A DNA stretch of 64,000 nucleotides from Methanohalobium evestigatum Z-7303 (lineage in GTDB: Archaea > Halobacteriota > Methanosarcinia > Methanosarcinales > Methanosarcinaceae). The position numbers and the translations under genes are program-made. Numbering within the stretch: position 1 is the first letter of the stretch; each line of letters begins with the position of its first letter. The stretch lies in assembly GCF_000196655.1 (NCBI RefSeq), contig NC_014254.1, forward strand, positions 62,001-126,000, written 5' to 3'. Positions 1 through 64,000 of the stretch are shown piece by piece. The notes under the pieces are model-generated. The model searched no databases. It was not told the DNA's origin and was given only the letters and a program-made list of their open reading frames with translations.

Positions 1-236
1 CAGCTTTCATGGAGCTTTATTTTGAAACTAAAATATTTAAAAGTTAAGTTTTGCAGATAGTTAGGGTATGCCAAATACAACGAAAAAACCAACCATACAA
101 CACATGTTAATGTTTTCAGGTCTATAAAATAATAAAAAACTGGAGCAGAAACTCCTAAAAAATCCTAAATTCTATTTTTTTAAGTAAAAAAGTTTTGAAA
201 CAATCGCAGCTTTGCTACATGGTGGTTAATTCTCAA

Positions 237-377
237 TCAGTCAAAGAAATACTTTTCCAAAAACCGCATGACTTCGCTTCTATATAACATATCATGGCAA
301 AATTGGTTTTTGTAATTTCTAAGACACGCATAACAACTAGAGTTCCCATCTTCTCCTCCACAGTTACAATTTGACAT
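237..377 (-). pseudogene. DUF1998/MZB helicase C-terminal remnant
   Basis: A 46-codon frame encodes a cysteine-rich segment, starting MSNCNCGGEDGNSSCYACL and ending in a FLEKYF-like helix. The order C-x-C, CYACL, then Y-x-N-Q and H-x-x-L-x-R matches the end of the DUF1998 (MZB) zinc-binding domain found at the C-terminus of DEAD/DEAH-type helicases such as DrmB/MrfA-like proteins. The frame stays open a little upstream, into the end of the subtilase gene, but no helicase body is present. I read it as a leftover of a deleted helicase gene, not a functional small protein. The family call rests on the motif alone. Confidence 0.5.
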
Positions 378-406
378 CTTTGTGTAAGTGGATTCTAATA
401 TATTAC

Positions 407-3400
407 TTATCGTTTTTTTATGTATATTGATATACTAACTATCATACTCAAAATTGCCAATATAATCCACTTCAGGTCCCATGCACCGACACCTATAGTA
501 TCATCTTCTTGGTCGCTATCAACAGGAGTTGATTCATTAGAAACATTGTTGTTTGTTCTGTTATTTTCAACTTGGGTATCAGTAGTGATACTTTGTGTCT
601 GTTTCATTTTACCTGTTATTGCAAACGGTGAGAACCCGGGTGTATCAGATCTGAATTTGATAATGGTTTCATTTTCAGACAGTTTCTCGGTTTCAAGTTC
701 ATCCCATGAACTACCGTGATGTCTACACATCTTAATAGTGGATCTTTCAATGTTGTTGTTTCTAATCCATGTTTTATCCACTATGAAATCAATGGATGCA
801 TTTTCAACAATATTATCAAAACCTGCTTTACCAACCCAGATATTAATATTCTGATAAGCTTTACCGGGTGGTTTTTCATCAACCATTGTAGAATTGGATT
901 TTAGTATAACTAGGCGTGTATTTGTTTTGCCTCTTGCTTCAGCTGCATCAAAATGTACACTTTTGACTTTGCTGATTTTGTTATCGAAGTTATACCAAAT
1001 ATGCCTATCATTGCCAACATATTTCTGGTTAACGAAATCATCTATAATATTATCTAAATCTTCATCAGTGTTAGAAGAACCACCACCCCCACCACCGCTA
1101 CTACTGGAACCACTGTTTATGTTTGTGTCCGTGTTCGTAACATTTTCATCGGTTTTTTGTTCTGCGATCTCGAAACTGGTGGTATATGTCTTGCTATTAC
1201 CGGCATTATCATATACAGTTACAGTCGAATTATATTTGCCTACACTTAACTCAGTGGAATTGTATGTTGCATATTCGCTGGTAATAGTGGTATTATCACT
1301 GGTTGTTTTGTCATCACTTTCAAACTTGATTGTAGTTTTACTTGTATTGATTCCGGATTGACCATCGCTGTAACTAAATTTAACTTTGACTTTTGATGTG
1401 CTGGAATCTAATATTGAACCCTCTGCAGGATACACTTCATCAATGTTTGGTTTCATATCATCATCAGCGATTGCACCATATGTTGAGAAGTGGTTTACAT
1501 TTGATGTCCAGTATTTGGTACCATCCAGCGATTTTTTATTAGTATTTACTTTATCCCATGATTCATTTGATTTGTTGTAATACCGGATTGAGACGTTATT
1601 ATCATCTAATCCTTTTGGTAACTCATTTTCATCTACTTTTATCTTGATAGTAGCATTTGTAAGATTGGCTGTTAACTTGTCACCTACATGCACATCCAGG
1701 AAATGTATCCCTACAAACTTTTTATCAAGTTCTACCTGTGGCATACTGGTTTCTGTAATGGTAACAGTACCTTTTGTATTATCAGATGTGTTAAATGTTA
1801 TCGACGTGCCAGTTTTTTCGTTTGACATTTTCCCTGTATTGTTAGATGTTTCAATTGTTTCTACATTGGCAGTCGATGAGTCATTTCCGGTGTTACCGGA
1901 TAGGTCAGAACCTGTTGTATTGATATCATAACTGCTGCCAGTTAATTGGAAGACACCTGACCAGTAATCATTTTCAGGTGTGACAGGGACATCATTGCCA
2001 TTTATTTTGACATCAGGGTTGTTTTTAAGCTCTTCTGAACTTGTAACGTTTACCCATGCATGTGTATCGTTTATTCGTTTGATACTGGGAGCAAACTCCG
2101 GAGGTTTTCTATCAAGTATTAAATCAATACCGGATTTACTGCTGTTTGAATTATTAGCAGAATCAGCTGCTTCCACAATTACATTGTATCTCCCATCATC
2201 TGGTAACAGAGAAAGGTTTACCGTGTCTGACCAGTATTTGTTAGTATAATTCGGTTTCAGTGTTTTCTTGAATTTTGTAGATTTAGAATCGAGAACGAAT
2301 TTTATATCTGAAATATTGTCAGGAGATCCATCACCGGGAGTTCCTGATGCACTTGCATTGATTGTTAGTGTTGAATTGGTATAGACTTTATCACCAGCTG
2401 AATGGGTTCCAGTGATATCTTTAATATCAATTGTTGGTTTTTCGTTATCCACTGTCACAGATATGTTCTTGCTGGCGGTATTGCCTGCATCATCAGTACT
2501 GTTTACAACCAGGTAATATTTACCATTTGCAACAGGTTCATTTGAACTATTGGTAGCGTTCCATGTAAAATTATATTGATTTTCTCCATTTACATGAGAA
2601 GTTATGTTTTTCTCCAGCATTATTTCATCTGATATGTCCTTGATTAAAAACTCTGTATTATTTGGATATTTATCTGTAATACTAACAGATATAGATGCAG
2701 GATTATTAACACTTAAAAGTTCAACAGTATCTGCAGTCAGACTTACATTCGGGGCAATGGTGTCGTTATATGAAACATTCCATGACCATTCATATTGTTC
2801 TGTAAAATTAGAATATGATGCAATTGCGGTTACGTTGAACATACCATTAGTATCATAGGATACTTTATAAGTTGAAGACGAAGTTTGTGTATCAGTTTTT
2901 TGTGTATTCCCATCTATATTCCAGGTTATATTACCGGTATTGTGTATATTGATACTAAATTCCTGTGTATGGTCTACTTTTGTCATCGGGTTTTCTATAG
3001 GATGGTAACTTTTTATCAGCTCAGGTTTTTTTGTAACATCCCTTTGTGGATAGTACCGGAGTTCATTAGAATCAGCTACCTTGAATTTGAAATCATCCAT
3101 GAAATAAACGGTTTCACCCTTACCCAGAGTAATAGAGCTGTTACTTTCCATTGTAATTTGACTGGCACTGACGGTATCCAGCTGCATATTACCAAACATA
3201 TCACCTGTATGTATACTTTCGTAATTTTCAGAAACCTGGAACGTACCATCAGCTTCTATTTCTTGACTTTGTTTATCGATATCACTTATATGCACAGCGA
3301 TAATCGGTACATGTGAAATTGTACCCATATCTATTCTATAGACAAAATTATCGTTTACAGTGACCACTTTATCGTCTACGAATGATCCATCTTTATACAG

Positions 3401-6400
3401 GCTAAACCAGACTTTATTGCCGTCTGTATCGATTTGTTCGGGCACGAGTACATATCCGTTTTTGAGAAATAGAGCTGAGTCGAGTTTTATTGTCTTTACA
3501 TTATTGTTGTCTATCAACACTTTGGTTAACCTATTGTTTGATACCAGATTGGTATTATTCTCTGCAAATTTTGTACTGCTGGTATAGCCTGAAACGTATT
3601 TCTCACCCATGAATCCCATGGATTCGTATTTACCCCAATCGGGATATTCAAAATCTGTTTCAATCGCACAACTATTGTATTCCAAATTACCTTCATCGAT
3701 GCTCCTATCGTTATCGTAAACTACATTAAAGGATTCGCTCATTAACCCATTATCCAGGTTATAATACAGTCCATCGAAGTTAATAGGGAACCATCCACAA
3801 TTTTCACCTTCTGCAACGGTTCCTGCAAGATTATATCTGTATCCAGACGTTTTATCAGTATCGAGCGTGAACCTGAGTGTTTCATTATCAGCTGCTCTTA
3901 TAATTATATCATCTGCAACATCTGTCGTTGTACCTCTATCAAGAGAAATGGAGTCGCTGTTTTTCATCAAGAGTTTGTTTGAACTGACAGACTCTAACTG
4001 CAATTTACTATATGTGTTTCCAATATCCAATCCTATCAAATCTTCTGAAATCTGGAATATACCTTTTACCAATACAGTTTCATTACTCTTATAGATATCA
4101 CCGACATCCAGTGCAATAACAGACACGTTTGATACAGATCCCAAGTCCTTTGAATAGACGAAATAATCACTGTCATCATTGATATCGACTATTTTATCAT
4201 CTACAAAATTACCATCTTTTGACAATTCGAACCAGACCTTATTGCCATCGGTATCAATCTGTTTTGGTGTGATTGTATAACCGTTTTTAAGTGATATTTT
4301 TGAACCTACAGAAACATATCTGCTCTCATTGTCATTCAACACAACCTTTGTTAACTGGTCTCCAGCCAACATATTTGATGAATTGGATGTGAAATTGGTA
4401 CTATTAGAATATCCAGCAAAATATGGTTTTGCTAAAAATCCGATTTCTTTGTATGTTCCAAATTCCTCGTATTTGAACGCTGTTTCAACCGGTTTTGCAG
4501 AATATTCAAAATCATCTTCATTTATGTTCCTATCAGACTTATCATCAAGATGTATCTTTATTGATTCTGAGCTGTTCTCGGATCCTAAATTTCTATATAA
4601 ACCTGAATAACTATCACTTGTCCAGAGATAGTTCAGTGATAGGTCTTTGTTTGCATCCCATACTCTGTAACCGGTATAGTAACTTTCTTCGTGTATTTCC
4701 CAAATCCATGATACCTGCTCGGTTCCATTTGAACATTCGGCAGTGGCAGTTATATTATATACACCTACATCTGCTGTATTGTTTGCATAAGAAGAACAGG
4801 TTACCAGGGTTTCAGATTTAATAATAGAGCCGTTCAATTTCCAGGTTACATTACAATTCTTATAGGTGTCGATACTAAACTCCTGCAATGTTTCAGGAGT
4901 TCCAAATTTTTTATCGGTATCGGGTGTTGCATCAGTTATTAATTTATCAACATTAACATTGGTACTTTCTTTAACCCCATCGCATTCAGTTTCTATCGTT
5001 GTAGACCCTATATTTTTTGCAGTAAAGAGCCCGGTTTCATTTACAACACCAACTGTAGTGTTAGTAATTGTCCAATTAACAGGCAACTCCACTTCATTCC
5101 CATCCTGGTCATAAACATCAGCGTTAAATGATAAAGTTTCATCTTCATATGCTGTAACATTTTCAGGATTTATCTCTATATTAGATACATCTACAGTTTT
5201 AATCGAACCCGAGGTAACCATAGAAAACGGCTGTGGTCCTTGAGGAACATTGGAACCTTTAACCTTTACAGTATAACGACCAATTTCTGGATTCTGTATT
5301 TCTACATCTTCAACATTGTCTACTGAAGACCGACTATAATATTCATCTCCACTTGGATCGATAACTGTTAAATCCAGGTCGTTAATTAGCATTTTAGATG
5401 CACTTGGGTCACCGGGATAATCCGTCCAGCTAATAGTAATCCTTAATGGATTTGTACTGTCATCTACATAGAATTTCGTTTCAGCGATTTCATCCGTACT
5501 TAAGTTTGTTTTCTGAGAATAGTGTATGTCACCATTAGCTAATGTCTTTATAGAATTGTAAAGGTCAACTCTTCCCCATCCTTGTGCATAATTTGGTCTA
5601 TTGTCATTTGAACTTATATCATGAGCTCCGTTTATTAGAGTGGTTTTAATAAGCGAAGCTGTTGGTTGGATAGAGTTCTCAACATAATATTGTCTAATTG
5701 ACGCTGCAGCACCAGCTGTTAATGGAGTTGCCATACTCGTACCATGCTTCTCGGTGTAATATCCTGACCCATCGCTATCATAACTGGACCTTGTAGAATT
5801 TATATAAGTACCAGGCGCTACTACATCCGGTTTCACACGTCCATCCTCGGTAGGTCCACGGCTACTAAATGATGCGACATCTTTAGGGTCTGATGATTCA
5901 GATGCACCTACTGTCAAACAGTTTTTTGCGTTCCCTGGTGATATGATAGTTTCCTGATTGGCGCCCGAATTTCCAGCTGCAAATAATATTAACATATCTT
6001 TATGATTCCACATAAATTCGTCTACACTACTAGACTGTGAACCATAATTTCCACTGTGACCCCAGCTGTTAGAATGTATACTAGCTCCATTATTATATGC
6101 ATCTTTGAACAATTCAGTTAAAGGATTGGGAGGGTATAGATATTTACTATCTTTGGGGCTGAGTGACTGGAAATACAAATCCGTGTTTGGTGCAGTTCCT
6201 CTATATTTTCCACTTGATTTTTTTCCGTCTCCTACTACTGAGCCAGCAACATGTGTTCCATGACCTGAATAATCTTCTGCATCTTCGTATTCACGGATAC
6301 CGGTAAGACTATCTTGCAAATCAGGGTGCATAGATGAATCATCGACGCCTGTATCAATTCCAGTATCTGCTATGGCGATTGTTTGACCGGAACCATCCAG

Positions 6401-7186
6401 TGAATATATAAAATTAGTATCATCTACATTCATGATACTTATAGCATCATTATTAAGGATACGGGGTCGATTATATTCTTCTATCCATGATACAGAGTTA
6501 ATTTTTGCAATATCTGATATATTGGTTCCAGTTAGATTAACATTGGCCCTTATACAATTTTCACCAAATTTGATAATATGTGTGCCAGTAGAATTAATTT
6601 TATCAAGTGTTTTTTGGGCATCTATGTTTTCGAAGGTAACTATAGTCAACGTAAGGTTATTTTTTGTTTTGTTGATAGAAGGAGAAATTTTGTAATTTGG
6701 TTTGTAGATACTAGTATACTGGATATAGTCGATGCTCTGTAAATCTTTTTTGGAACCGGGTTCCATTTTTACAAGGTATCCGTTTTCTGGGATATAATTT
6801 ATTAATTCAATATCTCTACTTTTTAATGACTGAATCCATTCGTCTTTTATAACATCCTTAAACTGGATGAGGTAAATCTTCTCTTTGCTGTCAGGGTAAA
6901 ATTGTTTAGGTTTGCTCTGTGTGGTCAAGTTAGATTTATTTGTTTCTATTGCACCCTGTTTTAGATAAATTTTATTTTTGTTTATACTTTTTTTCTTCTC
7001 ATTATTATTTGTTTTTAATTCCTTTTCCTCATACTTTTTAAATTCCAGCTGATTGGAACTGTTATCATCTGATACATTTGTAGAAACTTTTTCTGTTTCT
7101 GTATTTAAATCCTTAGTTATGTTATTACCTGAAATTATACCTGTAAAAAGAGTAAGAACCAATAACAACAATACGATTTTTTTGAT
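407..7186 (-). CDS. Giant secreted subtilase with two S-layer domains and a PGF-pre-PGF domain
   Basis: Extracellular serine protease of about 2260 residues. An N-terminal signal peptide is followed by a propeptide-like region and a peptidase S8 domain. The triad is visible as IADTGID (Asp near residue 270), GHGTHVAG (His near 305) and GTSMATP (Ser near 480). Downstream come an Ig-like segment, two tandem copies of the Methanosarcina S-layer duplication domain (each starting near YTGYRVWD/YNLAGT and carrying the IDTDGNKVWF block), further Ig-like repeats, a PGF-pre-PGF domain and a C-terminal membrane helix followed by KKR. Many N-x-S/T sequons suggest glycosylation. Start choice: a strong GGAGG lies 7 nt before an ATC at 7186, which would give MKKIVLLLVLTLF, a typical signal peptide; the first conventional start is TTG at 7171, 22 nt from the Shine-Dalgarno. 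Likely role: S-layer-anchored protease. Confidence 0.9.
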   Translation of the reverse strand: MKKIVLLLLVLTLFTGIISGNNITKDLNTETEKVSTNVSDDNSSNQLEFKKYEEKELKTNNNEKKKSINKNKIYLKQGAIETNKSNLTTQSKPKQFYPDSKEKIYLIQFKDVIKDEWIQSLKSRDIELINYIPENGYLVKMEPGSKKDLQSIDYIQYTSIYKPNYKISPSINKTKNNLTLTIVTFENIDAQKTLDKINSTGTHIIKFGENCIRANVNLTGTNISDIAKINSVSWIEEYNRPRILNNDAISIMNVDDTNFIYSLDGSGQTIAIADTGIDTGVDDSSMHPDLQDSLTGIREYEDAEDYSGHGTHVAGSVVGDGKKSSGKYRGTAPNTDLYFQSLSPKDSKYLYPPNPLTELFKDAYNNGASIHSNSWGHSGNYGSQSSSVDEFMWNHKDMLILFAAGNSGANQETIISPGNAKNCLTVGASESSDPKDVASFSSRGPTEDGRVKPDVVAPGTYINSTRSSYDSDGSGYYTEKHGTSMATPLTAGAAASIRQYYVENSIQPTASLIKTTLINGAHDISSNDNRPNYAQGWGRVDLYNSIKTLANGDIHYSQKTNLSTDEIAETKFYVDDSTNPLRITISWTDYPGDPSASKMLINDLDLTVIDPSGDEYYSRSSVDNVEDVEIQNPEIGRYTVKVKGSNVPQGPQPFSMVTSGSIKTVDVSNIEINPENVTAYEDETLSFNADVYDQDGNEVELPVNWTITNTTVGVVNETGLFTAKNIGSTTIETECDGVKESTNVNVDKLITDATPDTDKKFGTPETLQEFSIDTYKNCNVTWKLNGSIIKSETLVTCSSYANNTADVGVYNITATAECSNGTEQVSWIWEIHEESYYTGYRVWDANKDLSLNYLWTSDSYSGLYRNLGSENSSESIKIHLDDKSDRNINEDDFEYSAKPVETAFKYEEFGTYKEIGFLAKPYFAGYSNSTNFTSNSSNMLAGDQLTKVVLNDNESRYVSVGSKISLKNGYTITPKQIDTDGNKVWFELSKDGNFVDDKIVDINDDSDYFVYSKDLGSVSNVSVIALDVGDIYKSNETVLVKGIFQISEDLIGLDIGNTYSKLQLESVSSNKLLMKNSDSISLDRGTTTDVADDIIIRAADNETLRFTLDTDKTSGYRYNLAGTVAEGENCGWFPINFDGLYYNLDNGLMSESFNVVYDNDRSIDEGNLEYNSCAIETDFEYPDWGKYESMGFMGEKYVSGYTSSTKFAENNTNLVSNNRLTKVLIDNNNVKTIKLDSALFLKNGYVLVPEQIDTDGNKVWFSLYKDGSFVDDKVVTVNDNFVYRIDMGTISHVPIIAVHISDIDKQSQEIEADGTFQVSENYESIHTGDMFGNMQLDTVSASQITMESNSSITLGKGETVYFMDDFKFKVADSNELRYYPQRDVTKKPELIKSYHPIENPMTKVDHTQEFSINIHNTGNITWNIDGNTQKTDTQTSSSTYKVSYDTNGMFNVTAIASYSNFTEQYEWSWNVSYNDTIAPNVSLTADTVELLSVNNPASISVSITDKYPNNTEFLIKDISDEIMLEKNITSHVNGENQYNFTWNATNSSNEPVANGKYYLVVNSTDDAGNTASKNISVTVDNEKPTIDIKDITGTHSAGDKVYTNSTLTINASASGTPGDGSPDNISDIKFVLDSKSTKFKKTLKPNYTNKYWSDTVNLSLLPDDGRYNVIVEAADSANNSNSSKSGIDLILDRKPPEFAPSIKRINDTHAWVNVTSSEELKNNPDVKINGNDVPVTPENDYWSGVFQLTGSSYDINTTGSDLSGNTGNDSSTANVETIETSNNTGKMSNEKTGTSITFNTSDNTKGTVTITETSMPQVELDKKFVGIHFLDVHVGDKLTANLTNATIKIKVDENELPKGLDDNNVSIRYYNKSNESWDKVNTNKKSLDGTKYWTSNVNHFSTYGAIADDDMKPNIDEVYPAEGSILDSSTSKVKVKFSYSDGQSGINTSKTTIKFESDDKTTSDNTTITSEYATYNSTELSVGKYNSTVTVYDNAGNSKTYTTSFEIAEQKTDENVTNTDTNINSGSSSSGGGGGGSSNTDEDLDNIIDDFVNQKYVGNDRHIWYNFDNKISKVKSVHFDAAEARGKTNTRLVILKSNSTMVDEKPPGKAYQNINIWVGKAGFDNIVENASIDFIVDKTWIRNNNIERSTIKMCRHHGSSWDELETEKLSENETIIKFRSDTPGFSPFAITGKMKQTQSITTDTQVENNRTNNNVSNESTPVDSDQEDDTIGVGAWDLKWIILAILSMIVSISIYIKKR

Positions 7187-7248
7187 TATTTCTCCTCCTT
7201 ATCCTGTTTTTCCTATGTTTTTCTTCTTTCATTAATATATTTACAAAT

Positions 7249-7260
7249 TAATATATAAAC
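7249..7260 (-). promoter_or_regulatory. TATA box of the subtilase gene
   Basis: On the minus strand this reads GTTTATATATTA, a good archaeal TATA box. It lies about 65 nt upstream of the translation start, which leaves room for a leader of roughly 35-40 nt that includes the AAGGAGGAG ribosome binding site. Confidence 0.5.
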
Positions 7261-7485
7261 TATAAATATTTAATTCCAAGTTAAGATTTTTTAGAAAAAA
7301 GTTGAATTTTCCTTTTTCCTATTAACTATAATCCCGTGCTCAATAACCCATAAAATATATAAATAATGAAATCCAACATTATAAATAAGAACTAAATGTA
7401 GGATGGATTCTAATGGTCCATTAAATAAAAGCTAGTACTTCCCCGACCATAGTGACATTCTACAGACAACTAAAAAATCTCGTTT

Positions 7486-7557
7486 TTCCCTTTCGAGGGA
7501 ACGTGTTACAACTGACATTGTGTAACTACTGTTTCTTGGAAGATGGATTCTCCATCT
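7486..7557 (+). other. Three consecutive hairpins in the leader of the PLD-like gene
   Basis: Three stem-loops follow one another. The first, TTCCCT-TTCG-AGGGAA (7486-7501), has a UUCG-type tetraloop. The second pairs GTTACA with TGTAAC (7505-7526). The third is AGATGGA-TTC-TCCATCT (7541-7557). TATA-like boxes at 7354-7363 and 7377-7388 would start transcription near 7390-7412, giving a structured leader of about 190-215 nt before the ATG at 7604. It could be a regulatory leader or a separate small RNA; the sequence does not decide. Confidence 0.4.
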
Positions 7558-7603
7558 TTCTCACCTTTCTATTAATAAACCAACCATATTTTAAGGTGTT
7601 TAG

Positions 7604-9433
7604 ATGACACACTATCAACGCATATCTGGACCTAACGAAAATTTTTCAAAATGGAACGTAGCATGTGATTTTAATAACAGAAATCAGGATAAAACCGATA
7701 TTGCAAGATCCTGCAAATATATCAATTCCATAACAAAAAAATTAGAAAGAGTAACATATGCATTTGAAGTGCTTAAATTGTTACCTGCTGAACCATTGAT
7801 TAAAGTGATCTCAAAACGGTATCTATACGATCATTATGGAAATCATGTGAACTTATCACTAAAACAAAGGGAAAATGTCAGGCTCGCATTGATAAATTCT
7901 AAAATCGTCAACTGGTACCCTATGAAATTAGTAACTCCAAACAAAACTATTAATTCTACTCCTTTTTTCTTGAATGAACTAGGTAAATATTATTATTACA
8001 ATGTTTTTGGCTTCAGCCCTGAATCAGTTTCGTTGAAATTTTATAGGGATAAAGTCGTTAAAAACAGGCTATTTTCTGTAGAACAATTAAATATACTTTC
8101 TAAGCACTATGATAACCTTGGATATGATACAAAAACCGGACTATATCCATTCGATCTTATTGTAGATGATTTACATGGATTTTTGCTGATTGACCAACAT
8201 GAAAATACGATAGGGATAGAAAAACGGATTTCTGAAGCTATTCATCAGTCAAGAACAAGGGGGATTTTACTTTACTTTCCTGCAATGACACCAGAGATGC
8301 AAAGGAGAATCAGTGCTGTTGTTGCAGGTATACTCTATAACGAAAACAGAGACAAGAAGTATCGGCCTTTTTCATATGTAACTTATATCGAATCAGCGAT
8401 ATGTTCTGGTAAGAACACATTTGATTGGTCTTATTACATAACCGCTCCAAAAAACTATCAAAGAGCACATATACCCGAAACACTTTCATTCCCTAAAACA
8501 GATATCAGAGAAAATGATTTTGTTAGTAGTTCTATGAGGGTCCTAAGAAATAATAAATCCTATCAACAGAAAGTCAAACAAAATTTCAACATACAATATA
8601 TTAGCGGTCTTAATGGCAAGGAAATTGTACCAAATATTAAAGTCAGTGTTGGGATAGGTCAAATCTTATCATTATGGGAAGAACTAGCAAATAATTCTGA
8701 AGTTATATTAACAGGTCTCTGCAGTAACCAAATTCTTGATAGTATAGGTTCATATCCTAGATTATTAATCGTTGATGGTGCTAGAAATGGTGCCGACCAC
8801 TTAAACACATTGGATAAATTCCGGAAAAACGGAGCACAGGTTTTAGAATTACATAGAAATCATGCTAAAGCTGTTCTAACAGATGATAAATTTCTGATAC
8901 ATTCTATGACTACTTCAAAATACGCTGGAAATAACATCGACTCGTTTGCAGTTATAGATTTTGGAGAACACAAAGATAGGAAACTTATCAAAGAAAAAAT
9001 CTACAAACTTTTGTATTATTTTGCTATGGAACAAAATGAAAATTTTAAAACCGAATTGGAAGATTTAAGAAAAATATTCCAATATAAGATAGAATTATAT
9101 CCACACTTTAATTGTAAAGTCAAGGACTGGGATTATTTTAAAAGGTTGTCATATCTATCACGCGTTAGCAACAGTAAATTGATAATATTCTCTTCTCATT
9201 TGAGTATGAAAAAACTCGCAAAAAACTGCAAATTTTTGGTTGTACAGGGGACCAGTCGAAGCGATAACCATGATTGCTACATGACCGCTATTAAACATGG
9301 ATACGCTGTTATAAAACGGAGATTGTGGCATCCAAGATTGATATTTAATAATGAATTCGTGAGTACAGGTAGCTGGGATTTTTCGCCTATTAGAGAGCAG
9401 AAAGAATTACAAATGATTATACATACAAGCTGA
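7604..9433 (+). CDS. Phospholipase D-like protein, probable nuclease or phosphodiesterase
   Basis: Cytoplasmic 609-residue protein with no signal peptide or membrane segment. Two PLD-type motifs are visible. The first is HAKAVLTDDKFLIHS near residue 420, which fits H-x-K-x4-D. The second is HPRLIFNNEFVSTGSWDFS near residue 576, with Arg in place of the usual Lys and a G-S-x-D/N tail. Paired HKD-type motifs normally build one active site. The first 340 residues are not recognised and include a possible winged-helix-like stretch around residues 75-115. The start is supported by an AAGGTG ribosome binding site. It runs convergently to the tubulin operon. Function could be DNA/RNA cleavage or defence; only the superfamily assignment is supported. 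Confidence 0.65.
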   Translation: MTHYQRISGPNENFSKWNVACDFNNRNQDKTDIARSCKYINSITKKLERVTYAFEVLKLLPAEPLIKVISKRYLYDHYGNHVNLSLKQRENVRLALINSKIVNWYPMKLVTPNKTINSTPFFLNELGKYYYYNVFGFSPESVSLKFYRDKVVKNRLFSVEQLNILSKHYDNLGYDTKTGLYPFDLIVDDLHGFLLIDQHENTIGIEKRISEAIHQSRTRGILLYFPAMTPEMQRRISAVVAGILYNENRDKKYRPFSYVTYIESAICSGKNTFDWSYYITAPKNYQRAHIPETLSFPKTDIRENDFVSSSMRVLRNNKSYQQKVKQNFNIQYISGLNGKEIVPNIKVSVGIGQILSLWEELANNSEVILTGLCSNQILDSIGSYPRLLIVDGARNGADHLNTLDKFRKNGAQVLELHRNHAKAVLTDDKFLIHSMTTSKYAGNNIDSFAVIDFGEHKDRKLIKEKIYKLLYYFAMEQNENFKTELEDLRKIFQYKIELYPHFNCKVKDWDYFKRLSYLSRVSNSKLIIFSSHLSMKKLAKNCKFLVVQGTSRSDNHDCYMTAIKHGYAVIKRRLWHPRLIFNNEFVSTGSWDFSPIREQKELQMIIHTS

Positions 9434-9558
9434 CCGCTAAATTTATTCTGATGCTAAACTTAAAACTTTAAACTTTTACCTATATATTGTAGCTATTAAG
9501 CTTATTTTGGATGCCATTAATGAGATAAAACCAACCAGAATTAGGTTACATACCTTTT

Positions 9559-9580
9559 TTTTACTTGTTAATAAGTAAAA
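9559..9580. repeat. Palindrome TTTTACTT-N6-AAGTAAAA, copy 1
   Basis: Perfect 8-bp arms separated by six bases (GTTAAT). The same 22-bp architecture recurs at 25046, 49535 and 49669, always in long intergenic DNA. It looks like a dimeric regulator site. Confidence 0.55.
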
Positions 9581-9615
9581 TTAAACACATAATAGTTAAC
9601 GTTTAAAGTATATAG

Positions 9616-11322
9616 TTAAAATTTATAAAACGGTACACAAAAAATAGATGAAACAAAATGGTTAATTATTTTTTCAGTATCATTAGTCAGATTATTAGTT
9701 GATAATTCTGAGGTGTCATTGGTCTCCATACTTGTATCTTCAGTTACTGTGTCATTTATTAATCCACTAATAGAAAACGCTGAAAAAGTTGTAATTTCTG
9801 ACTCGTATTGATGGTTACCATTTTTTTCATTTATGTGATTAGTTTTTAATATACTCCAATGAGTTTCATCCCATCTGTACAGATTAATATCATTTTTATT
9901 GATATTGTTATCTTTAATCCAATCATTAGATACTTTAAACTTTATTTTTCCGCTTTTAATATAATTTTCTGACTCTATATTATGATTTCCTTTTGAAATC
10001 CATATATTAAAATTTCGATAAACTTGATCAGGAGCTTTTCCATCGACTAGTTCACTATGTTGGAGATTACCATTTAACTCTTCAACCAGTATAACAACAC
10101 CGTCCGAATTTTTATCGGGTGTTAATGTTAACCCTGTTATAACTTCTGTATTCTTCAATTCTTTATAAAACTCTTGACCTGAATTAAAATCTACAGAAAA
10201 TGATTCGTTTATTAATACATTATTTTGAGGCTCAGGACTTTTAAACTCATCATTAAAAGGGTTTAAAGGATTGCAGATATCAAACGGAACTAAGAAACAC
10301 AATACAGATACTAATAATCCTATAATAATAACTATACCCACAGAATATGGTATTACATTTTTCTCAAATGCTCCTTTTTTCTTACTGGATTTAGTTGATT
10401 TTCTATTTATAAAATTAGGTTCAGCTGATACTGGTGAAAATAAATTAGGCAATCTCTTGTCTAAGTTAGCTCTGATTTGTTCTATATTATAGCCTGATGT
10501 TTGGAGTTGATTGACTGAAAGTGTTATCACATTCAACATTTCCTTAAAGTATTCATTTTTAACTTCAGCATCATTTGATTTATTTACCAAATGGTTGACG
10601 TTTTTAAGGTTTTCTTTAGTTGAATTTAGATGAGCCTCAATAGTTTTTCCATACAGTTTACCCTGTGATTCTTCTAATAACCTAGATGTTTCGTAAAGTG
10701 GTTTAAAACCTGAGAATCTGGAATTTTGAACTATGTATATATTATAATCTTCCGGATTAAATGGTTCTTCATAACCGATAGCTGTTTTACCATAAAATTT
10801 TCCCGACTCTACGATAGGCTTTAAAAAATTAAATGATGTCTTAAAGTTATTAGTACCGAAAATAAGTGAGTTTTTGTTAAATACTTTTAAAGAATTCCAA
10901 TTAAATGATGATAAAATCGCAAGTACATCTTGCGGGTCATCAAATCTATAGCTATTTTTAGATGTTATATCTTTTCTTAAGTACTGATAATATTCATATT
11001 TTAAATTCTCCATCAAATCATCGATTTCGTTATGTGTAATTAAACCAAGTTCAATTTCCACGAAACTTTTAAATTTATTAACGAATTTTTGAAATATGTT
11101 ATCCACGGAATCTGTATAAAATACTGCATAATATTGTTCATAACGTACTACAGGCGATGTTTTAGCTTTAAAATAATAAATCAGTTGAGGTTTTTCTGTT
11201 AAATCGATTTCTAATATTATACTTTTGTAAAACAAGTTTGAAATATATTCATTTTTACTCGTTATGTTTTTAGTAGAATCATATCTAAAACCCTCTGAAT
11301 CAAATATTTCTATGGTATCCAT
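9616..11322 (-). CDS. Bitopic membrane protein with cytoplasmic domain and external PGF-pre-PGF domain
   Basis: 568 residues and the last gene of the tubulin-like operon, starting 9 nt after the GTPase stop. There is no N-terminal signal peptide. Residues 1-320 are charged and soluble-looking, with no family recognised. A single strong membrane helix (about 325-348, VGIVIIIGLLVSVLCFL) follows a Lys-rich stretch, so the N-terminus should stay in the cytoplasm and the C-terminus outside. Residues about 380-525 match the PGF-pre-PGF surface domain (the VYRNFNIWISKG and SNDWIKDNNIN blocks, ending TTFSAFSISG). It resembles a linker between cytoplasmic partners and the cell surface. That coupling is inference from topology and operon position. 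Confidence 0.75.
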   Translation of the reverse strand: MDTIEIFDSEGFRYDSTKNITSKNEYISNLFYKSIILEIDLTEKPQLIYYFKAKTSPVVRYEQYYAVFYTDSVDNIFQKFVNKFKSFVEIELGLITHNEIDDLMENLKYEYYQYLRKDITSKNSYRFDDPQDVLAILSSFNWNSLKVFNKNSLIFGTNNFKTSFNFLKPIVESGKFYGKTAIGYEEPFNPEDYNIYIVQNSRFSGFKPLYETSRLLEESQGKLYGKTIEAHLNSTKENLKNVNHLVNKSNDAEVKNEYFKEMLNVITLSVNQLQTSGYNIEQIRANLDKRLPNLFSPVSAEPNFINRKSTKSSKKKGAFEKNVIPYSVGIVIIIGLLVSVLCFLVPFDICNPLNPFNDEFKSPEPQNNVLINESFSVDFNSGQEFYKELKNTEVITGLTLTPDKNSDGVVILVEELNGNLQHSELVDGKAPDQVYRNFNIWISKGNHNIESENYIKSGKIKFKVSNDWIKDNNINKNDINLYRWDETHWSILKTNHINEKNGNHQYESEITTFSAFSISGLINDTVTEDTSMETNDTSELSTNNLTNDTEKIINHFVSSIFCVPFYKF

Positions 11323-11331
11323 ATCTATCCC

Positions 11332-12792
11332 TTAACTTAATTTATTGAGGAATTTGTCGAATCCTACAAGAATAACTGAATTATTGCTATCCTTCAAAGG
11401 CACACGGATTCCATTTTCATCTATACGAGTTTGATAATAAACAGGATGGATTTCTTTGCCACCTGTCTGTTTGATAAGTGAATATATTTGCGAATTATTT
11501 TTCAGTATATCATTAACGTATTCTACGAAATCCTCATAATACTCAAGAGGGTCAATACCATTTTCTTGAGTAAATTTTTCAGCAAAGTAATCACACTTTG
11601 TAGCTACTAACATAACATCTTTATCTCTATAAGATTCTAGAATTTCAAAATAATCTGAAATATTAAGTTTATCTTTGTTAAAATACCGTTCTATATCAAT
11701 TAAAAAAATCAAAGTATTAGCTGAATCCACATTAAAAAATATTTTTTGAAAATATCTATCTTTTGTAATTAACTCTGATGTACCTTTAATAGCATCAGGT
11801 ATTTGCTTTAAATATTCTCCAGGGTAATCTATCGTTTGAAGGCTTATATTAAGCGGGAACAACCTACCGTGAACAAACTGAAAACCTAATGTTTGTGCAG
11901 TATTTTCTTCCCTACCTGTTGGTTGGATATTCCAACCATCAGAATATTGATTATCGTAGGAATTTATATCATCCACCAGATTTATTAAATCTTTTGTAGG
12001 GTTCATCGGGGTTTCTTCATTAGACGATTGCAAAGCTTCTAGGTAAGCACCGATTATAAACAATGTTTTACCTGACTGTTTAGGACCTAGTACAAAGAAC
12101 GAATTTTCTGCGTCGTATTTGAAGAATTTTTTAAGAGATATTAAAAAAACACCCGATACAGCAAGGTCTCTGTATATAAAATCTGTCTGGAGTCCAAAAT
12201 CAGCATTGTTTTCCCAGAAATTAATAAATGTAACAGACGATGCGTTTACATCAAATATAGCTGGATATAAAATATGATATTCTAAAAACGCACCGATAGT
12301 AAGGACAGCGAATATGAAATAAAGATATTTCACTACTTCTCTAAACTCTAAAGGTTGAGAGGTACCTAACTTACTCAACCTTCGTTTGCCACCTATAATC
12401 AACCCAAAAATTAAGCCACCAAATAGAATAGGGAAATTAGAAATTAAATCCACATTTCCCCAGAATACATTTTGGTCTCCTAATGTAATCAAAGCTATAA
12501 ACGTAGCAATTAATAATATCCTACCTTGCCAGCTTTTTTTAATATCTAGATTCAACAAAATTAAAAAACCCAAATATAATCCAAAAATTGAGATTGCTAC
12601 CTGCTCTAAAGTAACACCCAAATATGCGTTTGGAAGACCCCAAAAAATTACATTTGATAAATGACCGGCTAACCAGCCCCGAGCCATCATATCAGCTACA
12701 AATATAGCCAACATAAATGTTAATACAAAATAAAAAATGAATTTTTTCTCTTCTTTTCTTCTGTAAACCAGTTTCCTAAGCCCTTGTTTCAT
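11332..12792 (-). CDS. Membrane-anchored GTPase, tubulin-operon partner
   Basis: 486 residues. The first 215 hold about five membrane helices. The rest is a P-loop GTPase-like domain: Walker A GPKQSGKT near residue 238, a DYPGE motif near 320 in the Walker B/switch II position, and TKCD near 397 in the N/TKxD guanine-specificity position. The layout recalls TRAFAC-type GTPases, including the 'double-GTPase' groups found in bacterial and archaeal multi-gene systems, but I cannot place the subfamily. The gene starts 3 nt after the tubulin-like stop, so translation is probably coupled. Likely role: nucleotide-dependent membrane switch acting with the filament protein. Confidence 0.75.
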   Translation of the reverse strand: MKQGLRKLVYRRKEEKKFIFYFVLTFMLAIFVADMMARGWLAGHLSNVIFWGLPNAYLGVTLEQVAISIFGLYLGFLILLNLDIKKSWQGRILLIATFIALITLGDQNVFWGNVDLISNFPILFGGLIFGLIIGGKRRLSKLGTSQPLEFREVVKYLYFIFAVLTIGAFLEYHILYPAIFDVNASSVTFINFWENNADFGLQTDFIYRDLAVSGVFLISLKKFFKYDAENSFFVLGPKQSGKTLFIIGAYLEALQSSNEETPMNPTKDLINLVDDINSYDNQYSDGWNIQPTGREENTAQTLGFQFVHGRLFPLNISLQTIDYPGEYLKQIPDAIKGTSELITKDRYFQKIFFNVDSANTLIFLIDIERYFNKDKLNISDYFEILESYRDKDVMLVATKCDYFAEKFTQENGIDPLEYYEDFVEYVNDILKNNSQIYSLIKQTGGKEIHPVYYQTRIDENGIRVPLKDSNNSVILVGFDKFLNKLS

Positions 12793-12795
12793 ATT

Positions 12796-15700
12796 TTATC
12801 CTAAACTCCCCTTCTCATACAGGTTCAAATCTACAGAATTATTTGATGACGGATTAAGAAAATCGATGTAATCTATATAGTTTTGAAGGAGTTCATCGGA
12901 AATTTTCTTTTCATCCTGAAGGAAAAATTCAGCATCATTTTTATTCTCGAGATTAAATATTTTATTTCTTCGAACGTAATAACCTTCATCTAACCCAAAG
13001 CTGTGATATATGAGAATATCTTGTCCAACTTTTGATTCACAGCGGAAATACGAATCTCTATAACCGCCTGCTTTGACAATTTTTTGTATGTTGTCCAGGA
13101 AAATACCAGTTATAAATACCACTATATTAACGTCCCAATCCCCACCAAAACTTTCAACCCATGAAGTATAGGGATTTTCAGCGCTTCTACCACTAACATT
13201 CAGGTCAAATGCATTAGAAAATTTGTCGTGGAAATCAAGGTTATTACCAATATTAATCTGATCAATGGCTTGACTGGTTACCATTAATCTGATTTTGATT
13301 TTTTCATAACGTCTTCTGTCTTGTATAATTTTGCGACGCTTCAAATTTGTATACTGTTGGCTGCGGGTGTTATTAACAAGTTCTTCAAGGTTAGACTTTA
13401 AATGCTGCAATTCAGTTTGGTTATTTAATAATCCACTTTCACTAAGGTTAGAGTTTCCTGTTGCACGGAATACATTTATTGGTTGTATTGTTTTTGTATA
13501 TGAATAGTAATTTTCTGAAACATTTGGCAGACTGATGATATCAGTTTCTGGTTTTTTATATTTCTCAATATCATCATTAAATCCAATTATTTTTTTAGTG
13601 AAAGTTGTCCTCAAATTTTGCAAATTTTTGAATAAACTAATGGTCAAATCATAAATCTCGGTCTTGTAATCCAAATCTTTAAGTTCGTTTTTGATTTCAT
13701 CTTCCTGCTTTTTAATATGGTTAAACTCGGTTTTTTCCATCTGCAAAGCTTTGTTTAATATAGAACCCAGAGCTTCTGCATCATCACCACTTTTTAGTGA
13801 ATTAATAAACTCGTCTCTAATATCTCTTGAAGGGTTTTTAAGTAACCGTTCCATTGAATTGTATATGCTTGATTCCAACCATTCTCTGTATTTTATTGCA
13901 TCGTTGATTATATCCTGACCTGTAAAAATCAACTCTGAATAAAAATTGTCCACGGAAGCACCCAGGGTGAAAATAGCATCGCTGTTTAGCTGTGCCATCA
14001 GTTTTTTGTAATTTTTTATGGAGTTTTGCTGTTGTTCTTCATTTAACTTAAATATTGATTTCAATTTGTAGAAAACATTTTCGTTATGTATTAACAGGAA
14101 AGCCTTTTTAGCTTGTTTTAATTTTTTCAGTGATTCTTTAATTTTGAAAATGTCTCCTTCGACATCAATATTGAATTCTTTTGATTCTTTGCGGATTTGT
14201 TCAAGAATGCTCAGAATTTCCGTTTCAGATATGCTATCAATATCTTGGTCATCTTCAGCGGATATAATGTTATTATTGAATTGTTTTAAATTAGTTACTA
14301 AACTTGTTACATCTGTTTCTAAATTTGAATCCTGTATTTTTTGGTATTGTTGGACAGGAGTTTGTATTTTTTGAACGAATTCCCTTACTTTTTGTTGGTT
14401 TTCATCATTTTCTTTTTCCTGTAATGATTGAATATAGTCTTCTTTTTCTTTGAATTCCTTTTTTAAACGTTCTTTACGTTCTTTGAAATTATTATAACTC
14501 GATTGGAGACGTTGTAGTTGCATTTCCCTGTTAACCTGGTCTCCACTCTTTGTGTAAATTAAATATTCGATAGTATTGCGCAGTTGATTATCATCTATGG
14601 CTTTTTCTTTTTCAATTATATTTTTCCTACGGGTAAGGGTCGTAATTTCCTTCTCCAGGATATCTGCAAGTAATTCATCCAGATCATCAACAAATGTTAC
14701 CTGGTTCTTAGTATCTACTAGACCAACTGAATTACCCATTAAATCAATTTGTTCTAAAAAGCTATCACATTGCTCAGCTGCGTTTTTAATAATATCAGTA
14801 TAAACTGATAATGATTGGTAATTCAATTTTTTAAACAAGTTAAGATTTAATAACGAGTTTATATTGGAAAAACGCTCCTGTAATTCATTTATATCCTGTT
14901 CTTTTAATTGGACCTGGAGTTTATCTGGATGATATTTTTCGATATTTTCCAAATAACGGAATATAGATGAATAAAGGTCGTTTTCAGCTTCAAGTGACTG
15001 TTGTTTTTTAATCAGAATCTCACGTATAGCATCTCTTGATTTTCTTATCGCTTCAACATTATAACGAAGAATCTGTGGAACACCAATTATAAATGGTGCA
15101 TATTTTGGTTGGTTAGTAAACGGATCTTCCATTTTTTCAGTGCTGTAATAAGCCAAAATAGAATAAACAGCTGCTTCATCAAATTCTTTTAAACTTTTTT
15201 CAGTTTTTATCCGTTCACCTGTTTTCCCATCATAATTAGTTGGGTCTATAGGGAGCAAGATTAAATTTTTAAAAAGGTTTTTGTTTATGAGATTAAGGTA
15301 TTCAAGTTCTGATAATGTCGCATATGCATTTGTATTTTCTTTAACACCTTCGACCTGATTTGGTAAAACACCAAACAGTGTGATTTCAGTTGTAGGTTGT
15401 TGTCTTTTCAAATGTCTGGCCATATCAATCATTAACCCAGAACCAGTACCACCACCCAAACCTACGACCAGTGCTACTTTGCCATTTTCTGGCAGGTCGA
15501 CTACATTTGATATATCATCGTCTTCAGCATATGCTTTATAATAAAGAGCTTTCCCCAAACCCCTTTTTCGTATAACACCGGTAGCAAAATCAAGGTTTTC
15601 ATTAATATATTCGCTTTTAATCCACCATTTATCTCTATCCATCCCTATACCGTCAGTAATAATAGGAACAGAAGTTTCTCCTATTAAATCAACACTACTG

Positions 15701-15996
15701 TTAAGTTTGACTTTGTCTCCAGTAATTAATTTATACTTAACATCCAAGTAACCAATGTCATAATCAGTATTTCGTAACTCATTTTCTAGTTTTCTTTTTT
15801 GTTTGATTATCTGATTAATCCGTGTTTCATCTAAATTTTTCTCACCTTGAGCTGAATCTATGATCGTAACTGTAATATCTTCCGGGACAGGTTGTGGTCT
15901 AAGTGCATTTCTAAGTACCCATTCCTGTTCTAACAGGGTAAACGCTATTTCTTTGCCTGCTCCCCCTAACGCAAAAATCCTATCAGGAAATTTCAT
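12796..15996 (-). CDS. Large tubulin/FtsZ-like GTPase with coiled-coil insert
   Basis: 1066-residue cytoplasmic protein. The N-terminus has a Rossmann-like entry (RIFALGGAGKEIAFTLL). Near residues 179-185 sits GLGGGTGSG, the tubulin/FtsZ signature loop that binds GTP phosphates. The middle (about 330-800) is rich in Glu/Lys/Gln and predicted coiled coil; the C-terminal 250 residues are globular. Length and layout fit the 'tubulin-like' group (Pfam Tubulin_2/FtsZ-like families of bacteria and archaea), not cell-division FtsZ, which is about 370 residues. It is the first gene of the operon, with AAGAAGGGG upstream of the ATG and a TTATATAAAA box at 16061-16070. Polymerisation near membranes is inferred from the family and the membrane GTPase partner. 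Confidence 0.8.
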   Translation of the reverse strand: MKFPDRIFALGGAGKEIAFTLLEQEWVLRNALRPQPVPEDITVTIIDSAQGEKNLDETRINQIIKQKRKLENELRNTDYDIGYLDVKYKLITGDKVKLNSSVDLIGETSVPIITDGIGMDRDKWWIKSEYINENLDFATGVIRKRGLGKALYYKAYAEDDDISNVVDLPENGKVALVVGLGGGTGSGLMIDMARHLKRQQPTTEITLFGVLPNQVEGVKENTNAYATLSELEYLNLINKNLFKNLILLPIDPTNYDGKTGERIKTEKSLKEFDEAAVYSILAYYSTEKMEDPFTNQPKYAPFIIGVPQILRYNVEAIRKSRDAIREILIKKQQSLEAENDLYSSIFRYLENIEKYHPDKLQVQLKEQDINELQERFSNINSLLNLNLFKKLNYQSLSVYTDIIKNAAEQCDSFLEQIDLMGNSVGLVDTKNQVTFVDDLDELLADILEKEITTLTRRKNIIEKEKAIDDNQLRNTIEYLIYTKSGDQVNREMQLQRLQSSYNNFKERKERLKKEFKEKEDYIQSLQEKENDENQQKVREFVQKIQTPVQQYQKIQDSNLETDVTSLVTNLKQFNNNIISAEDDQDIDSISETEILSILEQIRKESKEFNIDVEGDIFKIKESLKKLKQAKKAFLLIHNENVFYKLKSIFKLNEEQQQNSIKNYKKLMAQLNSDAIFTLGASVDNFYSELIFTGQDIINDAIKYREWLESSIYNSMERLLKNPSRDIRDEFINSLKSGDDAEALGSILNKALQMEKTEFNHIKKQEDEIKNELKDLDYKTEIYDLTISLFKNLQNLRTTFTKKIIGFNDDIEKYKKPETDIISLPNVSENYYSYTKTIQPINVFRATGNSNLSESGLLNNQTELQHLKSNLEELVNNTRSQQYTNLKRRKIIQDRRRYEKIKIRLMVTSQAIDQINIGNNLDFHDKFSNAFDLNVSGRSAENPYTSWVESFGGDWDVNIVVFITGIFLDNIQKIVKAGGYRDSYFRCESKVGQDILIYHSFGLDEGYYVRRNKIFNLENKNDAEFFLQDEKKISDELLQNYIDYIDFLNPSSNNSVDLNLYEKGSLG

Positions 15997-16179
15997 AAAA
16001 CCCCTTCTTAATATACCGCAGTGGTATGACTGCTGATAATTGAAGAGTTAAGTATTACTGTTTTATATAACTTGTTAATTTATATATTTATGATGATATG
16101 TATTTTACAAAGAATATAATTTTTAAAGTTATCACGTGATTGATAGAAGCTAAAATCAAGAATTAAATGCAGTTGAAAG

Positions 16180-16199
16180 TTAAAAGTTTAAACTTTTAA
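16180..16199. repeat. Perfect 20-bp palindrome upstream of the tubulin operon
   Basis: TTAAAAGTTTAAACTTTTAA is fully self-complementary. It lies between the archaellin-like gene terminator and the tubulin operon promoter. Related AGTTTAAA-type words recur in other long intergenic stretches (9461-9478, 37257-37290, 49219-49240, 49461-49480). It is a candidate operator. Confidence 0.4.
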
Positions 16200-16257
16200 G
16201 TTAAACCTTCCAATAAAAAGTTGAAAAAAAAATGTAATCGCAACAAAAAATCAAACC

Positions 16258-16281
16258 ATCCTACAGGAAAACCTGCAGGAT
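16258..16281 (-). terminator. Hairpin terminator after the archaellin-like gene
   Basis: As minus-strand RNA this forms a 10-bp stem (ATCCTGCAGG/CCTGTAGGAT, with one G-U pair) closed by a TTTT loop. A T-rich tract follows. It begins about 20 nt after the gene's stop codon. Confidence 0.55.
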
Positions 16282-16302
16282 AAGTTTGTTAATCTAGTTA
16301 TC

Positions 16303-17229
16303 TCAAGGGAACAAAGAAACTTTTCTATCAACACCATAAGTTGCAGGTGTACTGAATTCCAAAATCTTGGATGTGCCGGTTTCTGGTGTTAATGTAATTT
16401 TTAAGTCTGTCCTTGGTTTTAATTTAAGGTCAGAACTGTTCCAATTTTCACTATAACCATAAGTCAGTGTGTACTCATTATCACTTAAATTGTGACCATC
16501 CAACTCGATTGTGTTATTGGATTCAAAGACTGTATAATTACCACTATCCACGGTATCATCACTGGCATTATACAATGTCGTGGATGAATTATCTACACCA
16601 TAATGGTCTAATTTGTATGTTTGATTGGATGATATGTAAGTTCCATCGATAATTGTTTCGTTATCGGCTTCTCCTACACGGTCTACGTCATCTACATTAT
16701 CTACATTAGCACTGTTTAATGTAGAAATTGACAATGCTATAAGATCTCCCTTATTCATAACCGGACTATCACTTGAGAACGATTGGTCTTCATCACGTAT
16801 AGCTTTGGCTGTAAAGTATGATTTTGATTTATTGAAAAGAAAAGCTTCTTTTTCACTATAATTATATTCTAAGGTATTGGTTTTATTCAAGTCACTGACA
16901 GTAACTATTAATTGACTAAGGTCCATCCTGTTTCCGCCAGCACTAATACTTGTACGGATTAAAAATTGGTCTACGGTCGGTTCAAGTGTACCACTGGTAC
17001 TCCCCCGTAAACCTTCAATAGTTCTAACGTTAAGATTTGATGCAACTTGTGATGTGGCTTCTTCTCCTGTAGTCTGTGCTTTTTGCTGTAGATTTCCGGA
17101 TGTTTGAATCAATACTGCAGCTGCAACAGCCGCTACAAGAATCATTGCAATGAATATGATTAACGTACCTATACCTACCTGAGCATCATCGCTCTTTACG
17201 AACAAATTTTTACTTAGTCTGATACACAT
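16303..17229 (-). CDS. Archaellin-like protein (class III signal peptide)
   Basis: The N-terminus reads KSDDAQVGIGTLIIF followed by a long hydrophobic helix ending LIQTSGNLQQKAQ. This is the standard archaellin processing region, with cleavage by FlaK-type peptidase expected just before the Gln. At about 305 residues it is longer than typical archaellins (near 200). The body is rich in N-x-S/T sites and contains an insert full of Asn and Asp. No other archaellum genes are nearby, so it may be an orphan or adhesive filament subunit. Start is uncertain: GGAGG directly abuts the ATG at 17229, while an ATC at 17223 would have a 7-nt spacing and give MRLSKNLFVKSDD. It lies upstream of, and co-directional with, the tubulin operon. 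Confidence 0.8.
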   Translation of the reverse strand: MCIRLSKNLFVKSDDAQVGIGTLIIFIAMILVAAVAAAVLIQTSGNLQQKAQTTGEEATSQVASNLNVRTIEGLRGSTSGTLEPTVDQFLIRTSISAGGNRMDLSQLIVTVSDLNKTNTLEYNYSEKEAFLFNKSKSYFTAKAIRDEDQSFSSDSPVMNKGDLIALSISTLNSANVDNVDDVDRVGEADNETIIDGTYISSNQTYKLDHYGVDNSSTTLYNASDDTVDSGNYTVFESNNTIELDGHNLSDNEYTLTYGYSENWNSSDLKLKPRTDLKITLTPETGTSKILEFSTPATYGVDRKVSLFP

Positions 17230-17260
17230 TCCTCCGTGACACATATAAAAAGATTGTGCA

Positions 17261-17280
17261 TTAAGATTAAAAAATCTTAA
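17261..17280. promoter_or_regulatory. Palindrome upstream of the archaellin-like gene
   Basis: TTAAGATT-AAAA-AATCTTAA has perfect 8-bp arms and sits about 32 bp before the start, next to TATA-like sequence (17282-17290 on the minus strand). It is a plausible repressor or activator site. Confidence 0.4.
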
Positions 17281-17678
17281 TTTATTTATATTTACAATAA
17301 CTGTTTAATGTCACAATTAATATAAAAAGTTTTTACATTAAATATTTATTGTATAAGTATAATTCTAAGTAAAAATACAAAAATAAATATTAATAGTTAG
17401 CTTTCTACTTAACGATATTGAATCTAATTATCTAACGTATAATTCGATAATCCAATATCTATAAAATTTTGAATTATGAAATTATAAGCTAAATTACTAA
17501 CCGATTCCTTAATTGCAATTTATTTGAATTTACCATATTTCATAGAATAGTACCATAAATCTGCATCATCTTCGTCGAGTAAGCCTTACGTGCTTTTTTT
17601 CCACCTTGCATTTTGGTACACCTACTTATTAATCGTGGGCCATAGACATTATAAAATAATAAAAAAACATATTAAAAA
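17281..17678. other. AT-rich intergenic region with a possible gene remnant
   Basis: Mostly AT-rich non-coding DNA. On the minus strand at about 17525-17600 there are short broken frames (for example LDEDDADLWYYSMKYGKFK before a stop, and MQGGKKARKAYST in another frame). These may be a decayed coding sequence. I see no intact gene. Confidence 0.3.
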
Positions 17679-17885
17679 TTATGCGAGTTGATTTAATTTT
17701 ATATAATTAGACTCTTCTGATTTTAATTTTTGTATAATTTCATCGATATCAAAACCTTCAGTATATAAGTCAAGTATTTTTTCAGTTAAATCGTCCCAAT
17801 CAATTTCAATTTCTACATCTACTGAAGATACATCCAAATCCTCATCTAAATCTATTGGATTCAAATCGATAGTCTCTTCAATCAA
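17679..17885 (-). CDS. Small acidic protein of unknown function
   Basis: 68 residues, starting MIEETIDLNPIDLDEDLD and strongly acidic in its first half. The second half is a predicted helix pair (LTEKILDLYTEGFDIDEII). A weak resemblance of this half to the truncated protein at 18055 (K-I-x3-Y-x-E-x-G-Y/F) hints at a shared fold. No signal peptide and no family recognised. TATA-like AT-rich DNA lies upstream. Confidence 0.5.
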   Translation of the reverse strand: MIEETIDLNPIDLDEDLDVSSVDVEIEIDWDDLTEKILDLYTEGFDIDEIIQKLKSEESNYIKLNQLA

Positions 17886-18054
17886 TTAACCACCTTTTAT
17901 TTATTAAATTCTAATACTATATAAGTATATTTATTTATTAAGTAATAATTTATTGATAAAAAATGCGAGTTTATTAGTAAGTACTTTTATTCATTTATAT
18001 TAAATTATAAAAAATAATTTTTATATTATTAGTTATTTTACATTTGTAGTTTAT

Positions 18055-18234
18055 ATGACAGACAAAGATAATTTAGATGGTCCTAATCAAAAAACATCCA
18101 ACCTTACTTTAAAGAATGCCGACAAGTTGAGCGAATCTGAACTCAAAAAGAAAATCATTGAAAAGTATAAAGAAAATGGTTATACTATTAAGCAATTACC
18201 CATATCGAAAAGTAGTGAACTACCGCTGAGCTAA
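18055..18234 (+). pseudogene. Small gene truncated by the IS605-type insertion
   Basis: 59 codons from ATG (MTDKDNLDGPNQ) to a TAA that lies inside the terminal hairpin of the insertion element. The last residues (SSELPLS) are translated from the element's end, so the native protein was longer. The preserved part contains a charged helical stretch (SELKKKIIEKYKENGYTIKQL). Function unknown. Confidence 0.45.
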
Positions 18235-19540
18235 AGACTCAGCGGCTTCAGAAGGAGTTTGCTTTACCGACATGTGTTGCCGAAAAACCTTATCCTTCTT
18301 GGATGGTTCACACATCCACTATCGGTTATCTCTATGAGAGAATCACCGACTACTTTTCTTAATATGTTCAAAGCTCCATTAACATCAGCATTGAGCAATT
18401 TACCAGTAGAAGACTGGAACAATCCCCTCTTGACTCTTTTACCCATGTATTTTTGATGTTTTTCAATGGGTTCTAATGCAAGTGCATCGGTTTTACTGGT
18501 ATATGCCTCATCAACTTCTATACAATTGATACCGTAGTACTCACATTTAGACCGAAGTTTCTGTTTGAATTTACCAAAGGGTATAGTTTGAAAAGTCTGG
18601 TTATTCTTTTTACCCATGTTGGAGTTCTGTTTTATGTCTTTCAGTTCTCCGATTATGATGTTGCCGATGTTATTATCTATACAGTGTTTAACGATATAGT
18701 TAACACTCTGATTCATGAAATCGTTGAGTTTGTTCTTCCTTTTCTCGAACAACCAGTTCAGTTTCTGACCTGATTTAATACCCTGTTTATCATATACAGA
18801 CTGCAACCCACTTTTGACTTTGTTCCACCAACGGTTATATGATTTCAAACCCCTGCCTTCTATGATGAAAGCAGTCCCATTGGTATCTACACAGGTTGCG
18901 AAATTGTTCACTCCTAAATCAATAGATAGATGTTTATTGTAGTCTAAATCGACTTTTTCACCGATATCCCTGTAAACATACTCTATCTCAAACCATTGTC
19001 CGTTATACTTTGGGATTATCCTTACTTCTTTTATGTGTTTACCGGTTATGTTTTCAGGTAACTTGAAGTACAGGTATCTAACACCATAGTTTTTGTAAAA
19101 TTCTCTACCCATAGACAACCTGATGAATCTTTCATCAATTTTAAACATATCTTTTGGAAAGATACATACAAATTTAGAGTCTTTAGGTAAGTATTCAGGC
19201 ATCTTTACAGGTCGGTTGTAGTTGCCTCTTTTTTTCTCACCCAGAACCCTGAAAAACGATTTCATGTTTCTATCTACTACTTTCATGGTTTGCTGTGCAA
19301 CCTGTGAAGGCAGCATCTTGTAATTCTCATTTTCTTTTATCAGATGATAAGCGGATTCATGATTGAGATATTTTGAATTGTCAAAATAGTATTGTCTTGT
19401 AGTGTACAGAGTAAAATTGTACAGATTTTTAGACAATTTAGTAATCCTTTTCAGGACTTCATACTTCTGTTTATCCGCTTTGATATGGTTTTTCTGGGTG
19501 AGATGTATTTTATTATATATTTTATAATTATATTATTTAA
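18214..19540 (-). mobile_element. IS200/IS605-family element, tnpB-only (IS1341-type)
   Basis: The element carries only tnpB and no TnpA transposase, so it would need help to move. The right end is clear: a perfect 8-bp hairpin CCGCTGAG/CTCAGCGG (18223-18245) followed by a GTAGTTCAC-like tip near 18214. The region between the tnpB stop and this tip would correspond to the omega (guide) RNA 3' part in this family. The left end is not resolved; it lies somewhere in 19510-19574. The insertion separates a truncated small gene from a helicase lacking its N-terminal half. Confidence 0.7.
18264..19508 (-). CDS. tnpB: TnpB, RuvC-like RNA-guided nuclease of an IS605-type element
   Basis: About 414 residues. 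RuvC-like catalytic segments are visible: SIDLGVNNFATC (first Asp), IIGELKDI (Glu) and NADVNGALNILRKV (last Asp). The usual four-Cys zinc ribbon between the last two is absent; the region runs from TSKTDALALEP to KRGLFQSSTGK with no C-x2-C pairs, a variant seen in part of the family. Family N-termini read LTQKNHIKADKQKYEVL, and that sequence is encoded in frame upstream of the first conventional start (TTG at 19436). The natural start codon position at 19508 is ATA, so this copy either starts non-canonically or has lost its ATG. Confidence 0.85.
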   Translation of the reverse strand: MHLTQKNHIKADKQKYEVLKRITKLSKNLYNFTLYTTRQYYFDNSKYLNHESAYHLIKENENYKMLPSQVAQQTMKVVDRNMKSFFRVLGEKKRGNYNRPVKMPEYLPKDSKFVCIFPKDMFKIDERFIRLSMGREFYKNYGVRYLYFKLPENITGKHIKEVRIIPKYNGQWFEIEYVYRDIGEKVDLDYNKHLSIDLGVNNFATCVDTNGTAFIIEGRGLKSYNRWWNKVKSGLQSVYDKQGIKSGQKLNWLFEKRKNKLNDFMNQSVNYIVKHCIDNNIGNIIIGELKDIKQNSNMGKKNNQTFQTIPFGKFKQKLRSKCEYYGINCIEVDEAYTSKTDALALEPIEKHQKYMGKRVKRGLFQSSTGKLLNADVNGALNILRKVVGDSLIEITDSGCVNHPRRIRFFGNTCR

Positions 19541-19574
19541 ATGTTACGTTATGTATTAGACGGTATTCATCCCT

Positions 19575-22100
19575 TTGTTTCATTTTGACGAAATGAAACT
19601 CGCATTAAATCTGCGATTTGATGCGATGCTGAAGACATCAGGGTTTTCTACCTTCCGTTATTATAAAATCACGGGAATTAACCATGGTTCATTAGCAGCT
19701 CGGCATCTGCTACTTGAAGGTAATCTTGATACATTAGATTATATTCTAGCATTATCAAAGGATGAACGGTATTCCAAGCTAATAGATGCTTTGAATATGT
19801 TAGAAAATAGCAATACAACAACACTTACCGAACTTGCTGCTTATTGGGATAAATACACAGAAAATATCAACTGGTTCTATGAACAAGTAAAAGGACTTGG
19901 TATTTCTGAAAGTTTAAATACCGATGAATTGGAAAATTTGCATAAAGATCTAGCAGATATGATTTCCATTCAAAACCGCGTGAATGCTAATAATAGTGCA
20001 CTTAATGTAATTAGGAAGGCTAATAAAGGCGATTTAATCTACCCTGGAGCCGATTGTATAGAACTTAGAGATGCTATTGAAGCAGCGAAAATAATTCATT
20101 CTGTTGACATTCCCGCCAACATGCGACAGAACCTTTTTGTTAAAGATTATAAATCACAAAAAGATTATTTGAGCAAAATGGCAGCTAACATATATTCAGA
20201 TCTTGGTAAAGTAGATTCAGCATCAAGCGAAGCAAAAGATATTGCACATATTGATTTTGAGGATTTCTTTAAAGGTGATTCTGAAAAATTAGAAATTCAG
20301 TATTTAATTGATACAATTGTTCGTGCAGAAAATAACCCTGAAGAACTACAAAATTGGAGTAAATTTATTGACACTGTTGAGAAGGCTAGTGAGGCAGGTA
20401 TAAGTCCTGTAATAGATACATACCTGTCAGGGGATTTATACTTTGAAAATTTGGATACAACATATGAACAGGTACTTTACCGAAACTTGGCCCACATTGC
20501 ATATGAAAAATATCCAGAACTTAATCGTTTTAGCGGTCTGAAACAGGAAGAAGCCCGCGAAAGATTCCGTAAAACCGACAGAGAACTTATAGACCTGGAA
20601 AGGAAATATTTACGGGCAAAGCTTGCCAAAGCTCCTATTACCCGTAGGAACAGTGAAGGGTTACCTCGTGATAAAACCGAACTTGGGTTAATAAACCATG
20701 AACGTAGCAAGAAACGCAAACATATCTCCTTCCGTGATTTGATGAACCGTGCCGGCAAAGCTATACAAGAACTTAAACCCTGTTTCATGATGAGTCCTTT
20801 ATCAGTTTCGCAATATCTAAAACCAGGTACTTCAGAGTTTGACCTCGTTGTAATTGATGAAGCATCACAGATGAAACCTGAAGACTCGTTGGGCGCATTA
20901 GCACGCTCTAAACAGATAGTTGTAGTTGGTGATCCAAAACAATTACCACCTACTTCATTCTTTGAACGCCTTGGTGGGGATGACAATGAAACAGAAGAAA
21001 ATGATGCAGACACTGTAGAAAGTATACTCGAGATGGCAATGCGTTGCTGGCAACCTTATCGGCGTCTTCTATGGCATTACCGGTCACGTCATGAATCTTT
21101 AATCGACTTTTCGAATAAAAAATTCTATAACGATCAACTTATTGTGTTCCCATCTCCGGTAACCAATCATCCTAGTTACGGAGTACATATGGAGTACGTT
21201 GGAGGTACCTGTAGAAAAGGAGGAACAAATATAAAAGAAGCTCAACGTGTGGCAGAAGCAGCTGTTGAGTTCATGCAAACAAATCCTGAACAATCTCTTG
21301 GTGTAGTTGCAATGAACAAAGTACAAACGGATTTGATAGAAGACGAAGTCAGTCGTTTATTAACAGAAAATACAGCTGCTTACAATTACATCGAACACTG
21401 GGATAAGATAAATGGCGGTCTTGAGAGTTTCTTTGTGAAAAATCTTGAAAATGTCCAGGGTGATGAAAGAGATGTAATATTTATATCTACTACCTATGGA
21501 CCTGATTCTGAAAGTGGAAAAGTGCACCAACGCTTTGGTCCGATCAATTCGAACGTTGGATATCGTCGACTTAATGTACTTTTTACAAGAGCAAAAGAAC
21601 AGGTACAGCTTTTTACATCAATGAGACCTTCAGATGTTCGGGTTAATGAAGAAAATGTTAATTTTGGTCGGAGAGCACTGCATGACTATTTAGAATACGC
21701 AGCTACAGGTAGACTTCAAGGTGGTGATGGAAGTTCTAATGAACCTGAAAATGATTTCGAAAGACACGTTAAGGAACACCTTGAAAAAAGAGGATTCGAT
21801 GTAGATTGCCAAGTAGGTGTATCTGGATACTTTATAGATTTGGCAGTCAGCCACCCTGCGTTCTCTGACGGATATTTGGCTGGTATAGAATGTGATGGAG
21901 CTACATATCATTCAGCAAAGTCTGCTCGAGACCGTGATCGATTACGTCAGGAAATTTTAGAAAATCTTGGATGGGATATATATAGAGTTTGGTCCACTGA
22001 CTGGTTTGCTAACCCGAAGAAGGAAACTGATAAGCTTGAACAATATATACACAGTCTATTGGAAACTAAAGCACCGGTAACACTGGAAAAAGCAGCATAA
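19575..22100 (+). pseudogene. 5'-truncated superfamily 1 helicase with Vsr-like nuclease domain
   Basis: 841 codons covering the C-terminal part of a large DUF4011-type helicase. Motif II is clear (VVIDEASQMKPED, then VVVGDPKQLPPTSFF), as are the later motifs LENVQGDERDVIFIS and RLNVLFTRAKEQ. A C-terminal domain with DLAVSHPAF and GIECDGATYHSAKSARDRDR fits the Vsr/MTES_1575 endonuclease-like fold. The Walker A loop (GPPGTGKS-type) and the whole N-terminal DUF4011 region are missing, and the IS605-type element abuts the 5' end. The gene has probably lost its start by insertion plus deletion. Full-length relatives occur in defence islands. Residual expression is possible but ATPase function is unlikely. 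Confidence 0.75.
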
Positions 22101-22108
22101 TTTTTAAA

Positions 22109-22129
22109 ACCAATGGTTCAATCATTGGT
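22109..22129 (+). terminator. Hairpin after the helicase
   Basis: ACCAATG-N7-CATTGGT followed by a TTTAATTTTT tract, 9 nt after the helicase stop codon. Confidence 0.5.
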
Positions 22130-22284
22130 ATTTAATTTTTAACTTGATTGTTCTTAAAAGTATTACATTGTCTCATTATCTTTTGATTTTGCAAAAACCA
22201 GATTTGTTCTCTAAACTTGTTAAATAAGAATACCTTAAATATTAAAATTAAAAATATAGTTATTAAATAATACTGGTGTTGCAT

Positions 22285-24489
22285 ATGAGTGAAATAGAGG
22301 TGGATCAAGAACTACTTTTAGACCAGACAAACACTCAAATCTTTATCTTTATTGATGAACAAACATATTATCTAGCAAATAAAGCGCATGCTGATTTTTT
22401 GGGCCTTGATAAAAATGAGTTTGAAAATGTAAATATTTATAATGTTTTTACTAGAGATGTCGCTGACTATTGTTTCAAAGAAAACGAAAAAATTTTCAAA
22501 GAAAACGAAAAAATTCACACCAGGAGATGGTTTAAAAACAGTAATGGAGTTTCCAGGCTACTTTCAATTACAAAAACTCCTAAACTCGATTCATTCAATA
22601 ATGTTGAATATATAATCTGTTCTGCAGAAGATATAACAGAAAAAAATCAATCAGAAAAACAGAAGAAAAAAAGTGAGGAACTCTTCCGCGAAATAACAGA
22701 AAATATGGTGGAGATGATTTGTCTTACTGATAAAAACGGCAATTTCGTATATGCAGGACCTTCTTATAAATCAAATTTAGGGTATGACCCTGAAAACTTA
22801 ATTGGCAAATCAGTATTCAATTTTGTCCATCCGGACGATTTAGATAGGATAAAAAGCGAGTTTAATAGTTTGTTAGAGACTTTAATCCCCAGAAAATCAG
22901 AATATAGATGTCTGCATGCTGATGGACATTACCTCTGGCTTGAAACATATGGTAATTTTATTTACGATGATGTAGGTAACATAAAAAAAATAGTTTTTAC
23001 TGGCCGTGATATCACTAAGAGGAAAGAACTCGAACAAAAATTGAAAAACTCGTATGAAATCATAAATAATAGCCGTGTTGTTGCATTTTTGTGGAAAAAC
23101 GATAAAGAAAACGGATGGCCGGTAGAATATGTGTCTAATAATGTAGTTGACATTTTCGGTTATACTGTGGATTATTTTAGTGGTGGTAAATTAAGTTATG
23201 CTGATATAATTCATCCTGATGATCTTGAAAGAGTGAGGTCGGAAGTTGAAACGTATAGTGATGATCCTGACCGTTTTAAATTTCAACATAAACCCTACCG
23301 CATAATTACCAAAACCGGGGACATAAGGTGGGTTGATGATAGAACTACTATAATAAGGAACGATTTTGGAGAAATCACGCATTATCAGGGTGTTATCCTT
23401 GATATCACGGACCGTAAATTAGCAGAAGACAGATTGATGGAAAACGAAAAAATGTTGGATGATACCTTTGAAAGTATACAGGATGGTATCAGCATTATAG
23501 ACACAGAATTTAATGTATTACGTGCCAATAGTAAAATGGGTGAATGGTACAAGGTAAATACACCTCTTGAAGGAAAAAAGTGTTATCAGGTTTATCATAA
23601 CAGCAGTAAACCATGTGACCAGTGTCCTACATAGCGTGCTTTTAAAACTGGTAAAACGGAAACAGATGTAGTCCCCGGGTTACAGGAATCTGAGGTCGAA
23701 TGGCTTGAGATTTACAGTTATCCAATGATCGACAGTTACACCGGAAAAATATCAGCTGTAGTTGAATTTGTACGTGATATTACTGAAAAAGTAAAAACTG
23801 AAAAACAACTAAAAAAATACGCAACAAAACTCAAACAAATGAACGAAGAATTAGAACACCGTGTCCAGAAACAGACAGAAGAAATTAAAAACGCTGAGAG
23901 ATTAAGAGTTTTAGAACTACATCACCGGATAAAGAACAATCTACAGGTTATATCCAGCCTACTTAACCTCCAATCTGAAAAATTCAACGATGATACCGTT
24001 AATGAGGCATTTAGAGACACTCAAAATAGAGTGATTTCAATGTCACTCGTTCATCAAAAAATATACCACACAAAAGGCTTGGAAAGTATTAATGTAAGAG
24101 ATTATATAGAGGACCTTATAGAACACCTGATCAGTTTATATAATGGAGAAAAGACACTAGTCAAAATTGATATACAGGATACTTATTTTGGAATCGATAC
24201 CATTATTCCACTTGGAATGTTAATTAACGAGTTAGTATCTAATTCTCTGAAATATGCATACCCAGAAGACAAATACGGTGAACTAAACGTTATTTTTTAT
24301 GAAAGTAATCCGGGGTTATATACACTTATCGTATCAGATAATGGTAAAGGAATACCGGAAGACATTGACCTGGATAATCCCAGTTCTCTTGGGATGCAAA
24401 TTATAAAAAGCCTGGTAGGTCAGATTGATGGTGATCTGGATGTGGATGGAAATAATGGTACAACATTTATCATTAATTTCAATGGTTAA
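22285..24489 (+). CDS. Multi-PAS histidine kinase with an in-frame TAG codon (possible pyrrolysine)
   Basis: Sensor kinase of 734 residues if the TAG at 23632-23634 (codon 450) is read through. There are four PAS domains (about 15-125, 140-255, 265-380, 385-500), a HisKA_2-type dimerisation region with the ELHHRIKNNLQVISSLLNLQ block near residue 545, and a HATPase domain with N box (INELVSNSLKYA) and G boxes (DNGKGIP, SLGMQIIKSL). No membrane segments, so cytoplasmic. The TAG falls inside PAS4 between CDQCPT and RAFKTGKTE, a region where relatives are continuous, and the same frame continues without damage for 285 codons. In Methanosarcinaceae TAG can encode pyrrolysine; the alternative is a nonsense mutation. 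The ATG at 22285 is preferred over the upstream TTG. The response regulator at 48780 is a conceivable but distant partner. Confidence 0.85.
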
Positions 24490-24617
24490 TTTTCAAGAAT
24501 ATCTGGTTTCCTATATCTATTGAACGGGGTTATTATTATAACTTAAAGTCGAAAAATTAACCCAAAACTATCTATAACTTTATTAATTTATGGTTATTGG
24601 AAATCAATATCAACAAT

Positions 24618-24749
24618 ATGCCTAAACTTTAAGATTGTCTGGAAAATGTAGGTGATACTATTAAACTTAGTGAATATATAGGGTACATTGTTTATGTATT
24701 CTTTCTGTTTGTTGTATCTGTAGGTTTAATATATCTTGTTAGAGCATGA
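24618..24749 (+). pseudogene. Small single-helix membrane ORF with an early TAA
   Basis: ATG CCT AAA CTT TAA is followed in the same frame by an open stretch encoding a soluble start (DCLENVGDTIKLSEY) and one membrane helix (GYIVYVFFLFVVSVGLIYL), ending at TGA. The hydrophobic pattern looks coding, but the ochre codon at position 5 blocks it. It is either a decayed gene or uses an unrecognised start after the TAA. Confidence 0.3.
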
Positions 24750-24834
24750 TATTTTTAGCTGGCTTATATTCCCTCTCTTTATCTGTTTAGTTTTGAATGA
24801 CGTTACGTAAAATAAAGGAACTACCTAATGTTGA

Positions 24835-24873
24835 AGCCACCGGCTTATATGGGAGTCATATCTACCGGTGGCT
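24835..24873. other. Strong intergenic hairpin
   Basis: AGCCACCGG (24835-24843) pairs perfectly with CCGGTGGCT (24865-24873), and the inner ATATG/CATAT extends the stem. The surrounding GAAGCC...CTAAG context is reminiscent of IS200/IS605 end hairpins, but no transposase is next to it. A second hairpin, TGTAATCT-N8-AGATTACA, follows at 24905-24928. Confidence 0.4.
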
Positions 24874-25045
24874 AAGATTGGGGCAAAAGTCGATTCCAAC
24901 TTTCTGTAATCTATTATAACAGATTACACCATTCCCTCGTTTTTCAATACCTATATTCTTTTTGATTTTTGTGCAATAATACAATTTTTCTGACTCTAAA
25001 TTCAGGTAATTGATTTTCAAATCCAATTTATTGCTAACATAATCA

Positions 25046-25067
25046 TTTTACTTATAATTAAGTAAAA
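25046..25067. repeat. Palindrome TTTTACTT-N6-AAGTAAAA, copy 2
   Basis: Perfect 8-bp arms with spacer ATAATT. It is followed at once by an AAAGTTTATAGTTTATA stretch similar to that near the other copies. Confidence 0.55.
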
Positions 25068-25170
25068 TTCAAAGTTTATAGTTTATATGTTTTAAATAAC
25101 AATAAGTTAAAATAGTTTATTAAATAGAAAAAATTAATTAGAATGAAATTTTATTTTAGCGCAGAAAAAA

Positions 25171-25229
25171 GACAAAGGAAATGATGAGCCTCGGAGAGAG
25201 GGGATAAATGCGTGTGTATTTCCTTTGTC
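25171..25229 (+). ncRNA. Conserved hairpin RNA motif, copy 1
   Basis: A 59-nt element. The terminal 12-bp stem is perfect (GACAAAGGAAAT/ATTTCCTTTGTC). An inner CCTC-GGAGA-GAGG stem precedes the invariant stretch GGGATAAATGCGTG. Two other copies (55362-55417 and 55716-55773) share the stem core CAAAGGA/TCCTTTG, the inner stem and the GATA(AA)TGCGTG stretch. The outer base pairs differ in a compensatory way (GAC/GTC, AGC/GCT, GGC/GCC). That is the pattern of a conserved RNA, not of a simple DNA repeat. The RNA family is not one I recognise. Confidence 0.6.
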
Positions 25230-25351
25230 AATACTGAAATTAACATAGAATTATATAACAGTTATCTTGTTATCATATTCTAAAATAGAAATTTATTAGT
25301 TAAAGTAAAAAATTATAAAGGACAATATCAAAATTATCCTGGTTCTACTAT

Positions 25352-26548
25352 TTACCACAAAACTCTATCACTTACCAGATATTCATAAAAGGCGCTTCCT
25401 GTTTCTCTATCACCTTTATATTCAATCAATGCACCATCTGGTTGATGGGACATGAAATCGACAAATCCCACTGGTTTTCCAAAAGGTGATACGGGGTCAT
25501 AATCAAACTCTGCAACCTGTGAAGCAGTTATAGTTACGTTTAAACGTGAATCAGAAGTTGAAAACGTGACTGTTTCAGGTCTTGTTATATTATTAGATCT
25601 TGTGTTATCAGGATATCCTGTATCAATCAGGTTTGTTTCGTTGATTTTTATTTCATTCCCTGAATATTCTTCAAGGACTTTACCTGTATGTTTATCCAAC
25701 AACGTCAGATGTTTGTATGAATAGTTATCGTAACCATCATCTATCCCCCGTACCGCATATGCAATAGTCTGGTAGTTTTTAGTGGTAACTTCAGACCAGC
25801 TCCACCCATGCATATTAGTTGTCCATGATAACTCACCATAATTATGATTAATATTGTTACTGGGTATCATGTGGTCCATATATCCGTTAGCCTGAGTGAC
25901 TCTGTAATCTACACCATCTATGGTTATTTTACCATGAAGGCGCCCGTATGAACGTTCATAGGTAGTGAAATTAAGTGAATTAACAGATTCATCAACGGTT
26001 TTATCAACATTTGTCTGGAAATAAAGGTCCATGTCTACTCTATCGGTCTCATAATCAAGATGATAGCCGCTGAGGTGGTTTCCAGTTAAGCTTTTAGAAC
26101 CATCCGGATAATTATAATTTACGTATGGTGTACCGAATGCTATGTAATTAGTTACATTTTCCCTTGAAACATTGGTATCTATGAAATTAAAATCCGCTTC
26201 AGTTTCACCGTCAAAATACAGACCATTAAATGAGAGCATATAGGATTGTGGTTTTTCAGCACCAAGATTAGTTTGCAGGGTTTCATTGATTTCCTGGTGT
26301 GCGAGCACGACAAAGAAACTAAAATCTTTCTTTTCGCCATTTTGTCCTACAAGTTTGGTGTCTCCATTAAGGTACCACCATTCTGCCATCATATCAGCAT
26401 CAAAATCATCTTCAAAATTTCCACCTTCTGTAAAATCCAAGTTTGGGTTATTCTTCCATCCATTGTTCTCAAATGGTTGTGCTGAGATTGTACCTGTAGC
26501 TATAATCAAACAAATTATAGCCAGAGCTAAGTAGTATATGCTTTTCAA
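25352..26548 (-). CDS. Secreted AttH/CrtC-like (lipocalin-fold) protein
   Basis: 398 residues with an N-terminal signal peptide (LALAIICLIIATGTISAQ). The mature part has the AttH/CrtC hallmarks: EWWYLNGDTKL near the start, a GYMDHMIPSNN segment in the place of the usual DHQWG region, and GWSWSEV. These proteins form a double lipocalin-like barrel; CrtC hydrates carotenoids, but most archaeal members are uncharacterised. No carotenoid genes are nearby, so no substrate is proposed. A GTATATATAAAA box lies about 40-50 nt upstream. The word CTGTAATCTATTATA occurs both upstream (26602) and downstream (24904) of the gene. Confidence 0.7.
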   Translation of the reverse strand: MKSIYYLALAIICLIIATGTISAQPFENNGWKNNPNLDFTEGGNFEDDFDADMMAEWWYLNGDTKLVGQNGEKKDFSFFVVLAHQEINETLQTNLGAEKPQSYMLSFNGLYFDGETEADFNFIDTNVSRENVTNYIAFGTPYVNYNYPDGSKSLTGNHLSGYHLDYETDRVDMDLYFQTNVDKTVDESVNSLNFTTYERSYGRLHGKITIDGVDYRVTQANGYMDHMIPSNNINHNYGELSWTTNMHGWSWSEVTTKNYQTIAYAVRGIDDGYDNYSYKHLTLLDKHTGKVLEEYSGNEIKINETNLIDTGYPDNTRSNNITRPETVTFSTSDSRLNVTITASQVAEFDYDPVSPFGKPVGFVDFMSHQPDGALIEYKGDRETGSAFYEYLVSDRVLW

Positions 26549-26725
26549 GTTGTTCCCCCTTAAAGATTTATAATTACAGTTGATAATATTTTATATATAC
26601 TCTGTAATCTATTATACTGGGTTATAATAACTAATATAAGATAAGCTTTTTGTCAGTTAACGAACCATCTCTTGGCCAAAAACAAGCAACTTTAGAGAGG
26701 AGTTACGCTACATCAAAGCGTCTTA

Positions 26726-27250
26726 TTAATTGGATTTTTTGGCCAGATAATAATTTATAATAAAACCGAAAGTAATCACGAATCCAAGTATTTCAAAAAT
26801 CAATACTTGAGACAACCCTGATGTAAATACATTATCAATAACCTGCATAATATAAACAGAAAAATCCGTTTGAACAACTTCATAATCTGCTTTGAAATTT
26901 AAACCCAACAAAGGCCAATATAATGTTTGAGGAATGGTCCACATCTTATCAAGTAAAAGGTGACACATAAATCCCCAACCTATAATGGAAACAAAGTAAC
27001 TACCTCTCCTTCTGACAAAATAATCTCCTGCTACAATAAACAACACAGCAAAAATTAAGGTATGAGCATAAATCCTGCCATTACCCACTTGTTCTGGAAA
27101 CAATAAGATCCCAAACCCCTTATCAACCAAATCAGGAAGTATAGCAACAAAAGCTACTAATCGGTAATCTATAGGCTTATCCAACCTTAAAATTTTAGTG
27201 ACCAAGTAAAAAATAATTATTGTAAATCCAATATGAGCAAAGATAAACAT
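26726..27250 (-). CDS. YdjM/DUF457-like membrane protein
   Basis: 174 residues with four to five membrane helices. Conserved polar residues fit the DUF457 (YdjM-like, 'membrane-bound metal-dependent hydrolase') pattern: an early H (MFIFAHIGF), LPDLVDKG, GRIYAHTLIF and CHLLLDKMWTIPQTLYWPL. These residues are thought to bind metal at the membrane face. The substrate is unknown. The zinc-ribbon gene at 27437 is next upstream on the same strand, too far away to assume an operon. Confidence 0.65.
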   Translation of the reverse strand: MFIFAHIGFTIIIFYLVTKILRLDKPIDYRLVAFVAILPDLVDKGFGILLFPEQVGNGRIYAHTLIFAVLFIVAGDYFVRRRGSYFVSIIGWGFMCHLLLDKMWTIPQTLYWPLLGLNFKADYEVVQTDFSVYIMQVIDNVFTSGLSQVLIFEILGFVITFGFIINYYLAKKSN

Positions 27251-27436
27251 CGCTTATTCAACTTTGATATACTGCCATATAGTTTTTTATCATAGCTGCT
27301 ACTAAATTAGTAATAATAATGAATCAAACAAGTTTGCAAACAAGTTGAACTACAAACTGTTTTGACTACTTAATACATATCATATACCTTATCAATAGTA
27401 CTAATATACCTTTTGTACTATTTGATTAACTAAATT

Positions 27437-27580
27437 TTAGATTTTCATACTTACTTTATTCATCGATTTTTCAGCTTTGCTTAAACATTCCAGTGTGCAA
27501 TATACAGCTTCGTTAGCTGCATCTTCCATCACTACGAATTTTCCCCCACATATTGGACAGCTTTTCATAATATATTCCAT
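27437..27580 (-). CDS. Small zinc-ribbon-like protein
   Basis: 47 residues: MEYIMKSCPICGGKFVVMED, then a second pair in YCTLECLSK. The C-P-I-C and C-x3-C pairs would bind one zinc ion, a compact treble-clef/zinc-ribbon arrangement. A GAGGGG ribosome binding site 6 nt before the ATG supports translation. Partner and role unknown. Confidence 0.6.
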   Translation of the reverse strand: MEYIMKSCPICGGKFVVMEDAANEAVYCTLECLSKAEKSMNKVSMKI

Positions 27581-27899
27581 ATAATACCCCTCATATCCTG
27601 CAGTTGTAACTAATAACGAGTTTGCTCCATTGTTTGTATTATATAATATAATAACAGTTGGCCCTCTCCTCTTTTTACATAATAACCCATTTTGGATATT
27701 GATTATTATATTTTTGCACCAACCAAATAACTATTGATGCTTTTAAAGGATTTAAAAGTTTAGGTTTTCTTTTATTTGTTTTTTTACTAAAACCACAAAA
27801 ATATTATATGTTAATAAAAAATCAAGACAGGGTATATGTAAAATTTTAATAATATTATATTATGTTAATACGGCAAGACCAGGAAAAAAGGAGATAAAT

Positions 27900-28796
27900 T
27901 TGTTAAACAAAAGTACCATCCATAACGATATTATAACGATAATAATTTTAGTAATACTCACGATAGTATTTGTCCTAGTTCCACCTTTGAACGAAACACC
28001 TATTAGAATAATTCTTGGCCTTCCAATGGTGCTTTTCATACCTGGATATTCTTTGATTGCTGCATTATTCCCCAAAAAAGATGACCTGGATGGTATTGAA
28101 AGAATCGCTTTAAGTTTTGGTCTAAGTATTGCAGTGGTCCCACTTATAGGGTTAGGGCTAAATTATACGCCATGGGGTATCAGGTTAATTCCTATTATAG
28201 TCTCATTATCAACATTTACAATTTTGATGTGTGTTGCAACCATAATAAGACGTTCATCTTTGGATGAAAACGAAGTTTTTACTGTACCATTCAAATCGTC
28301 ATTAGAATCAATTAAAACAGAACTATTAACACCTCCTGAAGATTCTACAAGACCAAAACTTGACAAAGCGCTCAGTATAATACTTGTAATTTCTATCATT
28401 GCTTCTATTGCTACTCTGGCTTATGTAGTCACCACGCCAAAACAGGGTGAGAAATTTACCGAATTTTATGTACTCGGTCCAAATGGAATGGCAGATGATT
28501 ATCCTACAGAATTAGAAAAAGGTGAAAAGGGTACCGTTATCATAGGAATTACAAACCATGAATATGAGAAAACAGAGTACACTTTAAAAATGCAGCTTGA
28601 AAACAATACATTACCTATAGATAATAACGCCAAAACCATCGCATTAAAACATAACCAGACGTGGGAAGATACTCTGAAATTCACACCCCATAATACCGGT
28701 ACAAACATGAAACTTGAGTTTTTGTTATATAAAGACAACAATTTTACTGAACCCTATAGAAACCTTCATTTATGGGTTAACGTATCGGAGAATTAA
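27900..28796 (+). CDS. DUF1616 membrane protein
   Basis: 298 residues. Four N-terminal helices contain the DUF1616 signature RIILGLPMVLFIPGYSLIAALFP, split here for length, and ERIALSFGLSIAVVPLIGL. One further helix (near 160-180) precedes an external beta-rich domain with an NEW3-like tail. The start is TTG with AAAGGAG 6 nt upstream. The gene is 2 nt from the CPBP protease gene, so the two form an operon. In other archaea DUF1616 proteins are often beside envelope or glycan genes; the role here is unknown. Confidence 0.75.
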   Translation: MLNKSTIHNDIITIIILVILTIVFVLVPPLNETPIRIILGLPMVLFIPGYSLIAALFPKKDDLDGIERIALSFGLSIAVVPLIGLGLNYTPWGIRLIPIIVSLSTFTILMCVATIIRRSSLDENEVFTVPFKSSLESIKTELLTPPEDSTRPKLDKALSIILVISIIASIATLAYVVTTPKQGEKFTEFYVLGPNGMADDYPTELEKGEKGTVIIGITNHEYEKTEYTLKMQLENNTLPIDNNAKTIALKHNQTWEDTLKFTPHNTGTNMKLEFLLYKDNNFTEPYRNLHLWVNVSEN

Positions 28797-28798
28797 TC

Positions 28799-29647
28799 AT
28801 GGAACCCAATCAAAACGATGTACAAACAGTAAACTCAAAAAACAAGACATCAGCATACTTTAATTATGGGTTTAAAAACAAAGATGTAGGTTATATCTCA
28901 ATCCCTATTTTGATGATTGTGTTAGCAGAATCAATGCTTTACATGCAAAAACAATCATTTGCCATAGGTTTACATTTAATCATCTTGATTGGATTAGTAT
29001 TATCAACTGTTTGGATACAGGAAAAACATATAAACAATATTTTTCAAGCTATGACATTACTACCCATACTAAGGTTGGTAAATCTTTCCATGCCCAGTTT
29101 TTTTGAAATGACCATTAATTCCTATGTTTTTATTTATGTCCCATTAATGCTGCCTATATATTTGATTACAACAAATCAAGATTTTACAATCGAACAGATT
29201 GGTTTAAAAGCTAGACCATCTTTTATCTATGCACCATTAGCAGTGATTGTAGGGTTAGCAATTGCTGAAGGCGAATATTTTGTCATCTCTGCACCTTATT
29301 TAATACCAAATACTTCTTTGATGAATATATTAGAACTTTCCATCGTAATGATATTCTTTGTTGGATTAGTGGAAGAATTGATTTTCAGGTCGATTTTACA
29401 AACGAGGCTGGAAAATTCATTTGGATTATTACCCGGGCTTTTAATAACCAGTTTATTATTCGGTATGATGCACTCTATATACGGCAACGTTTATGAAATA
29501 TTCTTCACCAGTTTGGCAGGTTTGGTAATAGGTTACATGTTCCAGAAGACAAGGAGTTTACCGGTGGTCGCCATAACACACGGTACTGTAAACATATTTT
29601 TGTTTGGACTTATTCCACACATGGGTCCAACCTTTGGTTTAATCTAA
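28799..29647 (+). CDS. CPBP-family intramembrane glutamic protease
   Basis: 282 residues with about eight membrane helices. The CPBP (Rce1/CAAX-type) motifs are present: EELIFR with the Glu pair at about 192-193, FGMMHSIYG with the metal-like His, and VAITHGTVNIF near the end. Such enzymes cleave within membranes; archaeal substrates are largely unknown. Co-transcribed with the DUF1616 gene. A GTGTTT-TTAT-AAACAC hairpin at 29770-29785 could end the transcript. Confidence 0.85.
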   Translation: MEPNQNDVQTVNSKNKTSAYFNYGFKNKDVGYISIPILMIVLAESMLYMQKQSFAIGLHLIILIGLVLSTVWIQEKHINNIFQAMTLLPILRLVNLSMPSFFEMTINSYVFIYVPLMLPIYLITTNQDFTIEQIGLKARPSFIYAPLAVIVGLAIAEGEYFVISAPYLIPNTSLMNILELSIVMIFFVGLVEELIFRSILQTRLENSFGLLPGLLITSLLFGMMHSIYGNVYEIFFTSLAGLVIGYMFQKTRSLPVVAITHGTVNIFLFGLIPHMGPTFGLI

Positions 29648-29837
29648 TTATTTTTTTACAAACTTGAAAACAAATGGTTTCTACAAGAACAAGTAGCTAG
29701 TTAGTTGAAAATTCTAATATTATTATCATTATGATGATTATATTAATCAAATTATACAAATAATAAACAGTGTTTTTATAAACACGGATTTATAAAAAAA
29801 CAAAAACTATATAAATTAACAAAGAAGACTGATATAA

Positions 29838-29922
29838 GGGTTGCAGGATAAGCATTTATCATTTGTCACTATATACCCTGTTAAATCTAGGAAAAACTAG
29901 TTAGTAGTTTATCCTGCAATCC
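29838..29922 (+). ncRNA. Candidate stand-alone small RNA with its own TATA box
   Basis: An 85-nt stretch closed by a 14-bp stem (29838-29851 with 29909-29922; TTGCAGGATAA/TTATCCTGCAA core), with a small inner hairpin CTAG-GAAAAA-CTAG. A CTATATAA box at 29808-29815 lies 23 nt upstream of the first stem base, the exact spacing of an archaeal promoter. It lies between convergent genes and has no coding potential. A transcription-termination role is an alternative. Confidence 0.5.
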
Positions 29923-30046
29923 TTTCCAAAAATATGAAATATTTTTAAATGATTTTGGAAAAACAGTTATTATCAAGGAATGGTTTTTAGAGGAAAATAG
30001 GTGTATAGAACTGATTTAGATTTAATTTTTTAAGGTTCTGGATATA

Positions 30047-30307
30047 TCAAATAATTTCCAGAACCTTAAAAGTTACAATAGCACAAAATGAGACCATAAG
30101 TGGCAAAATGCCCATGTTCAACGATAAGTTGATATTTTTATTCCAGTATTTAGATGCGGATAATATTTCTTTTGCGGCTAATAATGATATTAACCCTATA
30201 ACTGCTAATACTCCATATTCAGGTAACCCTATACCAGAAGTCATGGACATAGCACTAGCAGTAGCAGATGATACCGCGCTTGTTGTTGATACAACGCTTG
30301 TAAGCAT
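30047..30307 (-). CDS. Small two-helix membrane protein
   Basis: 86 residues with a Ser/Thr/Ala-rich start (STTSAVSSATASAMSMTSG) and two hydrophobic segments (EYGVLAVIGLISLLAAKEI and LPLMVSFCAIVTFKVLEII). The stop codon lies inside a long inverted repeat (AAGGTTCTGGA/TTCCAGAACCTT, 30031-30065), a probable terminator. Similar short proteins are common near surface-protein genes in Methanosarcinales, from memory. Function unknown. Confidence 0.55.
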   Translation of the reverse strand: MLTSVVSTTSAVSSATASAMSMTSGIGLPEYGVLAVIGLISLLAAKEILSASKYWNKNINLSLNMGILPLMVSFCAIVTFKVLEII

Positions 30308-30565
30308 TATTTTTTCCTCTAGTTAACTCCTTCTTTATAGTTATATTTAGGTCTATTATTATTAAAAGATTTTGATTTTGATTTTTCCTGAATTGTGCTT
30401 ACCCACTTCTAAAACAGCGAAATACTAAAATTTTTGCCTACTATACAGGTTTTTGTATTGACAACCTGTTGGCAGAACACACCTTAACATTATTACTAAA
30501 CTGTGTTTCTTAAAGGATAATATAAATCCTTCACTAATTTTTTTATATAATATCAAAAAGGGGGC

Positions 30566-31789
30566 ATGGAATTGCATATAAAACCTAGTAAATTATCATT
30601 AGGAATTTTTAGCTTAATTTTTATTGTATTATTGTCATCAGGTCTAGCTGTCGCCCAGAATACTGATAATTACATCATGAACCTTAGCGTTAATGGTAAT
30701 GATTTCAGATTCGCCAACCATAACGAATCCAAGACCGAGGGTAACTGGATCTCACTGGGTGGAGGAGAACCTGTACAGCTGCCGACTCCAATCAAATTCA
30801 CTTATCATGGAGTAAATGAAACCAGTTTCTCAACCGATAGTAAAAACGTGGATATTAAACTAAACGTTAAAAATTACACGGATTATGTGATAGAATATCC
30901 ATTTGAAACCCATCAGATGTATACCAACACAAGCGGTAAAAACAACGTCACATACCAGTTCAATGGTTCAAAATACTTTGCCAACAAAGAATCCAAAGTT
31001 GTCCTGATTGAATCAGACATAAATTCACTAATTGACATACTTGACAAGTTCAAACAGGGTCAAATAGACAGTATAAACGACATTTTAAGTTTGGATAAAG
31101 TCAACAGTATAGAAACCAAGGATTTGGATGATAACGGAGACACAAATGGTGAATTTGAAAACCTTGATGCAGGAGAATACAGTGTCTTAATCATACTTAA
31201 TAACGAACCTGTGATACTTTCTGCCACCGCTTTTGATGTGCTGGATTACGATTCAAATGTAAGTACTAATTCCTATATAACTGTAGGTAACAACCTAAAA
31301 GTTGATATTGAACTTGAAGATGCACCTGACACGGAATATACTTACATAGCAGGGATAGTTAAAGATAATAAATACAGAGCAGATGTTAGACTAGAAACAA
31401 ATGGTCATAAAACCGGTACCGACCTGCTTGTAAATAATGAGTATATTATAGATGATTTTGATTTGATCGACATGAGCGTTTCAAATCTAAATAAAAATGA
31501 TGTCAAAAATAAACTAGTTGATGTCCTGGGTCCTGATGAATTATCAGGAAAAACAATGACTGTGGATTCAAACCAAACTTCATTAAACATAAGTACTGAG
31601 GGTTTACCACCAGGAAACTATAAACTTTTGGTTCAAGCATCTAACCAAAACGACCCTATCGTTGCTTTTGAACAAAAAGACATTACTATAAAAAGCGAAG
31701 GTATTGGTGCTCCAGCAACAAACCCAATATTGATGATTGGTGTTCTTGGAATTGCAATAGTACTTTTCATGAAAAGAAGGTTTAATTAA
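30566..31789 (+). CDS. TIGR04279-like surface protein, short form
   Basis: 407 residues with a signal peptide ending GLAVAQ. The mature N-terminal domain (FANHNES, EGNWISLGGGEPVQLPTP) matches the methanogen surface domain known as TIGR04279. A second beta-rich region follows, and the C-terminus is a membrane helix with an RRFN tail, preceded by GIGAPATNP instead of a clear PGF motif. About 0.54 kb of its coding DNA (30713-31248) is nearly identical to the start of the giant protein at 42845. GGGGG precedes the ATG by only one base; the TTG two codons later has a better spacing. Confidence 0.75.
   Translation: MELHIKPSKLSLGIFSLIFIVLLSSGLAVAQNTDNYIMNLSVNGNDFRFANHNESKTEGNWISLGGGEPVQLPTPIKFTYHGVNETSFSTDSKNVDIKLNVKNYTDYVIEYPFETHQMYTNTSGKNNVTYQFNGSKYFANKESKVVLIESDINSLIDILDKFKQGQIDSINDILSLDKVNSIETKDLDDNGDTNGEFENLDAGEYSVLIILNNEPVILSATAFDVLDYDSNVSTNSYITVGNNLKVDIELEDAPDTEYTYIAGIVKDNKYRADVRLETNGHKTGTDLLVNNEYIIDDFDLIDMSVSNLNKNDVKNKLVDVLGPDELSGKTMTVDSNQTSLNISTEGLPPGNYKLLVQASNQNDPIVAFEQKDITIKSEGIGAPATNPILMIGVLGIAIVLFMKRRFN
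30713..31248 (+). repeat. 0.54 kb repeat shared with 42974-43509
   Basis: The block encoding the TIGR04279-like domain is nearly identical in the two surface-protein genes at a constant offset of 12,261 bp, with only scattered substitutions and no gaps noticed. The flanking coding DNA is clearly diverged. The sharp edges suggest gene conversion or recent segmental duplication. Confidence 0.8.
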
Positions 31790-31975
31790 TCTAACTAATG
31801 CAATTCCTCCTTTTTTATATGATTCTTTGTACTCCCTCTGTTTATTCCACCCCTCAGAGACGTCTTTTATAGTACAACCAAGATGTTTTACTATGTAGTT
31901 GTAGACCTTGTTCCTGTTTTTATTATTATTATCAAATAATTATTTAACAACGCTTAGTAACATTCCGGAGTCTAA

Positions 31976-32764
31976 ATGAATACATTTGGTGAACTGATAT
32001 TAAAAATTAAAATGAAGATACCTTTAGAGGCTCTTCTATTCTTTATAGATCATATATGGTTGGTTGCTCTCAATCTTACAGATATTGGAGCTATTGACGT
32101 AGGAATTAATTTTATTCTGGATACATATGCATTTATTGTTACATTGGGACTATTAATTCTCTTTTTTTTACCGACTGTATCTATTGTGCATAATATTATT
32201 AGATACAGAAAGGATATCATAAGAGTTTTATGCTGCGTCCCTTTGCTAATTGCTGGTATTGTTATAACAATGACTGCAACACTGAGACATACTCACTATA
32301 TCCTATACGGATCCAATCCAAATACGTTATTCTATACTTTATTAGATCCTATTTATAGATCCGCGGAAATTATTATATATACTGTAATTGAAATTTTAGT
32401 TTATATGGGATTTCCGTATATGGATGGAGATTTGCCAGTACTCATCTCATATCTTTTCCTTCTTCCAGTAGGTTTGTTCATATACTTACTACCTTCGATA
32501 AATTATGATTTGAGAAAAATCACAACTGAAATGAAACTAATTTCTCTATTTACCTTAATTTGTATTGCTACTCCAATAGTTAAGCAAACAATCAAGTTAA
32601 ATCGAGTACCAATCGATGAGCTAATAGTTAACTCTTTTTGGATAAAAATTATTCCAGAATTAGAATTACTGGGGTTTTTCCTGTTAAGCCCTCTTCTGGG
32701 AATCTTGTATATTAAGCATTATCGTAAGATGACTAGAACACCTACATCCGATATTAAAAATTAG
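31976..32764 (+). CDS. Multi-helix membrane protein of unknown function
   Basis: 262 residues with about six membrane helices (for example AFIVTLGLLILFFLPTVSIV and VLCCVPLLIAGIVITMTAT) and short charged loops. No recognised motif. CCGGAG precedes the ATG at a normal spacing. It ends at TAG, one of two likely genes here doing so. It lies between surface-protein genes, so an envelope role is possible but unsupported. Confidence 0.6.
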   Translation: MNTFGELILKIKMKIPLEALLFFIDHIWLVALNLTDIGAIDVGINFILDTYAFIVTLGLLILFFLPTVSIVHNIIRYRKDIIRVLCCVPLLIAGIVITMTATLRHTHYILYGSNPNTLFYTLLDPIYRSAEIIIYTVIEILVYMGFPYMDGDLPVLISYLFLLPVGLFIYLLPSINYDLRKITTEMKLISLFTLICIATPIVKQTIKLNRVPIDELIVNSFWIKIIPELELLGFFLLSPLLGILYIKHYRKMTRTPTSDIKN

Positions 32765-32847
32765 GTCTCTAAATGTACTACATAGGTTAAAAGTTGATCA
32801 GAAAAAGTAGTTTATACTCAGAACAAATAATACTTTGATTTAAAAAT

Positions 32848-33365
32848 GGATGAGTAACAATAGATTGTAAACTCGTCACTGATGATAGAACATATCTTGA
32901 TTAAGTCACTTGCTTGAATCTAACTGATAATTATGTTCTGTTGTTTTTTACTATTATAGTCTTATAATTTGTTTTTCTAGTATCAGTCAAAACAGTTCGA
33001 CATCATGGACATAATATATTTATTTTAGTAAAATGTCAAGAAATAGATGAAAGTAATTGAGGTGAGGTTTGTTATCCTTACCATCTGGATTACTACAAAG
33101 CTTCAAAAGGATGCGATAAATCAGTTTCTGGGATGCAGATCCATCTTTTGCAACTGACATATCTTAAATCGATGCTGCAAGACCTATAGTTGGTGGAATA
33201 GATCTATAGTAGGGTAATCCTCATGTTCGAATCTGCCGAGAATATACAACTACTATGCATGGTTTGCGGTATATATCTATAAATGATCCTTGGCCAGTAG
33301 ATGATGGTGACCAATACTTAGAACTTTGGGGCTCTGTAGAGAACCACATATATGTCAAAAATTAA
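32848..33365 (+). pseudogene. Decayed copy of a secreted-protein gene pair
   Basis: This stretch parallels 38333-38867 along its length. It opens with a damaged tail of the paralogue encoded at 37679 (TTGTAAACTCGTCACTG shared). Next comes a broken second gene with CYPYHLDYYKASKGCDKS, several stops, and a final in-frame tail (DPWPVDDGDQYLELWG to VKN, stop at 33363). Both copies share lesions, so the decay probably predates the duplication. The conserved promoter motif at 32993 lies inside. Confidence 0.6.
32993..33013 (+). promoter_or_regulatory. TTCGAC-type promoter motif, copy 1
   Basis: CAGTTCGACATCATGGACATA, followed by the TATA-like ATATATTTATT. One of four related sites in this surface-protein island. 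Confidence 0.5.
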
Positions 33366-33388
33366 AAAATTATATTAAGTGATTATAT

Positions 33389-33934
33389 ATGAGTCAAATT
33401 GATAAAAAAGTTCTTATTTATTTTGTTTTTTCAATTTTTGTATTATTGGCAGTCCTAATAAACTCATCAAGTCATGACATAAGAATTGGAGGTTTGTACA
33501 TTTCTTTTGAAGAAGGAACAACTGAAAAATATGCAAGATCCGTTATAGATGATTCTAATTTAAGAGAGGACATTAAGTTGGATTATAATATTAATCATTT
33601 GCATAATCAATATTATTTAGTAGTAAATCAAGATAAAAAATCAGTTTTATATAATGAATTGATGAAAGCAAATATTTGGATAAGAGATGAAGAAGTAATA
33701 AAAAAAGGGGACAACTACCTAATAGTTGTTTCAAAATCAATTGCTAATAACAAAGATTTCCTTGATATTTTGTCTAAACAGGACTTGCAATTGAAAAAGT
33801 TTGTTAACTGTTATATTTATTTTAGTAAACAACCAAAAGATTGGGTTGGCTATGATAAAGGTCAAAAGATAAAAAAAGAACTATTAGAAAAAGATAAAAT
33901 TATTAGAGTAGCTCTTGTTCCTATAGATGGATAA
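33389..33934 (+). CDS. UPF0228-family protein
   Basis: 181 residues with one N-terminal membrane helix (IYFVFSIFVLLAVLINSS), then a domain with GGLYISFEEGTTEKYA, NQYYLVVNQDK, IVVSKSI and LQLKKFVNCYIYF. These blocks match UPF0228, a family I know almost only from Methanosarcinaceae, of unknown function and probably extracytoplasmic. The paralogue at 38907 shares the order of blocks but is diverged. The gene follows a decayed copy of a neighbouring gene, as does its paralogue. Confidence 0.75.
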   Translation: MSQIDKKVLIYFVFSIFVLLAVLINSSSHDIRIGGLYISFEEGTTEKYARSVIDDSNLREDIKLDYNINHLHNQYYLVVNQDKKSVLYNELMKANIWIRDEEVIKKGDNYLIVVSKSIANNKDFLDILSKQDLQLKKFVNCYIYFSKQPKDWVGYDKGQKIKKELLEKDKIIRVALVPIDG

Positions 33935-34012
33935 AAATTACAGTACTAGATATTATCAGTTTATGTTTTTATCGATAATATATCAGTACAATCCATGTCA
34001 TAAAAAGGGTTT

Positions 34013-34033
34013 CAGTTTGACGGTTTGGACATA
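34013..34033 (+). promoter_or_regulatory. TTCGAC-type promoter motif, copy 2
   Basis: CAGTTTGACGGTTTGGACATA followed by an AAATGTTTATAA stretch, about 75 nt before the gene at 34107. The most divergent of the four copies. Confidence 0.4.
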
Positions 34034-34106
34034 AAATGTTTATAATTTTCTGCAGTTAAATGGGTGTATCAATAAATAAATATTGATATCGAGGGGGATA
34101 AATAGC

Positions 34107-34454
34107 ATGGGAGAAGATAATAAAGGAATCTACATATTGTTACTGGCTTTGGTAGGTACACTTGCCGTTCTTTCACCTTTCCTGTATGATGCTTATGTGA
34201 AAACTACAGATGATTACTATGTATCTGCTCATCTATCTGATATTACACCAAATGATTACACAGGTATCTCTGATGAAGACTTAGATAAACATCCAAAGTT
34301 AAAGGAAGCACTTGATAAAACAGACATTGTTGAATTAACAGAGTCCGAGTACAGTAAAATAGATGAACTTCTTGCAAAAGGTGATGATGGTATCACATAT
34401 ATCAAGTACAAGGACGATTACTACGGAATCTGGCTGCAGCACATTGTTCGTTAA
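34107..34454 (+). CDS. Small membrane-anchored extracytoplasmic protein
   Basis: 115 residues from an ATG preceded by GAGGGGG with normal spacing; upstream in-frame codons are unlikely to be used. One N-terminal helix (IYILLLALVGTLAVLSPF) is followed by an acidic domain (HLSDITPNDYTGISDEDL, YKDDYYGIWLQ). The YTGISDEDL and YYGIWL features recur in small methanogen proteins, from memory. Function unknown. It carries the island's conserved upstream motif. Confidence 0.6.
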   Translation: MGEDNKGIYILLLALVGTLAVLSPFLYDAYVKTTDDYYVSAHLSDITPNDYTGISDEDLDKHPKLKEALDKTDIVELTESEYSKIDELLAKGDDGITYIKYKDDYYGIWLQHIVR

Positions 34455-34680
34455 TCACTATTGAATATTATAATAGCAGAGATATCAAATACAAAGGGGG
34501 AGTATTGTGTAGCTTGTCCCATTATTTGACAACTTAATATTAGGTTATGAGTATGGATTGGAATTTTGTACAGATGGTATTTTTAGGCAAAACCCTTTTG
34601 AAAGAAACATTTAAATACATCATTAAAGAACCAATACAATAAAGAAATAAAAATTAGATTATTCAATTAGAGGTTCACGG

Positions 34681-36165
34681 TTGGCTAAACTTGATATTTT
34701 TATAAGTGATAATGAATATAATAAAAATAAAGCAATTCATTTAGCAAAAGCTCTGATTTTTATTACTTTAATAATTCTATTTATACCATCAGTTAATGCT
34801 GAAGTAACAAATTTGCAAGTTTCTCCTGATAATCCAAACCCCGGTGATAAAATTACTATAAGTGGGGCTGCGGATACAGACAGTGTGGATGCTACAGTTG
34901 ATTTCACTAAAACCGTTTCAGTATCAAAAGGAGAATATAGCTATACTATAGAGGATGTAGAAATACCAAAAGGTGACAATACATTCAGAGTAGTAGCTAA
35001 AGGAGTAAAAGACCTTAAAGTTGATGCAAATGTTTGGTGGGCCCCCAGCCTCAGCTCTGATGCATCTGGTGGTACTGCCAGTGTAGGCACATCATTGGTT
35101 CCTTCAGGAACTTATAAAATAACTATTTCCGGAAATGCTCAGGATGGAAAATCTAAAGTAGATCTTACAATTGTAGCTTCCAGAATACTTGAGACCCAAA
35201 ACAGCAACTTTGATTTTTCCTATGACACCGACCCTATACCAGAAGGAACATTTACATTAAAAGTAGGAGATATTACTAAAATTATAACCCTCGGATCACC
35301 AACTTCTGGCGATAATGATACTGATGATAGTAATGACGGCGACGGTGGTGATGACAGCAGTAGCAGTTCCGGAGGAACCGTTGGTGGGGGTACAACACCT
35401 GATGATTTAGCAGACAATGTTGAAGTATCAGAAACAGAAAAGAGAAAAATGAGAAGTAATCAATTGGTTAAGAGTGAATTCAACAAGGAATCAAACCCTG
35501 TTAAATATATCAATATTACATCAAAGATTACAACACTGGATCTTAGAATTAATGTAGAGGTACTCAAAGATACATCCACTATAGTAGAAAAAGAACCGGA
35601 CGGAATAGTTTATAAAAACCTTAACATCTGGGTGGGTTATGACGGTTATGCAACAACTGAAAATATAATAAATTCAACTGTGGAATTTAAAGTAGATAAT
35701 AACTGGATTGAGAACAATAACATTGACCCTGATTCTATTACATTAATTCATTATAATAGAGACCAAAAAAAGTGGATTGAATTAAATACAGAAAAAATAA
35801 AGGAAAACGATTTCGATACATACTATATAGCTCATCCTTCTCATTTTTCACCTTTTGCTATAATAGGACATGAATTATCAAAAGGAGAAACTAAATCAGA
35901 AAATAACAATAACAATAACAATGAATCAGGACAATCAAAAGTTAATGATACACCTTCTGGTTCAGAAAATTCAAAAGCTGATATCAATGACTCTGAAAAC
36001 CTGAAATCAAATGGCAGTTCCACAGATACAAATTCCACACCAAACAATAATAAAACCAATGCAAATGATTCAAACATGGTTTTAGATAATAGTTATTTAA
36101 GTTTCCTTATTCTTATTGCCGTTATTGGTATACTGGGCGCAGTTTTATTAGTAAAAAGAAGATAA
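34681..36165 (+). CDS. Surface protein with Ig-like and PGF-pre-PGF domains
   Basis: 494 residues. A signal peptide (LIFITLIILFIPSVNA) is followed by a region beginning VTNLQVSPDNPNPGDKITIS, then beta-rich DNA-encoded sequence to about residue 185, and an Asp/Ser/Gly-rich linker (about 215-245). A PGF-pre-PGF domain spans about 260-400 (VYKNLNIWVGYDG, DNNWIENNNIDP, HFSPFAIIG). A Ser/Asn-rich spacer and a C-terminal helix with VKRR tail finish it. The expected PGF tripeptide is absent before the helix. TTG start, with GAGGT upstream. Likely an S-layer-associated structural or adhesion protein. Confidence 0.75.
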   Translation: MAKLDIFISDNEYNKNKAIHLAKALIFITLIILFIPSVNAEVTNLQVSPDNPNPGDKITISGAADTDSVDATVDFTKTVSVSKGEYSYTIEDVEIPKGDNTFRVVAKGVKDLKVDANVWWAPSLSSDASGGTASVGTSLVPSGTYKITISGNAQDGKSKVDLTIVASRILETQNSNFDFSYDTDPIPEGTFTLKVGDITKIITLGSPTSGDNDTDDSNDGDGGDDSSSSSGGTVGGGTTPDDLADNVEVSETEKRKMRSNQLVKSEFNKESNPVKYINITSKITTLDLRINVEVLKDTSTIVEKEPDGIVYKNLNIWVGYDGYATTENIINSTVEFKVDNNWIENNNIDPDSITLIHYNRDQKKWIELNTEKIKENDFDTYYIAHPSHFSPFAIIGHELSKGETKSENNNNNNNESGQSKVNDTPSGSENSKADINDSENLKSNGSSTDTNSTPNNNKTNANDSNMVLDNSYLSFLILIAVIGILGAVLLVKRR

Positions 36166-36278
36166 ACTTTCTTTACATTTTTTGATACATAATTATAGAA
36201 GGTTTAGGTTGTTATATGACAAAAAAAATATAATTAGAAAATATTTTAAATAGGATTTCATATTATATACTACGTATT

Positions 36279-37031
36279 ATGAAATCTTAGAACCAATTAT
36301 TACAAAACAAAGATGGAACCTCTTCTGTAGTAGGAATAATCCTGATGGTAGCTATTACTGTTATTTTAGCAGCTGTTTTAGGTGAATCTCTATTTGGACT
36401 CGGTATAACATCTAAACTTACAGAACCAAAAGACCAACTTGTATTTGATAATACTCAAGTATTATTGGGTGTAGAGTACAGGTCATGGGACGGTTCAGGA
36501 GGAACCGAAAACAATGGTGACATAGACCATGTTTATATGGATTATCAGCATGGTCCGGTAATAGATGGCCAGGAAATAGGATCGATAATCCTAAGATGGA
36601 GCGGTACAGATGGGAAAGGTGGAGAACTAAGATTTGTAAACCCTAGATATTTTGACGAGGAAACAAAACAAAAATATCATGATGGAGACGTTGGAGAGTT
36701 TTGTACTGGCAACCTACAACCAGGTGACAGATTAGTTATAAACATGGTTCATAATAAAGGTCAATCAGGTGGAAAAACCAACCCTGAGGATATAGGAGTC
36801 CAGTACGTAGAATCAAACTGGAACCAAGTTGATATTGTTGGAAAAGATCCATTATTCAGGACTAATGGACGATATCCAATAGAATTTGATGGTAATCGCA
36901 TTATACAAGAAGGCGATAATGTTGAAGTAACAATCCTGGGCCCTGACCATTTTTCTATAATCGCTCAAGTTGATTCTGAAGCATTGAACTATAAAGAAAA
37001 AGCTAAGATCGTAGATAATCCAGAATGCTGA
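36279..37031 (+). CDS. Type IV pilin-like protein with TAG at codon 4
   Basis: The processing region DGTSSVVGIILMVAITVILAAVLGES is the archaeal pilin (DUF1628/Pilin_N) signature. The mature part (about 205 residues) contains YRSWDGSGGTENNGDIDH and looks beta-rich. The first in-frame ATG after the hydrophobic core starts (36345) would delete the signal. The only conventional start that keeps it is ATG at 36279, which reads M-K-S-TAG-N-Q-L-L-Q-N-K-D-G. So the gene either decodes TAG (36288-36290) as pyrrolysine, starts at an unusual codon after it, or is broken. No Shine-Dalgarno is visible, but TTATATAC lies just upstream. Confidence 0.7.
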
Positions 37032-37678
37032 CACTGCCAGATGCTGTTGGGTCAAAAAGAAAAACACCATTTTATTATATTTTTATTCGGTTTATATTAT
37101 AATTTCCTAGCTTTAATTAACAGTTTATAGTTTCAAGTTATAATTAGATATTTTCAACTTTATAGACATAGAACATCAAAATATTACAAAAAACCTGTTA
37201 AAGAAAATGATAATCCCAATTTATTTTACACTTTAATACATAAATCCCACCTAAAGTTTATAGTTTTAAGTTTAAAGTTTAAACTAATAACAAATATAGA
37301 AAAGCTGTACCAAAAACAAATTAAAAATTTATAATTAACTACATTTTAGATTCTTAAATTGATAGAAACGGCTTTGCCTAAAAACCTCTATATTTTTTGT
37401 GCAGATTAACTACTTTTTGTGCATTTGCTCTAAGGAATCAGGCTTCCGTTTCAGGTACTATTTGCACAAAAAAATGTCAAATGAATAACCCTGACACATA
37501 GCCTTCAAATCTAGTTTTTTAACTGATTATATAAAAAGTAGTTATCAACCTTAATTTTTAGAAATAAATGGATAGAAATAAACGAACTTTTAGATTTAAC
37601 TCATATAAATTATTACGAAAATATTGACTAAATAGTAATTAATATTAGTTGTTAAATCTAATAATTATAGAGGGAGCC
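37032..37678. other. Intergenic region with AT-rich repeats
   Basis: No gene seen. It holds AGTTTAAAGTTTAAAC-type words (37257-37290). A segment with GGCTTTGCCTAAAAA and two TTTTTGTGC words (37370-37425) is matched by an inverted or rearranged relative at 42640-42715. The latter may be debris of a mobile element. AT-rich promoter DNA of the 37679 gene lies at the end. Confidence 0.4.
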
Positions 37679-38410
37679 ATGAAAACTATTTATAAAATAT
37701 CGATTTGTATTGTACTATCAATAATCATTATTTTTGGATTTCTATCTTACCATAATATGTATAATCGCAGCCTTATACACCATTATACATATTCTATTAA
37801 TATCGCAACGGATTCTCCTTTAGACAATGTCACCCTTTATATTCCACTCCCAGTGATGAACGATTCTTCTCCAGTAGGTCAAAATATGGTAGATGAATAT
37901 AACGATAAGGAATCACGATGGAAATTTGCACTTGTGGATACAAAACATGGTCCTATGATCTCAATGAAAACTGACAATGTTGAACCAAGATTTGGTCTTA
38001 AGGGTGGAGGACCCGAGACATATACTGTTCCAATCGTATTCGATACAATGTTATTCGTTGAAAGGATGATAGATACAAAAAACTCCATAGATAATGAACC
38101 ACTCATGATGCCTAAATATAATCTTAGATATACAGGCAATAACCACTACTACATAAATGGTGATGTTTATGAATATGACAGCAAGATATACGCCTACTAT
38201 GAAACACCAAATGATGCTAATGTAGGTATCACGGTCAATTTTGATGGGTATAATGAATGGTGGACTGGAGGATCGACATCAAATCATTATCATGAAAATA
38301 TTTTAATTGATTTGTCAGGACCTCAAAATGGATGGGTAACAATAAATTGTAAACTCGTCACTGGTGATGGAACATATCTTGGTATTTTAAAACACTTGCT
38401 TAAAATCTGA
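37679..38410 (+). CDS. Secreted or membrane-anchored protein, paralogue of the 39866 gene
   Basis: 243 residues from an ATG with GAGGGAG upstream. An N-terminal helix (ISICIVLSIIIIFGFLSY) is followed by a beta-rich domain (YSINIATDSPLDNVTLYIPLP, VEPRFGLKGGG, YAYYETPNDANVGI). It shares this layout, including the V-T-L/I-x-I/V-P-x-P strand, with the protein at 39866. No family name known. A damaged tail of a third copy is present at 32848. Likely exported, function unknown. Confidence 0.65.
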   Translation: MKTIYKISICIVLSIIIIFGFLSYHNMYNRSLIHHYTYSINIATDSPLDNVTLYIPLPVMNDSSPVGQNMVDEYNDKESRWKFALVDTKHGPMISMKTDNVEPRFGLKGGGPETYTVPIVFDTMLFVERMIDTKNSIDNEPLMMPKYNLRYTGNNHYYINGDVYEYDSKIYAYYETPNDANVGITVNFDGYNEWWTGGSTSNHYHENILIDLSGPQNGWVTINCKLVTGDGTYLGILKHLLKI

Positions 38411-38479
38411 ATGATAAATACGCTCTGTTGTGTTTTACTATTCTAGTCTTATAATTTGTTTTTCTAGTATCAATCGAAA

Positions 38480-38500
38480 CAGTTCGATATTATGGACATA
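38480..38500 (+). promoter_or_regulatory. TTCGAC-type promoter motif, copy 3
   Basis: CAGTTCGATATTATGGACATA followed by ACATATTTATTG. It lies upstream of a decayed gene and then the UPF0228 gene at 38907. Confidence 0.5.
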
Positions 38501-38554
38501 ACATATTTATTGTATCATTATGTCAAGGAATACACGAAAGTAATGGGGGGGGGG

Positions 38555-38867
38555 TAAGATTTATTATCCTTATCAGATGGATTACTACAAAGCTGCAAAA
38601 GGATACGATAAATCGTTTCTGACGATGTAGATCCATCTTTTGCAACTGATGTATCTGAAATCGATACTGTAAGACCTATAGTATAGTTAGCGGAATAGCT
38701 CTGTTGTAGGGTAATCCTCATGTTCGAATCTGCCGAGAATATACAACCATGATGCATGGCCTAAGATATCTTTCTATAAAGAATATTGGTCGGTAGGCGA
38801 AGGTAATCAATATTTAGAAAATTGGGTCACTACCAATCACGTAACTGATATAATTGTTAAAAATTGA
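38555..38867 (+). pseudogene. Decayed secreted-protein gene, second copy
   Basis: Fragments in different frames read KIYYPYQMDYYKAAKGYD, DDVDPSFATDVSEIDTVRP and, at the end, PKISFYKEYWSVGEGNQYLEN to a TGA at 38865. Several stops and shifts separate them. The copy at about 33080-33365 carries the same pieces. The run GTAGGGTAATCCTCATGTTC is nearly unchanged between them. A run of nine G at 38545 marks the former ribosome binding site region. Confidence 0.6.
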
Positions 38868-38906
38868 TAGGTACAACCTTATTCATTTTTTAGGGGGAGG
38901 AGTGTA

Positions 38907-39449
38907 ATGAAAAAGAGCAAATCAAAAATTATTAACATGCTATTATTGATTCTTATACTTTCGATAGCTGTGACAATATACCATATTGACTCAACTTATC
39001 TTAAACCAAATGAAATACCAGGGTACTATATTGCATTTGAAGATAATGTCACTGAACAAGAGATAGAATCTATTCTTACAAACTATGATTTGATTATTAA
39101 TTACACGATAGAGTATGATGAAGGAAGACGTCCTTCATATTATACTTCAGTTGATAAAAATAATTTCACGTCTGTATACTATGGAGATTTATTATCAAGA
39201 ACTTGGGCCAGCAGGGGCATGGTATCTAAAAATAATGACGATTATATCATCTCAATTCGTAAGCCAATTAACGATGAAGTTCTTGAGACTTTGGAGTCAT
39301 ACAATCTACAATTAAAAAAATTCGTGTGGTGTTATATTGATTATGGAACTGGGAGTCATGTTAACAGGAAAGACAGTATTAAAATAAAAGATAAACTTGA
39401 AAAAAATGAGAAAATATTGTTTGTAAGGTTTGATTATATAGTTGGATAA
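38907..39449 (+). CDS. UPF0228-family protein
   Basis: 180 residues with an N-terminal helix (NMLLLILILSIAVTIYHI) and the UPF0228 blocks PGYYIAFEDNVTEQEIESIL, IEYDEGRRPSYYTSVDKNN, IISIRKPINDEVLETLE and NLQLKKFVWCYIDY. It is closer to the Methanosarcina family consensus than the paralogue at 33389. GGGGGAGG lies 6 nt before the ATG. It belongs to a duplicated gene set of decayed gene plus UPF0228. Confidence 0.8.
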   Translation: MKKSKSKIINMLLLILILSIAVTIYHIDSTYLKPNEIPGYYIAFEDNVTEQEIESILTNYDLIINYTIEYDEGRRPSYYTSVDKNNFTSVYYGDLLSRTWASRGMVSKNNDDYIISIRKPINDEVLETLESYNLQLKKFVWCYIDYGTGSHVNRKDSIKIKDKLEKNEKILFVRFDYIVG

Positions 39450-39585
39450 ACAATAAGTAAGTTTTAAACTATATGCATATGACCAAGGTCAAGAAATAAT
39501 GCCTGGATGGCCTGTATGGGATGAAAATCAATTCTAATTTTCAGCATCCTGATATTTTCTTGATATTTAAAAGGACAGGGTTTTA

Positions 39586-39813
39586 ATGTTACAAAAACTG
39601 AACAGCAACTTAATATCTACTGTATTACTTGTAATATTACTACTCTTAACTTTATTATATTATTTGGAGGAATTCATACATCCCGGTGCATTATATTCTT
39701 TCTTTAGGTATATTAGTCAGTTTATTGGCGGTGTTTGTTATGCTCTTGGTATATTTGTTATAATCGGTATTGTAGGTTTCTTTTTAAGATATTTGGTTAA
39801 ACGATTCAATTGA
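39586..39813 (+). CDS. Small two-helix membrane protein
   Basis: 75 residues: LISTVLLVILLLLTLLYYL, a short loop with HPGALYSFFRY, then ALGIFVIIGIVGFFLRYLV and a basic tail. An AAAAGGACAGGG leader precedes the ATG. It sits between a UPF0228 gene and a secreted-protein gene on the same strand. No family recognised. Confidence 0.6.
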   Translation: MLQKLNSNLISTVLLVILLLLTLLYYLEEFIHPGALYSFFRYISQFIGGVCYALGIFVIIGIVGFFLRYLVKRFN

Positions 39814-39865
39814 ATAATTATTAATGGCTATCTTCTTTTGATTAATAGAAAGCAAGTGTATAATT

Positions 39866-40687
39866 ATGTTCAAATCGAGAAATAAATTACTAATTTCTGG
39901 AATTACAGTCATCATCTTATTTTTCAGCATATTCGTACATATAGCGATTTTAAACTTTGATATGTGGAGATCAGCTGACGAAAGGAACAGTTGTACTTAC
40001 GATGTTGAAATAACTGGTCTCTCAGATAAAAATGTTACAGGAAATACGACGATACTTGTACCAATACCTGCAACAAAAAGCGGAGATTTTCTTCCAGCTG
40101 CAGAGCAAGAACACCCTGATTTTCTGCAAGAACAGATTTTAAGATACATCCTCTGCACGCCTGAAAGTAAAATATCTGGACCATCTTTTAAAAACGAAAC
40201 TGTATTACTTGATAAATTATCTTCTGGGGGTTATTGGGATGACTTCATCGCAAAAAAAGATGGCAAAATAATGATGGGTTTTAAAACTGATAATTCCCAG
40301 CTCCATGACATACATTTTGATAGATCCATAGTCGTCAATCATACCGACATATTTAATCCCATATACAATGGCAGCCTTATACTATATCCCTATGAAAACC
40401 TGCCTAAAATATCGATGAAACCATATGGGAATAGGAAAATTTATGCTCAATATCCTACTTATGAAAGCTGTGTTTATTTAAGTGACAATCTTAACAAAAC
40501 AACTGTAGATATAGAAATCAGCATCACATGTTATAATGATCGTACCAATAGGCCTGATGAATATCAGGGTTACTATGAATGTTATGTAGAGAACAAGCAC
40601 AGAACAAACCTCATAAACAGCACCGGAAGAATACCTGTTAACGTTACTCTTGAACAAACGATTGATCCACAGCCCCTTAAGCAATGA
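39866..40687 (+). CDS. Membrane-anchored secreted protein, paralogue of the 37679 gene
   Basis: 273 residues with an N-terminal helix (ISGITVIILFFSIFVHIAIL) and a beta-rich outer domain (CTYDVEITGLSDKNVTGN, TTILVPIPATKSGDFLPA, MMGFKTDNSQLHDIHFD). Its layout matches the 37679 protein: an early strand ending in I/V-P-x-P, then a central MxxxKTDN segment. Two Cys pairs may form disulphides outside the cell. No family recognised. Confidence 0.65.
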   Translation: MFKSRNKLLISGITVIILFFSIFVHIAILNFDMWRSADERNSCTYDVEITGLSDKNVTGNTTILVPIPATKSGDFLPAAEQEHPDFLQEQILRYILCTPESKISGPSFKNETVLLDKLSSGGYWDDFIAKKDGKIMMGFKTDNSQLHDIHFDRSIVVNHTDIFNPIYNGSLILYPYENLPKISMKPYGNRKIYAQYPTYESCVYLSDNLNKTTVDIEISITCYNDRTNRPDEYQGYYECYVENKHRTNLINSTGRIPVNVTLEQTIDPQPLKQ

Positions 40688-40763
40688 AAAATCAGTTGGT
40701 ACTTAAAATTTAACAAATTGTTCATGGTCATCGATTTTTCAACAACCTGGTTTTTGCAAATGA

Positions 40764-40785
40764 ATTGTTCGACGTCATGGATATA
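40764..40785 (+). promoter_or_regulatory. TTCGAC-type promoter motif, copy 4
   Basis: ATTGTTCGACGTCATGGATATA followed by AAAATTTTATATG, about 85 nt before the small secreted ORF at 40871. Confidence 0.5.
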
Positions 40786-40870
40786 AAAATTTTATATGAT
40801 GTCCTTGTTAGATAGGCATGTGAACATCAAATAAGGATGTTCAACAAAAGCCAAATTAAAGGGGGAAAAT

Positions 40871-41041
40871 ATGAAAGCGAAGTCGAGTACATTGTTAATG
40901 GTAATGGTACTGATAAGTATGGCATTTGTATCAGCTGTAATTGGACAAAACAATATATCCAATAAAACACAATATTCTGACAAAACGGACAACATTAGTT
41001 TAGAAAAAGCTGGATCAGCCGCTTTATTTCGCCTTTGGTAA
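40871..41041 (+). CDS. Short secreted protein, possibly a truncated gene
   Basis: 56 residues: a clear signal peptide (STLLMVMVLISMAFVSAVIG) and about 30 further residues with two N-x-S/T sites. AAAGGGGG precedes the ATG, and the island's conserved promoter motif lies upstream. The short tail (EKAGSAALFRLW) suggests either a genuine small exported peptide or the start of a gene whose remainder was replaced by the beta-helix gene region. Confidence 0.5.
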   Translation: MKAKSSTLLMVMVLISMAFVSAVIGQNNISNKTQYSDKTDNISLEKAGSAALFRLW

Positions 41042-41148
41042 TTTGGAATAATCAATGGTGACATGGGTTAATCTTCAACTACTTTTGTTTTTATTACATG
41101 TTTTTAAAGAATTACGTAGTTCGAAAATGTGGTGGGAGGTTGAAAAAC

Positions 41149-42351
41149 ATGGAAATGAAACATCTTGCTTACTTTGTTTTATTTTTTGTATTAATTTCAC
41201 CTGGTTCTGTAACAGCTGATACAATTATAGTAGATGACAAAACAGGAAATAACTATACTTCCATAAAAAAAGCTGTCAATGATGCTAATTCAGGGGATAA
41301 CATTGTTGTTTATCCTGGTAAATATGTAGAAAATATAGTTATTGATAAAGAGGTATCCATAGAATCTAAATCCAAGAACCCAGAAAATACAGTAATTCAA
41401 TCCAAAACACCAGAAAAAAATGTTATTCAGGTTAATTCTAACAAAGTGAATATAAGTGGATTTAAGATAATGGGTGCTAAAAACACGAACCAATCAGGAG
41501 TATATCTTGATAGAGTAGAAAAATGTAATATCAGTAACAGTATTTTTTCAAAAAACTTCAATGGTGTATCTTTTATCAAATCAGAATGGAATACCTTAGT
41601 CAATAATACTGTGAAATCCAACAAAAACCATGGTATTTATTTGAAAAAATCAAAAAATAATAGAGTAATAAACAATATTGTAGGTTCAAATAGCAGATAC
41701 GGTATTTTTTTACAAAGGTCTATAAACAACAATATAATTACCAATCATATTCAAAATCATAGTAATAATGGAATACTGGTAGACCACTCAAACAACAATT
41801 TCCTAGGAGATAACAAATTTTTTGGTAATGAATATGGTATTTACATTCATTCTTCGCAATCCAATAAATTAAAAGTTAATAATATCTCAAACAATAAAAT
41901 TGGTATCCAAGGAGGTCTTTCAAACAAAAATGAATTAATTAATAATAGTATATTGAAAAACAAAGTTGGAATCTTTTTGTACAAGTGTAATGGCAATGAT
42001 ATAATTGCCAATATTATAAATGAAAATATCCATAAAGGAATTCTTCTTCAATATTCTGTTGATAACAAAATAAGTAATAATACTCTAAATTCCAATGGTT
42101 TAGGAATAATCATGGAGGATTTTAGCAATAATAATACAGTACATTATAACAGTCTATCTAAAAATAGGGATAATATCAGAGCAAATTATTCTATAAACCA
42201 GATTAAAAACAATTACATGAATAATAACAGTAGCCAAAATCTTAATAGTGATAGCCATGAAATTCCTTTTATCAATTCCACATTTTTATTAATCTTGATT
42301 GGCACTGCATTTGTCTTTTCAAAAAATAAAAGAGGCAACAAACGGAAATGA
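41149..42351 (+). CDS. NosD-like parallel beta-helix surface protein
   Basis: 400 residues from an ATG placed 9 nt after GGGAGG. A signal peptide (LAYFVLFFVLISPGSVTA) leads to TIIVDDKTGNNYTSIKKAVN, the typical entry of archaeal NosD/CASH right-handed beta-helix proteins. About a dozen imperfect 22-24-residue coils follow (NHGIYLKKSKNNRVINN, RYGIFLQRSINNNIITN and so on). The C-terminal helix (FLLILIGTAFVF) has a very basic tail. Such domains bind or modify sugars, or act as adhesins. Asn-rich coils are typical of methanogen surface proteins. Confidence 0.8.
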   Translation: MEMKHLAYFVLFFVLISPGSVTADTIIVDDKTGNNYTSIKKAVNDANSGDNIVVYPGKYVENIVIDKEVSIESKSKNPENTVIQSKTPEKNVIQVNSNKVNISGFKIMGAKNTNQSGVYLDRVEKCNISNSIFSKNFNGVSFIKSEWNTLVNNTVKSNKNHGIYLKKSKNNRVINNIVGSNSRYGIFLQRSINNNIITNHIQNHSNNGILVDHSNNNFLGDNKFFGNEYGIYIHSSQSNKLKVNNISNNKIGIQGGLSNKNELINNSILKNKVGIFLYKCNGNDIIANIINENIHKGILLQYSVDNKISNNTLNSNGLGIIMEDFSNNNTVHYNSLSKNRDNIRANYSINQIKNNYMNNNSSQNLNSDSHEIPFINSTFLLILIGTAFVFSKNKRGNKRK

Positions 42352-42844
42352 TTATAGGATATGATTATAAATCAGAAACTTTTCAGAAAGGAATATTTTT
42401 GTTCAGGTATAGTAAGGAATATGGATACCGTCTAAATCGATTATTCATGGTTTTGCCTAAATCAAAAAACAATTTTTATAAAATTTAACTTGAAAATTTG
42501 CTAAAAACTTAACTTTTTGATTGTTTTACATTTAGTCATACTTTTGAAAAAATTGTTAATTTCATAATCAAAGCCTGTCAAAGTAGTTTTTAGCTGGCCT
42601 TTTCTAATAGGTTAATCAGGCATTTTGAAATTTTTGAAAGTAAACTGATTGGACTTTTTGTGCAACTCGTTAACTTTTTGTGTGGAGGAACTTTTTAGGC
42701 AAAGCCGATAGAAACGAAAAATATTATTATAAAGAGCAAGATAACTATTAGTAAGTAAATATATTTAAAAATTAAACTCCTTAATAAATTGTAATTTGTT
42801 TATAGGATTTACAGTTAAATAATATTTAAAAAAGGGTGGATTTA
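42352..42844. other. Intergenic region before the giant adhesin
   Basis: No gene seen. It holds a segment (42640-42715) with two TTTTTGTG words and TAGGCAAAGCCGATAGAAACG that is related, partly inverted, to 37365-37425. AT-rich promoter DNA lies in the last 100 bases. Confidence 0.4.
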
Positions 42845-45800
42845 ATGAAGAAATCATGGATTTTTTTAACAACTATAATACTTATAATAACGTTCACAAG
42901 CGTAGCAAATGCTGCAGAGATGAACGATGAATACATAATGAATGCCACTTTGAAAGACAACTCGTTTTTATTTGCTAACCATAACGAATCCAGAACCGAG
43001 GGTAACTGGATCTCACTGGGTGGAGGAGAACCTGTACAGCTGCCAACTCCAATCAAATTCACTTATCATGGAGTAAATGAAACCAGTTTCTCAACTGATA
43101 GTAAAAACGTGGATATTAAACTAAACGTTAAAAATTACACGGATTATGTAATAGAATATCCATTTGAAACCCATCAGATGTATACCAACACAAGCGGTAA
43201 AAACAATGTCACATACCAGTTCAATGGTTCAAAATACTTTGCCAACAAAGAAACCCAGGTTGTCCTGATTGAATCGGATATTGGTTCTTTAACTGACATA
43301 CTTGACAAGTTCAGACAGGGTCAAATAGACAGTATAAACGACATAACAAGTTTGGATAAAGTCAACAGTTTAGAAACCAAAGATTTGGATGATAACGGAG
43401 ACACAAATGGTGAATTTGGAAACCTTGATGCAGGAGAATACAGTGTCTTAATCATACTTAGAAATGAACCTGTAATACTTTCTGCCACCGCTTTTGATGT
43501 GCTGGATTATGAATCATCAGTAAATGAAAACATCTATGAAGGTAAATGTGACGTTAATATAGGGTTAATAGATGCTCCTGACTCTGTAAATTATACTTAT
43601 GCAGCTGCACTCATAAAACAGAGTGAATACAAAACCGTTGTATCGATGAACTTCAATGGTTCAAAAAGTGGACTTAATCTGTCTGTTAACAATGAACCAG
43701 TTGTTGATAAGTTCAATTTACTCGGTTTAAACATATCAAACCTAAACAGGACCGATATCAAAAACCGTGTAACTGATTTTATAGATGAGGGGAAACTATC
43801 TGCACAACTAAAATCTATCCAATCAAATAATACAACAATAAGTTTAGATACAAACGATTTAGAATCTGGAAAATACGTATTATTCTCAGGTGCAGTTAAA
43901 GACAATAATATTGTCGCATTTAACCAGTCATTTATATCATTAGGCCAAAAATTCAAGATTTCAGTAGATGATGCTACAAAATCTGTTGAACAGAATCAAG
44001 ATGCTATCTATGACTTGAAAATCAAAAACATTGGCCTTAAGAAAGAAACTATTAACCTCACAAAAACCAAGGTTCGTGGAGTAAATGCTGAATTCAATGA
44101 ATCACAAATCTCTGTGATGCCCGATGAAACAAAAATAATAAAACTAAAGGTTAGTAGTTCCCAAATTGGCAAAAATTACCCTGTAATAGTTAAAGCTTCA
44201 GCGGTTGGTTCTGAAAAAAGACAAGTGATAGCTACCAGAACAACTGTAATTGATGCTCTTGATGTAGATGTAGATTCGACCACAAAAACTACAGCCACTA
44301 ATACAAACGCAACATACACATTTACTGTAACTAATACCGGAAATCAAGAACACACGTTTAATATCAGTAGTACTAATCCTTCTGACATCGGTATTCTGAA
44401 AAATGATAGTATAACACTTAAAGGAGGACAATCTGATACTGTAGAATATGTAGTTAATAGTTCAAGTAAAGGTGTATATGTTTCAGATATTACAGTTAAT
44501 GAGTCCACAAACCATAACATAACTGAAACTTTGTTTGTTATTACAAATGTAAAAGACAAAACAGAAACTATATACGGATTTTCGTTAAGTACAGATGTTA
44601 AAACAAAACCACCTGTAGATGTCAACAAAAATGCCACATATAACATCACCATCACAAATACAGGTAACCAAAAGGATACTTACGATTTAACAGTTATAAG
44701 TCCGAGGACAAATAATACGAGTTTGAATAATTCAAAACCGGTCAACTTGAACCCGGGAGAAAAAACATTCAGGAAATTGAATGTTTCAGCACCAGTATCC
44801 GGTGATTATAATGTTAAAGTTGTAGGGGTATCCCAGAACTCTTCCAAGATGGATAAAGTTAATACTTTAACTAAGGTCAAAGATTATGGTGTGATTTTAA
44901 CTGCTGACTCGTATTCAGCTACAGCAAACCCTGGGAACACTGTAAATTACACTGTTAATGTTAAAAACACAGGTAATGTAGAAGATGATTTCAAATTAAC
45001 AAATAAAACAAACATCGATTCCATTGAAATGCCGTCTGTAATCAAAAATGTGAAACCAGGAAAAACCGAATCATTTGATGTTGCAATTTCAAACCCTGAC
45101 AGTGGAAACTATAATGCAAATATAACCGCGATTTCTAAAAGCTACGTTGATATTAGCAATTCAGTAAACCTCTCTTTGAATGTAAGTGATAAACCTGACC
45201 ATAGTGTTTCAGTCACTGCGAATCCAATTTCAGAAGTAACCGAGAACAATGAAAATGTCACCTATATTTTGAATATCAAAAATACGGGTAACATAAAAGA
45301 TACTTATGAAATATCATCTGAACTTACTGATGCAAATATAGTTGATAATAAAACTACCTTATATCCAGGTGAATCCACAAGCATTACAGTAAATGTCAGT
45401 GGATTTAATGATAGCAATATTTACAGTATCCCTGTAAAAGTTAAATCAAGTGATTCCGGTGTTGAAAAACAGATAACACTCTATGCAGAAGTTATTAGTG
45501 CTGTAGATATAACAGCAACACCTGGCACACAAACAACTAAAGGTCATAATGCATCAAGTTATACAATCAAGGTCACTAATACTGGTGTACATACCCATAC
45601 TTATGATTTAAAAGTTGCAGATAATTCATCAAATACCACTGCAAACCTAGCAATCAACAGCATTCCAGATTTAAATCCTGGTGAATCAACAACTGTGGAC
45701 TTTACCTTCAACAACACACAGGATACCGATAGAAGAATTGAAGCTGTTATAAAAGCAGAAGTTCAGAATAACCCTGAAAAATCCGCTACTACAAGCGTTA

Positions 45801-47629
45801 GTACACTTTATTTGGAACAACAAAACGTATATGGCGTTTCTATAGATGCTGAAACAAAACAACAGAATGTTGGTAAAGATAAAAACGCGACATATTTCCT
45901 TGAATTGAAGAATCTCGGGAATACTAACAATTCTTTCAATCTGGAAATCGTTGAAGGTAAAGAAAAATACACTACATTCAAGAAAAAATCTGTTGATTTA
46001 AATGCAAGTGGTACAAACAATGATACAGAAATTATAAAACTTACACATTACCCAGAAGGTGTCGGTGAACATACAGTGAAAATAAACGCCAATTCAAGTA
46101 ACTCAAATGATACTGTTGAAGACACTGTTGAGTTAACTACAAGAATTGTTGCACCTCCAATAAACAGCGAAATTATAAAAAGTGTTGTTGATGGACAATC
46201 CGCTGTGAAAAATTCAACTATAGACCCTTCAACTGTGAAGAATTCGTTAATTAACAATACAAATATAACCGATTCTACAGTTAAAAATTCAAAATTGGTA
46301 GGCAGCACGATTATAGACTCCAATTTGAACAACATTGAATTCAGAAATGGACACATAGAAAACAACAAGATTTACAACGGTACACTGGTCGTAGATGGTA
46401 CTGAATTTGTAGTTAAAAATTCACAAGACCCTATCCATCTATCCAATATTATAATAGGTGTAGACAATTTTGATAGCAGTCTTAGTGGAATAGTAGGTGA
46501 AAATACAGAAATTGCAGCTGAAAATTCCAATGTGAGATTAACAATCGGCAGTGATAGAAACTATGTTGGCGGTACTCTTAGTGTACAGAGATCCAACATA
46601 GCTTCAAATGGTACCAGTAAACTATCAGATAATGTCGGCGGTTACGTAACTATTGAAGAAAGTGACAGTATCAATGAGTCATACGTTAAACTGAACTTCA
46701 GTTACAATCAAAATGATGTAGTAAATGTAGATGAAAATGATCTGTATATTTACTGGTATAATGAAAATAAAGATAAATGGGTACCATTAAAAAGTGCAGG
46801 TAATCCAGACTTCTGTAAAAGTGTTAACAGAAACATAGAAGAAAATTACGTCACAGCAACCGTAACTCATCTCTCGACATACTCTATAGGTCCTGTAGAA
46901 GAAACCGAGACTAAGCAACCAGATGGCCCCAGCGGTGATAGTGATGATGGTGTAAGTGGTGGTAGTTCAGGTTCAAGTTCAGGTTCAGGTGAACCTTATG
47001 AAAACATTGCTGACAAATCCGTCAAGATGAAATATCTTAATAAAAATGACCCTGTGAAATATGAATTTGAGGAGAAAAGTAATCCAATAAAATCAGTAGA
47101 ATACACACCGCTTATCAACGCTGGTTATGTAGACGTTGTTGTAGAGATGTTAAAAGACACATCTACATTCGTTGACAACGAACCCAAAGGTAATGTTTAC
47201 AAAAACCTGAATATCTTTATAGGTAAAGGTAAATGGGCAGAGAAAGGTAACTTGGAAAACCTAACAATATCATTTAGTGTGAACAAATCCTGGATTGACA
47301 GAAATAATGTCAATGCAGATGATGTGATATTATCAAGTTATGATGAGAGCTGGAACAAATTATCTACAACCAAGATAAGCGAAGACTCAAATAAAGTCTA
47401 TTACAGAGCTAATATTCCAGAGTATTCACCATTTATGGCTATAAATACTGATAAACAAAGCGAAAGCGATAAAAGCACTAAAAGTAGTAAAAGTACTGAC
47501 AATATAGATGATACCAATGAAAAAAGTGAAAGCGGACCTGGACAATCTGAAGGTATACCCGGGTTCAAAGCAACTTTCACATTAGTTGGTATGGTTACTA
47601 TTGCCTATTTAATAAGAAGAATTAAATAA
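42845..47629 (+). CDS. Giant PGF-CTERM surface protein with TIGR04279, NEW3-like and PGF-pre-PGF domains
   Basis: 1594 residues. A signal peptide precedes a TIGR04279-like domain (about 30-225) encoded by DNA shared with the 30566 gene. Seven NEW3/CARDB-like repeats of about 100 residues follow (each with a NATYxxxxxNTGN motif). After them come a short beta-helix-like stretch (STVKNSLINNTNITDSTVKN), a Gly/Ser linker, and a PGF-pre-PGF domain (about 1400-1550; VYKNLNIFIGKGK, VNKSWIDRNNVN). The C-terminus GIPGFKATFTLVGMVTIAYL plus RRIK fits an archaeosortase-type PGF-CTERM anchor, which in archaea is cut and replaced by a lipid. The ATG at 42845 follows GGGTGG. Confidence 0.85.
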   Translation: MKKSWIFLTTIILIITFTSVANAAEMNDEYIMNATLKDNSFLFANHNESRTEGNWISLGGGEPVQLPTPIKFTYHGVNETSFSTDSKNVDIKLNVKNYTDYVIEYPFETHQMYTNTSGKNNVTYQFNGSKYFANKETQVVLIESDIGSLTDILDKFRQGQIDSINDITSLDKVNSLETKDLDDNGDTNGEFGNLDAGEYSVLIILRNEPVILSATAFDVLDYESSVNENIYEGKCDVNIGLIDAPDSVNYTYAAALIKQSEYKTVVSMNFNGSKSGLNLSVNNEPVVDKFNLLGLNISNLNRTDIKNRVTDFIDEGKLSAQLKSIQSNNTTISLDTNDLESGKYVLFSGAVKDNNIVAFNQSFISLGQKFKISVDDATKSVEQNQDAIYDLKIKNIGLKKETINLTKTKVRGVNAEFNESQISVMPDETKIIKLKVSSSQIGKNYPVIVKASAVGSEKRQVIATRTTVIDALDVDVDSTTKTTATNTNATYTFTVTNTGNQEHTFNISSTNPSDIGILKNDSITLKGGQSDTVEYVVNSSSKGVYVSDITVNESTNHNITETLFVITNVKDKTETIYGFSLSTDVKTKPPVDVNKNATYNITITNTGNQKDTYDLTVISPRTNNTSLNNSKPVNLNPGEKTFRKLNVSAPVSGDYNVKVVGVSQNSSKMDKVNTLTKVKDYGVILTADSYSATANPGNTVNYTVNVKNTGNVEDDFKLTNKTNIDSIEMPSVIKNVKPGKTESFDVAISNPDSGNYNANITAISKSYVDISNSVNLSLNVSDKPDHSVSVTANPISEVTENNENVTYILNIKNTGNIKDTYEISSELTDANIVDNKTTLYPGESTSITVNVSGFNDSNIYSIPVKVKSSDSGVEKQITLYAEVISAVDITATPGTQTTKGHNASSYTIKVTNTGVHTHTYDLKVADNSSNTTANLAINSIPDLNPGESTTVDFTFNNTQDTDRRIEAVIKAEVQNNPEKSATTSVSTLYLEQQNVYGVSIDAETKQQNVGKDKNATYFLELKNLGNTNNSFNLEIVEGKEKYTTFKKKSVDLNASGTNNDTEIIKLTHYPEGVGEHTVKINANSSNSNDTVEDTVELTTRIVAPPINSEIIKSVVDGQSAVKNSTIDPSTVKNSLINNTNITDSTVKNSKLVGSTIIDSNLNNIEFRNGHIENNKIYNGTLVVDGTEFVVKNSQDPIHLSNIIIGVDNFDSSLSGIVGENTEIAAENSNVRLTIGSDRNYVGGTLSVQRSNIASNGTSKLSDNVGGYVTIEESDSINESYVKLNFSYNQNDVVNVDENDLYIYWYNENKDKWVPLKSAGNPDFCKSVNRNIEENYVTATVTHLSTYSIGPVEETETKQPDGPSGDSDDGVSGGSSGSSSGSGEPYENIADKSVKMKYLNKNDPVKYEFEEKSNPIKSVEYTPLINAGYVDVVVEMLKDTSTFVDNEPKGNVYKNLNIFIGKGKWAEKGNLENLTISFSVNKSWIDRNNVNADDVILSSYDESWNKLSTTKISEDSNKVYYRANIPEYSPFMAINTDKQSESDKSTKSSKSTDNIDDTNEKSESGPGQSEGIPGFKATFTLVGMVTIAYLIRRIK
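42974..43509 (+). repeat. 0.54 kb repeat shared with 30713-31248
   Basis: Second copy of the nearly identical block, encoding the same TIGR04279-like domain. Confidence 0.8.
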
Positions 47630-47643
47630 ATTATTAGAGTAAA

Positions 47644-47665
47644 ATAACCACTTTTTAGTGGTTAT
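47644..47665 (+). terminator. Hairpin terminator of the giant adhesin gene
   Basis: ATAACCACT-TTTT-AGTGGTTAT forms a perfect 9-bp stem, followed by AACTTTTTTT. It lies about 15 nt after the stop. Confidence 0.75.
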
Positions 47666-47745
47666 AACTTTTTTTATTTTCAAAAAACTGGAAAACTTTC
47701 TCAAAATAATAAGATTTATATAGCTTTAACCATTAATATAAAATT

Positions 47746-47838
47746 GGAGTCTTAATATTTTTAGATTCCATTAGGAGAATGTTAAGGTTACCTTCTATTA
47801 ACCTATCTACTCTTTAGAATGTTTTCCAACATTCTCCT
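47746..47838 (+). ncRNA. Structured leader of the pilin gene
   Basis: A TTTATATA box at 47714-47721 lies 24 nt upstream of GGAGTCT, which pairs with AGATTCC (47746-47752 with 47763-47769). A second, 11-bp stem, AGGAGAATGTT/AACATTCTCCT (47773-47783 with 47828-47838), encloses an AGGTTA/TAACCT hairpin. The folded region is followed by an unstructured stretch leading to the pilin ribosome binding site, giving a leader of about 210 nt. It could be a regulatory leader or a small RNA processed from it. Confidence 0.45.
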
Positions 47839-47957
47839 CATTTAAACACGAACAAAAAATTGTTAATGTATTAAAAATACAAAAACAATTAGGAAACCAT
47901 AAACACTTGTTAAATAGATTTGTAAAACCAGATTATAGGAAAGAGGAGGAGTCCTGT

Positions 47958-48452
47958 ATTAAAAATAAAATTAGTAGCATGATAAATGACAATAACGATG
48001 CAGTATCACCAGTTATAGGTGTTATCTTAATGGTTGCAATTACTGTTATCCTTGCAGCTGTTATCGGATCATATGCTTTTGGTCTAGGTTCACCAGAACA
48101 AGCACCACAGGCAAGCATAAGTGGAAGTGCAGATACTGAAAATTCAACACAGATTATAAAATTAGAACATCAAGGCGGAGAATCAGTATTATTTGAAGAT
48201 ACTGCAACTAAATTGACAGTAAACGGTAAAAACGCTGGGTTTAATCTAAGTAGTACTGAAAATAAAAGGTTTGAAACTGGTGACGTGTTGTACATCGTTA
48301 ACGTTACAGACGGTGATTACAACGTAACAAATTATGTCAATAATAGTGTAAGCCATTTGAATTCGACTGGAGAAACTACTACAAGCGTTAAAATTGTAGA
48401 TGGTACAAGTCAGCAGTTGATAGCAAATATGAACATAAGGCTACCTAACTGA
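47958..48452 (+). CDS. Type IV pilin-like protein
   Basis: The segment DNNDAVSPVIGVILMVAITVILAAVIGSY, written here in part as DAVSPVIGVILMVAI, is the canonical archaeal pilin signal with the peptidase site before the hydrophobic core. The mature part (about 140 residues) is beta-rich (IIKLEHQGGESVLFEDTAT, YIVNVTDGDYNVTNYV). Start: GGAGG (47945-47949) lies 8 nt before ATT at 47958, which would give MKNKISSMINDNND; the first ATG (47982) has no Shine-Dalgarno, and upstream TTG starts would leave a long atypical leader. I therefore favour the ATT, though this needs proof. It forms surface filaments or adhesins. Confidence 0.75.
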   Translation: MKNKISSMINDNNDAVSPVIGVILMVAITVILAAVIGSYAFGLGSPEQAPQASISGSADTENSTQIIKLEHQGGESVLFEDTATKLTVNGKNAGFNLSSTENKRFETGDVLYIVNVTDGDYNVTNYVNNSVSHLNSTGETTTSVKIVDGTSQQLIANMNIRLPN

Positions 48453-48779
48453 TATTTTATACATATTTTATTTTTTTTTGACGAGAACTGGCCTTTTATA
48501 TTCATATGATGAGACCACAAATGAAATAAAAATATTTAAGTAAAAAATCATTATTAACTGTTAATATTATCTAAAAGATAGGTCATAAGGAGCTGTATAT
48601 TCAGTTCAAAAAAGGAATATAATAGCAAAAAATAAATTTGGCTAATTAAAAAATCTTATCTCAGGTATATATTAGTTTTGTGGGGGCGATTTTATCAAAT
48701 TTCGATGAAGAGTTTAACAAAACTGGTAAAATTTATACCTTTAGTTGTTAAAAATATAAATTAAAATGGGGAGACCTTA

Positions 48780-49151
48780 ATGGTAGATCAAAGTATATTA
48801 ATTGTTGAAGACGACAAATGTAATAGAGACTTAATTAGTGATATACTGGATTTGGAAGGGTATTATATAGATACTGCTATTGATGGGGAAGAAGCACTCA
48901 GAAAAACTAAAAACAAAAAATATGAATTGATAATTCTTGATATAAAACTACCAAAATTAAATGGATGTGACTTACTATCCGAATTCAGAAAATGTCCTGA
49001 AACTAAAAATACACCTATTATAGTTCTGACTGCTCATGCTATGAGAGGAGATAAAGAAAAATTTGAGAGTTTGGGATGTGATGAATACCTTTCTAAACCA
49101 ATAGACGTTACAAAATTTACAAAAGTAGTAAATAATTATGTTAAAGCATAA
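48780..49151 (+). CDS. Single-domain response regulator (receiver domain)
   Basis: 123 residues, CheY-like throughout: acidic pocket VEDD near residues 9-12, phospho-acceptor Asp54 in LIILDIKLPKLNG, the Thr of IIVLTAHAM, and the Lys of LSKPIDV. There is no output domain, so it probably relays phosphate to a partner protein. GGGGAGA sits 7 nt before the ATG. No kinase is adjacent; the PAS kinase at 22285 is in the same window. Confidence 0.9.
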   Translation: MVDQSILIVEDDKCNRDLISDILDLEGYYIDTAIDGEEALRKTKNKKYELIILDIKLPKLNGCDLLSEFRKCPETKNTPIIVLTAHAMRGDKEKFESLGCDEYLSKPIDVTKFTKVVNNYVKA

Positions 49152-49264
49152 ACTTTTGAGCATACTATTGGAAACTACTTAAAAATCAAATATATTAAAA
49201 ATAATTATGTGTTTATTAATCAAAGTTTAAAGTTTAAAGTATAACCTAATACGCTTTCAGAGAA

Positions 49265-49444
49265 CTTTGGCCAAAAATTATGATAGGTTTTTAAGAATAG
49301 ATTCTTTGGTCAAAGCCTTACAAAAAAATAAAATCATTAAACCAGTAAAGCAGGATTCACCTTCCAAAAGATAGAAGTAGTTGACTCCTGGAATAGAAAT
49401 TTTCTATCACCTTAGAAGTAATGTGTATACTTGGAGGAACCTCC
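49265..49444. other. Hairpin cluster, possible structured RNA
   Basis: Three stems occur in series: CTTTGGCCAAA with TTTGGTCAAAG (49265-49275 with 49305-49315), GATAGAA with TTCTATC (49370-49376 with 49402-49408), and the tight GGAGG-AA-CCTCC (49433-49444). No coding frame crosses the region. GC content is locally higher than in the flanks. Confidence 0.35.
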
Positions 49445-49534
49445 CCGAGAATAAGAAGTTTAAACTTTATACTTTTAAGTAAATAATATTAAGTATCAAG
49501 TTAAAAGTATATATTATTAACATGAAATGTTTAT

Positions 49535-49556
49535 TTTTACTTGTTTATAAGTAAAA
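49535..49556. repeat. Palindrome TTTTACTT-N6-AAGTAAAA, copy 3
   Basis: Perfect 8-bp arms with spacer GTTTAT, 113 bp before copy 4. Confidence 0.55.
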
Positions 49557-49668
49557 AATATCAAATTTTCTATACTAGCCATAACAAACAACTTAAAAAG
49601 TAAAACTTTAAACTTAACACTTTTTTCCAAAATTAAATATAAAGTTAAAACTATATAGTATTACAATG

Positions 49669-49690
49669 TTTTACTTACTTATAAGTAAAA
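49669..49690. repeat. Palindrome TTTTACTT-N6-AAGTAAAA, copy 4
   Basis: Perfect 8-bp arms with spacer ACTTAT. AAAGTTAAAACTATATAG lies just upstream; a similar AACTATATA word lies beside copy 1. Confidence 0.55.
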
Positions 49691-49901
49691 TATACGGATT
49701 TGGTTAGTAAATCATCATAATAAAAAAAAATATTAAGTCATCAACAAAAAAATAATAATTTAAAAAGTTACCTATGTGTTTCAATGTCAATTCGTTACAA
49801 ACACTATAAGAATAAAGGGATTTATACCGATACACCCACCATTAAGCAACAAAAAATATCCAAAAAAACATAGCCAAAATTGAATTAAAAGGAAATAAAC
49901 A

Positions 49902-50537
49902 ATGGCCAAAAAAAATAATTGGAGATGGGAATCCGCTGTAACTGATATCGTAATTATAGATACTGATACAAAAATCCCAAATAAAATCCTTCAAACCCAT
50001 GGAAACAAAACAGGACTACATGGTAGAACTCATATTGTTAATGTTAACAAAAAAGAGTATACCTATTACTATCCCGGCATACTGGACCTAATTTTAAATA
50101 TCGACCTCGGAAACGGAATATACCTTATACCCGAAAAATATGCTGAATTTTTTGAAAAATGGTTACATGAACAGCGATTGCGTACCATTAGAACTGAATA
50201 CATACCGAAAGGGTTGGATTTAAACAAGAATTACCTGGAACAATTAAAGGAAGATGCATTATTTGATTTCATGAAAGATTCAGGGTTTAAAAATGTAAAC
50301 AACCTCAGATGGTTCCCGGAATATGATGAAGCTGCACTAGATTTGTTGAACAAGAACAACAAAAATACCGTTGAGACCGCATTATCAAAATTATGGAAAA
50401 TAGATTGGACTAAAAACAAAAAGATTACAGAAGAGATGATATTAAAATACGGTATAAATATCGATACAAAATACATCGAAACTTCTGCCTGCCCTGCAGC
50501 TGAACTTAACATTAGATATTTAGAAAATCGATACTGA
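49902..50537 (+). CDS. Hypothetical protein
   Basis: 211 residues, cytoplasmic. It begins MAKKNNWRWESAVTDIVIID and contains NKTGLHGRTHIVNVNKKEY, YYYPGILDLIL and a C-terminal helical half ending ETSACPAAELNIRYLENRY. No family recognised. AAAGG lies about 8 nt before the ATG. Codon use resembles the neighbours, and the length and composition support a real gene. The following small genes on the same strand are also uncharacterised and may form an accessory cluster. Confidence 0.6.
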   Translation: MAKKNNWRWESAVTDIVIIDTDTKIPNKILQTHGNKTGLHGRTHIVNVNKKEYTYYYPGILDLILNIDLGNGIYLIPEKYAEFFEKWLHEQRLRTIRTEYIPKGLDLNKNYLEQLKEDALFDFMKDSGFKNVNNLRWFPEYDEAALDLLNKNNKNTVETALSKLWKIDWTKNKKITEEMILKYGINIDTKYIETSACPAAELNIRYLENRY

Positions 50538-50683
50538 ATGAACCTATATTAGTTATTACTTTTTTCATGTATTACGACTATGTTTAACAAACTTAAAATA
50601 TAGTAAAAAATATAGGCAAATTGTAAACACAGGGTGTCGACATAATACCTTTAGGAAATAATCTAAAACAAAGGATGAAAAAT

Positions 50684-51199
50684 ATGGCAAATTGGGGAAA
50701 TTACGAAAATAAAAACGTGACTGATGCTACTAGAAAATTGAGTAAAGAATTTACTTTTTTCACAGGACAAGAAATAGATGTTGGAGAATGTATGAGGGTT
50801 TGGCGTAATGAAAATCCAGACAACACTCGAGGAATGTACGCAGATGTAGCCCGAGAATTGGATAGAACCAAAGAAAGGCAGACTGTTCAAAATGGAGAGT
50901 ATGTAAATTATATGGACACGAACCGCGGTCATGTAAAAGTAATACATAAAAGAATCAAAGAAAAAACTAAAAAATCCATTGGAACTATAATGTTAGCCAT
51001 CAAAATGGGATTAATTAGTGAAAAAGACATGGAAGAAATTGTAGCAAATATCATGGATAATTTTGATTATTATTACCAAATGACAGAAGAAGCTATTTTT
51101 TATACTGATGAAGAAGAAATTGAAAATTTTGTATTAAACGTTTTGAAAAATGAGAATTTATACTCAAGTTTATCGTCTAATGAACCAGCTAACGACTAA
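50684..51199 (+). CDS. Hypothetical helical protein, full-length paralogue
   Basis: 171 residues from an ATG 8 nt after AAAGG. Blocks: TGQEIDVGECMRVWRNENPD, RGMYADVARELDRTKERQ, NRGHVKVIHKRIKEKTKKS, GTIMLAIKMGLISEKDMEEI, then a Glu-rich tail. The truncated ORF at 51593 repeats all blocks from MYADVARELDRTK onward. It looks largely alpha-helical and may bind nucleic acid (basic central stretch), but no family is recognised. Confidence 0.6.
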   Translation: MANWGNYENKNVTDATRKLSKEFTFFTGQEIDVGECMRVWRNENPDNTRGMYADVARELDRTKERQTVQNGEYVNYMDTNRGHVKVIHKRIKEKTKKSIGTIMLAIKMGLISEKDMEEIVANIMDNFDYYYQMTEEAIFYTDEEEIENFVLNVLKNENLYSSLSSNEPAND

Positions 51200-51592
51200 A
51201 TACGTTGGTTTCCTTTGACCCCTATACCCCTTTCTCATGAACAAATTCAAAATTTAATATCATTTTTGATATACAGCCACACACTAAATCAGACATTTTT
51301 ACATATTTTGTCTAATTTAGAGTTATTTTTATTTCTGGAAGATCTACAAATTCAGGATTATATCTATTATTATGTTAGACAATAGAAAAACTATATAAGA
51401 CATTTTAACACAAACGGTACATTCAGCTTTTAATACACTGTTTTTATTTGGCTTAGTAGCCACATATAGTTTCCTTGATAGTGTTTTCTTATGAATACTT
51501 ATAAAAAATATTGGCCAGGATTAATGGAGAAAGTAGAATTGTATAAAAATATATAATTCTACCTTTTTACAAGATAGGAAAAAAAACATGGT

Positions 51593-51946
51593 ATGTATTC
51601 TGATGTTGCTCGAGAATTGGATAGAACTAAAAATAGACAAAAAACCAGCAACGGTGATATAGTAGAATATGAAGATTCAAACCGTGGACACATCTGGACT
51701 ATTGAAAAAAGAATCAATAGCAAAACTAAAAAATCTATAGGTACCTTAGCATTAGTTATCAAAATGGGACTAATTAATGAAGAGGATTTGAAAGATATTA
51801 TATCCGATACATTAAGAGAATTTGACTATTATTATAAATTGACCGAAAATGCTGTTTTTAAACTCGATGAAGATGAAGTTGAAGCTCTTGTCATGAGCAT
51901 AATTTCCGGTAACGAAGAAAAAATTGATAGTTTATTCCAAGAATGA
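51593..51946 (+). pseudogene. 5'-truncated paralogue of the 50684 gene
   Basis: 117 codons beginning MYSDVARELDRTKNRQ, aligned to about residue 55 of the upstream paralogue; the first 55 residues are missing. The DNA before it is an inverted repeat (GTAGAATT/AATTCTAC, 51533-51562). AGGAAAAAAAAC precedes the ATG-containing junction, so translation is possible. It is either a shortened functional paralogue or a fragment from unequal recombination. Confidence 0.5.
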
Positions 51947-52018
51947 TTACTCGATTTTTAAAAAATAATGGTGAACGAATAATTAAAATATATTTAAAAA
52001 GAACATAAATCAGGAAAT

Positions 52019-52225
52019 ATGAGTTACGAAGATAAAGTTATAAATGCAATAGATGATGGTTACAAGGAACACCTTGACAAAATCGTAAAGGTTGAAAGAG
52101 ATTTACCAGATGTACCAATACCATTTTGGGAATATCAGGATGTGAGGATAAAACCGCATGAACTGAAAAAACTATTCCTTGAATACGAAGTTATAGAGAT
52201 GTTAATATGTATATTAGAACAATAG
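52019..52225 (+). CDS. Small protein, possibly a truncated winged-helix protein
   Basis: 68 residues: MSYEDKVINAIDDGYKEHLD, then RDLPDVPIPFWEYQDVRIK and PHELKKLFLEYEVIEMLICI. The 'PxPFxEYxxxxIKPHxLxxL' pattern recalls the N-terminal part of archaeal winged-helix proteins that continue for another 30-40 residues. The frame ends at TAG. Truncation is therefore suspected, or TAG could be read through. Recognition is weak. Confidence 0.45.
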   Translation: MSYEDKVINAIDDGYKEHLDKIVKVERDLPDVPIPFWEYQDVRIKPHELKKLFLEYEVIEMLICILEQ

Positions 52226-52529
52226 AAAAATACTCTTAATTTGTAGCAAATTTGGTTTTGTAGAAATGTTTCATATTCAAATATCTATTAATAATATATT
52301 TAGATGTGTTTTCGAAGATTGATTATGCTTCTTAAATCTTGCTTATTAGTGCTGATTTCAATAGGGTTTCTAAAAAGCCTGCTTTTTTCCAAGAAAAACC
52401 ATATATATACTTGATTTCGTGTCGAGATTAAATTAAGGTTATGAAAAATTTTCACAAGAACCATAATCTACACTTTATTTCCGGAGGAACTTCGAATAAT
52501 CTTTATTTTTTAGCAAAACGAAATGTTCC

Positions 52530-52973
52530 ATTAATGGGTATGAAATATCCAGGTTAGGTAGAACATTCCTAGAAACTCTTAACCTGGTGAATTGGTTAGA
52601 AAAAAGAGGGGTACAAGTCATATCTCTATCTCCTGGTGAATCCTGGAGTACAGTACAGGATAAGTCATTTAGACAATTCTTAATCTCTATTTTTTCATGG
52701 GTCGCAGAAAATGAGAGAAACGTATTAAGAGAAAGGGTAAAAGTAGGTATACAGGAAGCTAAACAGAATGGTAAACAGATAGGCAGACCGACCAAAGAAC
52801 CAGATAAAAAAACTGTGATGAAATACAGAAAAAAAGGTCTTACTTGGGCTGAAATTAGTAGAATTATGCAGATACCCACATCTACTATGTATAAATATAA
52901 AGAAAAATGGGAACAGGAAGATAGACTTAACAGAGTTAAAAATGCAGGAGATGATGAAAATGAAATTAGCTGA
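52530..52973 (+). pseudogene. Serine recombinase (resolvase/invertase) fragment
   Basis: Encodes YEISRLGRTFLETLNLV, WLEKRGVQVISLSPGESWST, SWVAENERNVLRERVKVGI and GRPTKEPDKKT followed by a helix-turn-helix (TWAEISRIMQIPTSTMYKY). These are the middle and C-terminal parts of a small serine recombinase. The N-terminal segment with the catalytic Ser is missing and the upstream frames are broken, so it is inactive. Confidence 0.75.
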
Positions 52974-53091
52974 ACTAGTAGAACCAAAGGCAAATATTGC
53001 ATAAAACTTGCTTATGGTTTTTTGTTCTTTTTTTTCTGGCTATTTCTAAAAAGTATTATTATAAATAGCATATTCTATTAATGCGTACTAT

Positions 53092-53376
53092 TTACATTAG
53101 GAATAAATGTAGATAAGTAATTCTGGTTATATTTATTTCATTTTGGGTTTTGGCCATTAAATCCTTGTTTTTGTTTAAACATAGCAATTTTTTAATATCT
53201 GTAGTTATATTTTCAGATGAATTTACATGGTCATATTGGATATACAAACAATCATTGCGAAAATATAGGTAGAAATATTCATTTTCAGATTCATTCCATC
53301 TCTTAAGCCACTGATGACCTACAGTACTTGAAATTCCCACTCGTTTAAAAGAGACTACTAATACTGTTACCTTCAT
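53092..53376 (-). pseudogene. IS630-type transposase fragment
   Basis: 94 codons. The stretch VSFKRVGISSTVGHQWLKRW matches the helix-turn-helix start of IS630-family transposases (compare the intact copy at 56890, KVGITKMTGYYWQDRWNKGG). The rest is not recognisable as transposase and the catalytic domain is absent. Confidence 0.45.
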
Positions 53377-53720
53377 AGCGATACTTGATGAAATATAATC
53401 TTTTCATTACCCTTGATTACTTCTATGTTTTATAAGGTCTAAAAGATCATTGTAAGTGATATGATTTTGAACGGGAATTTGTTCTAATTTTGTCATAATA
53501 TGATTTATTGCTGTTATAATTCATATATACTGAGCTCAACTAGGAAAATAATTTAAAATTGATAGGGTTTTTAAAGTTGTTATTCAAAAAAACTTTAATA
53601 AGACCTTTGATAACGGGTATGTTATTCGTTTTTCATTTTATTGCCGGGTATTTTCACACGATTAGTTTATCATGCTGCTATCTCCGGCACAAATAATCTT
53701 AGAAAAGAGGTGGCAAAAGA

Positions 53721-54806
53721 ATGGGTGATGTTGAAGCTCTGAAAAAACAGGAGCAAAGGAAAAGAATAAACAGTGGATATATGTGGGCTCTTATATGTGC
53801 AGTTTTCTGGGGATTGTGGTATATTCCGGGAGAGATTATATGGAATATCAATCCTTTCAATGAAATGCTTTCTGAAGTTTCACATATGATGAGCAGTAGT
53901 GGTTCGATGGTTGTAGTTGCTGCAGAAGTATCGGCTTTAAATGCATTGTTTGCAGTACTATCGCTTATTATCTGGAATGGTTGTCTGCTGAGATTGAATG
54001 AACTCGGAAGAACCATTAAAAACTTTAACTTATGTTCCAAATGGCTTCTGGCAGGATCTGTTTTGGGAGGACCTGTTGCAATTTTTGGCTCATTTATGGC
54101 AATGGCATTTATTGGAAGTGCTTTTGCAGCAGTCGCAAGTCTTCTATATCCTGTTGTCGGCTCTGTAGCAGCATTTTTATGGTACGGTGAAAAAATAACC
54201 AGACGTGCCAGTATTGGTATATTCATAATCATAGTGGGAAGTATATCCATATTTGGAGGTAAATTTATACACGACATTCATAGTGCTGGAGGACTACAAT
54301 GGCTTGGATATCTGGGAGGTTTAATGGCTGCATCTGGATGGGGACTTGAAGGTGCTATTGCAGGGATAGGACTGGAGTTTTCAGAATCTGACACCGGTCT
54401 AACTGCAAGATTTATATTTGAATTGCTGTTTTGGTGGCTCATCATTATACCAATATTTGCAATAGCAGGATTCCCGATGTATGAATATGCAACAGCAGTA
54501 TTCCAACCGGTTCCATTGATGGTTCTGGCATTTACAGGACTTGCATCAGGTTTTTGTTATGTCACATGGTACAAATCTTTTCCACTTATCGGTGTTGGAC
54601 GCGGACAGGGTGTGGCGAACTTGTACGGTTTGATATCTATAATATTATTGTTACTGTTTGTGGGTTCAACACCAGGATGGACGGTATTTATCGGAGGATT
54701 GTTATGTGTTGCAGGTGCTGTTGTGATGTTTACAGAGGAGCCCCTTGAAATCGAAACACTAAGAAACCAAAACACAGAAGGTTTAAAAATGGAGGATGAC
54801 TTTTAA
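53721..54806 (+). CDS. DMT-superfamily (EamA-like) transporter
   Basis: 361 residues with ten predicted membrane helices in two halves (MWALICAVFWGLWYIPG, ASLLYPVVGSVAAFLWYGEK, IGGLLCVAGAVVMFTEEPLE), as in drug/metabolite transporters. By size and topology it resembles the putative methylamine permeases (MttP/MtbP) of Methanosarcina, but this is from memory and no methylamine genes are in the window, so the substrate is open. AGAGGTGG lies 8 nt before the ATG. A 13-bp hairpin terminator overlaps its 3' end. Confidence 0.65.
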   Translation: MGDVEALKKQEQRKRINSGYMWALICAVFWGLWYIPGEIIWNINPFNEMLSEVSHMMSSSGSMVVVAAEVSALNALFAVLSLIIWNGCLLRLNELGRTIKNFNLCSKWLLAGSVLGGPVAIFGSFMAMAFIGSAFAAVASLLYPVVGSVAAFLWYGEKITRRASIGIFIIIVGSISIFGGKFIHDIHSAGGLQWLGYLGGLMAASGWGLEGAIAGIGLEFSESDTGLTARFIFELLFWWLIIIPIFAIAGFPMYEYATAVFQPVPLMVLAFTGLASGFCYVTWYKSFPLIGVGRGQGVANLYGLISIILLLLFVGSTPGWTVFIGGLLCVAGAVVMFTEEPLEIETLRNQNTEGLKMEDDF

Positions 54807-54813
54807 ACCTTCT
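54776..54813 (+). terminator. Terminator overlapping the transporter stop codon
   Basis: AGAAGGTTTAAAA (54776-54788) pairs perfectly with TTTTAAACCTTCT (54801-54813), followed by TTTTACTTTATTT. Confidence 0.7.
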
Positions 54814-54886
54814 TTTTACTTTATTTATGTCGATAACTCAAGGTTTTTTGTTTATATTTATCCGCGATAAACACATCTATCCAACC

Positions 54887-55066
54887 TTATGCAAAACTGA
54901 TATTAGCTGTTAATTGTTTAAATGTTTCAGAAACCAGTTGTTTTATATGATCGGTATCGATTATGAATAATTCAGATATACCCTCTGATACTTTTCCATA
55001 TGAACTCGATGACAGATTCACCGTTATAGTGTATAAAACCCGAAAGTATTCATCGTAATAGTACAT
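54887..55066 (-). CDS. Small protein of unknown function
   Basis: 59 residues from ATG: MYYYDEYFRVLYTITVNLSS, SYGKVSEGISELFIIDTDHI, KQLVSETFKQLTANISFA. The amphipathic pattern and lack of stops in this AT-rich DNA suggest coding. TTATAAATA lies about 20 nt upstream and there is no Shine-Dalgarno, so the mRNA could be leaderless. No family recognised. Confidence 0.45.
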   Translation of the reverse strand: MYYYDEYFRVLYTITVNLSSSSYGKVSEGISELFIIDTDHIKQLVSETFKQLTANISFA

Positions 55067-55361
55067 AAGAAGCTACTATTTATAATAATAGATTTGTTGA
55101 TTCTCTATTATCTCTCAAACAAAAAACCATACAAAAAATACAATCACAAATTTACGTTAAAATTAATTGTTAACATAAATCGTTTTAAAATATATTATAT
55201 AATATAGTATTAACAGTTAATGTGTAATAATTACAACAGGATGGACATCTTTATGAAAATGAAGGTATTCTTCCTTCTAAATCATAGAAAATTTTTATTT
55301 TTAAAACCAAAAAATTAATTGAATATGATGTTCATAGTAGTTTTATCAAGGAAAAGAAAAG

Positions 55362-55417
55362 TAGCAAAGGAATAAAAGAGTCTCAGAGAGGGGATATGCG
55401 TGCATTTTCCTTTGCTA
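55362..55417 (+). ncRNA. Conserved hairpin RNA motif, copy 2
   Basis: 56 nt: outer stem TAGCAAAGGAA/TTCCTTTGCTA, inner CTC-AGA-GAG stem, then GGGGATATGCGTG. Same architecture as copies at 25171 and 55716, with compensatory changes in the outer pairs. Confidence 0.6.
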
Positions 55418-55452
55418 TCATATTGATACTATACATATCTTATATTAATTTT

Positions 55453-55710
55453 TTATGTTTTATAGTAAACAGAACCAAAATGTTCATCGTTTCCAAATTT
55501 AGATAATTTTTGCTCAACTAAATCAAAGAGATAGGCTGAATGATGTCCTTTTTTTGTACATAGTTTCAATTCCCTTCCAATATAAATTAGGTATCTACAA
55601 TAGAAAACCTGTGCCTCATAATATAGATGGACATAACTACAAAAAACCCCAACAAACTTGGTGCGTATATTGCTATTAGAAAAATTGATATAAAAAGTGT
55701 TTTTAAGTAT
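55453..55710 (-). pseudogene. Open frame without start between two RNA-motif copies
   Basis: About 85 sense codons with no usable ATG, GTG or TTG at the 5' end. The last 55 look coding: YEAQVFYCRYLIYIGRELKL, CTKKGHHSAYLFDLVEQKL, SKFGNDEHFGSVYYKT. Probably the tail of a decayed gene. No family recognised. Confidence 0.3.
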
Positions 55711-55715
55711 TTATT

Positions 55716-55773
55716 AGGCAAAGGATATGCACGCATTTATCTCCTCTTAATGAGGTTTTTTGTTCCTTTGCCT
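55716..55773 (-). ncRNA. Conserved hairpin RNA motif, copy 3
   Basis: On the minus strand: outer stem AGGCAAAGGA/TCCTTTGCCT, inner CCTC-ATTAA-GAGG stem, then AGATAAATGCGTGCAT. It faces copy 2 across about 300 bp, and the IS630 element is inserted just beyond its 5' side. Confidence 0.6.
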
Positions 55774-55786
55774 TTTTAGTTACATA

Positions 55787-56906
55787 CTATAGTCTTTAAC
55801 TCAATGAATTATACTTCTGATTTGTACATCGAATTTTTTCATCCAAGCTTTAGCAAATGACAGTGAATTTCCGATCTTCATGAACACTGTTTTTATGATT
55901 GACCTCATATGCTGTTTTGATTGAACAAACCTTACAGATATTTCTCTTTTAATAGATTTCCATATGAACTCAACGGGGTTTAAATCAGGCGAATACGGAG
56001 GCAGGAACACCAGTATAATACCCAGTTGTTTCGCTTTCATGGTCGTTTTCAGTGCATGATGTGCTCTGGCATTATCCATAATCAACACGATAGGTCTACC
56101 ATGATTGATTCTTGATATTTCCTCGAGGAATTCACAGACATCATCAGATTTTGATGAATCTTTGAATTCGATCAGGTTGTTACCGTTTATGGAATAAAAT
56201 GCAAAAGCATTTGCTTTTATGTAATCCGTGTTCTTGTAAATCACGGGTTTATCAAACGACCAGAGTCTCTGTGTATTGGCTCTGGTCTGTGGAGACGATT
56301 CATCCATGAACCCTATTACATAGGGTTCATCGGTCTCAGTGTTTAAGAGAGTAAGTATGTCTTCGAGGTTTTTTTAAAATCTCATCAGCATTTTCAGGTT
56401 TTCTGTAGTCGTAAGTATATGGTTTGGAATGTTTCATGCCAAACTGTATCATTATGATTCTTATCTGTTTGAGAGAATATTCAACCCCGTACTTTTGTAT
56501 AACGAGCTGCCTGACTTCATTAGTAGTCCACAGGCTCCTCTCTTTAAGTATATCCTTGAGTTCATCAAACTGTTGTTGTGTGAGTTTGTGTTCTCTGCCC
56601 TTGCTTACCATAGGAACTAGTGCCTCATAACCACCTTTATTCCATCTATCCTGCCAGTAATACCCGGTCATTTTAGTGATACCAACTTTGTCAGCAGCTT
56701 CGCTGACAGAGTCTCCAAGATACCTGAATTTGCAGAAATATAGCCGTCTCAACATCCTGGCATTAGTCTCGGTTTTTATTAGAGTGTTGAGCTGGTCAAG
56801 TGTCACATGATGCTCAATATCTATCTGGTCTTTTCTTCGTTGTTTCATAAGAAGATATATGCTGTTTGAGTATAAAGAGCTACGTATCAAACTATAATTG
56901 ATTTAT
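55787..56906 (-). mobile_element. IS630-family insertion sequence
   Basis: About 1.1 kb carrying one transposase gene split by a single-base frame change. The ends are placed at TA dinucleotides (TA is the usual IS630 target duplication): ACTATAGTCTTTAA at the left and, inverted, ATTATAGTTTGATA at the right. These are short imperfect inverted repeats, so the boundaries are approximate. The element is inserted beside copy 3 of the conserved RNA motif. Confidence 0.65.
55801..56890 (-). CDS. IS630 transposase, two frames joined at a run of seven A
   Basis: The upstream frame (56336-56890) encodes the helix-turn-helix region (SVSEAADKVGITKMTGYYW). The downstream frame encodes the DDE domain: VIGFMDESSPQTRAN (first Asp), VLIMDNARAHHALK (second Asp) and YSPDLNPVEFIWKSIKRE (Glu). 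The frames overlap, and the junction lies at TTTTAAAAAAACC (56366-56378): removing one A (or a +1/-2 shift there) fuses them into about 363 residues without loss. Transcriptional or ribosomal slippage on the A run is possible, as in other IS families; otherwise it is an inactivating one-base insertion. Confidence 0.8.
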
Positions 56907-56998
56907 ACACCTGATTAAGTTTTTTGTTCTACTCTAAAATGTAACTACTGTAACGGTATATTTATCAAACTTATATCTATATATTTTAGTAGGGTATA

Positions 56999-58231
56999 AT
57001 GACAGATAACAAAGAATATGCTAGCTCTCATCTTAAGGAATTTTTTTATTTATTTAACAATATGAATGATGCAGCATTTGTACATGACCTTGCTGGCAAT
57101 TTCCTGGACATTAATAATACAGCTATCCAAAGATTAGGGTATCCAAAAGATGAATTACTTTCAATGGGACCCCATAGTATAGATGCTCCAGAATATGCAG
57201 AAAAAGTTAATAACATCATAAAACAGATTAGCGAAGAAAAACAGCTAACCTTCGAAAGTGTGCATATTACAAAAAGTGGCGAAAGGATACCTGTAGAAAT
57301 CAGTTCCAATATAATCCAATACAAAGAACAACCAGCGATTCTTAGTATTGCACGTGATATCACCGAAAGAAAAAGAGCGGAACTTAATGAAAAAAGGTAT
57401 AGATTACTTTTTGAAAAAGCAGATGATGCTATTTTTATCTTAGAAGGAGAAGGTGATGGTACAGGAAATATTGTTGATGCAAATCAAAAAGCAGCAGATA
57501 TCCACGGCTATTCCTTAGATGAAATTCTTAACATGCATATAACAGATCTGGGTACACAAAGTGTTGCCGATGAGTTTCCTCTCCGATTGAAGCGTGTCTT
57601 TGAGGGTGAATGGATAAAAGATGAATTGAACCATCTGGATAAAAATGGTAATGTTATCTGGATGGAAGTAAATGCAGGACAAGTGGAACTGGATGGTCAC
57701 AAATATATATTCGCCATTGAAAGAGATATCACCTGGAGGATACAACTGGAAACAAATCTTAAACAAGAACATGATCAGTTAGAAAAACAAAACCAGATAA
57801 GAAGTATATTAACAGGAATACTCCCTACTTTATTAAAGGAAAGTCCCAAAGAAAAGAGGAGAGTAATTCTCAAACAGATGCTTGATATGATTGAAAAGTG
57901 TATGTTTCATGGTGAATGTTTAAATATGACTCAATTTGAATATAATAACATTAACACCAGTAATGTAGGATATATGAGTTGTGAAGTGATAAACCAACTT
58001 GGTGGGGATTTTTCAGTAGACACATCTAATCAGAATGATGTGCAATTTGCCATCAAGGGCACAGGATGTCCATGGGGGATAGAGCAGGCAAAAATGAATC
58101 CTATTCTATGCAATCTGACAAATGGTATTATTGCACGGACTGTTTCAAATGTATACAAAAATCCTAACGTTAAAACCATGAAAACAATGGGTAATGGCGA
58201 TGAGTGCTGTTATTTTTTAATACATCATTGA
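56999..58231 (+). CDS. PAS-PAS sensor with methanogen output domain
   Basis: 410 residues, cytoplasmic. PAS1 spans about 12-128 (NNMNDAAFVHDLAGNFLDIN, ending ARDITERK) and PAS2 about 133-255 (LFEKADDAIFILEGEGDG, ending ERDITWR). After a coiled linker, the C-terminal 140 residues hold EKCMFHGECLNM, GTGCPWGIEQAKMNPILCNL and GDECCYFLIHH. This resembles the 'methanogen output domain 1' (MetOD1) found behind PAS domains in Methanosarcina sensors, which is V4R-like with conserved Cys. No kinase core is present, so it likely signals by protein or DNA-regulator contact. Family call from memory. Confidence 0.7.
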   Translation: MTDNKEYASSHLKEFFYLFNNMNDAAFVHDLAGNFLDINNTAIQRLGYPKDELLSMGPHSIDAPEYAEKVNNIIKQISEEKQLTFESVHITKSGERIPVEISSNIIQYKEQPAILSIARDITERKRAELNEKRYRLLFEKADDAIFILEGEGDGTGNIVDANQKAADIHGYSLDEILNMHITDLGTQSVADEFPLRLKRVFEGEWIKDELNHLDKNGNVIWMEVNAGQVELDGHKYIFAIERDITWRIQLETNLKQEHDQLEKQNQIRSILTGILPTLLKESPKEKRRVILKQMLDMIEKCMFHGECLNMTQFEYNNINTSNVGYMSCEVINQLGGDFSVDTSNQNDVQFAIKGTGCPWGIEQAKMNPILCNLTNGIIARTVSNVYKNPNVKTMKTMGNGDECCYFLIHH

Positions 58232-58385
58232 ACTATCACTTGTCTAAAGACCAAGTAGTTTCAAGAGGTGTTTATTCATAACAGAGTCTTACTTTTTCAA
58301 TCAAAGATTAAAAGACATTTGTAAGTTTACTATTTAAAGAGTCCTTTTTGAGTAGTTCATACTGTACTGTTCAGTTAAAGATTAT

Positions 58386-58788
58386 TTATAGTTTAATCAT
58401 TTCATTTACATTTTCACTAACTTTTTCTTTAACTAGCGCCGCAAGAGAGGTTGATTTCTCTGTTTTCCTTCTGAATGTATTATATTCATATACTATTTCA
58501 TCAGGTAATTTGTCCTGTATAATTTGCGTACCCAGCTCATTACAGCCGGATTCATGTTCTATATATTGGCCAACACATACCCATATAGATTTCGGTGATT
58601 TGATATATACTGATCACATTACTACCTTCTGGTTTAACTTTCAATTTATTACCAAAAGAGTCTGTAGCCAAGATACCCCCATCTGTATTGTTCTGTTCAC
58701 CTTTTATACATATTTTCAATGTCTCCCCTTTATCTGGTTTAACTAAATATATTTTTGTTGTATTTTTTCGAAATTCCACACTTCCCAT
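58386..58788 (-). pseudogene. Frameshifted small gene
   Basis: The first frame from ATG at 58788 reads MGSVEFRKNTTKIYLVKPDK, LKVKPEGSNVISIYQ. Then a one-base shift near 58598-58606 moves the obvious coding sense to a second frame: SPKSIWVCVGQYIEHESGCN, LGTQIIQDKLPDEIVYEYN, ending KEKVSENVNEMIKL at TAA (58386). The rejoined protein would be about 134 residues. No family recognised. It is a pseudogene unless the shift is a sequencing error. Confidence 0.5.
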
Positions 58789-58968
58789 AATATCACATAA
58801 ATAGAAATATATAAAATCCTTCTATAAAATTTCCATGATTATTTATTAATTTTTATATGTAAGATTTTTATTAATTATAAAAGTCAGTGGCCTCTGCCAC
58901 ATATGTACAGTAGATAATATTAATATTTGAAAATGAACAGTACCCAATATAAATTAAAACAAAATATG

Positions 58969-59133
58969 TCAATTAAACCACTGTAAAAGGTTGTTGATAC
59001 CAAATGCTATTAAGGATAAAATAATCACATATACAACATATAATAAATATTCTTTATCCATTTTCTTTACCCGTACTGATTTTAATATAAGTAAAACCAC
59101 AAATCCAAAAATAAAAAGATAGTGCAGAAACAA
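58969..59133 (-). CDS. Small two-helix membrane protein
   Basis: An open frame gives FLHYLFIFGFVVLLILK, the basic loop SVRVKKMDKE, then YLLYVVYVIILSLIAFGINN and a final LLQWFN. The TTG start would lie just after the stop of the GLUG protein gene; an internal ATG at 59061 gives only 30 residues. The helix-basic-helix pattern supports coding, but the upstream part overlaps the terminator of the GLUG gene. Confidence 0.4.
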   Translation of the reverse strand: MFLHYLFIFGFVVLLILKSVRVKKMDKEYLLYVVYVIILSLIAFGINNLLQWFN

Positions 59134-59141
59134 ACTGCACT
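59121..59141 (-). terminator. Terminator of the GLUG surface-protein gene
   Basis: On the minus strand AGTGCAG-TTTGTTT-CTGCACT forms a 7-bp stem, followed by ATCTTTTTATTTTT. It overlaps the stop codon. Confidence 0.6.
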
Positions 59142-62100
59142 TAATTTTGTCTTCTCAAAACCATGTAAACTGCACCAAGTACACCGAGAGCCAATAATGA
59201 ACTGAATCCAGGAGTAGATTCTGATTCCTCAGATTCATTTTGCTCTGTATCGGGTTTCGGTTCTGTTTCAGGTTCTGGCTCAGTTTTCTCTTCTTCAACT
59301 GTCTCTATTTCATCTCCTACTACAGTGAATACCGAGAATCCTGGAGTTGTAGCGGTGAAATGCAGCAGTTCATCATCTTCTGCTTTTTTGTTAGTCGGGA
59401 GGTCGTGCCATTCACCGCTGTGATATCTTGCCAACCGGATAGAATCCACATCGATGTTGTTCTCCTCGACCCACTCCTTGGTAACCTCGAACTCGATAAG
59501 CAGGTTGTCTGAATTATCATCCGAAACAGTACCTTCACTTCCTACAGTGATGCTCATTTTGCTGTAAGTTCGGGTTTTAGATTGTTCAGCTCCATCTGGT
59601 GTATCGCTCTCATCAGTTTCAGTCGGTGATTTGACATCGTCAGGCAATGTTTCAAGTGTTTCTACTTTGGCAACTACACGTCCCATGTTTTCCTTTGACT
59701 CAAAACTAATACCTTTTACAGAGTCGCTTTGTTCATCGAAGTCGTATTCAGTGGTTTTACCTACTGAAACAACCTTTTGTTTGGAATCTGAAGATAGGAC
59801 ATTTTCATTCGGCATATTCTGTCCTACACTTACTCTTCCTGAACTATCGGTTTCTTGGTCATCAGATTCATCTTTTGGAGGTGTTTCTGGTACTATTATA
59901 TGGGTATTGTTCTGTAAATATGGATATGATTCCTTAGAACCAGAGTCGACACTCCATGTGTTTTCGAAATCCAAAGCCATGTTATCCATTGCAGCGTTAC
60001 CTACCATCTCAGAAGTTGTGAGAGCTGTTCCACCATCTGATGAAGTTTGACCTGTTGTATCGGTATCCCAGTAGGCATCTTCGACGGTCGCATCGTTTTC
60101 GTTCGTTCCGATGAGGCCGCCTATAGTGCTGCCCTCGGTTGTAACTTCTCCAGTCGAGTATGATAGGTTCACGGTGCCAGGGGAGTTCAGCCCAACGAGT
60201 CCACCAACGTTTTTATCTCCATCAACATCTCCAAGAGCGTATGTGTTTGTCACAAGGTCATATTCGTTCCAGCCGATAAGTCCTCCGACGTTTTCATTAC
60301 CTTCTACACTACCGGTTGCATATGACTGTTTTACTGTAGTAAGTCCTTTACTATTATATCCAATAAGTCCTCCTACATTATTTCTTTCAGGGGCGGTTAT
60401 ATCCCCGGTCGCGTTCGAAGTTTTTACAGTTCCTCCTAGATTGAAACCAACTAGACCTCCAAATCCAGATGGTAACTGACCTTGAGTTTCTACCTTATTA
60501 GAAACAGTATCAACCGTCTCAACCTTTCCCATCGCACTTGAGTTGTCAATAGTACCACGTTTGTTGCGACCAACGAGTCCCCCCAGGTTCCTTTCACCAC
60601 TAACATCACCAGTGGCATATGAGTCGGTTACAAAGTCATTTTCGTTCTGGCCAACTAATCCACCCACATATTCATAACCACTAATATCACCAGTTGCATA
60701 TGATTCACTAACTGTTTTTGGTTCAGATGCCAAATTGTAGCCGACGAGGCCGCCGACGTAGGTCGCACCTTCGGCATTCACATCACCTGTAGCGTTTGAC
60801 AGTTCAATGTGTCCAATGTTAAATCCGATGAGGCCGCCGAAATTCTCAGGAGATGACGCTCCGTCGTGGACAGTTACTGTTCCGCTGGCGCTCGACTGGA
60901 GGATTGTGGCGCCCTTATTTATTCCAGCAAGCCCACCGACATCTTCAGAACCAGACACATTACCGGTAGAGTAACTCTGGTATACAGTACCAACATGGTC
61001 TACAGTACCAACATTATATTCACCAACGAGCCCACCGACATTATCAGAACCATTCACATCACCAGTAGAGTAACTATGGTTTACAGTACCTTGATAATTA
61101 TAACCAACGAGCCCACCGACATCTTTAGAACCATTCACATCACCGGTAGAGTAACTATGATTTACAGTACCTTGATCATTCCAACCAACGAGCCCACCGA
61201 CAAGCTTAGCACCAGTCACATTGGTGTCTTCAAGTCCCACATTATTGATTTCTGAACTATTGGTAAATCCAAAAAGCCCGACATTACTGGCACTTGGTCT
61301 ATCAATTTGAAGTCCTGCTATTGTGTGGTTTTGACCGTCAAAAGTGCCTGTGAATCTTGTTGTCGAATTACCAATCGGCTTGAATCCGTTGTCGCCGTTG
61401 GCCGAGGCACTCGCCACTTCGTCGTAACCCTTGGTGTTTTTGTCGAGGTCGGAGATTAGTGTAAAGTTGGCATCGAGGTTCTCGCGGGTGTTGTTGAGGT
61501 GGTACCAGTTAGCTATTTTATAGGGGTTGGATTCAGTTCCGTTACCATCAGCGTACGATGGTTGAAGTCCTGGTGCAGGTTCTTGAGTGTTATCCAATAA
61601 ATAAGGATACGACATCTTGCTGTTATCAATAACATTCCATGTATTCGTGAAGTCGAACCCATCTAAATTAGTCTCGGCATTATTGCCGGTCATTTCGGCG
61701 GTTGTAAGTCCTATACTACTGCCAGCAGAGTTATCTTGTCCCGATGTTTCGGTGTCCCAATAACTATTATCAGTAGAACCACTATTATTTAAACCTACGA
61801 GCCCACCGACATAATCACTAGAACCAGTCACATTACCAGTAGAGTAACTCTGGTCGATAGAACCATAATTCCAACCAACGAGCCCACCAACACTACTAGA
61901 ACCAGAACCAGTCACATTACTGGTAGAGTAACTCTGGTTTACAGTACCACCATCATTCCAACCAACGAGCCCTCCAACACTATAACCAGAACCAGTTACA
62001 TTACCGGTAGAGTAACTCTGGTTTACAGTACCATAACTATGACCTACGAGCCCACCGACATAAGCATAAGCATAATCACCAGTCACATTGATATTCTCAA

Positions 62101-64000
62101 GTCCCACATTACTGACTTTTGAATTGCCACCAATTTCTGCAAAAAGCCCGACCTTATTGGCACTTGGTCTATCTATATGAAGTTCTGTTATCTTGTGGTT
62201 TTGACCGTCAAAAGTACCTGTGAATTGGTTGTTATCATCACCAATTCCTATCGGCTCGAATCCAGCACCGCCGTTTGCAGTTTCGTTTGCCACTGAATCA
62301 TAACCATCTGTTGTTTCATTCAGGTCGTTGACGAGAGTGAAGTTGGCATCGAGGTTTTCACGGGTGTTGTTGAGGTGGTACCAAGTCGCTATCTCGTATT
62401 CATTGCCCTCAGTACCGTCACCATCAGCATACAATATTTGGAGCCCGGGTTCTGGTTCTTGATTATTATCTACTAAGTAAGGGTAGGATATGTTACTGGA
62501 ATCAAGAACATCCCACGTGCTACCAAAGTCGAAACCATTCATGTTGTTTTTAGCGGCTTCACCTTTCATTTTGGCGGTTGTGAGAGCCACTCCACCATCG
62601 GATGATGATTGTCCCGATGTTTCGGTGTCCCAATATGAATTATCAACAGTTCCCTCATCATTGTATCCAATCAAACCTTTGTTCATGAACATTGCACTGA
62701 ATCTACCATTCATTTCTTGCATACTATCGAAGTGAGAACCTTCAATGTCTATTCCAAAGTCCTTTCCTTTGTAGACAGTTATTGTTTCAATACCTGAATC
62801 ACTCCACGAACCATAGGTATCGAGATTCATTATATTTATCCGTGATTCGCCCTCTGGAGTATCAACAACGATATATGCTTTTGCAGATGCATCGTTATAT
62901 GAGTGATGTCCACTAGCATCCCATTTAAATTCAAGTTCCGTTGTTTCCTGAGATGTAGTACGGTATTCCCAACTACTCTCATAGTTATTAGAATCCCAAT
63001 TGAAATCTATACCATTATCAAATACACCTGTATGAGAAACTGAATGAGAATCAGGTCCAGAAGAACTCCATACTGATACTCGATTTATCGTGGATTCCAC
63101 AGTACCAATAGAATATGAATTCGATATGTTACCTGAACTATATCCAACAAAACCAGATGTTTCAGAAAATCCAGTCACGTTAGCAATAGAATAAGATTTA
63201 GTCACATTACTTTCGTTGATGTATCCTACAAGCCCACCTACTTTTTCAGATCCAGTCACATTACCTGTGGAGTAACTTTGATAAACAAAACCATCATTAT
63301 TATAACCAACAAGAGCACCGACTGCAGAATCACCCGTAATATTGACATCTTTAAGACTTACATTGCTAATTGAATTTCCATCTGTATATCCAAATAAACC
63401 AACATTATTTTCACCTAACCTGTTTATTACAAGATTTGATATGTTGTATCCATTTCCATCAAAAGTACCTGTGAAAGGATTATCATTGCTATCATTACCA
63501 ATCGGCTCGAATCCATCCGCAGAGTTCTCAACTACTTCTTCATAACCATCGGTTGTTTCATTCAGGTCGTTGACGAGCGTGAAGTTGGCATCGAGGTTCT
63601 CGCGGGTGTTGTTGAGGTGGTACCAGTTATCAATCTGGTAAGGTTTATCCTCAGTTCCATCTCCTCCTGCATAGTTATTACTGACAGTATATGATGCATT
63701 CAAAGGTAGGTTATCCACACTATCCGTATTCGAATTTATCGTGTAAGAAGAATCACAGATACCATCGCCGTTCTCATCGATGTTTGTTTGACTGAAACCA
63801 TCACCTGAGCGGTTTGCCCAGTAATTACCTCCCAGATATGGGCCGCCCATTATATTGGTGCCGCTTTTCTTTGAAATGTTCCAGTTATTACCTGTACAGC
63901 TGTCATTTACGTAGGCATTATTTGTATTGTTCAGGTAATTGTTGTAGATTAGATTATTACTGGGAGCGTTACCATTACTATTTTGATCTAAAGAGATACC
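59141..64000 (-). CDS. Giant GLUG-repeat surface protein, PGF-CTERM, 5' end outside the window
   Basis: At least 1619 residues; the frame is open through the window edge, so the start is missing. The visible N-terminus is the end of a NosD-type beta-helix (GGPYLGGNYWANRSGDGFSQ). Three large blocks follow, two of them opened by a YADGDGTE-like entry and all by YHLNNTRENLDANFTL. Each carries many GLUG repeats (VGGLVGYNxxG...V..SYSTGNVTGS) and ends SSDGGxALTTxxMxG. A PGF-pre-PGF-like domain precedes STPGFSSLLALGVLGAVYMV plus LRRQN, a clear PGF-CTERM anchor. GLUG repeats are found in secreted adhesins and IgA-peptidase-like proteins. The repeat DNA is nearly identical between units and richer in GC than the flanks. 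Confidence 0.85.
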   Translation of the reverse strand, partial: GISLDQNSNGNAPSNNLIYNNYLNNTNNAYVNDSCTGNNWNISKKSGTNIMGGPYLGGNYWANRSGDGFSQTNIDENGDGICDSSYTINSNTDSVDNLPLNASYTVSNNYAGGDGTEDKPYQIDNWYHLNNTRENLDANFTLVNDLNETTDGYEEVVENSADGFEPIGNDSNDNPFTGTFDGNGYNISNLVINRLGENNVGLFGYTDGNSISNVSLKDVNITGDSAVGALVGYNNDGFVYQSYSTGNVTGSEKVGGLVGYINESNVTKSYSIANVTGFSETSGFVGYSSGNISNSYSIGTVESTINRVSVWSSSGPDSHSVSHTGVFDNGIDFNWDSNNYESSWEYRTTSQETTELEFKWDASGHHSYNDASAKAYIVVDTPEGESRINIMNLDTYGSWSDSGIETITVYKGKDFGIDIEGSHFDSMQEMNGRFSAMFMNKGLIGYNDEGTVDNSYWDTETSGQSSSDGGVALTTAKMKGEAAKNNMNGFDFGSTWDVLDSSNISYPYLVDNNQEPEPGLQILYADGDGTEGNEYEIATWYHLNNTRENLDANFTLVNDLNETTDGYDSVANETANGGAGFEPIGIGDDNNQFTGTFDGQNHKITELHIDRPSANKVGLFAEIGGNSKVSNVGLENINVTGDYAYAYVGGLVGHSYGTVNQSYSTGNVTGSGYSVGGLVGWNDGGTVNQSYSTSNVTGSGSSSVGGLVGWNYGSIDQSYSTGNVTGSSDYVGGLVGLNNSGSTDNSYWDTETSGQDNSAGSSIGLTTAEMTGNNAETNLDGFDFTNTWNVIDNSKMSYPYLLDNTQEPAPGLQPSYADGNGTESNPYKIANWYHLNNTRENLDANFTLISDLDKNTKGYDEVASASANGDNGFKPIGNSTTRFTGTFDGQNHTIAGLQIDRPSASNVGLFGFTNSSEINNVGLEDTNVTGAKLVGGLVGWNDQGTVNHSYSTGDVNGSKDVGGLVGYNYQGTVNHSYSTGDVNGSDNVGGLVGEYNVGTVDHVGTVYQSYSTGNVSGSEDVGGLAGINKGATILQSSASGTVTVHDGASSPENFGGLIGFNIGHIELSNATGDVNAEGATYVGGLVGYNLASEPKTVSESYATGDISGYEYVGGLVGQNENDFVTDSYATGDVSGERNLGGLVGRNKRGTIDNSSAMGKVETVDTVSNKVETQGQLPSGFGGLVGFNLGGTVKTSNATGDITAPERNNVGGLIGYNSKGLTTVKQSYATGSVEGNENVGGLIGWNEYDLVTNTYALGDVDGDKNVGGLVGLNSPGTVNLSYSTGEVTTEGSTIGGLIGTNENDATVEDAYWDTDTTGQTSSDGGTALTTSEMVGNAAMDNMALDFENTWSVDSGSKESYPYLQNNTHIIVPETPPKDESDDQETDSSGRVSVGQNMPNENVLSSDSKQKVVSVGKTTEYDFDEQSDSVKGISFESKENMGRVVAKVETLETLPDDVKSPTETDESDTPDGAEQSKTRTYSKMSITVGSEGTVSDDNSDNLLIEFEVTKEWVEENNIDVDSIRLARYHSGEWHDLPTNKKAEDDELLHFTATTPGFSVFTVVGDEIETVEEEKTEPEPETEPKPDTEQNESEESESTPGFSSLLALGVLGAVYMVLRRQN

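Follow-up and report, generated by a model that had tools for sequence, protein, structure and literature searches.

The window, which is the whole 64,000-nucleotide stretch of Methanohalobium evestigatum Z-7303 DNA analyzed here, belongs to a 163,915-bp replicon (the 164-kb plasmid); the other contig of the genome is 2,242,317 bp. Three genes, P0001, P0002, and P0003, lie in this order on its minus strand with intergenic gaps of 3 nt and 9 nt, and an initial sequence-only reading had described these ORFs and gaps correctly (Table 1). The three reading frames were intact over a total of 2,120 codons, and a ribosome-site-like sequence preceded each start. Three other genes of the tubulin/FtsZ family were found in the genome, all of them chromosomal, and a function of the plasmid trio beyond cell division is therefore plausible. 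A near-DNA search against plasmid records returned no match.

An archaellin-like gene is located upstream on the same strand, and the sequence-only reading had pointed to it. The gene itself is real, as shown by its PF01917 match. However, a terminator-like hairpin and 306 nt lie between this gene and the trio, and no archaellin gene was found beside the operon among the relatives examined. The gene was thus ruled out as a trio member by its own hairpin and by its absence beside the operons of relatives. It is solitary on the plasmid, and the four other archaellin-family genes are all chromosomal.

The surrounding genes were also examined. Convergent with the trio, a plus-strand gene (7604-9433) encodes a 609-aa protein for which Pfam, NCBIfam, and PADLOC gave no match; inspection by eye showed an HxK(x)4D motif resembling that of phospholipase-D-type nucleases. 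On the other side, a TnpB-type IS605 OrfB gene (18264-19436, minus strand) adjoins a helicase-nuclease gene (19575-22100, plus strand) with AAA_12 and MTES_1575 REase domains. AAA_11 was matched only at its end, and the front of this gene may be truncated. No vWA domain was detected by Pfam in the genes from 407 to 22100 of the window.

Table 1. Features of the trio and of the adjacent archaellin-like gene (window positions)
Feature	Position	Strand	Basis
Gene-4-type bitopic protein P0003, 568 aa	9616..11322	-	PGF-pre-PGF match; likeness to Methanoperedens gene 4
P0003 PGF-pre-PGF domain, residues 364-520, predicted extracellular	9763..10233	-	TIGR04213
P0003 single membrane helix, residues 327-345	10288..10344	-	KSTKSSKKKG before helix, N terminus inside
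P0003 cytoplasmic domain, residues 1-320	10363..11322	-	Similar to Methanoperedens gene 4
Membrane GTPase P0002, 486 aa	11332..12792	-	Operon GTPase HMM, BLASTP, motifs
P0002 G4, TKCD	11590..11601	-	T398, K399, D401 invariant
P0002 G3, DYPGE	11815..11829	-	D322, Y323, G325 invariant
P0002 G1 P-loop, GPKQSGKT	12064..12087	-	G236, G241, K242 invariant
P0002 membrane part, six predicted helices, about residues 18-222	12118..12792	-	Hydropathy, 17 homologues
FtsZl1/Tubulin_2-type tubulin-like protein P0001, 1066 aa	12796..15996	-	Pfam, AlphaFold2 model, CetZ1 match
P0001 tubulin C-terminal domain, about residues 831-997	13006..13506	-	Model order S-H-S-H-S-S-H; CetZ/FtsZ alignment
P0001 helical/coiled-coil insertion, about residues 465-830	13507..14604	-	Model secondary structure; boundaries inferred
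P0001 candidate T7 catalytic loop, D437-x-x-D440	14677..14688	-	Topology, before H8-like helix
P0001 nucleotide-binding domain, about residues 1-312	15061..15996	-	Model strands S1-S6; FtsZ homology
P0001 T4 GTP-binding loop GGGTGSG, residues 181-187	15436..15456	-	Conservation in 37 homologues
Terminator-like hairpin 3' of archaellin-like gene	16256..16283	-	12 pairs, TTTGATTTTT tail
Archaellin-like gene	16303..17244	-	PF01917, E 8.6e-28

Features of the three encoded proteins

P0001 matched the Pfam family Tubulin_2 (PF13809) with an E value of 3.7e-9 and a score of 36.7 bits, above the cut-off of 27. The region around residues 167-251 was homologous to FtsZ (hhalign E 1.6e-8), and within the T4 loop, G181-G183, T184, G185, and G187 were invariant among 37 homologues. 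The C-terminal part showed no sequence similarity to FtsZ, the signal coming from residues 167-251 and the first loop. Because the sequence similarity to the tubulin family stops near residue 251, the second domain was recognized by predicted structure only. An earlier model from 10 sequences was too weak at the C terminus (pLDDT 59.8), and 37 homologues were used instead as input for AlphaFold2, giving a model with a pLDDT of 83.9 and a pTM of 0.66. The best structural match of this model was CetZ1 (Z 23.2, 319 of 330 residues aligned, rmsd 3.8, model range 2-988), with FtsZ at Z 21-22 (about 290 of 300 residues, both domains covered) and tubulin at Z of about 20.4 (about 358 residues); these scores are from realignment of Foldseek's own matches, and all rows listed were of the tubulin family. 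As the match to CetZ1 extends over nearly its whole length, P0001 is predicted to have both tubulin domains, that is, a complete fold.

In the model, an insertion of about 365 helical residues, which CetZ lacks, separates H8 from S7 within the tubulin fold, and coiled-coil helices follow the nucleotide domain at residues 487-555 and at further positions up to 814. Past residue 831, the model runs through a strand, a helix, a strand, a helix, two strands, and a helix, as does the C-terminal domain of tubulin, and W954, N969, and G978 were nearly invariant among the 37 homologues. An acidic residue was found at the position of D440 in 95% and at that of D437 in 68% of the 37 sequences, and the two are spaced like the T7 acids of FtsZ. 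D437 and D440, placed by topology just before the H8-like helix, may thus be the T7 acids. The assignment of P0001 to the tubulin superfamily in the sequence-only reading was borne out by the Tubulin_2 match, the GGGTGSG loop, and the coiled-coil stretch, and both the GTP-binding loop and the predicted tubulin fold were present.

By sequence, the best PDB match of P0001 was TubZ (E 4.2e-6), itself a tubulin relative found on plasmids, and the trio could accordingly be read as a TubZ-like system for segregating the 163,915-bp replicon that carries it. We regard this as highly improbable, since homologues occur in the genomes of many species, several of them on chromosomes or on contigs of more than 400 kb, the partners are membrane proteins with no gene for a DNA-binding partner in the unit, and TubZ has nothing like the large coiled-coil insertion of P0001.

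P0002 matched the operon GTPase HMM, which was built from relatives plus P0002 itself, with an E value of 1.1e-95, and the GTPase of GoM-Arc1 by BLASTP with an E value of 1.1e-39. The P-loop, DYPGE, and TKCD motifs claimed in the sequence-only reading were conserved across 17 homologues and in the methanogen, ANME, and Geoglobus copies. The Walker B-region Glu of DYPGE was found in P0002 and in the Methanosarcinales and Methanomicrobiales copies, whereas the Methanoperedens and GoM-Arc1 GTPases read DYPGP and have no Glu after DYxG. The five membrane helices of the same claim are probably one too few. Since the averaged hydropathy of the 17 homologues showed six peaks, P0002 probably has six helices with both ends inside, and its GTPase domain would therefore be cytoplasmic. 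The closest Pfam family for the operon GTPases was DO-GTPase2 (PF19993), with 12 of 17 matching at E < 0.01 (best 3.6e-6), a model that also matched unrelated generic P-loop stretches in every genome searched. P0002 itself scored 14.6 bits, under the Pfam cut-off of 27.

P0003 was confirmed to have a cytoplasmic part and one membrane helix, a topology predicted, like that of P0002, by hydropathy. Its extracellular part, which the sequence-only reading had named both PGF-pre-PGF and S-layer-type, matched the PGF-pre-PGF surface domain TIGR04213 (E 1.7e-43, 148.2 bits, cut-off 28), and the S-layer lattice domain PF07752 gave no Pfam match in P0003. The cytoplasmic domain was similar to that of the gene at the same position in Methanoperedens (Z 5.3-6.0, 0 of 500 shuffles as good); against haloarchaeal gene 4, Z was 2.4 at best. 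A search of 186 genomes of the order found no relative of this domain beyond chance. No TIGR04213 match was found in ten proteins sampled from relatives, each encoded 3' of the GTPase gene. Homology between the PGF-pre-PGF domain and the surface parts of Methanomicrobiales gene 4 was considered and not accepted (hhalign E 0.011).

At 407-7171 on the minus strand, the window also encodes a 2,254-aa protein with a subtilase domain, two S-layer domains (PF07752), and Ig-like repeats, whose C terminus has a PGF-pre-PGF-like region and a terminal membrane helix. Because this C-terminal region was the closest within-window match of the P0003 PGF-pre-PGF domain, the latter may have been recruited locally.

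Distribution of the operon family among archaea

Across 84,980 species genomes, the scan yielded 46 loci, one of which was an ordinary FtsZ. In the HMM census, which counts loci and includes some from close relatives, 41 named archaeal loci were informative, meaning that the contig continues, and in 40 of them a GTPase gene adjoined the tubulin gene or lay within a few genes of it. The pair is thus kept elsewhere, so that the co-occurrence condition set by the sequence-only reading did not refute it, and the trio is not a chance grouping. In methanogens and their relatives, the full unit usually has four genes: gene 1, encoding a signal peptide, a surface domain, and a membrane helix; the tubulin gene; the GTPase gene; and gene 4, encoding a cytoplasmic part, usually a helix, and often a surface part. 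Gene 1 was upstream in 35 of 36 non-haloarchaeal and 0 of 9 haloarchaeal loci of the same census. The surface part of gene 4 consists of N/S/T-rich stalks in Methanosarcinaceae, a beta-type domain in Methanomicrobiales, an FnIII-like domain (by eye) in Geoglobus, and a PQQ beta-propeller in haloarchaea; the GoM-Arc1 copies have no membrane helix, and the Methanomicrobiales operons have an extra PEGA-domain gene.

Several further arrangements were observed among these loci. In three haloarchaeal operons (L046, L049, and L107), the GTPase-like gene is present twice, and the P-loop of one copy is degenerate, reminiscent of an inactive-active pairing. DnaJ-domain genes lie near haloarchaeal tubulin operons L050, where the gene also has a YtkA-like domain, and L053, which also has Hsp70. 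A Methanosarcina-like genome (L027; 6017-7768, 8302-11589) has a second tubulin copy without a GTPase partner, just downstream of a caspase and FGE-sulfatase gene. A contig labelled as a Bacteroidota MAG (L058) carries a typical methanogen four-gene operon, and its label is probably a binning error.

Within the phylum sample, the tubulin was present in 47 of 393 genomes and 22 of 136 genera, a patchy spread, and the other genome of the genus examined had no copy. In the midpoint-rooted tubulin tree, the window copy grouped with Geoglobus, Methanoperedens, GoM-Arc1, and haloarchaeal copies and not with those of its own family, its exact place being unsure on a long branch (1.25). This position, together with the plasmid location, suggests transfer. 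The plasmid trio is an unusual variant with PGF-pre-PGF on gene 4, and gene 1 was not found in the genome by one-sequence and alignment searches run without a positive control. As gene 1 is present in nearly all relatives but was not found here, the window unit could be degenerate, and the long branch and the barely recognizable sequence of the P0003 gene are in line with a decaying, nonfunctional remnant. The three intact frames, the nucleotide-binding motifs kept in P0001 and P0002, the tight spacing, and the ribosome-site-like sequences argue against this, and we consider it very unlikely.

Earlier papers already report the pairing of this tubulin with the GTPase (PMC2875224, PMC7159879). 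FtsZl1 was described with membrane-associated GTPases and many other membrane proteins in archaeal operons, and membrane remodelling was proposed (Makarova and Koonin 2010, PMC2875224). These operons share with the trio a protein of about 1050 aa with an N-terminal FtsZ-like domain, a GGGTG(S/T)G loop, and an extended coiled coil, its coexistence with conventional FtsZ, and a Walker-motif GTPase partner that is membrane associated in archaea. The window locus differs in having no vWA or kinase gene and in a third protein, P0003, that bears a PGF-pre-PGF surface part. A vWA gene is present in most, but not all, FtsZl1 operons, and its absence therefore does not exclude membership of the trio. 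In that paper, the second tubulin domain of FtsZl1 was not identified and the alignment was unreliable past helix H5, whereas our model of P0001 predicts a C-terminal tubulin domain. No experiment on any FtsZl1 family member was found in the literature searched. Following the 2010 proposal, which was made for FtsZl1, the trio could be a membrane-remodelling or vesicle-forming machine without a specific tie to the surface coat. This would leave the recurrent surface parts of genes 1 and 4 and the PEGA genes of Methanomicrobiales unexplained, and we consider it rather unlikely.

DO-GTPase systems with tubulins and vWA proteins have been placed among predicted conflict systems, with Hsp70 and GrpE in other neighborhoods (Kaur et al. 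2020, PMC7159879). In these systems, a GAP1 gene lies downstream of the DO-GTPase gene and is often fused to C-terminal membrane helices and surface domains (PMC7159879). The GAP1-N2-type systems share with the trio a P-loop GTPase with a Walker B-region Glu, a coiled-coil tubulin, and a gene directly 3' of the GTPase gene that can encode a membrane helix and a surface part. The trio could thus belong to this class, its surface part sensing an invader, the GTPase switching, and the tubulin assembling to block or kill. Two haloarchaeal plasmids with the same tubulin type have VWA and Hsp70 genes nearby, one of them also GrpE, which ties the 2010 and 2020 descriptions together and favors a conflict role, as do the DO-GTPase2 matches, the patchy spread, the surface parts that vary around a more constant core, and the second tubulin copy just 3' of a caspase-FGE gene in one genome. 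Borg elements of Methanoperedens are reported to carry Tubulin_2 proteins. However, GAP1-N2 (PF20013) was not detected in P0003, whose cytoplasmic part is so divergent that the domain could be missed, in the sampled gene-4 proteins, or in the genome; the trio has no recognized FNIII gene, no recognizable effector gene was found within or adjoining it, and its GTPase is under the Pfam cut-off. In addition, PADLOC gave no convincing model, with one sub-threshold match (E 0.022), no relative was found among 2.9 million viral contigs, and the defense role of the whole DO-GTPase class is itself a prediction. We therefore regard a conflict role, which is absent from the sequence-only reading, as a genuine possibility but not the probable one, its circumstantial support being about as much as that for a cytoskeletal link.

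A putative link from the cell surface to a GTP-controlled polymer

With moderate confidence, we favor reading the trio as a variant of the FtsZl1 (Tubulin_2)/membrane-GTPase operon that is carried on a plasmid and would couple the cell surface to a GTP-controlled polymer across the membrane. The gene order and spacing, the conservation of the tubulin-GTPase pair, the GTPase motifs, and the identity of the surface domain form its observed basis, together with the tubulin fold predicted as complete and the membrane topology read from hydropathy. P0001 would bind GTP and assemble on the inner face of the membrane, presumably by GTP-dependent polymerization, and the six-helix P0002 would be the membrane-fixed switch that recruits P0001 or licenses its assembly. 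The cytoplasmic domain of P0003 would touch P0002, P0001, or both, and its PGF-pre-PGF domain would report or anchor a ligand in the surface coat. The whole unit would then act across the membrane to couple the surface to the polymer. The probabilities that we attach to the other readings overlap with that of this one, because the same device could serve envelope organization or conflict.

Since the operons repeatedly encode proteins that combine a surface part with a single membrane helix (genes 1 and 4), a trans-envelope architecture is likely. The trans-envelope apparatus proposed in the sequence-only reading is thus retained for the predicted tubulin fold, the conserved pair, the kinship of P0003 with Methanoperedens gene 4, and the recurrent surface proteins. 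Its coupling to the S-layer lattice was not supported, as the surface domain of P0003 is PGF-pre-PGF and not a lattice domain, and the archaellin-like gene lies outside the unit. A more specific and speculative version, which we think unlikely, is that the plasmid unit lost gene 1 and moved the surface function to gene 4 by gaining PGF-pre-PGF, so that the polymer became tied to the glycoprotein coat. If this were true, the trio would be a prokaryotic cytoskeleton-to-surface link through one bitopic protein.

Three points are new here, namely the prediction of a whole tubulin fold that holds an insertion, the recognition of a four-gene pattern, and the rearranged form of the unit in the window. 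Both the second tubulin domain of FtsZl1 and its capacity to form filaments had been left open, and the P0001 model favors the presence of this domain, thereby making filament formation by FtsZl1 directly testable. If the favored reading is true, these operons would encode a prokaryotic machine in which a tubulin polymer is connected to surface domains through a membrane GTP switch. Surface parts that vary around a conserved core offer a way to ask whether the units serve a cytoskeletal role, a defensive one, or both.

Follow-up and report, generated by a model that had tools for sequence, protein, structure and literature searches.

In Methanosarcina acetivorans, Thg1 contains a pyrrolysine (Pyl) that is ascribed to neutral evolution and is unneeded for activity (PMC2933860, citing Heinemann et al. 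2009, in the portion of the text available). The gene described here, a predicted plasmid-borne sensor histidine kinase gene of Methanohalobium evestigatum, resembles Thg1: both belong to Pyl-decoding methanogens, neither is a methyltransferase gene, and homologues lack the in-frame TAG. Unlike the kinase, which is known here from sequence, Thg1 was physically verified, and it is not a signalling protein. In 'Ca. Methanomethylophilus alvus', 16 Pyl proteins have been predicted and TAG accounts for 1.6% of stops, compared with 4-5% in Methanosarcina (PMC4153887, accessible part); the argument made there is that low TAG use accompanies efficient Pyl insertion and lets TAG arise harmlessly in genes. 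M. evestigatum shares with that organism very rare TAG terminators and several predicted Pyl proteins beyond methyltransferases. However, 'Ca. M. alvus' belongs to another methanogen order, and the chromosomal TAG share is lower in M. evestigatum (2/465). Kivenson et al. are said to have described, in Science in 2025, an archaeal 'Pyl code', with pyrrolysine read at every TAG codon in some archaea; such genome-wide decoding of TAG as Pyl would account for the stop usage of M. evestigatum.

Cluster 16 of a survey published in 2013 (PMC3639795, accessible part) consists of sensory histidine kinases from M. acetivorans, M. mahii and M. barkeri whose genes have a UAG in frame. The gene described here is likewise a Methanosarcinaceae histidine kinase that runs through an in-frame UAG, although the two are likened by description and not by sequence. 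For M. evestigatum the accessible part of that paper lists NC_014253.1 alone, so a plasmid gene would have escaped that screen. The initial annotation regarded a sensor kinase as an unusual carrier of TAG; this view is not supported, since unrelated genes of the same genome carry TAG (see below) and UAG kinases were already listed in the Methanosarcinaceae. No paper naming the plasmid kinase gene was found in a literature search, most subscription papers lying outside its reach. TAG-carrying histidine kinases have been proposed since 2013, and the plasmid kinase is, on its sequence, a new predicted case.

The genome consists of two contigs, C1 (2,242,317 bases) and C2 (163,915 bases, the plasmid). 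The window, i.e., the whole stretch of 64,000 nucleotides analyzed here, corresponds to C2:62001-126000; NC_014253.1 is presumably the M. evestigatum chromosome. Coordinates without a contig name refer to the window. The features of the kinase locus are as follows.

22230..22284, plus strand: upstream leader common to the kinase and its chromosomal paralogue (homology begins at 22230)
22285..24489, plus strand: gene for a sensor histidine kinase (four PAS domains, then HisKA_2 and HATPase_c), carrying one in-frame TAG (735 codons including the stop)
23440..23850, plus strand: fourth PAS domain region, containing the TAG; the CY...CxxC cysteines here are shared widely across the aligned homologues
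23614..23625, plus strand: CDQC cysteine pair, the second Cys three residues ahead of the TAG
23632..23634, plus strand: in-frame TAG, codon 450, predicted pyrrolysine
23725..23727, plus strand: ATG, the first in-frame start past the TAG, 31 codons on and within the PAS domain
23914..24141, plus strand: HisKA_2 dimerisation/phosphoacceptor domain, entirely 3' of the TAG (residues 547-622 from GTG 22276)
24208..24477, plus strand: HATPase_c catalytic domain, 3' of the TAG (residues 645-734 from GTG 22276)

The in-frame TAG at 23632-23634 is flanked by CDQCPT and RAFKTGKTE and is codon 450 when counted from ATG 22285, as initially annotated; its placement inside the fourth PAS domain also agrees with the boundaries given above. 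The open frame extends over 452 amino acids before the TAG (from GTG 22276) and 284 codons after it, and is closed by TAA 24487-24489. In a Pfam search, the read-through product matched PAS in four stretches, as well as HisKA_2 (E 2.4e-29) and HATPase_c. This order of PAS sensors, HisKA_2 and HATPase_c is that of a HisKA_2 sensor histidine kinase, and the claim of a frame intact on both sides with a complete kinase core was borne out by the two domains found after the TAG. The motifs ELHHRIKNNLQ, NELVSNSLKYAY and DNGKGIP are all intact 3' of the TAG; we take the first to be the H-box region and the other two to be the N- and G-box regions. The structure of the fourth PAS domain, predicted from the single sequence, reached a mean pLDDT of only 47.6, and the best match among solved structures was a PAS sensor protein (E 0.047); neither result was drawn on. 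No methylamine genes were seen beside the kinase among the ORFs listed at 19000-28500.

We examined the genome for pyrrolysine machinery. The gene for tRNA-Pyl (pylT, anticodon cta) and pylS are located at C1:299.8 kb, and pylB, pylC and pylD at C1:894-897 kb, where pylC was assigned as the ORF adjoining pylB, without a match to its own family model. The same split layout is given for M. evestigatum in the accessible part of PMC9499178. With pylT (CUA), pylS, pylB, pylC and pylD, the genome has the complete set that marks a pyrrolysine-decoding organism; the initial annotation had suggested a search for these five genes, and the absence of pyl genes that it named as a refutation does not apply since all five are present. 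Two mtmB (methylamine methyltransferase) genes carry one in-frame TAG apiece, a second mark of a pyrrolysine-decoding organism, and both match PYLIS_1 at 105.3 bits. The genome also encodes aRF1, so that termination can compete with pyrrolysine insertion at TAG.

Two side observations concern these families. A second aRF1-like protein (C1:957112-957900) scored 134 bits, under the family cut-off; it might have a bearing on stop decoding or might be an unrelated eRF1-domain protein. A third MtmB homologue (C1:1469862-1471208) lacks TAG and has Met at the TAG site of the other two when aligned by eye. A non-Pyl MtmB homologue, MtqB, is required for the use of tetramethylammonium and choline in Methanococcoides (PMC13044021, accessible part).

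To estimate the use of TAG as a terminator, ORFs of at least 80 aa were called, using a score for codon usage, over 784 kb comprising the whole plasmid and 31 chromosomal stretches of 20 kb. On the chromosome, 2 of 465 ORFs had TAG as their stop, and on the plasmid 4 of 87. Counted over both strands, 18.6% of all stop triplets are TAG, a share at which ∼86 of the 465 chromosomal ORFs would be expected to end in TAG (2 observed; P ∼1.6e-38). The scarcity of terminal TAG remarked on in the initial annotation was seen again in the window, where 30 ORFs were called, 18 ending in TAA, 11 in TGA and one in TAG, the last being the kinase itself. Among the six TAG-ended ORFs, the kinase and a GmrSD-type gene go on coding for the same protein beyond the TAG, a third is a PAS fragment and a fourth is, by eye, an apparent broken transposase. 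The remaining two meet their next stop just 8 and 3 codons on, so that TAG may truly terminate one or both of them. In four relatives, sampled over 200 kb, TAG-ended ORFs numbered 1/160 (G031), 1/162 (G020), 5/151 (G079) and 17/168 (G041). We concluded that TAG serves here almost exclusively as a sense codon.

The kinase has a chromosomal paralogue (C1:1136217-1138424) that is 88% identical, has no internal stop and carries TCT (Ser) at the TAG site. A further copy, in a metagenome-assembled genome (MAG) of the same genus (Methanohalobium sp., NZ_JAHENT, G029), has TCA (Ser) there. The Ser codons of these two closest relatives are both two base changes from TAG. In the comparison with orthologues proposed in the initial annotation, homologous coding sequence is present on either side of the kinase TAG, and Ser stands in place of the TAG in both closest relatives. 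The genome contigs searched for closer relatives of the plasmid kinase gave the MAG copy alone plus four distant matches, and none was found in viral contigs or among plasmids (megablast).

An intact paralogue and a TAG confined to the plasmid copy, among the kinase copies compared, are what a recent pseudogene would show: a nonsense mutation would have struck a redundant copy on the plasmid, leaving a PAS fragment without the kinase part as its sole product while the chromosomal paralogue works. The same plasmid also bears a TnpB-like insertion sequence and a further PAS gene that is decayed and contains TAGs. We compared the constraint on the two sides of the TAG, numbering codons from GTG 22276, which makes the TAG codon 453. 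The dN/dS against the chromosomal paralogue was 0.155 for codons 1-193, 0.090 for codons 194-452 and 0.101 after the TAG. In a three-way comparison, the window branch had 41 silent and 23 amino-acid changes in codons 194-452, and 62 silent and 32 after the TAG. Purifying selection after the TAG matches that before it. Had 10% of the window branch evolved neutrally, counts of amino-acid changes this low would have P 0.007, and at 5% P 0.07; neutral evolution across more than ∼5-10% of that branch is disfavored, in a test in which a very recent nonsense mutation would give an identical signal. The relaxed constraint and further lesions of a decayed pseudogene were not seen in the kinase frame, where neither a frameshift nor a second stop occurs along a branch whose dS is near 0.64. 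Hardly any gene of the genome ends in TAG, which is also present in the EcfA/CbiO and GmrSD genes, both of them intact. On this evidence, recent loss of the gene is unlikely. The uninterrupted 88% identical second copy and the constrained stretch past the TAG indicate that the kinase TAG is more than chance.

Some features of the two copies and their surroundings were noted separately. Over the first 193 codons (22285-22854) dS was 0.31, vs. 0.6-0.8 elsewhere, as if the kinase copies had recombined. Upstream, 18264-22100 contains a minus-strand TnpB-like ORF (by eye) followed by an 841-codon helicase-like ORF, apparently 5'-cut. The segment 19515-19668 recurs (157-base match) directly ahead of the chromosomal kinase paralogue. 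We considered this match a shared gene remnant and rejected that reading, since a similar leader precedes another kinase in the MAG; the repeat probably marks where an insertion sequence of the TnpB type ends.

A second way to dispense with Pyl is to divide the gene into a PAS-only protein ending at the TAG and a separate PAS-fragment/HisKA_2/HATPase protein starting at ATG 23725, where a 254-aa ORF does begin. That restart, however, lies 31 codons past the TAG and within the PAS domain, and no Shine-Dalgarno-like sequence was seen by eye close upstream of it. The intervening 30 codons, from the TAG to that ATG, continue to encode the protein seen in the relatives: compared with the chromosomal copy, they comprise 14 that are identical, 9 with silent differences and 7 with amino-acid differences. 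We regard a split gene as very improbable, more so than gene loss.

We scanned the same 784 kb of the genome for bridged stops, i.e., stops with coding signal on either side. The scan gave 4 TAG, 14 TAA and 7 TGA sites, of which 3 TAG, 3 TAA and 1 TGA had no start codon within 15 codons downstream. All four TAG-bridged sites lie within one protein family each (EcfA/CbiO, GmrSD, the kinase and a PAS fragment). By comparison, two of the four TAA/TGA controls without a near restart proved to be neighboring distinct genes (DUF166 followed by a PolX-like protein; the small subunit of acetolactate synthase followed by ketol-acid reductoisomerase), and in the other two no Pfam domain was found across the stop. 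A strict version of the scan with a 30-codon coding window missed the kinase and GmrSD, and the relaxed version recovered both. A TAG site at C1:45847, seen in the strict scan only, was dropped as artefact-like; a TAA flagged in a kinase at C1:2223613 is the normal end of that kinase. A TGA was flagged at C1:349433.

The EcfA/CbiO-type ABC ATPase gene (C1:2203634-2204545, minus strand) has one TAG and is otherwise intact. The TAG replaces a Glu codon, GAG in 7/7 nearest homologues, and the orthologue in the Methanohalobium MAG is uninterrupted and 95% identical. The GmrSD-type restriction gene (C2:60340-62010, minus strand) reaches into the window with its gene start (positions 1-10) and has an in-frame TAG at codon 177. 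Both of its Pfam halves, PF03235 and PF07510, were found, and plasmid GmrSD is predicted to be another Pyl protein. The bridged TAG at C2:160.9 kb belongs to a PAS gene remnant (C2:160.4-161.5 kb) with a frameshift and two in-frame TAGs. A TAG-bearing kinase on contig C45 of the MAG was at first taken as support and then set aside because its 5' part is lost; this kinase and the plasmid remnant, the two other TAG-bearing PAS genes in Methanohalobium, look decayed. Among the matches listed for the kinase homologues, the stop-bearing ones comprised two with TAG (both Methanohalobium), one with TAA and one with TGA. In a relative from another genus, a gene that looks by eye like a biotin carboxylase (G020, near C1:615699) has an in-frame TAG in ALYEFII*GVTTNIPFHKAVL.

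We next asked whether the kinase site is special. According to the initial annotation, Pyl in the kinase might couple signalling to the supply of Pyl or methylamine. The position of the TAG three residues past a widely conserved CxxC pair, together with its persistence in a constrained gene, would suit a Pyl selected beside CxxC, with kinase output governed by Pyl supply or by how reactive the Pyl ring is. The TAG column was aligned in 37 homologous domains: 9 came from kinase loci of M. evestigatum and the MAG, and the other 28 from loci of relatives. It holds 12 residue types: Lys (9), Ile, Phe and Arg (5 each), Ser (3), Met, Asn and Glu (2 each), and Asp, Leu, Val and Tyr (1 each). The cysteines ahead of the TAG are much more conserved. 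TAG conserved at a key site across orthologues, as in functional Pyl of the MtmB/MtbB/MttB type, was not seen in the kinase. No PYLIS was found at 23300-24100 at E up to 10 (vs. 105.3 bits in mtmB), and searches for other Rfam elements near the kinase TAG gave just two chance matches below gathering. PYLIS is reported as not required (PMC9499178, accessible part). A variable column with Ser in the closest relatives, and TAG carried likewise by unrelated genes, speak against a selected role, which we consider highly unlikely; the suggested link to Pyl or methylamine supply is not supported at such a site without PYLIS. Equally unlikely is the combined claim that Methanohalobium has wholly reassigned TAG and keeps no true TAG terminators, and that the kinase Pyl by CxxC is a sensing residue or makes the kinase supply-dependent.

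The pyl genes, the scarcity of TAG terminators, the TAG-bridged genes and the purifying selection past the TAG together argue that the kinase TAG is most likely decoded as Pyl, giving a predicted full-length kinase; the original proposal of a candidate pyrrolysine codon is supported by the pyl genes and the near-dedicated sense use of TAG. PylS would charge pyrrolysyl-tRNA(CUA), which would insert pyrrolysine at codon 450, and the ribosome would continue past the TAG to yield a 734-residue PAS-PAS-PAS-PAS-HisKA_2-HATPase kinase. Pyl would have replaced a residue resembling Ser, at a variable site in the fourth PAS domain of the second, plasmid-borne copy. Since TAG is nearly lost as a terminator, a point change to TAG at a tolerant position is non-lethal and can drift. 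Given the variable column, Ser in the closest relatives and no PYLIS, the Pyl looks like a neutral replacement at a tolerant position, of the kind described for Thg1 and 'Ca. M. alvus'. We infer the incorporation of Pyl, its efficiency and its neutrality at codon 450, and hold with considerable confidence that TAG is a sense codon here, with Pyl at 450 in a full-length kinase as a neutral replacement without a special role.

Automatic annotation would likely split or discard the kinase, plasmid GmrSD and chromosomal EcfA/CbiO, and these three are named genes for mass-spectrometry tests of TAG decoding. The close kinase pair, with TAG in one copy and Ser in the other, offers a natural comparison of the effect of pyrrolysine on a signalling protein. 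The kinase case strengthens the view of TAG as an almost pure sense codon in Methanohalobium.

Follow-up and report, generated by a model that had tools for sequence, protein, structure and literature searches.

What is a hairpin that occurs three times within a single stretch of archaeal DNA? The stretch analyzed here (the window, 64,000 nucleotides) spans positions 62001-126000 of C2, a 163,915 bp contig that we take to be plasmid pMETEV01 of Methanohalobium evestigatum Z-7303; the genome comprises this contig and a 2,242,317 bp chromosome, C1. A preliminary description of the window reported three structured copies and suggested that they represent a functional RNA family without a named match. 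Our analysis points, with better than even confidence, to a genus-restricted family of trans-acting small RNAs of about 60-70 nt, in which a fixed stem carries an antisense loop.

Hairpin copies on the plasmid-like contig and the chromosome

The three copies, termed r1, r2, and r3 (Table 1), are present as described. A covariance model built from them and used to search C2 returns scores of 81.9, 71.2, and 59.4 bits for r1, r2, and r3, respectively, and the corresponding hairpins have fold z-scores of -4.2, -2.2, and -3.7. The next-best match on C2 scores 11.6 bits when the reverse strands of the copies themselves are set aside, and no fourth copy was found on this contig. The ends reported previously for copies 2 and 3 lie one base further out on each side, and these extra bases also pair. 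Read 5' to 3' with T for U, the predicted RNA sequences are GACAAAGGAAATACACACGCATTTATCCCCTCTCTCCGAGGCTCATCATTTCCTTTGTC followed by TTTTTT for r1, AGCAAAGGAAAATGCACGCATATCCCCTCTCTGAGACTCTTTTATTCCTTTGCT followed by ACTTTTCTTTT for r2, and GGCAAAGGATATGCACGCATTTATCTCCTCTTAATGAGGTTTTTTGTTCCTTTGCC followed by TTTTT for r3.

Table 1. Positions in the window of the hairpin copies on C2 and of the flanking promoter-like and T-rich elements
Feature	Position	Strand	Remarks
r1, putative small-RNA gene copy 1	25171..25229	-	12-bp closing stem and inner CCUC/GAGG hairpin
r2, putative small-RNA gene copy 2	55363..55416	-	
r3, putative small-RNA gene copy 3	55717..55772	+	divergent from r2
TATA box of r1, TATATAA	25251..25257	-	starts at -28
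T-tract TTTTTT directly after r1	25165..25170	-	
TATA box of r2, TATAA	55440..55444	-	starts at -28
T-rich tract TTTTCTTTT after r2	55352..55360	-	
TATA box of r3, TATAAA	55689..55694	+	starts at -28
T-tract TTTTT after r3	55773..55777	+	abuts IS630-type element

Several other elements lie nearby. The IS630-type element beside r3 (window 55777-56947) is bounded by 17-nt terminal inverted repeats (55777-55793 and 56931-56947), has its transposase split into two ORFs, and has inserted into a TA immediately following the r3 T-tract. Next to r2, an IS remnant of about 200 bp (window 54813-55010) shares 78% identity with the terminal part of chromosomal IS630-like elements (L210, L321). The 398-amino-acid protein encoded at window positions 25352-26548 has an apparent signal peptide and by eye resembles hydroxyneurosporene synthase (CrtC); it has no Pfam or NCBIfam match.

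A relaxed pattern consisting of the stem and GAGNCTC identifies one chromosomal relative, r5 (C1:387506-387546), and also its ortholog r4 (G001:C38:7719-7760) in the one additional genome of this genus. Their predicted RNAs read GGCAAAGGAATATAACTTTCCCTGAGACTCATCTTATCCCTTTGCC followed by CTGTATTTTT for r4 and GGCAAAGGAACATCACTCCACCCTGAGACTCATTTACCCTTTGCC followed by CAGTATTTTTT for r5, again 5' to 3' with T for U. Both reside between a DUF1699 gene and the gene for aIF1A (Pfam assignments), in intergenic DNA that can be aligned across the two genomes. They retain the stem and lack GATAAATGCGTG, the stretch previously taken for a conserved RNA loop; no copy with that loop occurs on C1, and the stretch proves to be the complement of the loop in the RNA that we propose below.

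In an alignment of r1-r5, 96% of cells are paired. Double changes affect two of 14 pairs, namely the outer two, which alternate between G-C and A-U, and 15 of 500 shuffled alignments score as high. The compensatory changes reported earlier are therefore genuine but slight, with two covarying pairs in a sample of five sequences from four independent loci.

The homology among r1-r3 is limited to the hairpin of approximately 55-59 nt and ends at the stem, and no homology between copies was found in their flanks. A miniature transposon, for which identical flanks and a lack of covariation had been proposed as the telling signs, is not what these copies resemble: they are diverged, carry neither near-identical ends nor target duplications, have unrelated flanks, and covary in their outer pairs. 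Instead of an RNA, one might still envision a tiny mobile hairpin or a single-strand recombination site, given that homology stops at the stem, that the copies are scattered in both orientations, and that IS remnants surround two of them. However, the copies are few in number, have diverged strongly, and share no duplicated target, and neither the fixed spacing of promoter and T-tract nor the synteny of the chromosomal copy in two species fits this idea, which we regard as very unlikely.

As far as the searches run could detect, the small-RNA family that we favor instead appears limited to the genus. With a model that includes the promoter and T-tract, a search of 199 relatives recovers only the r1-r5 loci at E <= 5.5e-12, and the next match has an E value of 0.09. 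The many covarying hits that would have supported the original proposal were not obtained, since members of the family were detected in the two genomes of the genus only and no convincing match was found in the 197 others. Rfam 15, searched at both gathering and loose thresholds, gives just chance matches to C/D-box RNAs, tracrRNAs, and others that fall far below the cutoffs. Pattern searches of IMG/VR and inspection of the syntenic region upstream of aIF1A in other genera revealed no hairpin of the r1-r5 type, and a plasmid collection yielded nothing relevant. Some leads were discarded. A 12-mer loop pattern matches among the 199 relatives at sites that have no hairpin, a full-stem pattern applied across genome contigs is too loose and has chance stems among the matches listed, and weak matches in other genera (queries R1 and R3) are chance-level alignments.

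Putative promoters and T-tracts on the reverse strand

On the strand opposite to that of the preliminary description, TATAA starts 26-28 nt upstream of the first stem base in all five copies. The same motif occurs in the same small window at 2.8% of AT-matched background positions of C2, versus four of four independent loci, a comparison that is not a formal test, as the motif and window were picked after looking at the copies. Downstream, the longest T-run within the first 15 nt measures 4-6 on this strand versus 2 on the other. Because the TATA boxes and T-tracts are found there, we assign the RNA of each of the five copies to the reverse strand. The original proposal of a functional RNA family lacking an Rfam match is supported, whereas its strand is reversed; r4, r5, and the signals on the opposite strand had not been part of it.

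In Methanolobus psychrophilus, about 19-22 nt separate promoter elements from the transcription start site (PMC5378194), and with similar spacing the RNA start would sit at the base of the stem. Judged from sequence, each copy has a promoter of its own, as is characteristic of an independent intergenic sRNA gene. Archaeal promoters of this kind would drive transcription of r1-r5, and the conserved stem of 8-12 bp (GGCAAAGG...CCUUUGCC) followed by a U-tract would most probably yield a stable short RNA whose loop is presented as an antisense seed.

Transcription of the other strand could instead produce a decoy that mimics ribosome-binding sites. That strand reads GAGGNGATAAATGCG, similar to a ribosome-binding site followed by AUG, and r4 and r5 carry TTTATA at -20 on it. 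Nonetheless, we dropped this TTTATA-like promoter (-20/-21), as it would place the start inside the stem and is not consistent among the copies, those on the plasmid having no consistent TATA box there; a decoy is the reading to which we give least credence.

Stable hairpins with T-tracts are also expected of transcription terminators that end upstream genes, and two copies do follow genes: a stop codon on the strand of r1 precedes it by about 120 nt, and the DUF1699 gene lies about 260 nt before r5. However, neither r2 nor r3 is closely preceded by a gene on its own strand, and termination leaves the fixed TATA box, the conservation of the loop, and the homology between copies unexplained. 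We therefore consider terminators very improbable, and independent small-RNA genes the better account of these signals.

Complementarity of the chromosomal RNAs to the secY start

The loops of r4 and r5 have diverged except for an invariant 13-nt block, CCCUGAGACUCAU. This block is exactly complementary to the region of the secY start codon, with Watson-Crick runs of 14 nt for r4 and 15 nt for r5, such that both RNAs match a translation start located elsewhere in the genome. The complement, ATGAGTCTCAGGG, occurs exactly once in each genome besides the RNA complement itself, in both cases at the start of secY, a gene of 490 codons whose product is, by Pfam and NCBIfam, SecY, the channel for protein export. 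Including G-U pairs, the predicted duplex extends over 19 bp for r4; for r5 it covers 16. In the predicted fold, the seed is mostly unpaired.

Among 5704 start candidates, secY is the top gene for both r4 (-33.2 kcal/mol, z -7.8) and r5 (-29.5 kcal/mol, z -5.6); for r5, the one better score belongs to a start internal to that secY region. These candidates were drawn from about 415 kb of the chromosome (about 19%) and the plasmid, and secY was included on purpose. Within this partial sample, shuffled loops reach the observed run in 26 of 2000 cases for r4 (p 0.013) and in 5 of 2000 for r5 (p 0.0025). Because secY was deliberately sampled and about 19% of the chromosome was covered, the genome-wide odds are weaker, and the corresponding p values are several-fold larger. 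Acting in the opposite direction, many of the 5704 candidates are spurious internal starts. The block, however, ends on the true AUG in sense orientation in both species, and its invariance there adds support to the predicted pairing beyond the shuffle counts.

The secY mRNA is thus a likely target of the chromosomal RNA, as far as complementarity can indicate. The loop would cover the start codon region of the message, and the resulting duplex would most probably block ribosome loading and lower translation.

The kind of system proposed here, a lineage-specific archaeal antisense sRNA, is already known. Methanosarcina mazei sRNA162 is an intergenic RNA found only in close relatives that masks a ribosome-binding site by pairing; its 191-nt primary transcript folds into three stem-loops and uses a single-stranded linker to pair with the MM2441 and MM2442 mRNAs (PMC3510493). 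The r1-r5 RNAs share with this sRNA of a related methanogen their intergenic location, their confinement to close relatives, and the predicted masking of a ribosome-binding site. By description, they differ in having a length of about 65 nt, one closing stem, a seed in the loop, and another predicted target. Haloferax volcanii sRNA132 is likewise an intergenic regulatory archaeal sRNA, but it is haloarchaeal and targets a phosphate-transporter operon (PMC6560208); its relation to r1-r5 was compared via Rfam only. In the literature searched, we found nothing that links an archaeal sRNA to secY mRNA and nothing relevant on plasmid pMETEV01. What stands out is the scaffold common to chromosome and plasmid with different loops, together with the candidate Sec target. 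Predicted target duplexes that include the start codon are known for few archaeal sRNAs, and a constant stem carrying exchangeable antisense loops, shared by chromosome and plasmid-like contig, would represent a simple, testable case of sRNA evolution.

Loop segment and candidate targets of the plasmid copies

Weaker complementarity to the secY start is retained by r1 and r2 (-28 and -26 kcal/mol), with modest results in shuffle tests, in which 4 of 300 and 6 of 300 shuffled loops, respectively, do as well. No secY complementarity was found for r3. The three plasmid copies have in common the segment CACGCAU(UU)AUCYCCUC. Its complement, GAGGRGAUAAAUGCGUG, has the appearance of a ribosome-binding site followed by AUG. 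No gene fully matches this complement. The best-ranked starts are those of iscB (AAATGCGTGTA), a gene carried by ISC elements resident in this genome, and of two exported beta-propeller genes (GAGGGGTTGAATGCGT). In a joint ranking, iscB comes first but barely exceeds the next candidates, and we therefore claim no target for the segment, leaving the choice between iscB and the beta-propeller genes unsettled.

These results bear on whether the loops of the family act on some other mRNA or on a protein rather than on secY. Even within the partial sample, about 1% of shuffled loops show a 14-nt run of complementarity to one start candidate or another, r3 has no secY match, and the conserved r1-r3 segment lacks a clear target. 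Conversely, the block that matches secY stays unchanged where the rest of the loop has diverged, and it ends on the AUG of a conserved gene in both genomes. We judge a different target to be a minority prospect, albeit one to be taken seriously, and continue to prefer secY for the chromosomal RNA.

The plasmid copies r1-r3 are probably diverged paralogs in which the added loop segment resembles an antisense of another ribosome-binding site and AUG. More speculatively, and in our view rather doubtfully, the plasmid may carry diverged copies of a host sRNA that controls secY, with the added segment directed at a further mRNA, possibly that of iscB or a beta-propeller gene, such that the plasmid tunes host export or mobile elements. 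If true, this arrangement would be a case of plasmid control over host protein export. In IS200 and IS10, translation of a mobile-element gene is blocked at initiation by a short structured antisense RNA (art200 and RNA-OUT, respectively) that is cis-encoded opposite the transposase gene. These RNAs would offer the nearest analogy if iscB were the target of the plasmid copies, although r1-r3 would act in trans.

The two exported beta-propeller proteins are TolB-like paralogs encoded near G000:C1 ~1491686 and ~1509241 (L311, L312), and the starts of their genes are near-complements of the r1 loop. The 2.4-Mb genome contains five near-full iscB genes with RRXRR and HNH domains (G000:C1:722274, 774839, 1131400, 1287150, and 1477222), two of which carry one in-frame stop each. 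Fragments of iscB are also present, including one at C2:1744-2100. The iscB copies that were inspected have a similar upstream region, of a kind that could encode an omega RNA.
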